From Thalassovita litoralis (GTDB taxonomy: Bacteria; Pseudomonadota; Alphaproteobacteria; Rhodobacterales; Rhodobacteraceae): a stretch of 40,142 nucleotides of DNA. A program made the translations under genes and the position numbers. The notes under the pieces were generated by a model, which was not told the origin of the DNA, did no database searches, and saw only the letters and a list, made by a program, of their open reading frames with translations. Location: the NCBI RefSeq assembly GCF_900182725.1, contig NZ_FXTO01000030.1, positions 1 to 40,142 of the forward strand. Direction: 5' to 3'. Shown here piece by piece: positions 1 to 40,142 of this stretch; position 1 is the first letter of the stretch, and each line of letters starts with the position of its first letter.

Positions 1-374
1 GGCGGCGGGTCGCCACCCGATATGACCGCTGCCCCGAAGTCTTCCTCTCGGCCATCGCTCTCGCCGCAACAGTCATGTTTTGGTTATGAGTCCTGAGCCT
101 AGTATCGCAAGCGATGTAGGGTCGGATTTATAACCAATGGATGACGACAGCCGGGCGGGCGATGGCTGAGAGGGGCACCTTTGGGCATCGGTCATAGTGG
201 GCGTCGACCCTCCTCCAATCCTTGAACCTGCCGCACATGATTTCGAGCCGGATACGCCGTATTGTCGTATGCGACAGGCCCGTTGCTGTAGCCATCAATG
301 GGTGTCATCCTACACTCCGTCGGAGCAGACCCCTTGTCCTCGAATGGCCATCCTGTATGCCGCTTCCCACAGGT
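1..374. other. Stretch without a recognisable gene
   Basis: I see no supported gene here. The open frames do not resemble any family I know, and the downstream 2.2 kb is made of broken genes, so this is most likely more eroded sequence. A partial likeness to a thiamine riboswitch around 165-230 is discussed under rejected items. Confidence 0.5.
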
Positions 375-665
375 TTAGCGGTCGCCTGAAACATCAGCAG
401 ATGCGTGGTTGTGGACGACAGTGCGCAGTGCGGTCGCAAATATATCCACCCCGACTGCAATCAAATCATCTGGAAAATCAAAGTCAGGGTTGTGCAGATT
501 GGGGTGGTCTATTCCAGAGCCAAGCAAAAACATTGCCGCTTTGGCCTGATCCCCAAACCTGCCAAAGTCCTCAGACCCTCGCATCGGGAGCTGACCGGCA
601 TGATAAGGTACGTTTTGGGCTTTCAAAGCCTCGATAATAAGTGCTGTGGCCTGCGGATCATTTTC
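375..665 (-). pseudogene. C-terminal remnant of an M20-family amidohydrolase
   Basis: The minus-strand frame reads as the tail of a hippurate/N-acyl-amino-acid hydrolase of family M20. It has the typical run PMRGSEDFGRF, where the Glu is the late metal ligand of the family, then a gap and the HNPDFDFPDDLI stretch that precedes the last helix of these enzymes. About 90 codons are readable (the frame is still sensible upstream to about 665), against roughly 390-400 in an intact enzyme. The catalytic domain and start are missing. At about 665-670 the sequence switches to plus-strand permease sequence, so this is a deletion or rearrangement scar. M20 membership is clear; the substrate cannot be told. 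Confidence 0.7.
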
Positions 666-668
666 ACA

Positions 669-840
669 ATGGCAGGGGTTCAGGCGGGACAGCTTGTTGC
701 GGGAACGATCCTGACGGAAACCGTATTCGCATGGCCCGGTATTGGGCGGTTTATGTATGACTCGTTGATTTCACGCGATTACAACGTCGTTATCGGTGTT
801 TTTATCGTGACGTCCCTGATCGTTATCCTCATGAATTGTC
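669..840 (+). pseudogene. Fragment of a DppB-type ABC permease
   Basis: The plus-strand frame contains the classic end of a peptide/nickel ABC permease of the DppB/OppB type: AGTILTETVFAWPGIGRF, followed by a hydrophobic segment ending near VTSLIVILMN. Only about 57 residues are present, against roughly 310-340 in the family, so both the N-terminal membrane part and the proper C-terminus are lost. At about 832-838 the reading frame shifts into an ABC ATPase signature motif, which marks a second deletion junction. It is non-functional. Confidence 0.75.
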
Positions 841-1492
841 TGGTGGCCGGCGACAGCGGGTTTGTATCGCGCGCGCCCTTGCGGCCAATCCCAGCATCCT
901 GATCGCGGACGAGGCACTTTCTGCGCTTGATGTTTCTGTGCAGCGGCAAATGATCCAACTGTTCCACGATCTGCGCGAAGAACATAATCTGACGATCCTG
1001 TTCATCACCCATGATCTGCGGGTTGCGGCGGAAATCTGTGATGATGTGGTGGTTATGAAGTCGGGACAGGTCATCGCGCATGGTGCGTCTGAAACTGTCC
1101 TGCGCCAAGATACCCACCCCTATATTCAAGAGCTGATAGATGCGATACCCGGTCAGGACTGGTTTCCGATCGGGGGAACGACAGGCGCGGATGCGGCAAC
1201 GCTGTTTAACTATCGGCAGCGTATGGTTGCCCAGCTTCACAACAGGGTTTTGGCTACACAGGCGTCGGCGCTTTATCGGCAATTCTACCTTGTGACTTCT
1301 TTGATTACGGTGGACGAGGATGACTCGACCACGCGTATGGATCGGATCGTTCGCACGCTCCAACAATTCTGGTCCGCGCTGGCTGATGGGGATGGGGCCA
1401 CAGCCTGTCAAATCATGAAAGAAGACGCCGAATTCTGGAGCAGGGACGTTGCTCCCCGCTTTGCTAAAATTGTTGAAATCGAAAAGAAGTAA
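836..1492 (+). pseudogene. Chimeric remnant: C-terminal half of an oligopeptide ABC ATPase joined to a regulator-like tail
   Basis: The frame opens exactly in the ABC signature motif (LSGGRRQRV) and continues with a Walker B region in which the expected DEP reads ADEALSALD. The H-loop FITHD and the tail typical of DppD/OppD ATPases (HPYIQELIDAIPG) follow. Walker A and the whole N-terminal half are absent. From about 1190 the protein no longer looks like an ABC ATPase. The last 80-90 residues are predicted helical and resemble the end of a GntR-family FCD ligand domain (repeated RMDRIVRTLQQFW-type helices and a late ALADGDGATA helix). Two unrelated genes have therefore been fused in frame by deletion. 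No start codon with a ribosome site is apparent. I am sure of the ATPase half and unsure of the tail. Confidence 0.65.
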
Positions 1493-1596
1493 TCAGATGT
1501 CATCTCCTCTTCCTAATTCTATCACGGCGATGCTTCCTGATCTGACGGAATGGCGCCGCGATCTGCCTGACAGAACCTGAACCAAGGAGTTTTCCA

Positions 1597-2542
1597 ATGT
1601 CCAATATCACAGACTGGTCGGTCGCGTAGATCGGCCAACAGCTTCGTGCGCACAAAATTTCGGTACGTGACCTGACAGAAGCCCACTTGGATCGGATCAA
1701 GGCTGTCAATCCTGCTCTGAACGCAATTGTCGAGCCGGTCCAAGAGGCAATGGAAACCGCCGATGCGCTGGATAGCGCCGGTCGCCCGGAAAATGCCGGG
1801 CCGCTTTGGGGCGTTCCTGTTACGGTGAAGATCAATGTCGATCACAAAGGATACGCAAATTCCAACGGGCTGGTGGCGAATGCGGATGCTATCGCCTTGG
1901 ATGACTCTCCTGTTGTTGCCAATCTGAAAAAGGCGGGGGCGGTCATCATCGGGCGCACGAATACCCCGGAGTTTTCAATGCGCTGGTGTACATCTAACCC
2001 GTTGCATGGTGTTTCCCTGAACCCTTGGGATGCAACGATCACCCCCGGCGGATCAAGCGGGGCCGCTGCGACTGCGGCTGATGTTCACCGAAAGCGAAAA
2101 CGATATGCGCACCGCACTTGCCGAAAAGGGATCGCCGGAAATGCAGGCATACTACGATGCGTTCCTTGCCAATTTCGAACCCACGGATTTGCGCGGCTTG
2201 CTGGCGGCTTTGCAAGAACGGGTTGTGATTCAACGCGCATGGGCCGAAATGTTCGAAACCATAGATGTTTTGCTGATGCCCACGTCACTGGCCCGTCCTT
2301 TTGAAAATGATCTGGATTTCAAGGACACCAGTGCGCTTGCTGAAATCAGCAGGATTCAAGCGCCACTTTATACCGTCAATGCCTTGGGTTTACCCTCGGC
2401 GGCGTTGCCGACGCATCTGGAGGATGGCATTCCCGTAGGCGTTCAACTGATCGGGCCAATGCACGAAGACGGTTTTGTGTTGGATGTTGCAGGGGCATTG
2501 GAACAACAACTGGGCACCCTATGGCAAAAGCTACATCTGTAG
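1597..2542 (+). pseudogene. Broken amidase (amidase signature family)
   Basis: A ribosome site (AAGGAG, 1583-1588) precedes ATG 1597, but codon 11 is a TAG stop (1627-1629). The frame then continues as a clear amidase-signature enzyme: LWGVPVTVKIN carries the catalytic Lys region, followed by IGRTNTPEF and then PGGSSGAAA with the cis-Ser/Ser loop. At about 2070-2085 the frame shifts and the sequence jumps to the C-terminal part (LLMPTSLARPF, then ALGLPSAALP and GIPVGVQLIGP), leaving out roughly 150 residues of the core. The intact family is about 450-500 residues. One nonsense codon plus one deletion/frameshift make it inactive. With the neighbouring peptide-transporter and M20 remnants it probably once belonged to an amide or peptide utilisation operon. 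Confidence 0.85.
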
Positions 2543-2739
2543 CAGCAGGTGATCTTGCGGGCGGTGATCTTCCAGCGAGACTCGTAAAGCAGCGCTGCCT
2601 GTGCTTCCTGCTGCGGTGTCATCATTGTACGCAAATTCAAGTGTTCCCAGATTTCGATGCGGGGCGAATAGCCATTGTTTGCACATGCCCTTGATGGCAC
2701 CGTGAAATCTGTGGAAAGCAATAGAAAGAGCCGGAGAAC

Positions 2740-3435
2740 ATGTATTCGACTGACGATTTGGAATACCAACCTTTGCCGCTGCCTGACCGGGTGCAACTGG
2801 AGCCGCCTGAATCTCTTGCTCAGGCACGGGGCTTTCGTGACTACATGCGGCGGCGGCATTCGGTGCGCGAGTATTCCGACCGGCCAGTCGCCGAGGAGGT
2901 CATCGCCGCCTGCATCGAGGCTGCTGGCACCGCACCTTCGGGCGCCAACCATCAGCCTTGGCATTTCGTTGCTATCTCGGACCCAGCCGTAAAGGCGCGC
3001 ATCCGCAAAGCAGCCGAGGACGAAGAGCGCAGCTTTTACGCTGGCGGCGCGGGTGATGAATGGCTGCGCGCATTGGAGCCGATTGGCACTGGCGTCTCAA
3101 AGCCGCATCTTGAGGTGGCGCCGTGGCTTATTGTCGTTTTCGCACAACGGTGGGGGGTGACGCACGAGGGTGCGCGCTACAAGAATTACTATGTGCCCGA
3201 AAGCGTGGGCATAGCGACCGGCCTGTTGATCGCGGCGATCCACCACGCCGGGCTTGTGTGTCTTGAACATACCCCGAACCCGATGAAATTCTTACCAGAG
3301 CTTTGCGGCAGGCCGGAACATGAGAAAGCTGTGATGATCATTCCAGTGGGGTATCCGGCTGACGATGCGACAGTGCCCGCCGTGGCTAAGATTAAGAAGC
3401 CGCTGACCGAGATCATGTCGGTTATGAAGGGCTAG
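2740..3435 (+). CDS. Iodotyrosine deiodinase-like nitroreductase-fold flavoprotein
   Basis: This is a 231-residue FMN enzyme of the nitroreductase fold. FMN-binding elements are visible: the basic RRRHSVREY segment (37-45) and APSGANHQPWH (65-75). What sets it apart is the active-site lid: Glu96, Tyr100 (EERSFY) and Lys121 (SKPHLEVAP) occupy the places of the three residues that grip the halotyrosine zwitterion in iodotyrosine deiodinase (Glu157, Tyr161 and Lys182 in the human enzyme). The stretch YYVPESVGIATGLLIAA and the HTPNPMKFL segment are also deiodinase-like. Family knowledge suggests reductive removal of iodide or bromide from halotyrosine in the cytoplasm. There is no membrane anchor. 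The start ATG follows CCGGAGAAC. The gene stands alone, between the pseudogene region and a convergent hydro-lyase gene. An ordinary nitroreductase is the alternative, but the lid triad argues against it. Confidence 0.75.
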   Translation: MYSTDDLEYQPLPLPDRVQLEPPESLAQARGFRDYMRRRHSVREYSDRPVAEEVIAACIEAAGTAPSGANHQPWHFVAISDPAVKARIRKAAEDEERSFYAGGAGDEWLRALEPIGTGVSKPHLEVAPWLIVVFAQRWGVTHEGARYKNYYVPESVGIATGLLIAAIHHAGLVCLEHTPNPMKFLPELCGRPEHEKAVMIIPVGYPADDATVPAVAKIKKPLTEIMSVMKG

Positions 3436-3460
3436 CCGCGTGTTGCGTGGGTCAGCATTA

Positions 3461-3475
3461 GGGCGCAGCCGCCCC
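3461..3475. terminator. Possible weak terminator between convergent genes
   Basis: A 5-bp GGGCG/CGCCC stem with a 4-base loop is followed on the plus strand by a pyrimidine run (CTTTCCTTT). It lies between the ends of the deiodinase-like gene and the opposing hydro-lyase gene. The stem is short and there is no clean T run. Confidence 0.25.
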
Positions 3476-3571
3476 TTTCCTTTCCCCAAGTGACTATGCG
3501 CCAGGATTTACGGGTCTTTCCGGTGCCGTGCTTTGTTTCCTGCCGCCCCGACGGGCTGCGCTGGATACCCC

Positions 3572-5506
3572 TCAGCCTGTGGTTTCTTTTTGAAGCTGTT
3601 CGAACGTCACAATCCGACCGGCAATCGCGCTGGCGACAACAGTTGGCGGGCTGGCCAGCCATGTGGTTCCCGGCCCGCCGCGACCCGGAAAATTGCGGTT
3701 GATTGCTGAGATCGTAACCTGATCTGCACGCTCTGACACGCCGGGGCCACATTGCCCGCAAGCCCCGCACGAAGGGCCAAGCAATTCCGCACCAATGGCT
3801 TTGAATACATCCAGATAGCCATTTTGGATGCAGTAATCGCGTACCTGAACTGTGCCGCATTGCAGGTAAAGCTGAACGCCCGAAGCCACTTTTAATCCGC
3901 GACCCGCTGCCCATTTCGCCACCTTGTAATAGTGATCGAAATCTTCGCGCTTACCTGCGGTACAAGAACCGCCATAGGCGATGTCGACCTGCACCGGGGT
4001 TTCCAGATCATCAACCGCCATCCCGTTCCCCGGATCACCGGGGCGGGCCAGCATTGGCCCCACCTGTGCGCAATCAATCGTAATCCTATCAGCATAGGCC
4101 GCGCCTTCATCCGACTGCATCCAGTCCTCGATTATAAAGTCGATGCCGCGGCGTTCTTTCAGGAACCGCACGGTTTCCGCATCGGGCGCACACAGGCCGG
4201 TCAGGCCGCCCAGTTCCGCTACCATGTTGGTCAATGTCGCCCGCTCGTCGACGGACATGGCTTCGACCACGGGACCGGCAAATTCAAACACTTTCCCAAG
4301 ACCGCCGCCGCTGCGGATCAGATCGGTTGAAAGCAGCGTGAGGACGATATCCTTTGCGGTCACGCCGGGCCGGATTTCACCGCCCAGCCGAACCAGCAGA
4401 CTATCGGCCATCGTCAGGCGGATGGCCCCTGTCATGAAGGCGTTGGCCATGTCCGTCGTGCCGACACCATAGGCAAAGCAGCCAACCGCACCGGAATGTG
4501 GTGTATGGCTGTCGGTGCCAACCACGATGCCGCCGGGCAAGGCATAGCTTTCGGCCATCATCGCATGGGAAATGCCTTCTGACCCGTCCTCGCCCAGCAG
4601 GTAGCCGTGATCGGTCAATCCGTATTGTTTGCCAAAGGCGCGGTGGGCATCGCTTAGCTCGCGCACCTGCGGCAGTAAGCCAAGCTTGATATGCGTGGGG
4701 GATCGGTGGGCATAGGACAGGTGATCTTCGAACAGAAGGATGGTTTCGGGATCATACAGGTCCAGTGGTGTGCCAAACCGATCATGCAGCATATGGGCGG
4801 CCATTGCGGTGTAATATTCGTGAATGAACCGATGACCGGCCCGCACGAAACCGCCTGTCCCCGGTGCCATATCCCAATCAATCCCATCGACATCCAGCGC
4901 ATGGCGGGCAACGATTTTCTGGGCCAGCGTCAGCGGGCCTTGGGGCAGGGACGGGCGCAGTTTCGCGCCTTTCAGCTTTTCCTGACCATAGGCCAGCAGA
5001 CCGCCCGCCCGCAGGATCGCCTGCGCCAGCGTATCGCGCCCATCCACCAGTTCATCAATGGATATATCGCTGCCTGCGCGAATGCGGTCGATCAGGCTAA
5101 AATCTGACGAGGTGAAAATCCCAAGGTTGTCACAGTTCTGGCGATAAATGCGTTCAAAGCTTTCGGCGATGACCAGCCGGATACCCGCCGATTTTTCAGC
5201 CAGTGGCGAATGTTCGCGCGACGACCCCTTGCCATAGCGTTTCCCGGCCACGATGACGGCAAAACCGCCCGTGGCAATGGCGTTTTCGCCAATGGGTTTT
5301 TCGCCTCCGATCTGCGTGCCGGTATGGGCGTATCGCGCCAGTCGTTCGTCATAGTTCAGCAGGATCGGCAGCGGAGTGATTTCATCGGTCGAAATATCAT
5401 TGCGCAGATCCCCGACCTGATCCAGCGACAGGTTTTTCCCGGCAAGCTGGGCGCTGACCGCGCCGGGTGCCGTACCAAGGATCAGGATGCGTCCGTCGAA
5501 TTTCAT
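3572..5506 (-). CDS. Aconitase/isopropylmalate-isomerase family [4Fe-4S] hydro-lyase, swivel domain first
   Basis: This 644-residue single-chain hydro-lyase should dehydrate or isomerise a hydroxylated di- or tricarboxylate. Residues 1-170 form the swivel (LeuD-like) domain with the substrate loop YGKGSSREHSP (91-101). Residues from about 190 form the catalytic (LeuC-like) part, with GTDSHTPHSG (330-339), Cys515 in GGSCT, the CGACGQC cluster segment (580-586) supplying the remaining Fe-S ligands, and NRNFPGR (603-609). In mitochondrial-type aconitase the swivel domain is last. Here it is first, as in AcnB but without AcnB's HEAT domain. The start ATG follows AAGGAG by 8 bases and overlaps the aldolase stop (ATGA), so the two are translationally coupled. 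It closes the TRAP operon. The substrate is unknown: candidates are citramalate-, dimethylmalate- or carboxyhydroxyadipate-like acids, and it is not obviously housekeeping aconitase or LeuCD. Confidence 0.85.
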   Translation of the reverse strand: MKFDGRILILGTAPGAVSAQLAGKNLSLDQVGDLRNDISTDEITPLPILLNYDERLARYAHTGTQIGGEKPIGENAIATGGFAVIVAGKRYGKGSSREHSPLAEKSAGIRLVIAESFERIYRQNCDNLGIFTSSDFSLIDRIRAGSDISIDELVDGRDTLAQAILRAGGLLAYGQEKLKGAKLRPSLPQGPLTLAQKIVARHALDVDGIDWDMAPGTGGFVRAGHRFIHEYYTAMAAHMLHDRFGTPLDLYDPETILLFEDHLSYAHRSPTHIKLGLLPQVRELSDAHRAFGKQYGLTDHGYLLGEDGSEGISHAMMAESYALPGGIVVGTDSHTPHSGAVGCFAYGVGTTDMANAFMTGAIRLTMADSLLVRLGGEIRPGVTAKDIVLTLLSTDLIRSGGGLGKVFEFAGPVVEAMSVDERATLTNMVAELGGLTGLCAPDAETVRFLKERRGIDFIIEDWMQSDEGAAYADRITIDCAQVGPMLARPGDPGNGMAVDDLETPVQVDIAYGGSCTAGKREDFDHYYKVAKWAAGRGLKVASGVQLYLQCGTVQVRDYCIQNGYLDVFKAIGAELLGPSCGACGQCGPGVSERADQVTISAINRNFPGRGGPGTTWLASPPTVVASAIAGRIVTFEQLQKETTG

Positions 5507-6213
5507 TTGCTCATCTCCTTTGTCCGCAACCAGATCATATGCGACATGCGCTCGGCCCGTGCCTTGGCGCGTATTTCTGCGGGCTGTGATTGGGGTATTG
5601 TTTTCAGGGCGGCTTCTTTTTGAGAAAGCTCCTCGGCCAGTTCAATGACCGTGTCCGCGACCGTCGCCGGGATCACAAGAACCCCGTCGCTGTCTGCCAG
5701 CACGAAATCACCCGGCGCAATGTGAACAATGCCCCCTTCGGGACCGGGCATGGTAATCGGCCCGGCCCAGTTGGTGATTTGGAAACGCCGTGCGCCATTT
5801 GCGGGGATCACCCCGGCGGATACCACGGGCATGTCGATCTCTGACAGGGCATCGCGATCCCGGACAAGCCCGTCTGTCACCAACCCCACAACCCCCAAAG
5901 CTTGCAGATCAAGGGCAAGGAGTTCGCCAGTGACCCCGCCGCCGCGAAAACCCGAGGTGGCGAACATCATCACAGCGCCCGGCTGTGCCAATGTGGGCAA
6001 GTTGTACAGCGGCAGCGTTGCATTGCTGCTGGTCGTGCGGGTGGCTACGGAACGTTCGCCGCGCACGCAAATGGCAGGGCCGCAGATGGCCGTTGCAGGC
6101 CCAATGAACCCCAGCGATGGGTCTAGTGTCTGGCTGTGGAACCCAGCCTCGTCCAGAACATCGCTGACCAGTGCAGTGCCAAGCGCCTTGAAACGGTCTG
6201 TCAGTTCTCTCAT
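5503..6213 (-). CDS. RraA-family aldolase (HMG/CHA aldolase type)
   Basis: A 236-residue member of the RraA / 4-hydroxy-4-methyl-2-oxoglutarate aldolase family. The metal-dependent active site is recognisable: GELLA (96-100) for the pyruvate-binding loop and DGLVRD (114-119), whose Arg118 and Asp119 match the catalytic Arg and the divalent-metal Asp of the family. Members retaining these residues cleave 4-hydroxy-4-substituted 2-oxoacids to pyruvate plus a second oxo acid, or decarboxylate oxaloacetate. True RraA RNase E inhibitors lack that role. The start overlaps the dctM stop (ATGA) and the stop overlaps the hydro-lyase start, so it is in the middle of a tightly coupled operon. The context points to a catabolic aldolase acting just before or after the hydro-lyase. 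Confidence 0.85.
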   Translation of the reverse strand: MRELTDRFKALGTALVSDVLDEAGFHSQTLDPSLGFIGPATAICGPAICVRGERSVATRTTSSNATLPLYNLPTLAQPGAVMMFATSGFRGGGVTGELLALDLQALGVVGLVTDGLVRDRDALSEIDMPVVSAGVIPANGARRFQITNWAGPITMPGPEGGIVHIAPGDFVLADSDGVLVIPATVADTVIELAEELSQKEAALKTIPQSQPAEIRAKARAERMSHMIWLRTKEMSK

Positions 6214-7511
6214 GGCATCTTTCCTAGTAGTAGATCGGGCAGTCCGGTGGACAGAACCGGCAAGAAGGTGAGCGCCGCCAACACAGCAAAGGCAACAAGG
6301 ACGAAGGGCATAACCCCGCGCGTGCCTTCGGCAACGCTGATCTTGCCAATCGAGCTTGCCACCGCCAGCACGATCCCGATGGGGGGCGTTACCAAGCCGA
6401 TGCAAAGATTGACGGTAATGACCACCCCGAAATGGATTGGGTCGATGCCTAATTGCTGGCTGATCGGGAACAGAACGGGCAGCAGCATGACCTTGGCGGC
6501 GTTGACCTCCATCACCATGCCGACGATCAGCAGCAAAAGGTTGATCACCAACAGGAACATCAGCGGCGACGTCACCCATGACTGCATCCATGCGCCAAAG
6601 GTTTCCGGGGCATGGACCCAGGCCAGCATCCATGCGAACAGCGAAGCCCCCGCAAGGATCAACATCACCGCAGCGGTCAGGCGCGATGCTTCGGTCAGGG
6701 CGTCCCAAAATACTGTCCATGTCAGTTCCCGGTAAACGGCGCCTGAAACGATCAGGGCATAGACGACCAACACCACCGATGCCTCTGTCACGGTAAACAG
6801 GGCAGACAGAATGCCAGCCAGCAGTAGAACCGGCATGGCAAGCGCGGGCAGGGCCACGACGAACTTCTGCCACAGCTCGGCCATCGAGGCGGGGGGAAAG
6901 ACCGGATAGTTGTTCTTCCGCGCAATACCCCAAGCCGTGATCATCAACGCAATGCCCCACAGCAGGCCCGGTATGACACCCGCGATGAACATCCGTAAAA
7001 CCGATTGGTCCGTCAGATAGGCATAGACGATCCACGCAATTGATGGCGGGATCAGGGGGGAAATCGGGGAGGATGCCGCCGTGATCCCGACCGAGTAGCG
7101 GGTTGGATAGCCGGATCTGTCCATGGCGGGGATAAACGTACCGCCAATGGCCGCCGTGTCCGCCACGGCCGAGCCGGAGATGCCACCGAACAGGATCGAG
7201 GACAGGACGTTTGAAATCGCCAAACCGCCGGTGAACCGCCCGACCAGCGCATTGGCAAAGTCGATCAGCCGGGCCGATATGCCGCCCCCGGACATGAGCG
7301 CCCCGGCAAACAGAAAGGCGGGAATGGCCATCAGGGAAAATTTATCCATCCCGGCAAACAACCGCTGCGGCGCAATCACCGGGTTCGCCCCGCCGTGAAA
7401 AAAGATGGCCAGCATGGACCCTGCGATAATCGAAATCGCAAGCGGAACCCCGATCAGAATGCAAAACCCGATGCCACCAATCAGGATAAGGGCAAGTTCA
7501 GCAAGTTCCAT
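6210..7511 (-). CDS. dctM: TRAP transporter large membrane subunit
   Basis: A 433-residue, very hydrophobic protein of the DctM family, the 12-helix-class subunit that carries the Na+-driven transport path of TRAP importers. Family signatures include IPAFLFAGALMSGGG near residue 60 and the ISGSAVADTAAIGG segment, followed later by LLIVGMVMEVNAAKVMLLPV. The start is ATG 7511, which shares one base with the dctQ stop (TAATG). The longer open frame upstream is just dctQ sequence read in another frame. The C-terminus overlaps the aldolase start by four bases. It works with dctQ and dctP to import an organic anion across the inner membrane. Confidence 0.92.
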   Translation of the reverse strand: MELAELALILIGGIGFCILIGVPLAISIIAGSMLAIFFHGGANPVIAPQRLFAGMDKFSLMAIPAFLFAGALMSGGGISARLIDFANALVGRFTGGLAISNVLSSILFGGISGSAVADTAAIGGTFIPAMDRSGYPTRYSVGITAASSPISPLIPPSIAWIVYAYLTDQSVLRMFIAGVIPGLLWGIALMITAWGIARKNNYPVFPPASMAELWQKFVVALPALAMPVLLLAGILSALFTVTEASVVLVVYALIVSGAVYRELTWTVFWDALTEASRLTAAVMLILAGASLFAWMLAWVHAPETFGAWMQSWVTSPLMFLLVINLLLLIVGMVMEVNAAKVMLLPVLFPISQQLGIDPIHFGVVITVNLCIGLVTPPIGIVLAVASSIGKISVAEGTRGVMPFVLVAFAVLAALTFLPVLSTGLPDLLLGKMP

Positions 7512-7990
7512 TATCCGTCCTCCGATATGCGACCGGCGCGCGACAGGACCAGAACCAGCGCCATCAGCGCGGCACCAAGCGGAATGGCGGTGTAAGGCAG
7601 GGACATTCTGACCCCAAGCCCGGTCGAGGTTTGGCGGCTGCCAATGCCGACCAGCAGCCAGCCATAATAGGCCATAAGACCGCAAACGCTCAGGGTGATT
7701 GCATCCCTGAGCCATGTCACGAACAGCTTTGCCCGTGGCGGCAGAAGCGCAACAACGATGTCAATTGAGATGTGTTTATTCTTCTCGATCAGAGCCGCGG
7801 CCCCGACCATCGTGATCGCAATCAGGAGAAACCGCGCCAGTTCTTCGGCCCAAACTGTTGGGGCGCCGATAACAAAGCGGGCGATGACCTGCGTTCCGAT
7901 GGACATCAGCATGGCAATCAGCAGAAGGTTGGCGACAAGCCCGGAACCTTTGGCGATGAAGTTGGATGATTTGGCGAAAAACTTGGTCAT
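7511..7990 (-). CDS. dctQ: TRAP transporter small membrane subunit
   Basis: A 159-residue, four-helix DctQ protein. The N-terminal helix (about 16-36), then the conserved RFVIGAPTVWAEELARFLLI block with the family's W-x-E-E motif, a second pair of helices from about 75 on, and a C-terminal helix are visible. It anchors and completes the DctM transport domain. It follows dctP after a 101-base gap that contains a hairpin, and its stop is fused to the dctM start (TAATG). Length and motifs are ordinary for the family. Confidence 0.9.
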   Translation of the reverse strand: MTKFFAKSSNFIAKGSGLVANLLLIAMLMSIGTQVIARFVIGAPTVWAEELARFLLIAITMVGAAALIEKNKHISIDIVVALLPPRAKLFVTWLRDAITLSVCGLMAYYGWLLVGIGSRQTSTGLGVRMSLPYTAIPLGAALMALVLVLSRAGRISEDG

Positions 7991-8055
7991 TCACGTACCC
8001 CGGTGACGGTTGGTCCGATGACAAACGGCTTGATCCGTTCGGCTTTGGTGCAACG

Positions 8056-8082
8056 GCCTGCCCGCATACACGGCGGACAGGC
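8056..8082 (-). other. Intercistronic hairpin behind dctP
   Basis: A 10-bp stem (GCCTGTCCGC with GCGGGCAGGC on the minus strand, one G-U pair) and 7-base loop lie 10 bases behind the dctP stop and ahead of dctQ. There is no T run, so it is more likely a transcript-stabilising or attenuating structure that favours the binding-protein mRNA than a full terminator. Confidence 0.5.
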
Positions 8083-8091
8083 TGCGCAGGC

Positions 8092-9066
8092 TTATTTCGC
8101 GGCCTGAATGCGTTCGACCCAAGGGGCCAGTTCCGGGAACTTGGCCGCCATCGGGGCTAGTTTGGCGCGGAACCCGTCCAGATCGGGTTCGATAAACCGG
8201 GCACCCAACCCTTCGAGCTTTGCGCGCAGGTCGGCCAATTCCAGCTTGGCCTTCTCGGTTCCCCATTGGAATGCGATTTTCGCCTGCTCTTGCAGGATCG
8301 TGCGCTGTTCATCGGTCAGGCTTTGAAACCGCGCGTCATCGAAGACGAAGGTATACGCGCCATAAACATGATGCGTCAGGATTACATACTCCGCAGCTTC
8401 ATAGTATTTGGACCGGATATGTGCCGACAGCGGGTTTTCCACCGCGTCGATGATGCCCGATTGCAGGCCTGTATAGACTTCTTTGGACGACATCGGGGTT
8501 GGCGATGCCCCCAGACCGGCCCAGGTTTCGCGGAACACATCAATGCCCGGAACCCGGATTTTCAAACCATCCAGATCGTCAACCGAGTTGATCGCACGTT
8601 TAGAGGCCATTTCGCGCGGCCCGCGTGACCCGGCACCGACAAGGCGCAGCCCCGACGATTTCGCCAGCGCGTCAAACAGGTCGTTCCCGATCTCGCCGTT
8701 GTAGACAGCGTTAAAGTGATCTTCGTCGCGGATCAGATAGGGGTAGCTTTCAATCGCAGCCAGCGGATCATACGCGTTCAGCGATGCAACGACGGTCATG
8801 ACGATGTCATTGGTGCCAATCGTCAGTGCCTCCAGCGTTTCGCGGACGGACCCGGTCGTGCCGGACAGGGCCAGTTGAACCTTCAGATCGCCGCCCGACG
8901 CTTCTGCCACGCCATCCGCGAATTTCTGGGCGACCTGACCCCAAACCGTCTGTGGGGTTTCTACGGATGCCAGTTGCAGAACGGTTTCTGCATTCGCGGC
9001 TATGCCGAAGCCTGACAGTGCCACAAACGCGCCAGCCGCCACCTGATTCTTGAAAGAACGGATCAT
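8092..9066 (-). CDS. dctP: TRAP transporter solute-binding protein
   Basis: A 324-residue periplasmic DctP-family binding protein. The start is ATG 9066, because an ideal AGGAGG sits five bases upstream; an earlier in-frame codon at 9102 is rejected. A Sec signal peptide spans about residues 1-26 (cleavage after ANA). The conserved GLKIRVPGIDVFRETWAGLGASPTPM block contains the family Arg that salt-bridges a substrate carboxylate, and EVYTGLQSGIIDAVENPL is the next family block. The ligand is therefore a carboxylic acid. The gene is first in the operon with the aldolase and hydro-lyase and is divergent from a GntR regulator. Confidence 0.93.
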   Translation of the reverse strand: MIRSFKNQVAAGAFVALSGFGIAANAETVLQLASVETPQTVWGQVAQKFADGVAEASGGDLKVQLALSGTTGSVRETLEALTIGTNDIVMTVVASLNAYDPLAAIESYPYLIRDEDHFNAVYNGEIGNDLFDALAKSSGLRLVGAGSRGPREMASKRAINSVDDLDGLKIRVPGIDVFRETWAGLGASPTPMSSKEVYTGLQSGIIDAVENPLSAHIRSKYYEAAEYVILTHHVYGAYTFVFDDARFQSLTDEQRTILQEQAKIAFQWGTEKAKLELADLRAKLEGLGARFIEPDLDGFRAKLAPMAAKFPELAPWVERIQAAK

Positions 9067-9109
9067 GTTTTCCTCCTCATTTCGTGCTGGCTCCTCCGCC
9101 AAGCTGTAT

Positions 9110-9132
9110 ACCTATTATACCAAAATATAGGT
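9110..9132. promoter_or_regulatory. Candidate operator for the FadR-type regulator
   Basis: ACCTAT (9110-9115) and ATAGGT (9127-9132) form a perfect inverted repeat with an 11-base spacer, in the 114-base region between divergent dctP and the GntR gene. The overlapping AT-rich stretch also holds a direct repeat of GGTATA type. This is the expected place for auto- and operon regulation; binding is inferred. Confidence 0.45.
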
Positions 9133-9180
9133 GGACACAATGCTATGTGCTGGTATCCTGCTATTTCAAGGAGAACGGGC

Positions 9181-9933
9181 ATGCTGAAAGTGGAACAGGT
9201 ACGGCGTAAACGGCTGTACGAGGACGTTGTCGAACAGATCGAAGGCGCGATCATGAGGGGGGAATTGCGTCCGGGTGATTTCCTGCCTGCCGAGCGGGAA
9301 CTGTGTGACAGCTTCGGTGTCAGTCGCACGGCGGTGCGCGAGGCCTTGTTCGCATTGCATCAAAGCGGGCTGATCGACCTTGAAAACGGGCGTCGCGCCC
9401 GCGTGGTGGAACCTTCTGCTGAACGGATGATTGATGATTTGGCCGGACCGGCGAAATTCGTGCTGTCCCGCCCCGACCGCCTGCGCCAGCTACAAGAGGC
9501 GCGGATGCTGTTTGAGGGTTTCCTTGCGCGGCTTGCGGCAACCAAGGCGACCGATGAACAGGTGGCCGCGATCAAGGCGGCGTTGGATGCGAACGGGGCG
9601 TGTATCGGGGATGACGAAGGGTTTGTAGAAACCAACATTGCGTTTCATCTGGAAATCGCCCGTGTGTCGGGGAATGTCTTTTTGGATTCTTTGCACACTG
9701 CGGTTCAGAAATGGCTGGAAGAACACCGCCGTGTGGCGATCAAGAAAGAAGGCGCCGCAGCGCGGGCCTTTGCGCGGCATCTGGAGGTGTTTAACGCTAT
9801 CCGGGATCACGACCCGGATGCCGCCGAAGCCGCGATGTGTGCGCATTTGCAGGAATCCATCGACGCCTATTGGGCCGTCCGGGATGACAGTATTGATCCT
9901 GCTGAGGAGCGACCATCGCAAGACGTGGAATAA
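9181..9933 (+). CDS. FadR-type GntR transcriptional regulator of the TRAP operon
   Basis: A 250-residue regulator with an N-terminal winged helix (about 11-78: LPAERELCDSFGVSRTAVREAL is split here by the recognition helix) and an all-helical FCD ligand domain (about 95-235). The FCD domain has the metal-ligand pattern of the family (Asp/His in NIAFHLEIAR, later His in CAHLQESIDAY). ATG 9181 is preferred over the upstream ATG 9145 because AAGGAG (9168-9173) precedes it by seven bases. It is divergent from dctP, so it very likely represses the TRAP/aldolase/hydro-lyase operon until the imported acid or a product binds. Confidence 0.88.
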   Translation: MLKVEQVRRKRLYEDVVEQIEGAIMRGELRPGDFLPAERELCDSFGVSRTAVREALFALHQSGLIDLENGRRARVVEPSAERMIDDLAGPAKFVLSRPDRLRQLQEARMLFEGFLARLAATKATDEQVAAIKAALDANGACIGDDEGFVETNIAFHLEIARVSGNVFLDSLHTAVQKWLEEHRRVAIKKEGAAARAFARHLEVFNAIRDHDPDAAEAAMCAHLQESIDAYWAVRDDSIDPAEERPSQDVE

Positions 9934-9967
9934 CTACGACGCGCAGAGTGGGGGCGCGGCCTGCCGA

Positions 9968-10912
9968 CTAGAGCGTGTCGCGTTCATTCGCTTCACGCAC
10001 CATGTCGATCAGGGCCGCCGCTGCGGGGGATTGGGGGTTGGATGTTGAATGGACCATGCCAATCCGATCATTCCTTGCCTTGAATGGATAGGAATAGCTG
10101 GTCAATACGGGATGGGCCTGCAAAAGCGGCGGCATTGGTCCTTCTTCGGCCACGACTGCGGGGAACAATCCATATCGTTTGTCCTGTATCAGCAGTTCGG
10201 TAATCAGCGTTGCATTGTTGGTTTCGATACAGTCTTGTGGCACACCCAATCCATGTTCGGCGCAAAACCGATCAAAATCCAACCGCATCGGTGTTCCCGG
10301 CAATGGAATGGTCCAGGGGTGGGCCAACAGTGTTTCAGGATCGGGGGACGGTGGCGCGACCTCTGTATGGGCGACGATCACCATCTGGGTTTGGGCCAAG
10401 GCATGAATCCCAAAGCTGGTATGCTCCAGTTCCGGCCCCAACCGCCCGATAACGATGTCCAGACGCCCATATTCCAGATCCGCCAGCAAATCGGGCAACA
10501 GCCCGTCACGGACTTTGATCGCCACGCGCGGGTAGCGCCGTTTGAAGTCTGATAACAGGGCTGCGACCTGTCCCAAGACGGAATGATTGTGCAACCCGAT
10601 AGAGATATGCCCCGTGCTGAGTGCGTTGAACCGCTCTCCGATATCTTCCAGCGCAAGGATATTGTTCACGACCATCCGAGAGGCACGGATCAGTTCATTC
10701 CCCGGTCCGGTCCGGCGTAATCCGCGCGGGTGACGGTGAAACAAGGTCAGGCCAAAGCCGTCTTCGATTTCGGCCAGCGTGCGGGATACTGACGCTTGCG
10801 CGATATTCAGATTCTCAGCCGCGCGGCTGACATTCAGCGTCTCATCCAGTGCCAGCAACACCCGCAGGTGCCTGAATTTCAATCGCTTGCGAACAAATTG
10901 TGACACATCCAT
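9968..10912 (-). CDS. LysR-type regulator beside the GltS/M20 pair
   Basis: A 314-residue LysR regulator. The helix-turn-helix is at about 20-40 (NVSRAAENLNIAQASVSRTL) and the periplasmic-binding-protein-like effector domain follows from about 95 (GHISIGLHNHSVLG). Upstream codons of the open frame are non-coding in character, and ATG 10912 matches the usual LysR start (MDVSQFVRKRLKFRHL). It ends 32 bases from the tail of the convergent GntR gene and is divergent from the symporter gene 148 bases away, the standard layout for a LysR activator of its neighbour. The effector may be the substrate of the M20 hydrolase. Confidence 0.88.
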   Translation of the reverse strand: MDVSQFVRKRLKFRHLRVLLALDETLNVSRAAENLNIAQASVSRTLAEIEDGFGLTLFHRHPRGLRRTGPGNELIRASRMVVNNILALEDIGERFNALSTGHISIGLHNHSVLGQVAALLSDFKRRYPRVAIKVRDGLLPDLLADLEYGRLDIVIGRLGPELEHTSFGIHALAQTQMVIVAHTEVAPPSPDPETLLAHPWTIPLPGTPMRLDFDRFCAEHGLGVPQDCIETNNATLITELLIQDKRYGLFPAVVAEEGPMPPLLQAHPVLTSYSYPFKARNDRIGMVHSTSNPQSPAAAALIDMVREANERDTL

Positions 10913-11060
10913 TTTCGTAACCTTTTGAAACACCAGAGGTATATCAAGAAGGCTATAGCTATCTGCAAAAATGGCAAGTTTTTCAAATGTCCGAGAGCCA
11001 TACACTCGCCCGCAGGATCGTGTGAAGCGAAAAAGTGTAAAGATTGGAAAGGGACACAGA
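10913..11060. promoter_or_regulatory. Divergent promoter region between LysR and symporter genes
   Basis: This 148-base region contains overlapping palindromes GCTATAGC (10952-10959) and ATAGCTAT (10955-10962) in an AT-rich setting. TATA repeats flank a spacer of about ten bases, compatible with a T-N11-A LysR box. I infer a LysR binding site; promoter boxes cannot be assigned confidently. Confidence 0.35.
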
Positions 11061-12473
11061 ATGACCGGAGCCTCGATGACGAATGTCTTGCAGGCCTTTG
11101 CTCTGCTAGGACTGTTTTTGCTGATAGGAACGCTGCTGCGCGCCAAGATTGGATGGCTGCAAAAGCTGTTTATTCCCGCCTCGGTGGTTGGTGGGGCGGT
11201 TGGCCTGTTGGTCGGCCCGCAAATCTGGGGGGATCTGACCCCGGTGCAATATCCGACGGATTGGATCAAAATGTATAGCCTGCTGCCCGGCGTGTTGATT
11301 GTGCCGGTTGTGGCATCGGTGCCGCTGGGGATTCAACTGTCGCAAAAGGACAGTTCGTCCGGGACCGCCCGGAACGTGTTCAACATGTTTTTCCTGATGC
11401 TGGCCTTGTTCGCCTTCCAACTGGCCGTTGGCGGGGCTGTTGGCGCATTTTTTGCCACGTCCATGCCTGATCTGGGCATTTACAGCACGTTCGGGCTTGA
11501 AATGCCGTTGGGCTTTTCGGGCGGGCACGGAACGGCGGGCGTGATCGGCAACATGCTGAACGGCATGGGGCTGGAATATTGGGAAATCGCGCAGGGCGTT
11601 GCTGTGACCTATGCCACGATTGGCCTGTTGGGGGGTATCATCAGCGGTATCGCAATCATCAAATGGCTGAATGGTCGTAACGCGCTGGAAGGTTCTGCTG
11701 ACGCGGCCAGCTTGCCGAAATCATGGCTGACCGGGCTGGAACCGGATCCCGAAAAACAACGTGTCGCAGGCCGCGAAACCACGGTTTCCACGTCGATTGA
11801 TGTGATCGGGTTCAACCTTGCCCTGATCCTTGCCGGGTCTGGTTTGGCGATCCTGCTGCGGGCATGGGTGCGGTCCTATGATCTGCCGCTGATCAAGGCC
11901 GTTCCGGTCTGGGCCTATGCGATCATTGTCATGTGGGTGATCTGGCTGGTGATGAACCGTCTAAAAATCGCGTGGCTGGTGGATGCTGGCGTCAAAGGCA
12001 AGATTGCATCGACTCTGACCGATTTCGCAATCGTTGCCGCGCTTGTGTCCATGCCGGTTCAGGGGGTTCTGACCTTTGCCGCGCCCATCCTGATTGCAGC
12101 CGTTGTGGGGTTCATCGGCACCATTGCGCTGTGTCTAGGTCTGGCCCGCAAACTGTTTTCGTCTGCCCCGTATGAACGGGCGATGCTGGTCTTTGGGACT
12201 GGGTCGGGGGTTTTCCTGACCGGGTTGCTGCTGTTGAAAATCTGTGACCCGGATTTCAAAACCCCGGCAATGCGTGACGGATCGCTGGCCTATTCAATGA
12301 ACACGGTCGTGGGCTTTATCCTGATCCCGATCATGGTGGGCGCTGCCGTTCAGTCCGGTCCGATTGCTTTGGCGGGGATTGGGGCGGCTGTCCTTGTGGC
12401 ATCTGTGATCGGCATCTGGTTAACCTCGTTCATGCGGGGTGGGGCTGCCACCGAACTGAAGCAAGAGGGCTAA
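11061..12473 (+). CDS. GltS-family Na+/glutamate-type symporter
   Basis: A 470-residue membrane protein of the ESS (GltS) family, with about 10-12 hydrophobic segments in two halves. GltS features are PASVVGGAVGLLVGPQIWG near the N-terminus, the GFSGGHGTAGVIGNML re-entrant-loop motif near residue 155, and in the second half FGTGSGVFLTGLLLLKICDP. The family imports glutamate with Na+. This protein is longer than E. coli GltS (about 400) because of a hydrophilic central loop. The start ATG 11061 follows AAAGGGA. Three bases separate its stop from the M20 hydrolase start, so the two are one operon. Its cargo is probably a glutamate-like or N-acylated amino acid that the hydrolase then cleaves. 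Confidence 0.85.
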   Translation: MTGASMTNVLQAFALLGLFLLIGTLLRAKIGWLQKLFIPASVVGGAVGLLVGPQIWGDLTPVQYPTDWIKMYSLLPGVLIVPVVASVPLGIQLSQKDSSSGTARNVFNMFFLMLALFAFQLAVGGAVGAFFATSMPDLGIYSTFGLEMPLGFSGGHGTAGVIGNMLNGMGLEYWEIAQGVAVTYATIGLLGGIISGIAIIKWLNGRNALEGSADAASLPKSWLTGLEPDPEKQRVAGRETTVSTSIDVIGFNLALILAGSGLAILLRAWVRSYDLPLIKAVPVWAYAIIVMWVIWLVMNRLKIAWLVDAGVKGKIASTLTDFAIVAALVSMPVQGVLTFAAPILIAAVVGFIGTIALCLGLARKLFSSAPYERAMLVFGTGSGVFLTGLLLLKICDPDFKTPAMRDGSLAYSMNTVVGFILIPIMVGAAVQSGPIALAGIGAAVLVASVIGIWLTSFMRGGAATELKQEG

Positions 12474-12476
12474 GCC

Positions 12477-13904
12477 ATGAACGCGACGATAGATACCGAT
12501 CAACTGGTCGACACCCTGAAGCCCGGATATATTGATCTGAGCGACCGGATTTGGGACATGCCCGAACTGCGCTATCAGGAACAACAATCCGTCAGTGCGC
12601 AGATTGAAATGATGGAAGCCGCCGGGTTCAAAATCACCCGGAACGTGGCGGGCATTCCCACGGCCTTTATGGCCGAAGCTGGCGAAGGCGGGCCTGTGAT
12701 CGGCTTCCTTGGTGAATTTGATGCGCTGGCCGGACTGTCCCAAGAGGCAGGCATCGCCCAAAAATCCCCCCTTGCCGAAGGGGGGAATGGGCATGGCTGC
12801 GGGCATAACCTGTTGGGGGCTGGCGCAATGCTGGCCGCCGTTGCCACGCGCGACCATCTGGCCGCCAAGGGGATGGCCGGGCGCGTGCGCTATTTCGGCT
12901 GCCCCGCCGAAGAAGGCGGATCAGGCAAAACATTCATGGCCCGCGAAGGGGCGTTTGACGGGCTGGATGCGGCATTCTGCTGGCACCCGGCTTCGTTCAA
13001 TACGTTGATCCCGTCAAATTCGCTGGCGAATGTTCAGGCCTATTTCCGCTTTGCGGGTCGTGCGGCACATGCTGCGGCCTCGCCGGAATTGGGCCGCTCG
13101 GCGTTGGATGCGCTGGAACTGATGAGCGTGGGCGTGCAATATCTGCGCGAACACATGCCCGAAAAAGCCCGCGTTCACAGTGCCATCACCAACACCGGCG
13201 GCATTTCCCCCAACGTCGTGCAGGACAGCGCCGAAGCTCTGTATCTGATCCGCGCCCCGCAAGTGAACGAGGCGCTGGCCCTGTTTGAACGGGTCAAGAA
13301 AGTTGCGCTTGGCGCGGCGATGATGACCGAAACCACCGTCGAAATCGAAGTCGACAAGGCCTGTTCCAACCTGTTGCGCAACGCAACGCTGGACGAATTG
13401 ATGCAGGCCCAGATGGAACGGATTGGCGGGATTGAATTCGATGCTGACGACCTGACCTATGCCAAGGCCATTCAGGACACCCTACAGCCCGACGATATCG
13501 GCGCGGCGTTCAAAATGTTCGGACTGGAACCGAAGGGCAAGCCGCCTGTCTTGGCGGGGGACATTCTGGCGGGGCCGCGCCCCGAACTGGTATTGCCGGG
13601 ATCGACCGATGTGGGGGATGTCAGTTGGCAGGTGCCTACCGCGCAGGTCATGACCGCCTGTCATGCCGTTGGCACGCCGTTCCATAGCTGGCAATTGGTG
13701 GCCCAAGGCAAATCCCCGGCGGCGCATCGCGGTATGGTATTCGCGGCTAAAACAATGGCGGCCAGCGCCATCAGCCTGTTTGATAACCCCGACTTGCTGG
13801 GCCGTGCTAAGGCGGAATTTGCTGAACGCACTGCCATCACGCCCTATACCTGCCCGATTGCCCCCGAGGTAGATCTACCGTTCCGCAGGGCCAAAGCGCG
13901 GTAA
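12477..13904 (+). CDS. AbgB-like M20 amidohydrolase
   Basis: A 475-residue M20D hydrolase closest in look to AbgB, the p-aminobenzoyl-glutamate hydrolase B subunit. Metal ligands are visible: Cys108 and His110 in GHGCGHNLLG, Glu145/Glu146 in CPAEEGGSGK, His170 in AFCWHPASF, and the late His in GTPFHSW. The dimerisation lid lies at about 185-300 (FRFAGRAAHAAASPELGRSAL). Such enzymes hydrolyse an amide bond on an amino acid in the cytoplasm. AbgB normally pairs with AbgA and the AbgT transporter; here there is no AbgA, and a GltS-type symporter replaces AbgT. This suggests an N-acyl or dipeptide-like glutamate derivative, but the substrate is not determined by sequence. A strong terminator follows 34 bases after the stop. 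Confidence 0.85.
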   Translation: MNATIDTDQLVDTLKPGYIDLSDRIWDMPELRYQEQQSVSAQIEMMEAAGFKITRNVAGIPTAFMAEAGEGGPVIGFLGEFDALAGLSQEAGIAQKSPLAEGGNGHGCGHNLLGAGAMLAAVATRDHLAAKGMAGRVRYFGCPAEEGGSGKTFMAREGAFDGLDAAFCWHPASFNTLIPSNSLANVQAYFRFAGRAAHAAASPELGRSALDALELMSVGVQYLREHMPEKARVHSAITNTGGISPNVVQDSAEALYLIRAPQVNEALALFERVKKVALGAAMMTETTVEIEVDKACSNLLRNATLDELMQAQMERIGGIEFDADDLTYAKAIQDTLQPDDIGAAFKMFGLEPKGKPPVLAGDILAGPRPELVLPGSTDVGDVSWQVPTAQVMTACHAVGTPFHSWQLVAQGKSPAAHRGMVFAAKTMAASAISLFDNPDLLGRAKAEFAERTAITPYTCPIAPEVDLPFRRAKAR

Positions 13905-13938
13905 GATCGGTCCCTGAAGGGCAGCACCCCGGCAAAGA

Positions 13939-13964
13939 CGCCCCCGCGACGTTGCGCGGGGGCG
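13939..13964. terminator. Strong bidirectional terminator
   Basis: A perfect 10-bp stem (CGCCCCCGCG/CGCGGGGGCG) with a six-base loop stands between the converging M20 hydrolase and CoA-transferase genes. It is followed by ATTTGGTTT on the plus strand and TCTTT on the minus strand, so it can serve both. Confidence 0.85.
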
Positions 13965-13971
13965 ATTTGGT

Positions 13972-15174
13972 TTAAATCACACCTGCCGCGCGCAGGGCGG
14001 TCAGGCGTTGTTCCGAAATCCCGGCGTCGCGCAAAACGGCGTCGGTATCCGCCCCAAGGCTGGATGCCCCGGATCGTGGTACGCTGTTTGCGCCGTTCGC
14101 TTTGAAGCTCATGGCGGGGATATGGATCGGGCCATCGTGACCTTCGACCCGGATTTCCGTTGTCAGACCCCGCGCGGCAATTTGCGGTTCGGCCAGCATT
14201 TCATCCAGTTTCCGAATGCGGCCCGCAGGTACGGCGGCATCGGCCAATATTTGTTCCCAATCCGACGCGGACCGGGTTCGGAAGGTGGTTTCCAATTCCT
14301 GCCGCAAGCTTTGCCAGTTCTTGTGCCGTTCCGGTACACTGTCCCAACGCGGATCTTGGGGAATGTCCGGGCGGTCAATGGCCTGACACATGTGCCGGAA
14401 TTGTGTGTCATGGTTGGCTGCCAGCATCAGGATACCGTCCGCCGTTTCAAACGCCCCGGACGATGGGCTGGCGCTCCATGCTTCGTTGCCATTTTGCACG
14501 GGTTCCCAGCCGGTTGTCAGGTGTTGGCTCATGAGTGATGCCATCAGCATCAACGCCGTGTCCATCATGGCCACATCCACATGTACGGCCTGCCCGGTGC
14601 GTTCGACTTCGCGCAGACCGGCCATGACGGCCATCGCACCATTCATCCCCGTGGCATAATCAATATAGGGTGCCCCCACCTTGATCGGGCCATCGCCCGG
14701 CTTGCCGGTGGTCAGCATGATTCCGCACATACCCTGAATGACGTGATCATAGGCCGGGCGATTGCTGAATGGGCCATCCTGCCCAAAGGCGGAAACGGAA
14801 CAATACACCAGCTTGGGGTTGACCTGTTTCAGCGCCTCGAAACCCAGCCCCAGACGTTCGGCCACGCCGGGTTTGAAATTTTCCACAAAAACATCGGCAC
14901 CCGCCACAAGTTCCCGCAAAAGCGCGACCCCTTCGGGGGTTTTCAGGTCTATGGCGACGGATTTCTTGCCCGTGTTATGCCCCAGAAACCCCAACGCCAT
15001 TCCCTGTGCCGCCAAGCCGGGCATCGGTCCGCCCTGACGGGTCCAGTCACCTTCGCCGGGTTTTTCAATCTTTAAAACTTCTGCCCCCATCAGGGACAAT
15101 TGATAGGTGGCATATGGCCCGGCCAAAACCTGGCTCAGGTCAATGACGCGGATACCGTCAAGCGGTTGGAACAT
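13972..15174 (-). CDS. CaiB/BaiF class III CoA-transferase
   Basis: A 400-residue class III CoA-transferase. It begins with the family's MFQPLDGIRVIDLSQVLAGP and TYQLSLMGAEVLKIEKPG. The catalytic Asp172 sits in GAPYIDYATG, matching the Asp that forms the acyl-anhydride in formyl-CoA transferase. The enzyme moves CoA between carboxylic acids without ATP, for example from succinyl-CoA to the imported acid. It is last in the tctB-tctA-tctC operon, 94 bases behind tctC with a hairpin between. The natural reading is uptake of a carboxylate followed by CoA activation. The acid is unknown; citramalate-, itaconate- or mesaconate-like dicarboxylates are typical but unproven partners. Confidence 0.88.
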   Translation of the reverse strand: MFQPLDGIRVIDLSQVLAGPYATYQLSLMGAEVLKIEKPGEGDWTRQGGPMPGLAAQGMALGFLGHNTGKKSVAIDLKTPEGVALLRELVAGADVFVENFKPGVAERLGLGFEALKQVNPKLVYCSVSAFGQDGPFSNRPAYDHVIQGMCGIMLTTGKPGDGPIKVGAPYIDYATGMNGAMAVMAGLREVERTGQAVHVDVAMMDTALMLMASLMSQHLTTGWEPVQNGNEAWSASPSSGAFETADGILMLAANHDTQFRHMCQAIDRPDIPQDPRWDSVPERHKNWQSLRQELETTFRTRSASDWEQILADAAVPAGRIRKLDEMLAEPQIAARGLTTEIRVEGHDGPIHIPAMSFKANGANSVPRSGASSLGADTDAVLRDAGISEQRLTALRAAGVI

Positions 15175-15211
15175 GGCAAAGCCTCTTTTTCAAATGGGGT
15201 CTGTCGGATAA

Positions 15212-15236
15212 GCGGGGGCAACTGTCCGGCCCCCGC
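15212..15236 (-). other. Intercistronic hairpin behind tctC
   Basis: A perfect 8-bp stem (GCGGGGGC/GCCCCCGC) with a nine-base loop lies between the tctC stop and the CoA-transferase start. There is no T tract, so it probably stabilises or partially terminates the binding-protein message. Confidence 0.5.
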
Positions 15237-15268
15237 CGCACACTGGGATCAAATGCAAGGCGACAGGA

Positions 15269-16237
15269 TCACTTGGGTTCAATCCCTGCGCGTTCCATGA
15301 TCGCTTTGTTGTTTTCATAGCTGCGCTGCATCTCGGCCTTGGCCTGATCCAGATCCATGTACATGATCGGGATGTTTGCAGCGGCCACGACCTTGGCAAA
15401 GGTTTCGTCGGTTTCCGCCGCTTTCAGCGCGGTGCTTAGCTTTTCCAGCATTTCGCGCGGCGTCCCCATGGGCAGGATCAGCGTGGTGCGGGAATCCATG
15501 CCCAACTGATAGCCCGCTTCGTTGATGGTTTCCACTTCGGGGGCAGAGGGGTGGCGGAACGTGGTCAGCGCGGCAATGGATTTCAACTGATCCGGATATT
15601 TGTAGTGAATGCCGCCCGACAAAACCAAGGCAACCTGATTGCCCAGCAACGCGTTCAGCATGTCGCCGCCGCCTTTCAGGGGAACGATATTTACATCCAG
15701 ATTGTTGGCTTTGGCGATTTCTTCCATGATCATGCGCGATGTGGGGCTAAGCGCGCCATAGCTGAAACCGGGGTTGTCCTTGGCCCATGCCACAAATTCC
15801 GCCACGGTGTTGTAGGGCGCATCTTTCTGCGTTGCCAAGGCGGTCTGATAGGCCGTGATCATCCCCGCGTATTCAAAATCATCGGGAACAAAATCCACCC
15901 GCTTCAGCATCAGTGGTTCTGTGTTGATCACGCTATTGGCGTGAAACAGCAGGGTATAACCATCGGCCTTGGCTTTTTTCAGCTCGTGCGCCGCCAGAAC
16001 GCCGCCGCCGCCGGGTTTGTTCACCACATTGACCGGAACGCCCAACTGGTCCGACAGCACCTTGGCGGTGGCGCGGCCCACCAGATCGGTTTGCCCCCCG
16101 GCCTTATAGCCCACCAGCATCGTGATCGGGCGGGTTGGATAGCTATCGGCCTGGGCGATGGCCGGGGTCAGGCCCGTCAATCCCATCATCAAGGCGGCTG
16201 CGGCGCTTAGAAATCCGCGTCTGTTGGTCTGTTTCAT
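15269..16237 (-). CDS. tctC: Tripartite tricarboxylate transporter binding protein (Bug/TctC)
   Basis: A 322-residue periplasmic Bug-family receptor. The N-terminus carries a twin-Arg-like NRRGFLSAAAALMMG signal with cleavage near residue 28-30 (AIAQA). The mature part starts with the Bug hallmark YPTRPITMLVGYKAGGQTD and continues with NVVNKPGGGG. Bug proteins bind small carboxylates through backbone and water contacts, so the ligand cannot be predicted. GGAGGAG sits upstream of the ATG. It is third in the operon, 26 bases after tctA, so receptor and membrane parts are encoded together here, unlike the many orphan Bug genes. Confidence 0.9.
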   Translation of the reverse strand: MKQTNRRGFLSAAAALMMGLTGLTPAIAQADSYPTRPITMLVGYKAGGQTDLVGRATAKVLSDQLGVPVNVVNKPGGGGVLAAHELKKAKADGYTLLFHANSVINTEPLMLKRVDFVPDDFEYAGMITAYQTALATQKDAPYNTVAEFVAWAKDNPGFSYGALSPTSRMIMEEIAKANNLDVNIVPLKGGGDMLNALLGNQVALVLSGGIHYKYPDQLKSIAALTTFRHPSAPEVETINEAGYQLGMDSRTTLILPMGTPREMLEKLSTALKAAETDETFAKVVAAANIPIMYMDLDQAKAEMQRSYENNKAIMERAGIEPK

Positions 16238-16263
16238 TGGTTCTCCTCCGGTGAATTTCAGGT

Positions 16264-17796
16264 TTACGATTGCTGTGTCGGCACAGCATCGGAGTCCGCG
16301 GCCTGCCGGGCTGCCAGCCGGGCATTGCTGCGCGCAATAAGCGCCACAGTCACAATGGTCAGGACGCCGAACAGAATGGCGATGGGGTGGCCCGCCAGCC
16401 GCATCGGATCATGGTTCAGCAATTGCAGCGATTGGCGGAACGTCAGTTCCAGATTCGGGCCAATTACAAATCCGATCAGGAAGGTGACAAAAGAAAAGCC
16501 CAGCTTGCGCGAAAAGAACCCAAGCAACGCGAAGGCCAGCATCACATAGATGGAAAAGATGCTGTTGGTTTCCATGTAGGCACCGATACAGCACAGGAAC
16601 AGCACCCCCGGAATAATCAACCGGATCGGCACGCGGATGACCTGTGCAAACAGGCGTTGCCCGGCATAGCCCACGATCAGCAGGATCACGCTGGCGCACA
16701 GCATCGCGGCGTAGATATCGGCAACCATCTGCGGCTGTTCCCGGAACATCAGCGGGCCGGGGGTCAACCCATGCAAAACCAGTGCCGCGATCAAAATGGC
16801 GGCGATCACGCTGCCGGGAATCCCCAGCGCAAACAGCGGCACAAAGCTGGACGGGACTACGGCATTATCGGCGCTTTCGGCGGCGGCCACGCCCTCGATC
16901 ATACCCGATCCGAATTTTTCCGGCGTTTTCGAGGCTCGCTGCGTTGCCCCATAGGACAGGAACGATCCGACACTGGCCCCCAGTCCGGGCAGAATGCCCA
17001 CGACCGCCCCGATCAGCGTGCCGCGCCCGATCACCGGCAGGCAGCGCCGCCATTCGCCCCATGTCACGCGGCGGTCATCGGGATTGCTGCTGTCAGCAAA
17101 GGCTTGTGCTTCTTGGTCCAGTTGCCGGGCATTCCCGCCCTGAACCACCATTTCTGCGACTGCCAGCATCCCGATGGCCATCGGCACCAGCGAAATGCCC
17201 TCGTCCAGTTCCAGCAAGCCAAAGGTCAGGCGCGGGATAAAGGTTTCGGTTTCGATCCCGATAGTGGCGAAAAACACCCCGAATGCGGCGGCAATCAACC
17301 CCTTGAGCATCGACCGCCCGGCCAAGCCCCCGATAAAGGTTAGCGAAAACAGCAGAATAGCACACAGTTCAACCGGGCCGATCAGCAGCGCGTATTGTGC
17401 CAGCGGCGCAGCCAATGCAATCAGGATCAGCGTTGACAGAAAATCTCCGATGACCGACGCGAACAACCCCATTTTCAGCGCCTTCTGCGCCTTGCCCTGC
17501 CGCGCCAGTGGATACCCGTCCAGCGCCGTCGGGGCCGATGATGGCTCGCCCGGTGTGTTCAGCAGGATCGCGGAAACCGCGCTACCGGCGGCGCTGCCCT
17601 TTGCGATGCCGATCAACATGGCGATGGCCGCGACAGGGGGCAGATAGAACGTTAACGGGATACAAACCGCCACCCCGGTCGCTTTGCCCAATCCCGGAAG
17701 CGCGCCCAGAATATAGCCCAGCGTGACCCCCACCGTGACCCAAAGCAGGGTGACGGGGGTCAGGACATGTTGAAATCCAGTAAGTAAATATTCCAT
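16264..17796 (-). CDS. tctA: Tripartite tricarboxylate transporter large membrane subunit
   Basis: A 510-residue TctA-family membrane protein with about 12 hydrophobic segments. Both internal repeat motifs are present: LGYILGALPGLGKATGVAV near the N-terminus and LIGAVVGILPGLGASVGSFLSYG in the second half, the pair that forms the substrate site of the family. AILLNTPGEPSSAPTALDG is a further signature. I start it at ATG 17796, seven bases behind the tctB stop; a TTG at 17811 inside tctB is the less likely alternative. It uses the ion gradient to import the acid delivered by TctC. Confidence 0.92.
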   Translation of the reverse strand: MEYLLTGFQHVLTPVTLLWVTVGVTLGYILGALPGLGKATGVAVCIPLTFYLPPVAAIAMLIGIAKGSAAGSAVSAILLNTPGEPSSAPTALDGYPLARQGKAQKALKMGLFASVIGDFLSTLILIALAAPLAQYALLIGPVELCAILLFSLTFIGGLAGRSMLKGLIAAAFGVFFATIGIETETFIPRLTFGLLELDEGISLVPMAIGMLAVAEMVVQGGNARQLDQEAQAFADSSNPDDRRVTWGEWRRCLPVIGRGTLIGAVVGILPGLGASVGSFLSYGATQRASKTPEKFGSGMIEGVAAAESADNAVVPSSFVPLFALGIPGSVIAAILIAALVLHGLTPGPLMFREQPQMVADIYAAMLCASVILLIVGYAGQRLFAQVIRVPIRLIIPGVLFLCCIGAYMETNSIFSIYVMLAFALLGFFSRKLGFSFVTFLIGFVIGPNLELTFRQSLQLLNHDPMRLAGHPIAILFGVLTIVTVALIARSNARLAARQAADSDAVPTQQS

Positions 17797-17803
17797 GTCC
17801 GGC

Positions 17804-18253
17804 TCACACAATCACAGTGCCAAGAAGGCGGTAGAAGACCAGCCAAACCACCAGCAACAATCCGGTTGGCATCACCACAATCACCAGTGGGCGGCGTTCA
17901 CCCAACGCGATCAGCGTTCCCACGATCAGCGCAATTCCCGCCAACAAGGGCATGCTCCATGCAAACAGGGCGACGCTAACCGCAAAGACGCCGGATATTT
18001 TCAGCAAGGCCATCATTTCAGACCGGAAAAAAACCGAGGAGTCGTCCATCGGCGTATATCCAATGCCCCGCAAGCTGCGCAGCATCAGCAGGGCTGACAG
18101 TCCTGTAATCAGGATCATCGTCAGGTTTGGCACCAACCGAGGCGAAATATACCCCTCGGGGGCGGTTTCGATTTGTGCGGGGATTACGAAAATCAACATC
18201 GTCAGGCCGAACACACCCAAAATCAGCCCTGACACGAAATCAGCTTTCTTCAT
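17804..18253 (-). CDS. tctB: Tripartite tricarboxylate transporter small membrane subunit
   Basis: A 149-residue four-helix TctB protein, beginning MKKADFVSGLILGVFGLTML. A hydrophobic C-terminal half ends in LLVVWLVFYRLLG. The start ATG 18253 has GGGAGGA upstream; an earlier in-frame codon at 18292 is rejected. It is first in the tctBAC-CoA-transferase operon, and the divergent LysR gene begins 161 bases away. Size and hydrophobic pattern are typical. Confidence 0.88.
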   Translation of the reverse strand: MKKADFVSGLILGVFGLTMLIFVIPAQIETAPEGYISPRLVPNLTMILITGLSALLMLRSLRGIGYTPMDDSSVFFRSEMMALLKISGVFAVSVALFAWSMPLLAGIALIVGTLIALGERRPLVIVVMPTGLLLVVWLVFYRLLGTVIV

Positions 18254-18375
18254 ACAGTCCTCCCTTGACGGGGCAGGCAGGTGGGTTTCCAACGCTGATT
18301 TGCCCCATGCGCCAACACCTGTGCAGATGTTGCGTATCTCCTCTGCTAAAAACGGTAGAGATGGTGGGCGAAAAC

Positions 18376-18392
18376 GAATAGTCGTAATATTC
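18376..18392. promoter_or_regulatory. Candidate LysR box upstream of tctB and the LysR gene
   Basis: GAATA (18376-18380) and TATTC (18388-18392) are an inverted repeat with a seven-base spacer. A second small palindrome, ATTC-TT-GAAT, overlaps its right end. The site is 23 bases upstream of the LysR start, in the divergent region, where auto-repression and activation of tctB would be expected. Confidence 0.45.
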
Positions 18393-18414
18393 TTGAATGT
18401 GATAAGGTCTGCTT

Positions 18415-19377
18415 ATGTCTGTTTCATCTTCACACTTTGACCATCTGCGCTTGCGCCAGCTTCGCCTGCTGGATCTGATCGCACGTCATGGGTCCCTGCG
18501 GGCGGTCGCCGGGGAAATGAACCTGACCCAACCGGCCATATCGCAAATGCTCAAGGATCTGGAATTTGCCTTTGGCACCAAACTGGTAGACAGGTCCGTG
18601 CGCGGTGTATCGCTTAGCCCGGCAGGGCAGATTGCGGTGCAGCGGGCGCGTGCCGGTCTGGCGATTTTTGAACATCTGGCGGCAGATTTGGCTTCGGATA
18701 GACCCACCGTGGTCCGAATTGGCACAAACCCCGCAGTTTTGTTTCATTTGCTGCCAATCGCCTTGGGGCATTTGGGGTTGGAGCAGTCGCAAATGCAGTT
18801 TCGGATTCACTCGGGGACCGTCAGTGACATGATGCAGCGCCTGTGGTCAGGGGAGCTGGATTGCTACGTCGGGCGCGTTGACTGGGGTGCAATGGCGCCG
18901 GGCATGTCCGATTTACTGCGCTACGAACCGCTGACACAAACCGATCTGGTGCTGGCCTGTTCAACGGATCACCCGCTGGCAAAACAAAGCAGCGTTTCCG
19001 CCGCCGATCTGGCCAAATGTGCCTGGGCCATGCAGTCGGACCGGACCAATAACCGCGCTGCAATTGAAACGGCGTTTCGGCACTGCGGCGTGGTCGCCCC
19101 CGCCCCCACAGTCGAGGTGGATGCCGACCCAACCGCGCTGTCCAGACTTGCACTGCTGTGTGGGCTGGTGATCTGCGTCCCCCGCGCTGCTGTGAACGCA
19201 AGCTTCACAGATGGCAGATTACATATACTGACCCCGACAGATATGAAAATGCCGTCCATCAGCCTGTCTTTCGTCACTCTGAAAGAAAACGATTCCGTCG
19301 AAGCCCTGAACTGCCTGCACCAAGCCCTGCTACAGGCCGTAGCAAGCGCGCCAGACCTTCGCGAGGGTGATATGTGA
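18415..19377 (+). CDS. LysR-type regulator of the tct operon
   Basis: A 320-residue LysR regulator. The winged-helix part lies at about 10-70 (GSLRAVAGEMNLTQPAISQMLKDLE is interrupted here only by the turn) and the effector domain from about 95 (VVRIGTNPAVLFHLLPIAL). It is divergent from tctB across a 161-base region with a candidate LysR box, so it most likely activates the uptake and CoA-transferase genes in response to the imported acid. Start ATG 18415 is preceded by AAGG. Confidence 0.88.
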   Translation: MSVSSSHFDHLRLRQLRLLDLIARHGSLRAVAGEMNLTQPAISQMLKDLEFAFGTKLVDRSVRGVSLSPAGQIAVQRARAGLAIFEHLAADLASDRPTVVRIGTNPAVLFHLLPIALGHLGLEQSQMQFRIHSGTVSDMMQRLWSGELDCYVGRVDWGAMAPGMSDLLRYEPLTQTDLVLACSTDHPLAKQSSVSAADLAKCAWAMQSDRTNNRAAIETAFRHCGVVAPAPTVEVDADPTALSRLALLCGLVICVPRAAVNASFTDGRLHILTPTDMKMPSISLSFVTLKENDSVEALNCLHQALLQAVASAPDLREGDM

Positions 19378-19404
19378 CTTTGTTGTACCGCGCGTGAAAA
19401 TGCT

Positions 19405-19602
19405 TCAATCGGCCTTTGTGGGCGAATTTTCGGGGGTGGTGGATTTGGCGTATTCAGTCAGTTGTCGGATCATGATCTCGGCCCACTCGATCCCCACGTC
19501 ACGCCCAATTGTATCTTCTGGCATTGACCGCAGTTCGTCCAGATACGCTTTCCATCCGGCGAGGTCCCAGAACACGGGATCTGGAAGCAGATCGATCTTC
19601 AA
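19405..19602 (-). CDS. Small protein of unknown function (65 residues)
   Basis: I do not recognise this family. The 65-residue frame looks like real protein: MKIDLLPDPVFWDLAGW, then KAYLDELRSMPEDTIG and an amphipathic helix ending in LTEYAKS. It would start at TTG 19602, with AAAGG eight bases upstream, and overlaps by four bases (TTGA) the end of the frame described next. That overlap is the typical sign of two co-translated genes. It has no membrane segment or Cys motif. It may be a surviving small gene of a deleted operon or element. Confidence 0.4.
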   Translation of the reverse strand: MKIDLLPDPVFWDLAGWKAYLDELRSMPEDTIGRDVGIEWAEIMIRQLTEYAKSTTPENSPTKAD

Positions 19603-19799
19603 TGTGACAACCTTTCAATCAGAACCGCATACCGGACAAAAAGCTGCGCAAGCCGTTCCGGCAAGCTGAAAGGATAGTAAATTGCGCCTTTGCGCTCAAG
19701 GCAAAGCGTCAACACGTACTTGAGATATAGGCCGTTCCCGTATCCCCGCAGGATGAATCGGACAAAACCTTCTTGCCCTGTCGAAACGATCCGGGGTGG
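19599..19799 (-). pseudogene. Possible 3' remnant of an unknown gene
   Basis: Directly behind the stop of the double-HTH regulator, and in the same frame, about 65 codons read as protein-like sequence (…VRFILRGYGNGLYLKYV… and …YYPFSLPERLAQLF…) before a TGA at 19601-19599 that overlaps the start of the 65-residue gene. There is no ATG, and the first GTG is internal, so if it was a gene its 5' part has been lost. The family is not recognised. Confidence 0.3.
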
Positions 19800-20804
19800 T
19801 CATTGAAATTGCAGGTAGGACGGGAAGTCCGATGGCGGGTCGATAATCGCTGTGATCTTCAACTGGGCAATCGTGCGTTCACAGGCTTTTTCCAAATGAA
19901 TCGACAGCATACTTGCCGCGGCCTTGGTCGAACCAGAGAGGACAAGCTCGATCACCTGGCCAAGCTCTACGACCGATTGTGTATCTGGCGGAAGGCCAAG
20001 CGAGAACAAGGCGGATTGGCAGGCTTCAAGCGCCAGCCTGTTGCTGGACGCATAAGAGGCCAAATCTTCGTTTGGGGTCGACAGAACCACCATTTCGAAA
20101 AAACGCTGATCGTAGGAAAACCACTGCTCAGAAGAAAGCACGGTTTGCGCCGTCAGTTTTTTGATCTCTTCGGACAGTTCCCGAAGCTTTTCGATTGGCA
20201 ATTTCGCAGACTCGAGTGCGGCCACCTCGAGGATGTTGCGCAGTTCGTACTTGTCCTTGATCTTTTTTGATGTCAGCGGATCGACAACCCATCTGGACGT
20301 GCGGTTTTTCTGTACGAGCCCCCGTTCCTGAAGCCGCCCCAGAACATCGCGGACGATTGTACGTGACACGCCGTATTCTTCGGCCATTTGGGCCTCGAAA
20401 ATGCGGCACCGTCCAAAAACCGGGCAACGTGTGACGTGATAGGCGACATCGTCATAAACGCGCAGCCAGCTTGGCTTTCCAACGCTGTCATCCAATGTCG
20501 AAAGGTCGAGTTCAATGCTGCGCAGGTCTTCTCGTTTCACCTCGGAGAATTGGCCAGCAACCAGAAACCCCCGACCAGAGAACCTTTGAATGCGTCCCTC
20601 GCTTGCGATGATTCCCAACGCACGTTTGACCGTGGCGCGCGACATATCCAGACGTTCCGAGAGCGCACTCTCTTGCAAGACGAGTCCGGGATACATGTGC
20701 CCCTGCGCGATGTTGTGACGGATAAACTCTGCCGCGACCTCGAAAAGTGGGGTGCGTTTGTCAGTGTCGTCACCGCAGCGGGTTACACTTTCTGAACCAA
20801 TCAT
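19800..20804 (-). CDS. GntR-family regulator with two winged-helix domains
   Basis: A 334-residue regulator with an unusual plan. A first GntR winged helix lies at about 19-84 (LSERLDMSRATVKRAL, then GRIQRFSGRGFLVAGQ) and a second at about 116-176 (FEAQMAEEYGVSRTIVRD, then RGLVQKNRTSRWVV). An FCD-like helical ligand domain follows at about 184-315. Ordinary FadR-type members have one DNA-binding domain and about 230-250 residues. The start ATG 20804 is chosen for the AAGAGG six bases upstream; the open frame extends further but looks non-coding. It is divergent from the ABC importer operon beginning at 21090 and presumably controls it. Two DNA-binding domains per chain could let a dimer contact four half-sites. 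Confidence 0.85.
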   Translation of the reverse strand: MIGSESVTRCGDDTDKRTPLFEVAAEFIRHNIAQGHMYPGLVLQESALSERLDMSRATVKRALGIIASEGRIQRFSGRGFLVAGQFSEVKREDLRSIELDLSTLDDSVGKPSWLRVYDDVAYHVTRCPVFGRCRIFEAQMAEEYGVSRTIVRDVLGRLQERGLVQKNRTSRWVVDPLTSKKIKDKYELRNILEVAALESAKLPIEKLRELSEEIKKLTAQTVLSSEQWFSYDQRFFEMVVLSTPNEDLASYASSNRLALEACQSALFSLGLPPDTQSVVELGQVIELVLSGSTKAAASMLSIHLEKACERTIAQLKITAIIDPPSDFPSYLQFQ

Positions 20805-21089
20805 TCCGGCCTCTTTCTGGATTCGTCCCCGAGAATAGGAGACGGCCTGATAGGTTGGAAGGTGAAAAAAAGCACACAAAAGCCAAAAAATAGGCATGGG
20901 GTTCTGTGCTTAAAATTTAGCCATTTTCAAAAAATAATAGTATTATCAATATATTATACTTTCAGAATCTGTACTCACGCCCCCTATTTAACGGTTTTTT
21001 TGATGCAAACATCATTTTAATCTTTACAGGCCTGTTGAAACCGATGTTTGTATTAAGAAAATCATTAATGCCAATTCGGGGGAAATTCA
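20805..21089. promoter_or_regulatory. AT-rich divergent regulatory region with several palindromes
   Basis: The 285 bases between the double-HTH regulator and the ABC operon hold several symmetrical elements. They are ATAATA-G-TATTAT (20934-20946), TGATG-CAAA-CATCA (21001-21014), the perfect palindrome ACAGGCCTGT (21026-21035), and CAAACATC (21006-21013) inverted against GATGTTTG (21043-21050). The region is far more AT-rich than its neighbours. It must carry the promoters of both directions, and multiple operator half-sites fit a regulator with two DNA-binding domains. The assignment is inference. Confidence 0.55.
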
Positions 21090-22112
21090 GTGCTGACGTT
21101 GTCGAGAGTGAGTCGCAGATACGGCGAGACGATCGCCTTGGATGGCGTTGATTTTGTCGTGCCGGAAAACACCTACATGTCGCTGCTTGGCGCGTCTGGC
21201 GCAGGTAAAACCACCCTGCTGCGCTTGATCGCCGGTTTCGAGGAACCCGATCAGGGAGAGATCTCAATCAACGGCGAACGGATTGACGGACAACCCACAC
21301 ATCTGCGGGATATTGGGTTCGTTTTTCAGAATTTCGCGCTGTTTCCGCATCTGACCGTGGCGCAGAATGTTGCGTTTGGGCTGCGGTATCGCACGAATGC
21401 CCCATTGACCAATGAAACGGAAATCAAGGACCGGACCGAAGAGGCGCTGGAGCTTGTTGGGCTGACCGGATTTGGGCACCGCGCTGTCAGTGCCATTTCC
21501 GGGGGGCAACGTCAGCGCGTGGCGCTGGCCCGGACGCTGATCTGCGAGCCGCGTATCGTGTTGTTGGACGAGCCGCTGGGGGCGCTTGATGCAAACCTTC
21601 GGTCGCGGATGTGCGACGAGCTGAAGGCGATCCGGGAACGGCTTGGTGTCAGCTTTCTTCACGTCACGGGGTCGGAAACCGAAGCCCTGACGATGGGGGA
21701 TAAGGTGGCGGTTCTGGCGAATGGCCGGATCATGCAGACCGATGCGCCCGACACGCTTTTCAGCCATCCGGGCAATGCGGATGCCGCCCGACATCTGAAT
21801 GCCTGGAACATCTTTGACGCAAGCCTTTGCCGGACTTCCGCGCTGGATGGCATGATCGCGGTGCGTTTTGACCAGATGGATGTCAGTGCCGCAGGCACCG
21901 GCCCCGCGGATCGTCCAACGCTTGCCGCAAAATATCTGACCGGCGAGTTCAATGGCCCTACGGCGCTGTCCTTTTTCCGTGCTGATGACGGGACGCTGTT
22001 TCAGATCGTCGACCACCTGAGCCAGCCGCGTCTTCCCGATTTGGTCGAGGGTCAGCGCTATGACCTTCATTTCCCCCCTCAAGCCCTGCGCCAATTTCAC
22101 GGAGCCGCATGA
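21090..22112 (+). CDS. ABC importer ATPase 1 (PotA-like) with an altered H-loop
   Basis: A 340-residue ATPase of the spermidine/putrescine/iron(III) importer class. Walker A GASGAGKTT (34-42), Q-loop FVFQNFALFPHL (78-88), signature SGGQR (137-141) and Walker B IVLLDEP (156-162) are intact. The H-loop, normally THD, reads HVTGSETEA: position 194 is Gly where the paired ATPase encoded at 26750 has His194. A C-terminal regulatory part follows from about 235. The start is GTG 21090, behind GGGGGAA. The gene overlaps the first permease (ATGATG). It probably forms a heterodimer with the second ATPase of the operon. The missing switch His suggests that one of the two ATP sites is weak or inactive. 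Confidence 0.88.
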   Translation: MLTLSRVSRRYGETIALDGVDFVVPENTYMSLLGASGAGKTTLLRLIAGFEEPDQGEISINGERIDGQPTHLRDIGFVFQNFALFPHLTVAQNVAFGLRYRTNAPLTNETEIKDRTEEALELVGLTGFGHRAVSAISGGQRQRVALARTLICEPRIVLLDEPLGALDANLRSRMCDELKAIRERLGVSFLHVTGSETEALTMGDKVAVLANGRIMQTDAPDTLFSHPGNADAARHLNAWNIFDASLCRTSALDGMIAVRFDQMDVSAAGTGPADRPTLAAKYLTGEFNGPTALSFFRADDGTLFQIVDHLSQPRLPDLVEGQRYDLHFPPQALRQFHGAA

Positions 22113-23023
22113 TGTCAGCCTTTACGACGGAAACACCCTCCGAAATCATCCATTCCCCCGCTGAGTTACGAGAGAAAAAGGACCGCCGAAGGGCGATCAG
22201 CCTTTTGACGCCCGGCTTGCTATGGATGGTTTTGTTCATGGTCCTGCCGATGGGTATGGTGATCTATGTCTCTTTCTGGACCCAAACCACATTCTCTGTG
22301 AATTCGACGCTGACCACGGCCAGCTGGGAACGGTTCCTTAGTTCGTCAACGTATCTTGGTGCGATTTGGACCACGCTGCGGATCTGGCTGATTGTGCTGA
22401 TTGCGACGATTGTCGTTGGCTATCCGGTCGCGCTGTTCATCGGGCTTTTCGTGCGCAACAAGACGCTTCAGACGGCGTTGCTGGTGGCTTGTGTGATCCC
22501 GTTCTGGACCTCGTTCCTGATCCGGGTCATCGCGTGGCGGCCCATGCTGGGAACCGAGGGCGCGATCAACGTGATCCTGTTGAAGTTGGGGATCATCTCT
22601 GAACCTCTGACTTTCCTGTTGTTCTCGGAATTTTCAGTGCTTGTCGGGATGACGCAGATTTACTGCGTGTTCATGGTTGGGCCGATCACCTTCATGCTGG
22701 GTCGGATTGATGTGTCCGTTATCGAAGCGGCGCGCGACCTTGGGGCTTCGTTCGGAACGATTTTCCGCCGGATCATCCTGCCGCTTTCGTTGCCGGGGGT
22801 CATGGTTGGGTCGATCTTTGTTTCTGTCATGGTTCTGGGGGAATTCGCCACTGCGGCTTCGCTCTCGGGGCGCAAGGTCAACCTGCTGGGCAACATTATC
22901 GTCAGTCAGGTTGGGTCACTGAAATGGGCCTTTGCCGCCGTCGCCGGTGTGGTCCTCACCATCATCATTACAGCCGTGATCGCGCTCGCTCTGCGACTGG
23001 TCGATCTGAGAAAGGAAATGTGA
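22109..23023 (+). CDS. ABC importer permease 1 (PotB-like)
   Basis: A 304-residue inner-membrane permease. A hydrophilic N-terminal tail of about 28 residues precedes six predicted helices. The EAA coupling motif is at about 206-230 (EAARDLGASFGTIFRR), where the ATPases dock. The start overlaps the ATPase 1 stop (ATGATG, so either ATG 22109 or 22112 may be used), showing translational coupling. It pairs with the next permease to form the channel of a PotBC-type importer for a small, often cationic or amino-acid-like compound. Confidence 0.92.
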   Translation: MMSAFTTETPSEIIHSPAELREKKDRRRAISLLTPGLLWMVLFMVLPMGMVIYVSFWTQTTFSVNSTLTTASWERFLSSSTYLGAIWTTLRIWLIVLIATIVVGYPVALFIGLFVRNKTLQTALLVACVIPFWTSFLIRVIAWRPMLGTEGAINVILLKLGIISEPLTFLLFSEFSVLVGMTQIYCVFMVGPITFMLGRIDVSVIEAARDLGASFGTIFRRIILPLSLPGVMVGSIFVSVMVLGEFATAASLSGRKVNLLGNIIVSQVGSLKWAFAAVAGVVLTIIITAVIALALRLVDLRKEM

Positions 23024-23026
23024 GCC

Positions 23027-23869
23027 ATGGAATCCCGTGTTCTTCGTCCAGTCCTAGCCATTTATTCCTCTATCTTTCTGCTGTTTCTTTATGGGCCGAT
23101 GATCGTCCTTGCGATCCTGTCATTCCAAAGCGTTGATGGCGGCCCCCAATTCCCGATCCGCGAATGGTCGACCTATTGGTATCAGCATTTGCTGGGACTG
23201 ACGGAAACCTCGCGCGTGTCACAGTTGCCGGTGGGCGACAGCCTGATCCGTTCCATCGTTCTGGCCTTTATGACCACGGTTGTTTCCACGGTCCTTGGGG
23301 TGATGAGCGCAGAAGCGTTCCGTATAAAGTTCAAGGGGTCTGGTCCGGCATTCTACCTGATTATCCTTGGCATGATGGTTCCCGGCGTGCTGGTTGGCCT
23401 TGGGATGGCACTGCTGTCAAATACGATCGGGATTGGCCGCGCGTGGTGGGGAACGTCCTTTGTTCTGCACGTCGTGTATACCTATCCGTTCGCCTTTCTT
23501 GTGATGCTGGCCATCTTCAATCGGTTTGATCGCACGGTCGAGGAAGCAGCGCTGTCGCTTGGTGTCAGCCCAGCCCAAACCTTCCGCCGGGTGACGTTCC
23601 CGATCATCTTTCCGGGCGTGCTGTCGGCGATGCTGTTTTCGTTCACGCTCAGCTATGATGAATTCTCTCGGACCTTGTTTACCGCTGGCCGTGACCTGAC
23701 ACTGCCGCTGTCGATCTATGGCACGTTCTCGGTCGAGATTTACCCGAACATTTTCGCATTCGGTGTGCTGACCACGTTGTTCAGCTTCACCCTGCTTGTG
23801 GTCTACGGGCTTCTGATGAAGCGCTTTACGTCCAAGGCCGCGCGTTTCAAAGGTCAGGAGGACGGATAA
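23027..23869 (+). CDS. ABC importer permease 2 (PotC-like)
   Basis: A 280-residue PotC-type permease with six predicted helices. Its EAA motif (EEAALSLGVSPAQTFRR) lies at about 172-188, and the typical end PIIFPGVLSAMLFSFTLSYDEF is split by helix 5. It starts three bases behind permease 1 and its TAA stop shares one base with the following dehydrogenase ATG (TAATG). Length and motifs are standard. Confidence 0.92.
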   Translation: MESRVLRPVLAIYSSIFLLFLYGPMIVLAILSFQSVDGGPQFPIREWSTYWYQHLLGLTETSRVSQLPVGDSLIRSIVLAFMTTVVSTVLGVMSAEAFRIKFKGSGPAFYLIILGMMVPGVLVGLGMALLSNTIGIGRAWWGTSFVLHVVYTYPFAFLVMLAIFNRFDRTVEEAALSLGVSPAQTFRRVTFPIIFPGVLSAMLFSFTLSYDEFSRTLFTAGRDLTLPLSIYGTFSVEIYPNIFAFGVLTTLFSFTLLVVYGLLMKRFTSKAARFKGQEDG

Positions 23870-24597
23870 TGATTGCTCTTGTCACAGGGGCCGGTTCGGG
23901 TATCGGGGCGGCGATTGCCAAACGTCTTGCCACCGACGGGCATACGGTTGCCGTTAACGATCTTTCCCCGGATGCGGCGAAGGCCACGGTCGAAAGCATC
24001 CGCGCTGTGGGCGGCACCGCCGCAGCCTATGCCGCAGATGTCAGCGACGAGGGCGCTGTAAACGCGATGGTCGGCCAGATCACCGAAGAGTTCGGCGCGC
24101 CGGATATTTTGGTCAACAATGCGGGCTTTGGTCATCAGGCGCTGTTTACCGAGATCGAACCGGACATGTTCGATAAGATTTTCGCGGTCCACGTCCGTGG
24201 GAATTATCTGTGCACGCGTGCCTGCATTCCGGCGATGCTTGAAAAAGGCGTTGGTCACATCGTCAATATCGCCTCTCAGCTTGGTCAGATCGGCGGGGTC
24301 GAACTGACCCACTATGCCGGGGCCAAAGCGGCGGTGATCGGGATGACCAAGTCCCTTGCACGCGAGGTTTCGGCCAAGGGTGTGCGCGTCAACGCTGTCG
24401 CGCCGGGGCCGGTGAATACACCGCTGGTCGAGGCGCTTTCGGAAGATTGGAAAGCCGCGAAACGGGCCGAGCTTCCGCTTGGTCGGTTCGGACAGCCAGC
24501 CGAGGTCGCCGGTGTGGTGTCCTTCTTGGTGTCGGACGATGCCGCGTTGTTCGCCGGGCAAACGCTGGGGCCGAATTCTGGCGACGTAATGCTGTGA
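23869..24597 (+). CDS. Short-chain dehydrogenase 1
   Basis: A 242-residue classical SDR. The cofactor motif TGAGSGIG (6-13), Asp31 at the end of the second strand (favours NAD), NNAG (83-86), catalytic Ser136, Tyr149 and Lys153 (YAGAK) are all present. It would oxidise a hydroxyl of the imported compound or reduce a carbonyl. The 1-base overlap with permease 2 puts it firmly in the importer operon. The C-terminus GQTLGPNSGDVM is of the GQTLGPNGG-type found in 2-hydroxycyclohexane- and ketoacyl-reductase-like members. Its substrate is unknown. Confidence 0.9.
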   Translation: MIALVTGAGSGIGAAIAKRLATDGHTVAVNDLSPDAAKATVESIRAVGGTAAAYAADVSDEGAVNAMVGQITEEFGAPDILVNNAGFGHQALFTEIEPDMFDKIFAVHVRGNYLCTRACIPAMLEKGVGHIVNIASQLGQIGGVELTHYAGAKAAVIGMTKSLAREVSAKGVRVNAVAPGPVNTPLVEALSEDWKAAKRAELPLGRFGQPAEVAGVVSFLVSDDAALFAGQTLGPNSGDVML

Positions 24598-24621
24598 TTT
24601 CAGAAAACGGAAGCAATTCAA

Positions 24622-25374
24622 ATGGATAAACGTATCGTACTTATCACTGGCGCAGGGATTGGCATCGGTCGGGCCTCTGCTCTGACTTTTGGCGCCCAAG
24701 GCGACCACGTTATCGTCACCGATGTGCTTGAGGAAAAGGGCAAAGCGGTCGTCGCGGAAATCGTAGCCGCAGGCGGCAGTGCCGAGTTTCATCTGCTTGA
24801 TGTGCGATCAACCAAGGCCGCAGATGCGCTGGTGCATGATCTGAACACCCGGTTTGGCGGCGTTGATGTGATCGTTGCCAATGCCGGGATCGCGCTGCGC
24901 GTGCCGATGTCCGAGATGACCGACGAAACATGGCACGAAACGCTGGATGTCGATCTGTACGGCATGTTGCGCGTTATTCGCCCGGCGTTGCCCGCGATGA
25001 AACAAGGTGCATCAATCATCTGCCTGTCGTCGATCATGGGAACAAATTACGGGTGGGATGAACATGTCCATTATTCCACTGCAAAATCCGGTGTCATTGG
25101 CATGGTGCGCGGATTGGCCGTGGAATACGCCGCCAAGGGCATTCGCGTGAATGGCGTTGCGCCGGGTTATATTCGCACCGCGCAGCTTTTGAATCCGGGC
25201 CACAGCCTTGGGCCTGACGCTGCCGATATCGCCTCTCCGTATATCCCGATGAAACGTCTGGGCGAACCCAGCGAAATCGCAAATGTCATCAAGTTTCTTG
25301 CGTCTTCCGATGCGTCCTACCTCACCGGGCAGGTCGTGACTGTGGATGGGGGGCTTACCCCCGGCCGCTACTGA
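24622..25374 (+). CDS. Short-chain dehydrogenase 2
   Basis: A 250-residue classical SDR, distinct from its neighbour. TGAGIGIG (9-16), Asp34 (NAD preference), NAG (87-89) with an Ala replacing the first Asn (ANAG), catalytic Ser137, Tyr151 and Lys155 (YSTAK), and the C-terminal VVTVDGGLT signature are visible. It follows SDR 1 after 24 bases. Two SDRs in tandem inside an importer operon suggest consecutive or stereospecific redox steps on the same carbon skeleton. Confidence 0.9.
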   Translation: MDKRIVLITGAGIGIGRASALTFGAQGDHVIVTDVLEEKGKAVVAEIVAAGGSAEFHLLDVRSTKAADALVHDLNTRFGGVDVIVANAGIALRVPMSEMTDETWHETLDVDLYGMLRVIRPALPAMKQGASIICLSSIMGTNYGWDEHVHYSTAKSGVIGMVRGLAVEYAAKGIRVNGVAPGYIRTAQLLNPGHSLGPDAADIASPYIPMKRLGEPSEIANVIKFLASSDASYLTGQVVTVDGGLTPGRY

Positions 25375-25449
25375 GGGCGTGACAAAAGGGGCGATCAGCG
25401 CCCGCCTTCAAACGTTCAATGTCAACACTTATCAACAGGGAAAGATACT

Positions 25450-26670
25450 ATGACTTTGAAATCCAACCGTCGAACCTTCCTGAAATACGGGGCTGCCGCT
25501 GGTGCTGCGGCTCTTGGGGCGGGCCTGCATCCGTGGTCGCGTGCGGCCTATGCCGCTAATTTGGGTGGTCAGGAATTGCGCACCACCGGGTTGTCGACCA
25601 CCGTGCAAGACCGCATCCTCGAGATGTTCAAGGCCGCCACTGGCGTCGGCTCTACCTCTGGTACGCCGTCCACCTACCCGGATGCTCAGACCAAAATCCT
25701 CTCTGGCTCCGCGGATTACGATTGCTGGGAAATCATCGGCGAACGCCTTCCGGCGCTGATTGCCACCGACAATGTCGAACCCATTCCGGCGGCTGATCTG
25801 CCGAACTGGGCCTCGATCCGGGACACCTTCACCACCACCGATCCGAAATGGGATGCACGTGCGCAAATCTCCGGCCAGATCTGGGCGGACGAAGCCAAAA
25901 CCCAGCTTTATATGGTGCCGGCGGTCTACAACTTCGACTCCATCGGCTATAATCCCGAGGTTCTCTCGGACGAGGAAGCCAACACCTGGACCGCGCTGTT
26001 CGACGAGAAATGGAAGGGCAAATCCGGTCTGAACGTCGACCCGCTCATTGCCATCGGTCAAGCCATCCTTGCCATGAATTCGCTTGGCCTGCTGGAAGCC
26101 AAGAACCCCGGCAACCCGACGATGGACGAGATTGACGAAGCCGCGAAATTCCTGATTTCGAAGAAGAAGTCGGGTCAGTTCCGTGCGCTCTGGGGTGATT
26201 TCGGTGAACTGGTGAACCTGATGGCGTCGGGCGAGATGGTCGTCTGCGATGCGTGGCAGCCTGCTGTCATGGCCGTCAAGGCACAGGGCAAGCCCGCCAA
26301 ATACGCGACGCCGAAAGAAGGCACGCGCGGCTGGGCGATTGGGCCGTCGATGCTCAAAGGTACGCCGAACCGCGAAGCTGTCATCGCCTATGCTAACTTC
26401 TGGTTGTCGGGTGGGCCGGGCATCGCTGTGACGGAACAGGGCTATTACTCGCCCTCGACCAACATCAAAGAAGCGATGGATCCCGATGCCTATGCCTTCT
26501 GGTACGAAGGTGCGCCGTGGAAAGGCGCAGCCGAACGGGGCATCAATCCCGGCGACCTGCGTGATGGCGGTTCGCTTGAAGAGCGCGCGTCGAACGTCGC
26601 TTACTGGCACCAGTGGCCGGATGAGTACGACCACCTGATCATGCGCTGGGATGAGTTCCTGAACGCCTGA
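25450..26670 (+). CDS. PotD-like ABC solute-binding protein, Tat-exported
   Basis: A 406-residue periplasmic receptor of the spermidine/putrescine-type (family 1/PotD) fold. The N-terminus has a twin-arginine signal, NRRTFLKYGAAAGAAALG, with cleavage near residue 35 (AYA-A). The mature part contains VPAVYNFDSIGYNPE, the hinge-region GWAIGPSML stretch and a C-terminal WYEGAPW segment. Tat export suggests folding before export or metal avoidance. It serves the ABC permeases encoded upstream. A hairpin directly behind the gene probably raises its mRNA level relative to the membrane parts. The ligand is not readable from sequence. Confidence 0.9.
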   Translation: MTLKSNRRTFLKYGAAAGAAALGAGLHPWSRAAYAANLGGQELRTTGLSTTVQDRILEMFKAATGVGSTSGTPSTYPDAQTKILSGSADYDCWEIIGERLPALIATDNVEPIPAADLPNWASIRDTFTTTDPKWDARAQISGQIWADEAKTQLYMVPAVYNFDSIGYNPEVLSDEEANTWTALFDEKWKGKSGLNVDPLIAIGQAILAMNSLGLLEAKNPGNPTMDEIDEAAKFLISKKKSGQFRALWGDFGELVNLMASGEMVVCDAWQPAVMAVKAQGKPAKYATPKEGTRGWAIGPSMLKGTPNREAVIAYANFWLSGGPGIAVTEQGYYSPSTNIKEAMDPDAYAFWYEGAPWKGAAERGINPGDLRDGGSLEERASNVAYWHQWPDEYDHLIMRWDEFLNA

Positions 26671-26678
26671 TCCATTGA

Positions 26679-26714
26679 GGCGGGCGGTCCTTAGCCTCTT
26701 TCGGGCCGCCCGCC
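26679..26714 (+). other. Intercistronic hairpin behind the binding-protein gene
   Basis: A perfect 9-bp stem (GGCGGGCGG/CCGCCCGCC), extendable with one mismatch, starts nine bases after the binding-protein stop. No T run follows, and the operon clearly continues, so it is likely a 3' stabiliser or partial terminator. Confidence 0.6.
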
Positions 26715-26749
26715 CTTACCTGACGCACCAACTATGAAAGCTTTTCGTC

Positions 26750-27817
26750 ATGGTTCACGACCTCGAGCTGATCTCTGTCGGCAAAACCTATCCTGATGGC
26801 ACTGTGGCTGTCTCGGATTTTGACCTGAAAGTGGAGAAGGGTGAATTCGTTGCCTTTCTTGGACCGAGCGGTTGCGGAAAATCCACGACACTGCGGATGA
26901 TCGCAGGCTTTGAAGATATCACCAATGGCGAGGTCATGATGATGGGGCGCAATGTGACCCACGTCCCGCCTGAAAAGCGGCCGACCTCGATGATCTTCCA
27001 GAACTATGCGCTTTTCCCGCATATGTCGGTGCGTGAAAACGTGGCCTTTGGGCTGGATGTCAAAGGAATGCCAAAGGCCGAGCGGGACACCAAGGTGGAC
27101 CGTATCCTTGACATGTTCGATCTGGAGCAATTCGCGGATCGTAAGGCCGACAAGCTGTCGGGTGGTCAGCGCCAGCGGATTGCCCTTGCGCGGGGTTTGG
27201 TTGTCGAACCGGAAATCCTGTTGCTGGACGAACCGCTTGGGGCATTGGATGCCAACCTGCGCCGCATCATTCAGAACGAGCTGAAGTTATTGCAACGCGA
27301 ACTGGGTATTACCTTTATTTTCGTGACCCACGCCCAATCCGAAGCCCTTGGCCTGTCGGATCGGGTGGTCGTCATGTCGAACGGTGTCGTCGAGCAAATT
27401 TCCCCACCGCGTGAACTGTATCGCCGTCCGAAGACCCCCTTTGTTGCGGATTTTATCGGATCGAACACGGTGTTCGAGGGTAGTCCAAAAGGCGCGGCTG
27501 GCAACGGTTTTGGGCGGATCGAAACGCTGTTCGGCTTGATCGAAGGGGTCGGGCAGGGCAACGAAACCCTTGCGGTCGTCCCCGCCGAAGCATTCCGCAT
27601 CACGCCGCTTGATACGCCGGGCGAAGTCCGGATCGAAGGCACCCTGTCCGAGCGCCAGCTTGTAGGCGCGGTCGGCCATCTCAAGGTGCGCCTGTCCGAT
27701 TCACGCGAAGTCGCGATCGAGGTGAGCGCAGACCGCCCCGATGTTCGCGCCCTTACGCTTGGCGCCCCGGTCACGCTTGGGATCGACCCGGCGGCCATCA
27801 CTCTTATTCACGCTTAA
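26750..27817 (+). CDS. ABC importer ATPase 2 (PotA-like), canonical
   Basis: A 355-residue ATPase with every motif intact: Walker [10 protein letters not shown] (38-46), Q-loop [12 protein letters not shown], signature SGGQR (137-141), Walker B ILLLDEP (156-162), and H-loop FVTHAQSEA with His194. The C-terminal TOBE-like regulatory domain spans about 240-355. It aligns with the ATPase encoded at 21090 without gaps in this numbering up to the H-loop, and differs at the crucial His. Two ATPases plus two permeases make a complete four-domain importer. It lies 79 bases after the binding-protein gene, with a hairpin in the gap. Confidence 0.92.
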
Positions 27818-27840
27818 CAACCCAACAGGAGATTTATCCA

Positions 27841-28719
27841 ATGGCAAAAGAAATTCTTGTCGGATTCGGTGTCGATGTCGACGCCGTGGCAGGCTGGCTC
27901 GGCTCTTATGGTGGCGAGGACAGCCCCGACGATATTTCCCGCGGGATGTTCGCGGGCGAGGTCGGTTCGATGCGTCTGCTTGATCTGTTCGACAAGCTGG
28001 GTATCAAGACGACCTGGTTCATTCCCGGCCACTCTGTGGAAACTTTCCCGACACAGATGAAAGAGGTCGCAAATCGCGGTCACGAGATCGGCATTCACGG
28101 CTACAGCCACGAGAACCCGATCGCCATGACACGCGAGCAGGAGACCGCCGTACTCGACAAAAGCATCGAACTGATCACCGAACTCTCGGGCAAGCGCCCG
28201 ACCGGCTACGTGGCGCCTTGGTGGGAATTCTCGAATGTCACCAACGAACTGCTTCTGGAGCGCGGGATCAAGTACGACCACTCTTTGATGCATAACGATT
28301 TTTCGCCCTACCGGGTTCGCGTGGGCGACAAATGGACAAAGATCGACTACACGGCCCAGCCCGAGGACTGGATGAAACCGCTGGAGCGTGGCGAAGAAAC
28401 CGATCTGATCGAAATCCCGGCGAACTGGTATCTGGATGATCTGCCGCCGATGATGTTCATCAAAAAGTCCCCCAATTCGCATGGGTTCGTGAACCCGCGT
28501 GACATTGGCCAGATGTGGCAGGATCAGTTCGATTGGGTTTACGAAAACATGGATTATGCCGTGTTCCCGATCACCATCCACCCGGATGTTTCCGGTCGTC
28601 CTCAGGTTCTGATGATGCTGGAACGTTTGTTCAAGCACATGGCATCGCACGAGGGTGTGAAATTCGTCACCATGAATGAAATGGCGGACAACTTCGACAA
28701 GAAGTTCCCGCGCCCCTGA
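27841..28719 (+). CDS. NodB-fold deacetylase-family hydrolase, PuuE/cyclic-imidase type
   Basis: A 292-residue member of the polysaccharide-deacetylase superfamily, in the branch with PuuE allantoinase and bacterial cyclic imide hydrolase, which are about this long and hydrolyse cyclic amides rather than sugars. The metal site is visible: Asp12/Asp14 in FGVDVDAV, and His86 and His90 in [12 protein letters not shown]. The substrate-side motif [10 protein letters not shown] (about 203-212) also fits. There is no signal peptide, so it acts in the cytoplasm and peptidoglycan is not the likely target. AGGAG precedes the ATG. The importer genes, the downstream CobW metallochaperone and the amidase gene all fit a metal-dependent opening of an imported imide or cyclic ureide. 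Confidence 0.82.
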
Positions 28720-28737
28720 TAACGGGTTTACATGATT

Positions 28738-28768
28738 GGCGGACGGGGCGTTTGCTGTCCCGTCCGCC
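28738..28768 (+). other. Intercistronic hairpin
   Basis: A perfect 10-bp stem (GGCGGACGGG/CCCGTCCGCC) with an 11-base loop lies between the deacetylase-family gene and the small Cys-rich gene. It has no T run. It may separate two expression levels within the operon. Confidence 0.55.
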
Positions 28769-28795
28769 ATTGATACAGCAAGAAAGGAACGGGGC

Positions 28796-29128
28796 ATGTG
28801 CTCGCTCTGCGGTATTCTTGGGTGTGATGATCACTGGACCAACGCGATTGCCCGTCCGGGTGTCTATACCCACAATCACGATATGCAGTCGCGCCGAGCC
28901 GAGGGGATGCGGCGCATGAAAGCCGTTAATTCCATCCTGTCCTATCGACGCCTCAAACTTGATGTGTGGCAGGGGCGCTCGTATGTCGTCACGTCCCCGA
29001 CCGGGGCATCAAGCGTGTTCGAGGCGCTGTCCCACCTTTGGCCCGAGGCAGAGGCTCTTGCTGGTCGTGCCTTTGATCCGCTGGACGAGGGAATGATTTC
29101 CTGGATGGAAGAGAGGCAAGGCGCATGA
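28796..29128 (+). CDS. Small Cys/His protein coupled to a CobW GTPase
   Basis: A 110-residue protein of a family I cannot name. It starts MCSLCGILGCDDHW, placing Cys2, Cys5, Cys10 and His13 in a likely metal site, followed by VYTHNHDM with two further His. The rest is basic then acidic, without membrane segments. AAAGGA precedes ATG 28796. Its stop overlaps the CobW start (ATGA), so the two are made together. The N-terminus resembles the start of class II glutamine amidotransferases (MCGI), but the protein is far too short for that fold. A metal-handling partner or client of the GTPase is the best inference. Confidence 0.7.
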   Translation: MCSLCGILGCDDHWTNAIARPGVYTHNHDMQSRRAEGMRRMKAVNSILSYRRLKLDVWQGRSYVVTSPTGASSVFEALSHLWPEAEALAGRAFDPLDEGMISWMEERQGA

Positions 29129-30177
29129 ACCCGCTCTTGACACCTGTCATCCTGCTGACCGGCTTCCTTGGGTCGGGCAAGACGACGCTTTTGCAGCGAT
29201 TGCTGACGGACCCATCAATGGAGGGCGCGGCGGTTTTGATCAATGAATTCGGCGAGGTTGGGCTGGATCACCACTTGCTTGACCGGATCGACGACAATGT
29301 TGTTTTGCTGAAATCGGGATGTATCTGCTGCACCGTTCGCGGCGAGGTGGCTGACGCATTGTCGAATCTCGAAAGTCTCAGGGCGCGCGGCGAAGTCGCG
29401 TTTGATCGGGTGGTAATCGAAACCACGGGGCTGGCCGATCCCTATCCGGTGTTGCAAACACTGACCGCCCATCCTGTGTTGCGGTCACATTTCACCAATG
29501 GCGGCGTGCTTACCACGGTGGACGCGGTGAATGCGATCAATCAGGTGGCCCATCGCGCCGAAGCCGTGCGCCAGATTGCTGCTGCTGACCGGATCGTGTT
29601 GACGAAAACGGACCTTGTGGAGCCAAAGCAAGAACAGGCGCTGCGCGACCGTCTGGCACGGATCAACCCAGCGTCACGGATTGTCACAACCGGAGAGGAT
29701 GTTTCGTCGATCCTTGGCGGTTTTGAACCGATGTCCCTTGACCAAACCTTGACTTGGGAACCCCCCGCAGAGCATGAGTGCCATCCGGGGTGTGATCACG
29801 ACGCACACGGACATTCGCACCATGAACATCATCATGCCCACCATCATGATGATGCGCTGGGAGTTACTAGTTTTTCACTCGTTATAGAGGGGCCGATTGA
29901 TTGGACTATATTCGGAGCTTGGCTTACACTGCTGCTGTATCGGTATGGTGACAGGATTTTCAGGGTGAAAGGCATTTTGGCGCTCGACGGCGAGGATAAA
30001 CCTGTTGCAATTCATGGGGTTCAGCATTTGGTACACGCGCCGACCCATATGGAACACTGGCCAGAGGGGCCGCGCTCGTCCCGATTGGTGTTTATTCTGG
30101 AAGGATTGTCACCGGATTTGATCCGTCGGTCATTCTCGGCGTTTACCGGAGTTTCCCGCGTGAGGACTGCTGCGTGA
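29125..30177 (+). CDS. CobW/COG0523 metallochaperone GTPase
   Basis: A 350-residue G3E GTPase. It has the P-loop GFLGSGKT (13-20), the metal-binding GCICC motif (65-69) that links metal occupancy to GTP binding, ETTG near 99-102 and the guanine-recognition TKTD (160-163). A His-rich linker (about 217-241, with some 13 His plus two Cys) precedes the C-terminal CobW domain. The family delivers Zn, Co or similar metal to client enzymes. In this operon the likely client is the metal-dependent deacetylase-family hydrolase or the small Cys/His protein made with it. Its stop overlaps the next start (GTGA). Confidence 0.9.
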   Translation: MNPLLTPVILLTGFLGSGKTTLLQRLLTDPSMEGAAVLINEFGEVGLDHHLLDRIDDNVVLLKSGCICCTVRGEVADALSNLESLRARGEVAFDRVVIETTGLADPYPVLQTLTAHPVLRSHFTNGGVLTTVDAVNAINQVAHRAEAVRQIAAADRIVLTKTDLVEPKQEQALRDRLARINPASRIVTTGEDVSSILGGFEPMSLDQTLTWEPPAEHECHPGCDHDAHGHSHHEHHHAHHHDDALGVTSFSLVIEGPIDWTIFGAWLTLLLYRYGDRIFRVKGILALDGEDKPVAIHGVQHLVHAPTHMEHWPEGPRSSRLVFILEGLSPDLIRRSFSAFTGVSRVRTAA

Positions 30178-31370
30178 CCGATGAACCCATTCGAATCCTG
30201 ACGACAGAGATTCAGCCCTGGCGCCTTCTTCAGGCACGGGCCGAAGCTGATCTTGGGTTTTCCCTTGAATTCATAGAGTTGGATTTCAATAGCGCTCAGC
30301 GATTGGCCGCTCTTGATCCATCAAGCTACGACGTCTACGACCAATGTTTTCATAATCTGGATATTGTATGGCACTGGCGCGCGGTTCAGGCCATCGACAC
30401 ACGCAGAATCCAGCAGTGGGATAAACTGGACGAATTCCCGCGCCTTTGTGGTGTACAGGGGCGGCAGGGCATGGGGGATGTGCCTGCCTCCCGGCTTTTC
30501 GTTCAACAAGACATGACCCTGTCGGACAACCCAACCGGGCAGATTTCGATGTTGCCTACTTTCTACAACTTCGACAGTTTCGCGGTCGAAGCGTCGGCGC
30601 TGGATGTTGATACGACGGTGACAAGCTGGTCTGCTTTGGTTGATCCGGAATGGGCGGGACGCGTGGCGCTTGTGGATGAACCGGCGATTGGGTTGTTCGA
30701 TCTGGCGATGGCGCTTTCAGCGTCCGGGCAGATGCAATTCGAAGACATGGGCAACATGACGGTCGGGGAAATCGACGCGCTGGTCGCCCATGCGATGACA
30801 TTGATTCAAAACGGGCATTTCAGCCCTTTCTGGTTGCGTGCGGATGAACCCGCTGAACGGTTCCTGAACGGCGAACTAAGTCTTGCATCAATCTGGTCCC
30901 CAACGATTGTCGAGATGAAGCGGCTGGGGGTTAAAGTCCGCCAAGCCCGCCCAAAAGAAGGCTATCGTGCTTGGCATGGTGGGATGTGCCTGTCGCGAAA
31001 TCTATCGGGTCAAAAGCTGGATCGCGCCTATGAGTGGCTGAATTGGTATCTGGACGGGTACGCGGGTGCGTTGGTTGCGCGGCAGGGATATTACATGTCC
31101 GTGCCGGAACAGGTGCGGGCGCATCTGCCCAAGGCCGATTGGGATTATTGGTACGAGGGGCTTCCGGCGCAGCACGATCTTGACGATGTTGCAGGGCGAC
31201 CCGCCATCAAGGCTGGCGAAATCCGGTCTGGCGGCTCCAGACTGGACCGGGCTTCTCATATTGCGATCTGGAACTCTACGATGGACGAACACAACTATGT
31301 GGTCCGGCGGTGGAACGAACTGGTGTCGCTCGCCGCATCGAAAGGCCGCGCACAACGTCGCGCAAGCTAG
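30174..31370 (+). CDS. PotD-like binding protein without a signal peptide
   Basis: A 398-residue paralogue of the receptor encoded at 25450. Shared blocks are TFYNFDSFAVEA against VYNFDSIGYNPE, WYEGLPA against WYEGAPW, and the C-terminal GGSRLDRAS…RRWNEL against GGSLEERAS…MRWDEF. It begins with MTDEPIRILTTEIQPW, the first strand of the mature fold, and has no Sec, Tat or lipoprotein signal. The GTG start overlaps the CobW stop by four bases (GTGA), which fixes the start. It should therefore stay in the cytoplasm, where it could act as ligand sensor, carrier or an enzyme-like derivative of the binding fold. Export by an unrecognised route, or a start-site change in this strain, cannot be excluded. 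Confidence 0.85.
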   Translation: MTDEPIRILTTEIQPWRLLQARAEADLGFSLEFIELDFNSAQRLAALDPSSYDVYDQCFHNLDIVWHWRAVQAIDTRRIQQWDKLDEFPRLCGVQGRQGMGDVPASRLFVQQDMTLSDNPTGQISMLPTFYNFDSFAVEASALDVDTTVTSWSALVDPEWAGRVALVDEPAIGLFDLAMALSASGQMQFEDMGNMTVGEIDALVAHAMTLIQNGHFSPFWLRADEPAERFLNGELSLASIWSPTIVEMKRLGVKVRQARPKEGYRAWHGGMCLSRNLSGQKLDRAYEWLNWYLDGYAGALVARQGYYMSVPEQVRAHLPKADWDYWYEGLPAQHDLDDVAGRPAIKAGEIRSGGSRLDRASHIAIWNSTMDEHNYVVRRWNELVSLAASKGRAQRRAS

Positions 31371-31380
31371 GAAAACCCTT

Positions 31381-32364
31381 ATGAAGAATGTGACATTGAT
31401 CGCCACAGGCGGAACCATTGCGTCTGCGCCCGATAAATCCGCCGGGGCGGTGAACGCGGGATTGAACGGCGAAAGCCTGCTGCAAAGCCTGCATGAACCG
31501 CTGGATGACATTGCGGTTTCGGTCGTCAATTTTGACGCTGCTGGCAGTTACGCGCTGGATCTGGAGACGATCTTCAATCTGTGTCGGCGCATTGACGACG
31601 TGCTGTCGGATGAAAATGTGGATGGGGTTGTTGTGACCCACGGGACCGACACGATGGAGGAAAGCGCCTTTCTGGCATGGTTGCTTGTCAAATCGGATAA
31701 GCCTGTCGTGTTTACCGGGGCGCAGCGCCATGCGGGTTTCCCTGACACGGACGGCCCCCGCAACATTCACGACGCAATTTGTGCCGCCGCCAGCCCCGAT
31801 CTGACCGGGGTAGGGGCCGTGATCCTTTTTGAAGGCGATATTCACGGTGCGCGTTATGTCACCAAGGCACATACTTCGCGGGTGGATGCGTTTCGGTCGG
31901 TCGGGCACGGAAAACTGGGCGAGGTGGATCATGGTCAGGTCCATATTTACACTCGGCCCGCACGGGCGCGGCCCGTGCGCACACCCGTCCGCCTTGATCC
32001 GAATGTGGAACTTGTTGCGCTTGGTCTGGGCAGTACGCCGATGCTGATGAAACTGGCCGCGGATCATGGTGCCTCGGGGATCGTGCTGTCGGCCTTTGGA
32101 CGCGGGAATGCACCCAAAGGGTTTGCACAGGCGACAGCCGATCTGGCGGGCAAAGGGGTTCCCGTCATCGTGGCATCACGGTGTTACGAGGGGCGCACCC
32201 GACCCGTTTATGGAAAGGACAGCGGCGGCGTGACCCTGATGGAAAGCGGGGCATTGTTTGCGGGGGATATTTCTGCCGTCAAAGCCCGTCTTTTGCTGTC
32301 TGCGCTTTTGGGCGCGGGGCTAAGCGGGGACGAATTGGCCAAGGCTGTCCAAAGCCTGCATTAG
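31381..32364 (+). CDS. L-asparaginase-family amidohydrolase
   Basis: A 327-residue bacterial-type asparaginase. The nucleophile Thr12 lies in ATGGTIAS (8-15). The second catalytic site is THGTDTMEE (86-94, Thr89/Asp90) with Lys162 in YVTKAHT. There is no signal peptide, so it is cytoplasmic. The family hydrolyses side-chain amides of Asn or Gln, and some members act on other amides. Here the neighbours suggest it may cut the linear half-amide produced by ring opening, releasing ammonia. The start follows the binding-protein gene by 10 bases, and the stop is only four bases from the convergent LysR stop, with no terminator between. Confidence 0.88.
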   Translation: MKNVTLIATGGTIASAPDKSAGAVNAGLNGESLLQSLHEPLDDIAVSVVNFDAAGSYALDLETIFNLCRRIDDVLSDENVDGVVVTHGTDTMEESAFLAWLLVKSDKPVVFTGAQRHAGFPDTDGPRNIHDAICAAASPDLTGVGAVILFEGDIHGARYVTKAHTSRVDAFRSVGHGKLGEVDHGQVHIYTRPARARPVRTPVRLDPNVELVALGLGSTPMLMKLAADHGASGIVLSAFGRGNAPKGFAQATADLAGKGVPVIVASRCYEGRTRPVYGKDSGGVTLMESGALFAGDISAVKARLLLSALLGAGLSGDELAKAVQSLH

Positions 32365-32368
32365 GCGC

Positions 32369-33277
32369 CTACAGACGGGTGGGCAGTTGCGGGGAATGAA
32401 AAGTGTCAATGAAGTAGTCGTGGAACAGGCGGACTGCTTCTGACATTTCCTGACCTTTGCGCCACGCTACGCCAACATCCATCGAGGGGATGTCAATGTC
32501 GGTTGTCACCGTGCTGATGCGCCGCCCTTCCAAAGACCAGGGGCGATACACCATGTCCGATAGGATCGTCACCCCTTGGCCATTCGCGACCAGTGACCGC
32601 ACCGCCTCGGTCGAGGAGGTCCGAAGCTTTACCTTGGGGATCAGGCCCGTTGGTCCCCAGTATTTGATCGAGGTGTTCGCGGCCTCATCCACGGTCAGCA
32701 TGATGTAATCTTCTTCCGCGATTTCTTTGAAGCTGGCGCGGCCGATATTCTGGAGGCGATGATTTTGCGGCACCCACAAACGGCGCTGGGACCGCAACAG
32801 CGTTTCTGTCTCCAGTTCTGGGTTCGAGGTGTTCGATGTCAAAAGAACTGCGATGTCGATGCGGTTTGTCATCAACCCCTCTTCGATGTTTTCGCGGTTC
32901 ATTTCCGTGATCTGAATGTTGAGATTGGGAAATCGGTGGGCCAAGCGATCAAGGTGGAATGGCAGGAAATACCCCAGCACCGTGTAGGTGGCCGCCACAT
33001 TGATCGTGGCTGCAATGTCGGTATGCCCTTGGCCAATCGTCCGGGCGTGTTCGACGCGTTCACTGATGTCGCGGGCTGTTTCCATCAATTCCCGGCCCGC
33101 AGGGGTGGGTTCCATTCCGTGTGCAGTGCGCACGAACAGCACCGTGTCCAGTTCTTTTTCAAGGTCACGGATGGCTGTCGTGACCGACGACTGGGAAATC
33201 GCCAGCTCGCCCGCCGCGCGACTGACCTGACCAAGTTCGGCTGTCGCGAGAAAGTACTTCAGTTGGCGCAAATTCAT
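32369..33277 (-). CDS. LysR-type regulator of the pxpA operon
   Basis: A 302-residue LysR regulator (MNLRQLKYFLATAELGQVSRAAG, helix-turn-helix about 18-37 with ISQSSVTTAI, effector domain from about 90). ATG 33277 is chosen over ATG 33286 because AAGGA lies eight bases upstream of the former and directly abuts the latter. It is divergent from pxpA across 264 bases with repeats, and convergent with the asparaginase gene. It is likely the activator of the pxpA-biotin-carboxylase operon. Confidence 0.88.
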   Translation of the reverse strand: MNLRQLKYFLATAELGQVSRAAGELAISQSSVTTAIRDLEKELDTVLFVRTAHGMEPTPAGRELMETARDISERVEHARTIGQGHTDIAATINVAATYTVLGYFLPFHLDRLAHRFPNLNIQITEMNRENIEEGLMTNRIDIAVLLTSNTSNPELETETLLRSQRRLWVPQNHRLQNIGRASFKEIAEEDYIMLTVDEAANTSIKYWGPTGLIPKVKLRTSSTEAVRSLVANGQGVTILSDMVYRPWSLEGRRISTVTTDIDIPSMDVGVAWRKGQEMSEAVRLFHDYFIDTFHSPQLPTRL

Positions 33278-33541
33278 CGCGGGCATCCTTCATGATCGGG
33301 CGTATGGGTGCTGATACATTATCAAAAAATCTGGGAATAGATATTAGATTATCGAAAAATCTGAATTCCAAAATGTCGCCGAAATCCGCTGAATCTGATG
33401 AATTATTGCGCATTATAAAAATGAAATGGGCGATTGCAGGAATGTATTATTGGATTTTCCGAAAATGAAATCGGAAAATTTAGAATTGTACATATCAAAT
33501 CCGCTGCCGGAAAGTTCGAGGGCAGAACAAAAGGATCTTCC
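33278..33541. promoter_or_regulatory. Divergent regulatory region with a 30-base-spaced direct repeat and a perfect inverted repeat
   Basis: Two 16-base direct repeats, ATTATC(A/G)AAAAATCTG, occupy 33318-33333 and 33348-33363. They differ at one base and start exactly 30 bases apart, about three helix turns, so they face the same side of DNA. Further on, ATTTTCCGA (33454-33462) and TCGGAAAAT (33471-33479) form a perfect 9-bp inverted repeat with an eight-base centre. The region is strongly AT-rich. These are the expected elements of a LysR-controlled divergent promoter; which factor binds which element is not known. Confidence 0.6.
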
Positions 33542-34321
33542 ATGCAAAAGACAATAGATTTGAATTGCGACATGGGTGAGAGCTTTGGGCATTGGACCAT
33601 CGGCGAGGCCAGTGACGAAGATCTTATGGCATTTATTTCTTCGGCGAACGTTGCCGCTGGGTTCCATGCAGGCGACCCCAATACGATCAACCGAACCGTG
33701 AAGCTGGTGCGAGACTATGGCGTGGGTCTGGGGGCGCATCCTGGGTATAACGACCTTCAGGGATTTGGCCGCCGGTTCATCAGTGCCTCGAACGAAGAGC
33801 TGGTTAATGACATCCTGTATCAGGTTGGCGCGGTGCGTGAATTCGGCAGATACCACGGGGTACGCCTTCAGCATGTAAAGCCGCATGGCGCTCTTTACAT
33901 GGAAGCGGCCCGCAATGAAGACCTTTCCCTTCACCTGATTGAAAGCCTGCGGGCCGGGGGTGGCGAGGTTCCGGTGATGTGTATGGGTGGGTCCGCCACC
34001 TACGAAGTCGGGCAGCGATTGGGGCACCCGATGGTGCGCGAATTCTATGCCGATCGTGATTACGGTGACAATGGTGCCATCGTTTTTACGCGTCGCGTCG
34101 GGCGGCCCGATCCGCAGGCCATCGCTGACAAATGCCTGCGTGCCTGTATCGAAGGCAAAGTCAAAACCGTTACCGGCCGAGAGGTCGACGTGGACTTCGA
34201 ATCCATCTGTTTCCATTCAGACACGCCCGGAGCGCTGGAGATAGCAAAGGCCATCCGGGAAACGCTATTGGCCGGGGGGGTGACGATTGCACCCGTTTCC
34301 ACGGTTCTGGGGCTTGGCTGA
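33542..34321 (+). CDS. pxpA: LamB/YcsF-family hydrolase, 5-oxoprolinase subunit A-like
   Basis: A 259-residue PxpA-like protein. Hallmarks are [11 protein letters not shown] (6-16), [12 protein letters not shown] (35-46), [15 protein letters not shown] (about 75-89) and HVKPHGALY. Two family positions are changed: the usual NxACGFHAGDP Cys is Ala39, and GAHPS reads GAHPG. PxpA with PxpB and PxpC forms the ATP-driven bacterial 5-oxoprolinase, which opens pyroglutamate to glutamate. Here biotin carboxylase genes lie between pxpA and pxpBC, so the true substrate may be a different lactam or cyclic amide. ATG 33542 is preceded by AAAAGGA; the longer open frame upstream is regulatory DNA. Confidence 0.85.
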
Positions 34322-34354
34322 GCTGCACATCAAAACCAACAACAGGGAAAAATC

Positions 34355-34588
34355 ATGACGGATATTCTATCTCCTCTGCCGGGTACATTTTATCAAAGGC
34401 CCGCACCCGAAGAACCGCCGTATCAAACCAAGGGTGCCAAGGTTGCGGTCGGCGACACGATCGGTCTGGTGGAGGTTATGAAAACCTTCATCCCGGTCAC
34501 GGCAGAAACTGAAGGCGTATTCGAGGGCTACGAGGCCGAAGATGCAAGCCCTGTGACGGCGGGTGCCGTTTTGGCAAAACTTGGTTAG
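34355..34588 (+). CDS. Minimal biotinyl carrier protein
   Basis: A 77-residue protein that is little more than a biotinyl domain. The biotin-accepting Lys43 sits in VEVMKTF, a variant of the usual EAMKM. Residues before it (LSPLPGTFYQRPAPEEPPY) form the first strands with the thumb-like Pro-rich loop of AccB-type domains, and GVFEGYEAEDASPVTAGAVLAKL completes the barrel around the second half. E. coli AccB is about 156 residues; the long linker and N-terminal region are missing here. It shuttles carboxybiotin between the biotin carboxylase encoded next and, by inference, the PxpB/PxpC carboxyltransferase-like pair. Spacing is 33 bases behind pxpA and four bases before the carboxylase. Confidence 0.9.
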   Translation: MTDILSPLPGTFYQRPAPEEPPYQTKGAKVAVGDTIGLVEVMKTFIPVTAETEGVFEGYEAEDASPVTAGAVLAKLG

Positions 34589-34592
34589 TGGC

Positions 34593-35969
34593 ATGAATAT
34601 CAAAAGATTATTCATCGCAAATCGCGGCGAGATTGCCGTCAGGATCGTGAAGGCGGCCAAGAAACTGGGCGTTCATACGATTCAGGGCCATTCCGAAGCG
34701 GACGCAGAGATGCTGGCGGTCAAGCTCGCTGACGAGTCCATCTGTATTGGCCCGGCCCCGTCAAAAGACAGCTATCTTAATATCTCCGCCATCATCGCCG
34801 CGGCCAAGGCCACGCAGGCCGATGCGATTCATCCCGGTTATGGCTTCTTATCAGAAAGCCCGGCTTTTGCGCGGGCGGTGGAACAGGCCGGTTTGATATT
34901 CATTGGACCCTCAGCAGATACGATTGAGAAAATGGGCGATAAAGTGTCCGCCCGTCTAGCCGCAGTGACGGCCGGTGTGCCGGTTGTTCCCGGATCGGAC
35001 GGGCGGATAGATGATTTGGACCATGCCATAGAGATTGCCGAAACAATCGGGTATCCCGTGATGATCAAGGCCGCCGCCGGTGGGGGCGGGCGCGGCATCC
35101 GCATCGCTAACACGAGGGCAGAGCTGAAAGAGCTTGCCCCGCAGGCAAAATCAGAAGCCGAAGCCGCCTTTGGCGATGGCGGGCTTTATATCGAGCGCGC
35201 GATTTTCGCACCGAGACATATCGAGGTGCAAATCCTTGGGGATGGGGAAACGGCCATACATTGTTACGAGCGGGAATGTTCGTTACAGCGCCGCCGTCAA
35301 AAAGTCTGGGAGGAGGCTGGCGCCGCCTGTCTGGATGATGAAACCTGTGCGGCGCTTTGTGCGTCAGCGGTCGCGCTTGCGAAATCGGTCTCTTATCGTG
35401 GTGCCGGAACGCTTGAATACCTCTATGATGAGAAGACCAAAGAGTTCTTCTTCATCGAAATGAACACCCGCATTCAAGTCGAACATCCTGTGACCGAAAT
35501 GATCACGGGGGTTGATCTGGTCGCGGAAATGATCCGGGTGTGCGGTGGCGAACGCCTGTCGGTGTCGCAAGACCAGATCAATAAATCCGGACATGCAATC
35601 GAGGTGCGGATCTGCGCCGAAGATCCGTTTGCGAATTTCATGCCTTGGCCGGGTGTTGTGGCGTCGTTGAAAGAACCCGAAGGCGAGGGTGTGCGCTTCG
35701 ATCATTTCCTGGCCGAAGGCTATCAGATTCCACCGTTCTATGACTCGCTTCTGGGCAAGGTCATTGTCCATGCAGCAACCCGTGACGCAGCTATCGACAA
35801 GCTGATTGTGGCCCTTGATGCGTTGTCTGTCGGGGGGACGAAAACGACTGCGCCGCTTCACAGGGCTTTGGCAATGGATGCTGATGTGCGCGCTGGTGCC
35901 TTTCATACGCAATGGCTGGAACAGTGGCTGGACGCCGGAAATTTGACCGAGAAAGGGGATGCCGCATGA
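34593..35969 (+). CDS. Biotin carboxylase subunit
   Basis: A 458-residue biotin carboxylase, close in length to E. coli AccC (449). Visible are the N-terminal FIANRGEIAVRI, PGYGFLSE (81-88), Lys117 in GDKVSA, the ATP-grasp loop GGGGRGIR (163-170), RECSLQRRRQKVWEEA (227-242), and the catalytic block EMNTRIQVEHPVTE (289-302) with the Glu, Asn and Arg residues that position bicarbonate. ATG 34593 is used; the earlier open codons overlap the carrier gene. It makes carboxybiotin from ATP and bicarbonate. Its stop overlaps the pxpB-like start (ATGA). No acyl-CoA carboxyltransferase gene is nearby, so the acceptor is probably not an acyl-CoA. Confidence 0.9.
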   Translation: MNIKRLFIANRGEIAVRIVKAAKKLGVHTIQGHSEADAEMLAVKLADESICIGPAPSKDSYLNISAIIAAAKATQADAIHPGYGFLSESPAFARAVEQAGLIFIGPSADTIEKMGDKVSARLAAVTAGVPVVPGSDGRIDDLDHAIEIAETIGYPVMIKAAAGGGGRGIRIANTRAELKELAPQAKSEAEAAFGDGGLYIERAIFAPRHIEVQILGDGETAIHCYERECSLQRRRQKVWEEAGAACLDDETCAALCASAVALAKSVSYRGAGTLEYLYDEKTKEFFFIEMNTRIQVEHPVTEMITGVDLVAEMIRVCGGERLSVSQDQINKSGHAIEVRICAEDPFANFMPWPGVVASLKEPEGEGVRFDHFLAEGYQIPPFYDSLLGKVIVHAATRDAAIDKLIVALDALSVGGTKTTAPLHRALAMDADVRAGAFHTQWLEQWLDAGNLTEKGDAA

Positions 35970-36841
35970 AAACGCGATATACGTATGGCGGAGACGAACA
36001 TGTTTACGTTGAGATCGACGATGAAATGTCTCTGGATGCTTTCTTCACCAGTCTGTCGCTGGCTGATCTTGTCCGCGCGGCGAATATTCCCGGTGTGACG
36101 GAAATCTGTCCGGCCAATGCGTCCTTCGAGGTCCGTTTTGATCCAGACATCATTGCTCCGGCGGATATGATGATGCGCATCAAGGAACTGGAAAGCGCGG
36201 CCCATGCGCAGGAAAAAAGGCTGAAAACGCGGATTATTGAAATTCCCGTTTATTATCAGGATCCGTGGACGCACGAGACACTCATGCGGTTCCGGGAACG
36301 GCATCAGGACCCCGCTGGCACGGACCTTGACTATGCTGCCAAGATTAACGGGTTTGACAGTGTCGAGGCCTTTATCGAGGCTCATCACAGTCAGCCGTGG
36401 TTCGTGTCTATGGTGGGGTTCGTGTCCGGGTTGCCGTTTCTGTATCAGCTGGTTGACCGCGACAAGCAGCTTCAGGTTCCCAAATATTTGCGGCCACGGA
36501 CGGATACACCCAAACTCACCGTGGGTTATGGGGGGTGCTTCTCGTGTATCTATTCGGTGCGCGGGGCGGGTGGATATCAGATGTTCGGCATCACACCCAT
36601 GCCGATTTATGACCCCGAGCAGAAGATCAGCTATCTTCAGGATTTCATGGTCTTTTTCAAACCGGGCGACATCGTGAAATGGAAACCCGTTGATCGTGCC
36701 GAATATGACCGGATCACTGCCGAGGTCGAGGCGGGCACCTACGTTCCGAAAATCGCCCAAGTCGACTTTGATCTAGACGCTTTTAATTCCGACATGGTTG
36801 GCTTCAACGCCACGCTAATGGAGGCCCTCAATGACGCTTGA
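35966..36841 (+). CDS. PxpB/KipI (AHS1) subunit with urea-carboxylase-type features
   Basis: A 291-residue AHS1-domain protein, about 70 residues longer than E. coli PxpB. The extra part lies ahead of and around KINGFDSVEAFIE. In my recollection of the families, this stretch, the CIYSVRGAGGYQMFG segment (about 200-214) and the late FFKPGDIVKWKPV end match the AHS1 half of urea carboxylase better than YbgJ/KipI. The core LPFLYQL and PRTDTPKLTVGYGG is common to both. Its start overlaps the biotin carboxylase stop, and its end overlaps the pxpC-like gene by 11 bases. I infer it is one half of a carboxyltransferase acting on a ring or amide nitrogen. An ordinary 5-oxoprolinase subunit is the alternative. 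Confidence 0.82.
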   Translation: MKTRYTYGGDEHVYVEIDDEMSLDAFFTSLSLADLVRAANIPGVTEICPANASFEVRFDPDIIAPADMMMRIKELESAAHAQEKRLKTRIIEIPVYYQDPWTHETLMRFRERHQDPAGTDLDYAAKINGFDSVEAFIEAHHSQPWFVSMVGFVSGLPFLYQLVDRDKQLQVPKYLRPRTDTPKLTVGYGGCFSCIYSVRGAGGYQMFGITPMPIYDPEQKISYLQDFMVFFKPGDIVKWKPVDRAEYDRITAEVEAGTYVPKIAQVDFDLDAFNSDMVGFNATLMEALNDA

Positions 36842-37802
36842 AATTTTGAAACCGGGGTTGGCGACGACGGTCCAGGATCTTGGGCGACCGGGTTACTTTC
36901 ATCTGGGGATTCCAGAAGGCGGAGCGATGGACCGCCTTGCCATGCGGGCGGCGAACCTTCTTGTTGGGAATGACGAAGGGGCGGCGGGGCTTGAAGCGGT
37001 GTTCATGGGGCCAGAGATCAAATTTGGCGCGGAGATGAGCGTGGCAGTAACGGGTGCTGAAATGCCGATGACGCTGGACGGGGAGCCACGCACCGCCTGG
37101 ACGGCCTTTACGGTAAAACCCGGACAGGTGTTGTCCTTTGGGTTCCTCAAAGAAGGGGCGCGTATCTATATTGCCGTGTCAGGTGGCATTGATACAAAGC
37201 CCGCACTTGGTTCGCGTTCAACCTATGCCATCGGGGCGCTTGGCGGTGTTGAAGGACGGGCCGTCATGGCGGGGGATGTTCTGCCGGTCGGTCAGGCGAT
37301 GATCGTCCCAGAAGGCCGCTGCGTTCCCGCACAACTGCGACGCCCGCTTGAATATCCGGTCAAGCTGCGCGTTCTGCCGGGTCTGTATTGGCATCGCTTA
37401 ACGGAAAAAAGCCAGACTGCCTTTTTCGAGGACGATTGGGTTGTCGCGCCAGAAGCCGACCGGATGGGGTATCGTTTCCGTGGCGGTCAGCCGATGGAGT
37501 TCGTTGACCGCCCTCAGCCGTTTGGCGCAGGCTCTGATCCGTCGAATATTGTCGATGGGTGCTATTCCTATGGTTCGATTCAGGTGCCGGGGGGATTGGA
37601 ACCGATTGTGCTGCACCGCGATGCGGTTTCGGGCGGTGGTTATTTCACTCTTGGCACCGTGATTTCGGCGGACATGGATTTGATCGGACAACTACAGCCG
37701 AATACGCAGATCAAATTCGTCGAAGTGACCATGGCAGAAGCGCTGGACGCGCGTGCCCACCGCAAGGAAATGCTTCACGAGATCAGGCGCGTCCTTTCCT
37801 GA
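36831..37802 (+). CDS. PxpC/KipA (AHS2) subunit
   Basis: A 323-residue AHS2-domain protein, usual length for PxpC/KipA (about 310-335). Signatures are PGLATTVQDLGRPGY (8-22), GIPEGGAMDRLAMRAANLLVG beginning near 26, YIAVSGGIDTKPALGSRST (about 112-130), DRMGYRFRG, and the C-terminal PNTQIKF. AHS1 plus AHS2 together form either the kinase-like part of 5-oxoprolinase or the carboxyltransferase domain of urea carboxylase. The biotin carboxylase and carrier genes just upstream favour the second. The gene overlaps its partner by 11 bases, and a long hairpin follows, ending the operon. Confidence 0.87.
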   Translation: MTLEILKPGLATTVQDLGRPGYFHLGIPEGGAMDRLAMRAANLLVGNDEGAAGLEAVFMGPEIKFGAEMSVAVTGAEMPMTLDGEPRTAWTAFTVKPGQVLSFGFLKEGARIYIAVSGGIDTKPALGSRSTYAIGALGGVEGRAVMAGDVLPVGQAMIVPEGRCVPAQLRRPLEYPVKLRVLPGLYWHRLTEKSQTAFFEDDWVVAPEADRMGYRFRGGQPMEFVDRPQPFGAGSDPSNIVDGCYSYGSIQVPGGLEPIVLHRDAVSGGGYFTLGTVISADMDLIGQLQPNTQIKFVEVTMAEALDARAHRKEMLHEIRRVLS

Positions 37803-37811
37803 CGCGCCCTA

Positions 37812-37850
37812 TGGGGTGACATTGCGACCATGCAAAGCCATGTCACCCCA
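37812..37850 (+). terminator. Probable terminator hairpin behind pxpC
   Basis: A perfect 11-bp stem, TGGGGTGACAT (37812-37822) with ATGTCACCCCA (37840-37850), and a 17-base loop start ten bases after the pxpC-like stop. There is no T run, so it may be Rho-assisted or a 3' end stabiliser. Confidence 0.5.
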
Positions 37851-37951
37851 GACCGCTGACAAAGTCACGACTGTTCTGCGCAGTATCAAAACGGTTGACA
37901 GCCGTGCGGGTTGGGACCGACACTTTACCTTTCGATGTAGGAGGAAATGTG

Positions 37952-38143
37952 ATGGCAACATATCGTTGTGCCGTGTGCGGCATGGGCGTCAACGCCTCTT
38001 GTGCTGATTGCGATGAACCGCTGGTGAATGATGTGCTGGGATTGGGCGATGGCTCGCAGGTACAGATTTCGCGATGCCCGAAATGCGACGGTAAAATTAA
38101 ATCGCCCATGTGCTGTGGGCAGGATATGACCTGCGAGGTCTAA
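37952..38143 (+). CDS. Small nine-cysteine zinc-ribbon protein
   Basis: A 63-residue protein, MATYRCAVCGMG at the start, with Cys at 6, 9, 17, 20, 42, 45, 54, 55 and 61. Three CxxC pairs plus a CC suggest two zinc knuckles or a zinc ribbon with extra thiols. A perfect AGGAGG (37939-37944) lies seven bases upstream of ATG 37952, which makes translation very likely. It is separated from pxpC by a hairpin and from the next flavoprotein gene by 218 bases. I know similar small conserved ribbon proteins, but no established function. Confidence 0.8.
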   Translation: MATYRCAVCGMGVNASCADCDEPLVNDVLGLGDGSQVQISRCPKCDGKIKSPMCCGQDMTCEV

Positions 38144-38203
38144 AAGCACAGAAGGGGCCGATCAGGGGCGGCCTGTGTCGTGGCGGGTAACGCTTCTTGC
38201 AAT

Positions 38204-38221
38204 CGTCGGTAAAAACCGACG
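38204..38221. other. Short hairpin between zinc-ribbon and PPOX genes
   Basis: A perfect 7-bp stem CGTCGGT/ACCGACG with an AAAA loop sits in the 218-base gap. A looser GC-rich hairpin directly behind the zinc-ribbon stop (about 38147-38177) may be the actual transcript end. I see no gene in this gap. Confidence 0.35.
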
Positions 38222-38361
38222 CTGTAACGCGCTTGGTGACGGGGCGCGGTTTGGGGGCCGTGACGCCCGGCGCAGCACCCGCTGCACAAAGCACCCAAAC
38301 GTTAGGTTTGCGATTGATATAGTTTGATCCAGTTTTCTTATGAGAAGGGAGATCGAGTACT

Positions 38362-38991
38362 ATGCTTGAAGTAGAAGAACACATCCAAACCGTTGAACGC
38401 TTGCGGGAACTGCTTCCCACCGAAGGTTTTGTAAATACCTTCCTCAAAGTGAGCGATCGGCTGAATGATGTCGCGCGCACATTCATTGCACATTGCCCGT
38501 TTGTTATTATTGCGACCAAATCTTCGGAAGGGTTGATCGACGTATCGCCCAAGGGCGACCCTTCGGGGTTTGTCGAAGTCTATGATGACAAAACCCTGAT
38601 CATACCCGACCGGCTGGGCAATCATCGCGTTGACGGGTTTCATAACCTGCTTGAAGATCCCAATGTCGCGCTGTTGTTTATTGTCCCCGGACATGGCGAT
38701 ACCCTGCGCGTTGCCGGTAAGGCGCGTATCGTCAGGGACGCTGCCATCAGCAAACGACATGCCGTGAATGGCAAGGAGCCTTTGTTGGCGCTGGTGGTCG
38801 ACGTGGAAGAGGCGTTTATGCATTGCTCGAAATCTATGATCCGGTCGCGCCTGTGGTATCCGGATCGCTGGCCAGCCCGCAAATCTGCCCCGACGCTGGC
38901 GGAATGGGTCATTGCGACGGTCGACCGCGAGCAAACACTTGAAGAGGTTCAGGACGACCATAGCGCCGATGAAAACACCCGGCTTTATTGA
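38362..38991 (+). CDS. PPOX-type flavin-dependent protein (pyridoxamine phosphate oxidase-like)
   Basis: A 209-residue split-barrel flavoprotein of the pyridoxamine 5'-phosphate oxidase-like superfamily, in the MSMEG_1061-like group. The barrel begins with FVIIATKSSEGLIDVSPKGD (about 47-66), which in this group contacts FMN, then DDKTLIIPDRLGNHR and the middle strands VALLFIVPGHGDTLRVAGKA. A C-terminal basic stretch (SMIRSRLWYPDRW) follows. Such proteins bind FMN, F420 or haem and reduce or oxidise small molecules; the group has no fixed substrate. The start ATG follows GAAGGGAG. No operon link to the genes upstream is evident. Confidence 0.8.
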   Translation: MLEVEEHIQTVERLRELLPTEGFVNTFLKVSDRLNDVARTFIAHCPFVIIATKSSEGLIDVSPKGDPSGFVEVYDDKTLIIPDRLGNHRVDGFHNLLEDPNVALLFIVPGHGDTLRVAGKARIVRDAAISKRHAVNGKEPLLALVVDVEEAFMHCSKSMIRSRLWYPDRWPARKSAPTLAEWVIATVDREQTLEEVQDDHSADENTRLY

Positions 38992-39134
38992 CCATTTGAC
39001 CCTGCATAGGGACGCCCACGGACCCATCACAAAATGCTGGGCAGCCTTCGCGTGTTCCTGATGTCTGCCGTCAGATATTTTGGGACGGACAGCACCCGAG
39101 CCAATAGGGGCTCTGACGCATCAGGTTGGTTGGG

Positions 39135-40106
39135 TTATGCGGCAGAAACGCGGCAGGCGCAGGACGCCGTAATTGATACTTCGGCCCGCGCCAAAGCCTT
39201 GTCCAGTTGTTGACGCACATGAAGATTTTCCACCATCTCGCCCCTTCTGGACAAGCATTCTGACAAGCCGTGCAGGCTCCAGACATTGCCGGGATGCCGA
39301 CAGGGCCGCGGCAGCGAACCATCAAGGCCCAGATCGGCGCGATAGACATTTTCGGCTTCTTCGTAGCGCCCGGCGTCCATCAAAAGCGCCCCAAGGGCAT
39401 GGCGTGTCGGTTGCATCCACCCCCAAGGTTCATCGTACAGCAGGCCATCGTCTAGGGTCACGGCACGGCGAAGATTTTCAAGACCCTGTTCCACATGCCC
39501 CGATTTGTAGTGCAATTCACCCAGCATCATCGCTTCGGCGACTTTTAATATCTCAGTGCAGGGGTTGTTGAACATCATCCTTTCTGGTTGAACGTTGTCG
39601 CATGCCTGAGCAAACAGTCGGGCGCTTTCCTTGGCTTCGGTATGTCGTTTGAGATTGGCCAAAGCTACCGTGCGCGCATAGTGCAACAAGGCTGTGCTGA
39701 ACGAATAAAGTGCGGCGTCCTGTGGAAACTGCTCTTTCAGGATGCAAGACCAGCGCCCGAACCGGATAAGAATATGCAGGCGCATCGGCACAAATGCTTC
39801 AAATAGTTCGGGCAGATAGCGCACCACAGGTTCGGGTAATGTTTCAACCAGCGCCTGCGCCCCCTCGAACGCATCAGACGGACGTCCCAGAAACATCGCG
39901 CCGTATATCTGGAAATGCAGGTTGTGTATCCGGTAGACAGTGTAGAAATTCTGCCCCCCGGCATAGTCGAAATAGGCGCGGTCAACGCGGGCTGCCTCTC
40001 GATTTCGGGCAACCACGTTATGATAATCCCCACACAGGACATCAATGGTAAGCTTACGCCGAGGGCCGTCTGGCGGGCTGATTTCGCGAGGGTTTAACGA
40101 GTGTCC
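39135..40106 (-). pseudogene. Tetratricopeptide-repeat protein, N-terminal part missing
   Basis: Clear protein sequence of the soluble, helical TPR-like type runs from the stop at 39135 up to about 40055, starting …TIDVLCGDYHNVVARN and then FYTVYRIHNLHFQIYGAMFLG. Several helical repeats follow (for example FAQACDNVQPERM and ALGALLMDAGRYEEAENVYRADLG). Known relatives are about 500-560 residues; only around 310 are in frame here. The frame is closed by TAA at 40109-40107 with no ATG, and the only nearby start-like codon, GTG 40016, lies inside conserved sequence. Either the gene is truncated by a mutation near the window edge or a frameshift moves the N-terminal part to another frame outside the window. 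Its function is unknown. Confidence 0.6.
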
Positions 40107-40142
40107 TTATGGACGCACACGAAGACACCCCCCGCATTGAAG

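Follow-up and report, generated by a model that had tools for sequence, protein, structure and literature searches.

A conserved five-gene operon in Thalassovita litoralis combines a predicted biotin-dependent carboxylase with PxpA: a candidate lactam-opening system

Introduction

Why should a biotin carboxylase and its carrier protein be encoded between pxpA and a gene pair related both to urea carboxylase and to 5-oxoprolinase? The question is raised by a stretch of 40,142 nucleotides from Thalassovita litoralis (contig NZ_FXTO01000030.1; hereafter the window). Lactams are very stable amides, and the operon probably serves to spend ATP and bicarbonate on opening such cyclic amides. The sequence comparisons presented here support a dedicated biotin-dependent carboxylase, with AHS1 and AHS2 as its carboxyltransferase, coupled to PxpA. 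A search of open-licence PMC text listed no paper that describes a lactam hydrolase dependent on biotin.

Operon organization and distribution

The operon spans positions 33542-37802, with all five genes on the forward strand. It opens with pxpA (33542..34321), a LamB/YcsF-family gene (NF003814, 282.8 bits, cut-off 226; PF03746, 285.5 bits) encoding a putative ring-opening hydrolase. This is followed by genes for a 77-residue biotin carboxyl carrier protein, BCCP (34355..34588; NF005457, 98.9 bits, cut-off 87; PF00364), and a 458-residue biotin carboxylase, BC (34593..35969; NF009471, 703.7 bits, cut-off 686; NF006367, 658.1 bits, cut-off 597). AHS1 (35966..36841) corresponds to carboxyltransferase subdomains C/D, as assigned by PF02682 (139.9 bits), alignment to PDB 3va7/5i8i, a residue table and a tree; AHS2 (36831..37802) corresponds to subdomains A/B (PF02626, 292.5 bits; TIGR00724, 279.2 bits, cut-off 230.2; residue table). 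The start of AHS1 was placed at 35966, where its homologues begin; the 309-residue reading frame from 35912 is a mechanical listing. A first-pass annotation of this DNA had described one overlapping operon. The genes do form a tight unit, but the junctions are, in order, gaps of 33 bp and 4 bp and overlaps of 4 bp and 11 bp, so that overlap is limited to the last three genes (BC, AHS1, AHS2).

The five-gene set is a conserved unit. Among 385 genomes of the same class, 20 have a window-type AHS1; the carrier family is present in all 20 and, above its cut-off, in three others, and the window-type BC occurs in 19 of the 20 and in none without AHS1. Co-occurrence is therefore near-strict, short of the strict pattern that the first-pass annotation had proposed to look for: besides the three carrier-only genomes, there is genome G246, in which no BC exceeds the threshold and the 4.7-kb contig has no BC gene separating the carrier from AHS1. 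Such near-perfect co-occurrence indicates that the grouping is not due to chance. AHS1, AHS2 and BC are found together at all 80 related loci, accompanied by BCCP and PxpA at 76; at the remaining four, AHS1 lies no more than 1.5 kb from a contig end. Two haloarchaeal plasmids also carry all five genes.

The carrier and the biotin carboxylase

The carrier has the biotinyl motif EVMKT, with Lys43 as the predicted biotinylation site, just where it had been read earlier, and EVMK[TSN] is present in 100 of 100 carriers found at related loci. BC aligns with PDB 2c00 at 482 bits. The elements of a biotin-dependent carboxylase are thus present: the lysine motif of the carrier, a BC over its cut-off, and a carboxyltransferase recognized by homology only. 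NCBIfam names the BCCP and BC genes as acetyl-CoA carboxylase subunits. We reject this reading because AHS1 is the co-occurrence partner and a canonical accBC is present elsewhere in the genome, on contig C43. A scan of the ten genes between 30174 and 38988, the operon included, found no AccA/AccD-type (acyl-CoA) carboxyltransferase.

The carboxyltransferase pair and PxpA

AHS1 had been labelled PxpB/KipI-like, a description at odds with its scores: 116.9 bits against urea carboxylase and 73.7 against PxpB (cut-off 145.55), both under the respective cut-offs. AHS2 scores 222.6 bits against the PxpC equivalog (cut-off 500). The one-chain cut-off of the urea carboxylase family TIGR02712, 1303.85 bits, is reached by none of the separate chains (BC, 505.7; AHS1, 116.9; AHS2, 234.3). 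In a tree that includes 25 of the 104 window-type proteins, AHS1 belongs to a clade of its own beside the urea/guanidine carboxylases and PxpB (SH-aLRT 99). Identity to the window AHS1 is at least 50% within the window type and at most 32% for all others, a fragment at locus L090 excepted. The AlphaFold model of AHS1, built on an alignment of close relatives only, has a pLDDT of 58 and is too poor for a fold search. A match on a Niallia plasmid (L023) turned out to be a one-chain urea-carboxylase-type protein.

The roles of three substrate-site and catalytic positions, Lys1605, Asp1584 and Asn1330 of the Kluyveromyces lactis enzyme, follow PMC5770610 and PMC11410670. Lys173 of AHS1 occupies the Lys1605 position in the alignment to 3va7/5i8i. 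Lysine is found here in 104/104 window-type proteins (separate chains, with L090 at 4867-5487 left out), a label first given by this lysine itself and independently borne out by identity and tree, and in 35/35 urea/guanidine-type enzymes; all 58 PxpB proteins have arginine. At the Asp1584 and Asn1330 positions, the latter in AHS2, all 104 window-type members have Phe and Gln, as do nearly all PxpBC. The Lys/Arg difference alone is no mark of biotin dependence, because 12 of the 58 Arg-type PxpB loci have a BC no more than 9 kb away (PxpBC is fused in 8 of those 12). PDB 9yx5 also speaks against such a simple sign; there, an AccA3-type biotin carboxylase is combined with "allophanate hydrolase subunits 1 and 2", an AHS1/AHS2 pair whose AHS1 is of the Arg type.

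The window PxpA mostly keeps the residues that are invariant in ordinary PxpA; Thr183 replaces an arginine of the 5-oxoprolinase lineage. The 100 PxpA proteins of Lys-type loci (including one from the second set of locus L090) retain the invariant, likely catalytic residues, and Arg183 is kept in 6, compared with 39/39 and 12/12 in 5-oxoprolinase-lineage loci. The arginines at the Lys1605 position and at PxpA 183 possibly bind, as a pair, the carboxylate of 5-oxoproline.

Comparison with known systems

As had been proposed, the set is distinct, by sequence, from ordinary PxpABC and from urea/guanidine carboxylase. The latter (TIGR02712; K. lactis urea amidolyase, PDB 3va7, 5i8i) shares with the window the BC, carboxyltransferase (A/B, C/D) and BCCP logic and the catalytic lysine. 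It is, however, a single chain, whereas the window set has four; it has Asp1584 and Asn or Asp1330 in place of Phe and Gln; and urea amidolyase is partnered by allophanate hydrolase instead of PxpA. The Asp1584/Asp1330 pair given for guanidine carboxylase in an excerpt of PMC11410670 is likewise replaced. The earlier statement that allophanate hydrolase is missing holds: there is none in the operon, and the best match in the whole genome reaches 204 bits against the TIGR02713 cut-off of 511. Since both specificity positions differ and no allophanate hydrolase exceeds the cut-off, we reject a urea or guanidine carboxylase.

Prokaryotic 5-oxoprolinase, PxpABC, has in common with the window PxpA, a PxpB/PxpC-related pair and the residues at the substrate positions. 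The window set adds BC and BCCP, has lysine for arginine at the Lys1605 position, and belongs, by its AHS1, to a separate clade; PxpA Arg183 is mostly lost at loci of this type. While its PxpA falls in the family, the AHS pair stays under the PxpB/PxpC equivalog cut-offs and the Arg/Arg183 pair is absent. The pairing of PxpABC with biotin proteins is not unique to the window type, because ordinary-lineage operons (Klebsiella and L. plantarum plasmids) also carry PxpA, biotin parts and a PxpBC-type carboxyltransferase; a six-gene S. aureus operon of PxpABC with BC/BCCP is described in an excerpt of PMC11315280. Where the sequence was read, these operons have, unlike the window, arginine at the Lys1605 position together with PxpA Arg183, and two of the three annotated ones have an NRAMP transporter and a hydro-lyase as neighbours. 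The window set is therefore a distinct branch of known enzymes, in a kind of pairing already known elsewhere. Caprolactamase CapAB and the hydantoinase-oxoprolinase family open lactams with ATP, as proposed here, with unrelated proteins and without biotin.

Genomic neighbourhood

Genes within 6 kb of the 104 window-type loci were compared with those near 46 ordinary pxpB loci, using queries from Lys-type loci at an identity floor of 40% (28% for BioY), so that distant homologues near ordinary pxpB would escape; biotin uptake or synthesis genes were found at 13 against 0, GabT or GabD at 12 against 0, and HyuA, with caprolactamase as best match, at 9 against 0. An amidase query matched at 2/104 loci and also at 2/46 controls. 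Flanks beyond 6 kb were examined for Lys-type loci only, which are mutually related; over the full flanks GabT/GabD occur at 13/104, all of the TorT subtype. A HyuA/HyuB pair related to the caprolactamase/hydantoinase-oxoprolinase family adjoins up to 15/104. At one locus SSADH, a gene annotated as carbonic anhydrase and bioB/F/D/A follow one another; for the carbonic anhydrase annotated in L043, NCBIfam gave no match at 1e-20.

In the window itself, a LysR-type regulator (32369..33286, reverse strand; PF03466/PF00126), with a homologue at 63 of 80 related loci, is divergent from pxpA. Beyond it, on the forward strand, lie an asparaginase-family protein of approximate start (31381..32364; PF00710/PF17763), whose place is taken by an amidase in Rhizobium, Shinella and Agrobacterium; a cassette-conserved solute-binding-protein-like SBP2 (30174..31370; PF13343/PF13416); a CobW-type GTPase (29125..30177; NF008578, 206.8 bits, below the cut-off of 361); a 130-residue protein without a Pfam match (28736..29128), conserved in L024 and L025; and a PuuE-like protein of polysaccharide-deacetylase fold (27841..28719; PF01522). 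The last matches PDB 3qbu at 516 bits over 291 residues and is a homologue of the HP0310/HxnM branch, with imide hydrolysis as its predicted activity; an excerpt of PMC9304392 provides the link to cyclic imidases (HxnM, P. putida). A polyamine-type ABC importer module on the same strand (21090..27817) comprises an ATPase, two permeases, a binding protein (25450-26670), a second ATPase (26750-27817) and two SDR dehydrogenases (23869-24597 and 24622-25374). It stands beside the five genes in L019/L025 and L020/L024, by annotation in L041, and in part in L026, L037 and L043. A GntR-type regulator of the cassette (19800..20897, reverse strand; PF00392/PF07729) lies at the far end. The fungal HxnW-HxnM-HxnN nicotinate pathway, as outlined in the same excerpt, has an SDR-like dehydrogenase, a cyclic imidase and an amidase and thus resembles the outer genes only, with neither carboxylase nor PxpA.

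Proposed reaction and alternatives

Our proposal, to which we give a probability of roughly 0.55, is that the operon encodes a lactam carboxylase-hydrolase that depends on biotin and is built from all five proteins. BC would spend ATP to attach a carboxyl group from bicarbonate to the biotin borne by Lys43 of the carrier; AHS1/AHS2 would transfer the carboxyl group to the ring nitrogen of the lactam, with AHS1 Lys173 in the role of the general base of urea carboxylase. PxpA would then hydrolyse the activated ring amide, and the N-carboxy amino acid would lose CO2 spontaneously. In sum, lactam, ATP and water would yield amino acid, ADP and Pi, bicarbonate being consumed and regenerated. That the set acts as a biotin-dependent carboxylase is very likely on this evidence, and opening of the carboxylated ring by PxpA is probable. 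The substrate would resemble 5-oxoproline without its carboxylate; that it is a lactam lacking the alpha-carboxylate is an even bet. For the subtype with TorT, GabT and GabD the leading candidate is 2-pyrrolidinone, giving GABA, although we put forward this particular compound only tentatively. The lactam proposed earlier is favoured by the GABA transaminase/SSADH and caprolactamase-like neighbours, each of which occurs at a minority of loci. GABA as a product is unsupported in T. litoralis itself, because the best GABA transaminase match in its genome (205 bits) is under the family cut-off of 506.65; the window subtype, with SDRs, cyclic imidase and asparaginase, may act on a related five- or six-membered lactam.

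The same chemistry could be directed at 5-oxoproline itself. The PxpBC-like Phe and Gln suit this, as do the NRAMP and "putative hydro-lyase" genes beside pxpA in two of three annotated ordinary-lineage biotin-linked operons (they were not seen in the third), given that 5-oxoproline use in C. glutamicum requires the NRAMP-like PxpT according to an excerpt of PMC13274462. Neither gene is listed in the Lys-type plasmid regions examined, however, and the window lacks both arginines; moreover, its genome retains an ordinary pxpABC elsewhere, and ordinary pxpB accompanies the window type in 3 of 6 genomes of a phylum sample, this one included. A biotin-dependent 5-oxoprolinase is accordingly unlikely. 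We also consider it rather unlikely that the complex acts on cyclic imides, which the first-pass annotation had named as substrates, or on ureides (succinimide, hydantoin, dihydropyrimidine). In favour of such substrates are the imidase-family protein, SDRs and asparaginase or amidase of the cassette, and a dihydropyrimidinase and PuuE allantoinase that the R. johnstonii plasmid carries about 25 kb away. By chemical reasoning, imides need no ATP-driven activation to open; for this reason, and because the cassette already has its own imidase-type hydrolase (27841-28719), we consider an imide less supported. No imidase homologue of at least 40% identity was seen at TorT-importer loci, which have the same five genes.

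An analogue of urea amidolyase, in which an open-chain amide or urea-like compound is carboxylated and PxpA acts as deamidase, would account for the urea-carboxylase-leaning score of AHS1 and the shared catalytic lysine. We regard it as improbable: none of the 104 members has the urea/guanidine residue at either specificity position, the genome has no allophanate hydrolase over the cut-off, and known PxpA family members open a ring. The least probable alternative is ordinary PxpABC chemistry, by ATP-dependent phosphorylation, with the BC and BCCP of another carboxylase as chance neighbours; it would agree with the NCBIfam names, but not with near-strict co-occurrence, adjacency and overlap of the genes, the biotin-supply genes near 13/104 loci, the canonical accBC on contig C43, or the absence of any acyl-CoA carboxyltransferase from the ten genes scanned between 30174 and 38988.

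If the lactam carboxylase-hydrolase reading is right, bacteria would have a third route to lactam opening, in addition to PxpABC, which works by phosphorylation, and to the hydantoinase/caprolactamase family. The reading would also account for a gene set of Alphaproteobacteria and haloarchaea whose members are annotated piecemeal, under the names of acetyl-CoA carboxylase, allophanate hydrolase and 5-oxoprolinase. Such enzymes might be of use in lactam degradation or in biosensing. The claim can be tested directly, given the residue pattern and the gabT/gabD and biotin-supply neighbours.

A divergent branch

Transient N-carboxylation by a biotin enzyme, solely to activate an amide ring for hydrolysis and with bicarbonate acting catalytically, could conceivably be a general strategy, one for which the literature searched gave no description, with the carboxyltransferase pair having radiated over different lactams, though we hold this somewhat below even odds. 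Five genomes have one to four AHS1 genes each of a divergent Lys branch, and tandem carboxyltransferase pairs are seen, which possibly share one biotin carboxylase. The AHS1 of L090 (4867-5487), 29% identical to the window protein, belongs to this branch; the pair at this locus looks broken, with AHS2 in pieces.

The five-gene operon and its genome

The five genes are tightly packed: pxpA (33542-34321) is followed by a biotin carrier (34355-34588), a biotin carboxylase (BC; 34593-35969), AHS1 (35966-36841) and, last, AHS2 (36831-37802), with a LysR gene in divergent orientation upstream of pxpA. The carrier and BC score above the NCBIfam cut-offs for PRK07051 and PRK12833, respectively, while AHS1 scores higher as urea carboxylase than as PxpB and is below both cut-offs. 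Both the coordinates and the family profile matches show that the single operon described in the first-pass annotation is real. Its statement that allophanate hydrolase is lacking was borne out genome-wide, with no profile match above cut-off anywhere in the window's genome; a GABA transaminase profile likewise found none above cut-off there. An ordinary pxpABC is present on another contig of the same genome (C42), beside a TRAP transporter gene. The AccC model has 14 matches in this genome, some of which are pieces or one-chain enzymes, and the cut-off is passed by only one of them, on contig C43, adjoining a carrier of canonical length.

Downstream of AHS2 lie an 82-residue, Cys-rich ORF without a family match (37895-38143) and a PPOX-type flavoprotein gene (38362-38991), each of which occurs within 6 kb in one of 104 loci, presumably the window itself. 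The left part of the window (3572-17811), with aconitase-family, RraA-like, M20 peptidase, glutamate-symporter-like and CoA-transferase genes and TRAP and TctA/TctC transporters, is perhaps another catabolic island.

A separate carboxyltransferase branch with an apparently hybrid active site

AHS1 was compared within a set of 198 CT_C_D proteins, comprising 35 joined to BC in one chain (urea/guanidine type), 105 separate-chain proteins with Lys at the position of K. lactis Lys1605, and 58 PxpB. These came from a search of 200 Pseudomonadota genomes (66 with matches; 91 places fetched beyond the window and C42), from the 80 loci of the contig scan described below, and from relatives and plasmid records. 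All but one of the 105 separate-chain Lys proteins are at least 50% identical to the window AHS1, the exception, a broken-looking member of a divergent branch, being in L090, a Roseovarius MAG locus; identity to the window protein is at most 28.5% for the urea type and at most 32.1% for PxpB. In a tree of 118 of these proteins, including 25 of the 104 window-type ones and made by a quick method, with some long branches, the window type forms a single clade (SH-aLRT 99), and the urea type and PxpB form one clade each.

Lys1605 is the likely general base of the K. lactis enzyme (PMC5770610). This position is Lys in 35/35 urea-type and 104/104 window-type proteins, whereas PxpB has Arg in 58/58. 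Positions 1584 (Asp in K. lactis) and 1330 serve to identify guanidine and urea carboxylases (PMC11410670); the urea type has Asp at the former in 35/35 and Asn (8) or Asp (27) at the latter. In contrast, all 104 window-type proteins have Phe and Gln there, as does PxpB with few exceptions (Phe in 56/58, with one Ala and one Ser; Gln in 57/58, with one gap). Because the Lys is that of the urea type and the Phe and Gln are those of PxpBC, the window-type active site looks like a hybrid, in which a carboxylase base would be combined with a PxpBC-like substrate side. On sequence comparison the set is a predicted biotin-dependent carboxylase paired with PxpA, on a branch of its own, and its proposed distinction from both 5-oxoprolinase and the urea-type enzymes is upheld.

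A divergent branch of Lys-type AHS1/AHS2 (32-38% identical; motif PKYNPPRTWT or a close variant) was seen at ten loci (L261-L268, L270 and L271, in genomes G402, G491, G293, G565 and G537). There are one to four AHS1 copies per genome, with tandem pairs in L261 and L264, and the base position is Lys in all 12 copies read. Four of the ten loci (L262, L263, L265 and L268) have BC together with a small carrier bearing EVMK[TS], and three of these four also have PxpA. In L090, a second PxpA with divergent-branch AHS1/AHS2 (3869-6467) lies upstream of an intact window-type set; this second set looks broken, since its AHS1 ORF is short and its AHS2 is in pieces.

Residues of PxpA

The comparison covered 100 PxpA proteins of Lys-type loci (99 window-type and one from the second set of L090). 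Twelve residues presumed to have a catalytic or structural role, namely Asn8, Asp10, Glu13, His42, His66, Gln94, Lys113, His115, Asp171, Tyr174, His225 and Asp227, are conserved in all 100, and the same twelve are invariant in 39 ordinary PxpA, save Asp171 (38/39). Arg183 is present in 39/39 ordinary PxpA and in 12/12 from Arg-type loci with BC nearby, but in only 6/100 from Lys-type loci; it is also missing from all four PxpA of three divergent-group loci and genome G246. A possible role of PxpA Arg183 and of the PxpB Arg at position 1605 is to accommodate the 5-oxoproline carboxylate, and the window-type substrate may be one without that carboxylate.

Co-occurrence of the genes

A scan of genome contigs was evaluated for the 80 best of its 575 confirmed matches. 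AHS1, AHS2 and BC occur together in all 80, while 76 also have the carrier and PxpA; at the remaining loci (L072, L088, L105 and L111) AHS1 is within 1.5 kb of a contig end. Within the same class, AHS1 at 65% identity or more was found in 20 of 385 genomes. The strict co-occurrence proposed as a check at first pass held for the carrier, above cut-off in all 20 (47-1485 bp from AHS1), and nearly so for BC, above cut-off in 19 of the 20 (at most 92 bp from AHS1) and in no other genome. It did not hold in the three further genomes with a carrier above cut-off and no AHS1, nor in G246, where a 4.7-kb contig has PxpA, carrier, AHS1 and AHS2 but lacks BC in the place between the carrier and AHS1 genes. 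All five genes are also present on two haloarchaeal plasmids, in a different order and with BC on the opposite strand; on one, five additional genes are interspersed.

Relation to known operons

As annotation, BC and carrier genes beside PxpABC are already known. A six-gene operon of S. aureus includes pxpB, pxpC, pxpA, accB and accC (PMC11315280), and similar operons are present on Klebsiella and L. plantarum plasmids; the three annotated operons of the latter kind that were read are Arg-type, and two of them include an NRAMP transporter together with a 'putative hydro-lyase'. Loci at which an Arg-type PxpABC operon includes BC and carrier are L127, L175, L179, L181, L189, L192, L196, L197, L201, L257 and L259. 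The carrier motif lies within the BC chain in the first nine, BC and carrier are separate genes in L257, and L257 and L259 carry the NRAMP transporter and 'putative hydro-lyase'. By listing and alignments, PDB entry 9yx5 contains 'Allophanate hydrolase subunit 1' and '2' (chains V and W) with an AccA3-type biotin carboxylase chain; a PxpA search matched none of its chains. Split AHS genes were remarked on in 2011 without functional data (PMC3199775), and no description of the window-type five-gene system was found in open-licence PMC text.

Neighbouring genes and candidate substrates

Neighbours were counted within 6 kb on each side of 104 window-type, 46 ordinary pxpB, 12 Arg-type BC-near and 35 urea-type loci. 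A TorT-type binding protein is present at 48 window-type loci, GabT or GabD at 12, BioY at 12, HyuA at nine and a cyclic-imidase protein at six, and none of these was found in the three other groups. Over the full flank, which extends beyond 6 kb only at window-type loci, the window-type counts out of 104 are 50 for TorT, 13 for GabT/GabD, 15 for HyuA, 11 for the imidase and 14 for biotin uptake or synthesis genes. Representative GabT and SSADH are above their family cut-offs, BioY is backed by Pfam in two representatives, and HyuA and HyuB score best as caprolactamase, yet below its cut-off. In Rhizobium sp. CIAT894, SSADH, carbonic anhydrase, bioB, bioF, bioD and bioA are annotated in line in the same direction. 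The TorT and polyamine-type importers are alternatives (77 loci have at least one of them, and one of the 77 has both), and all 13 loci with gab genes also have TorT.

In mammals, 2-pyrrolidinone and GABA are interconverted, and 2-pyrrolidinone can become succinimide, the opened form of which is succinamic acid (PMC6517487); on this basis the TorT subtype and the window's own subtype would each be compatible with small lactams and the compounds formed when these are oxidised. The best reading of the set's mechanism is lactam activation, with small lactams as candidate substrates.

The window cassette

Adjoining the five genes is a cassette (19800-32364) in the order GntR, ABC, SDR, SDR, binding protein, ABC, imidase, hyp130, CobW, SBP2 and asparaginase. 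Plasmids of R. johnstonii and Shinella (by sequence) and of A. tumefaciens (by annotation) have the same cassette beside the five genes, with its order relative to them changed and an amidase replacing the asparaginase; parts are also present beside the five genes in the same-genus genome G001, Thioclava and CIAT894, and in Shinella a gene for L-2-hydroxyglutarate oxidase lies next to the cassette. Against PDB 3qbu, the product of 27841-28719 scores 516 bits. That structure is described as the nearest one known to the fungal cyclic imidase HxnM among its structural homologues, and HxnM in turn shares 64.2% identity with a cyclic imide hydrolase homologue from P. putida (PMC9304392). The presence of CobW points to metal supply for one of the cassette's enzymes. 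A conserved 130-residue protein (28736-29128), encoded between imidase and CobW, has Cys/His motifs and no Pfam match. The solute-binding-protein-like product of 30174-31370, also conserved in the cassette, has by eye no obvious signal peptide at its start and is perhaps not for transport.
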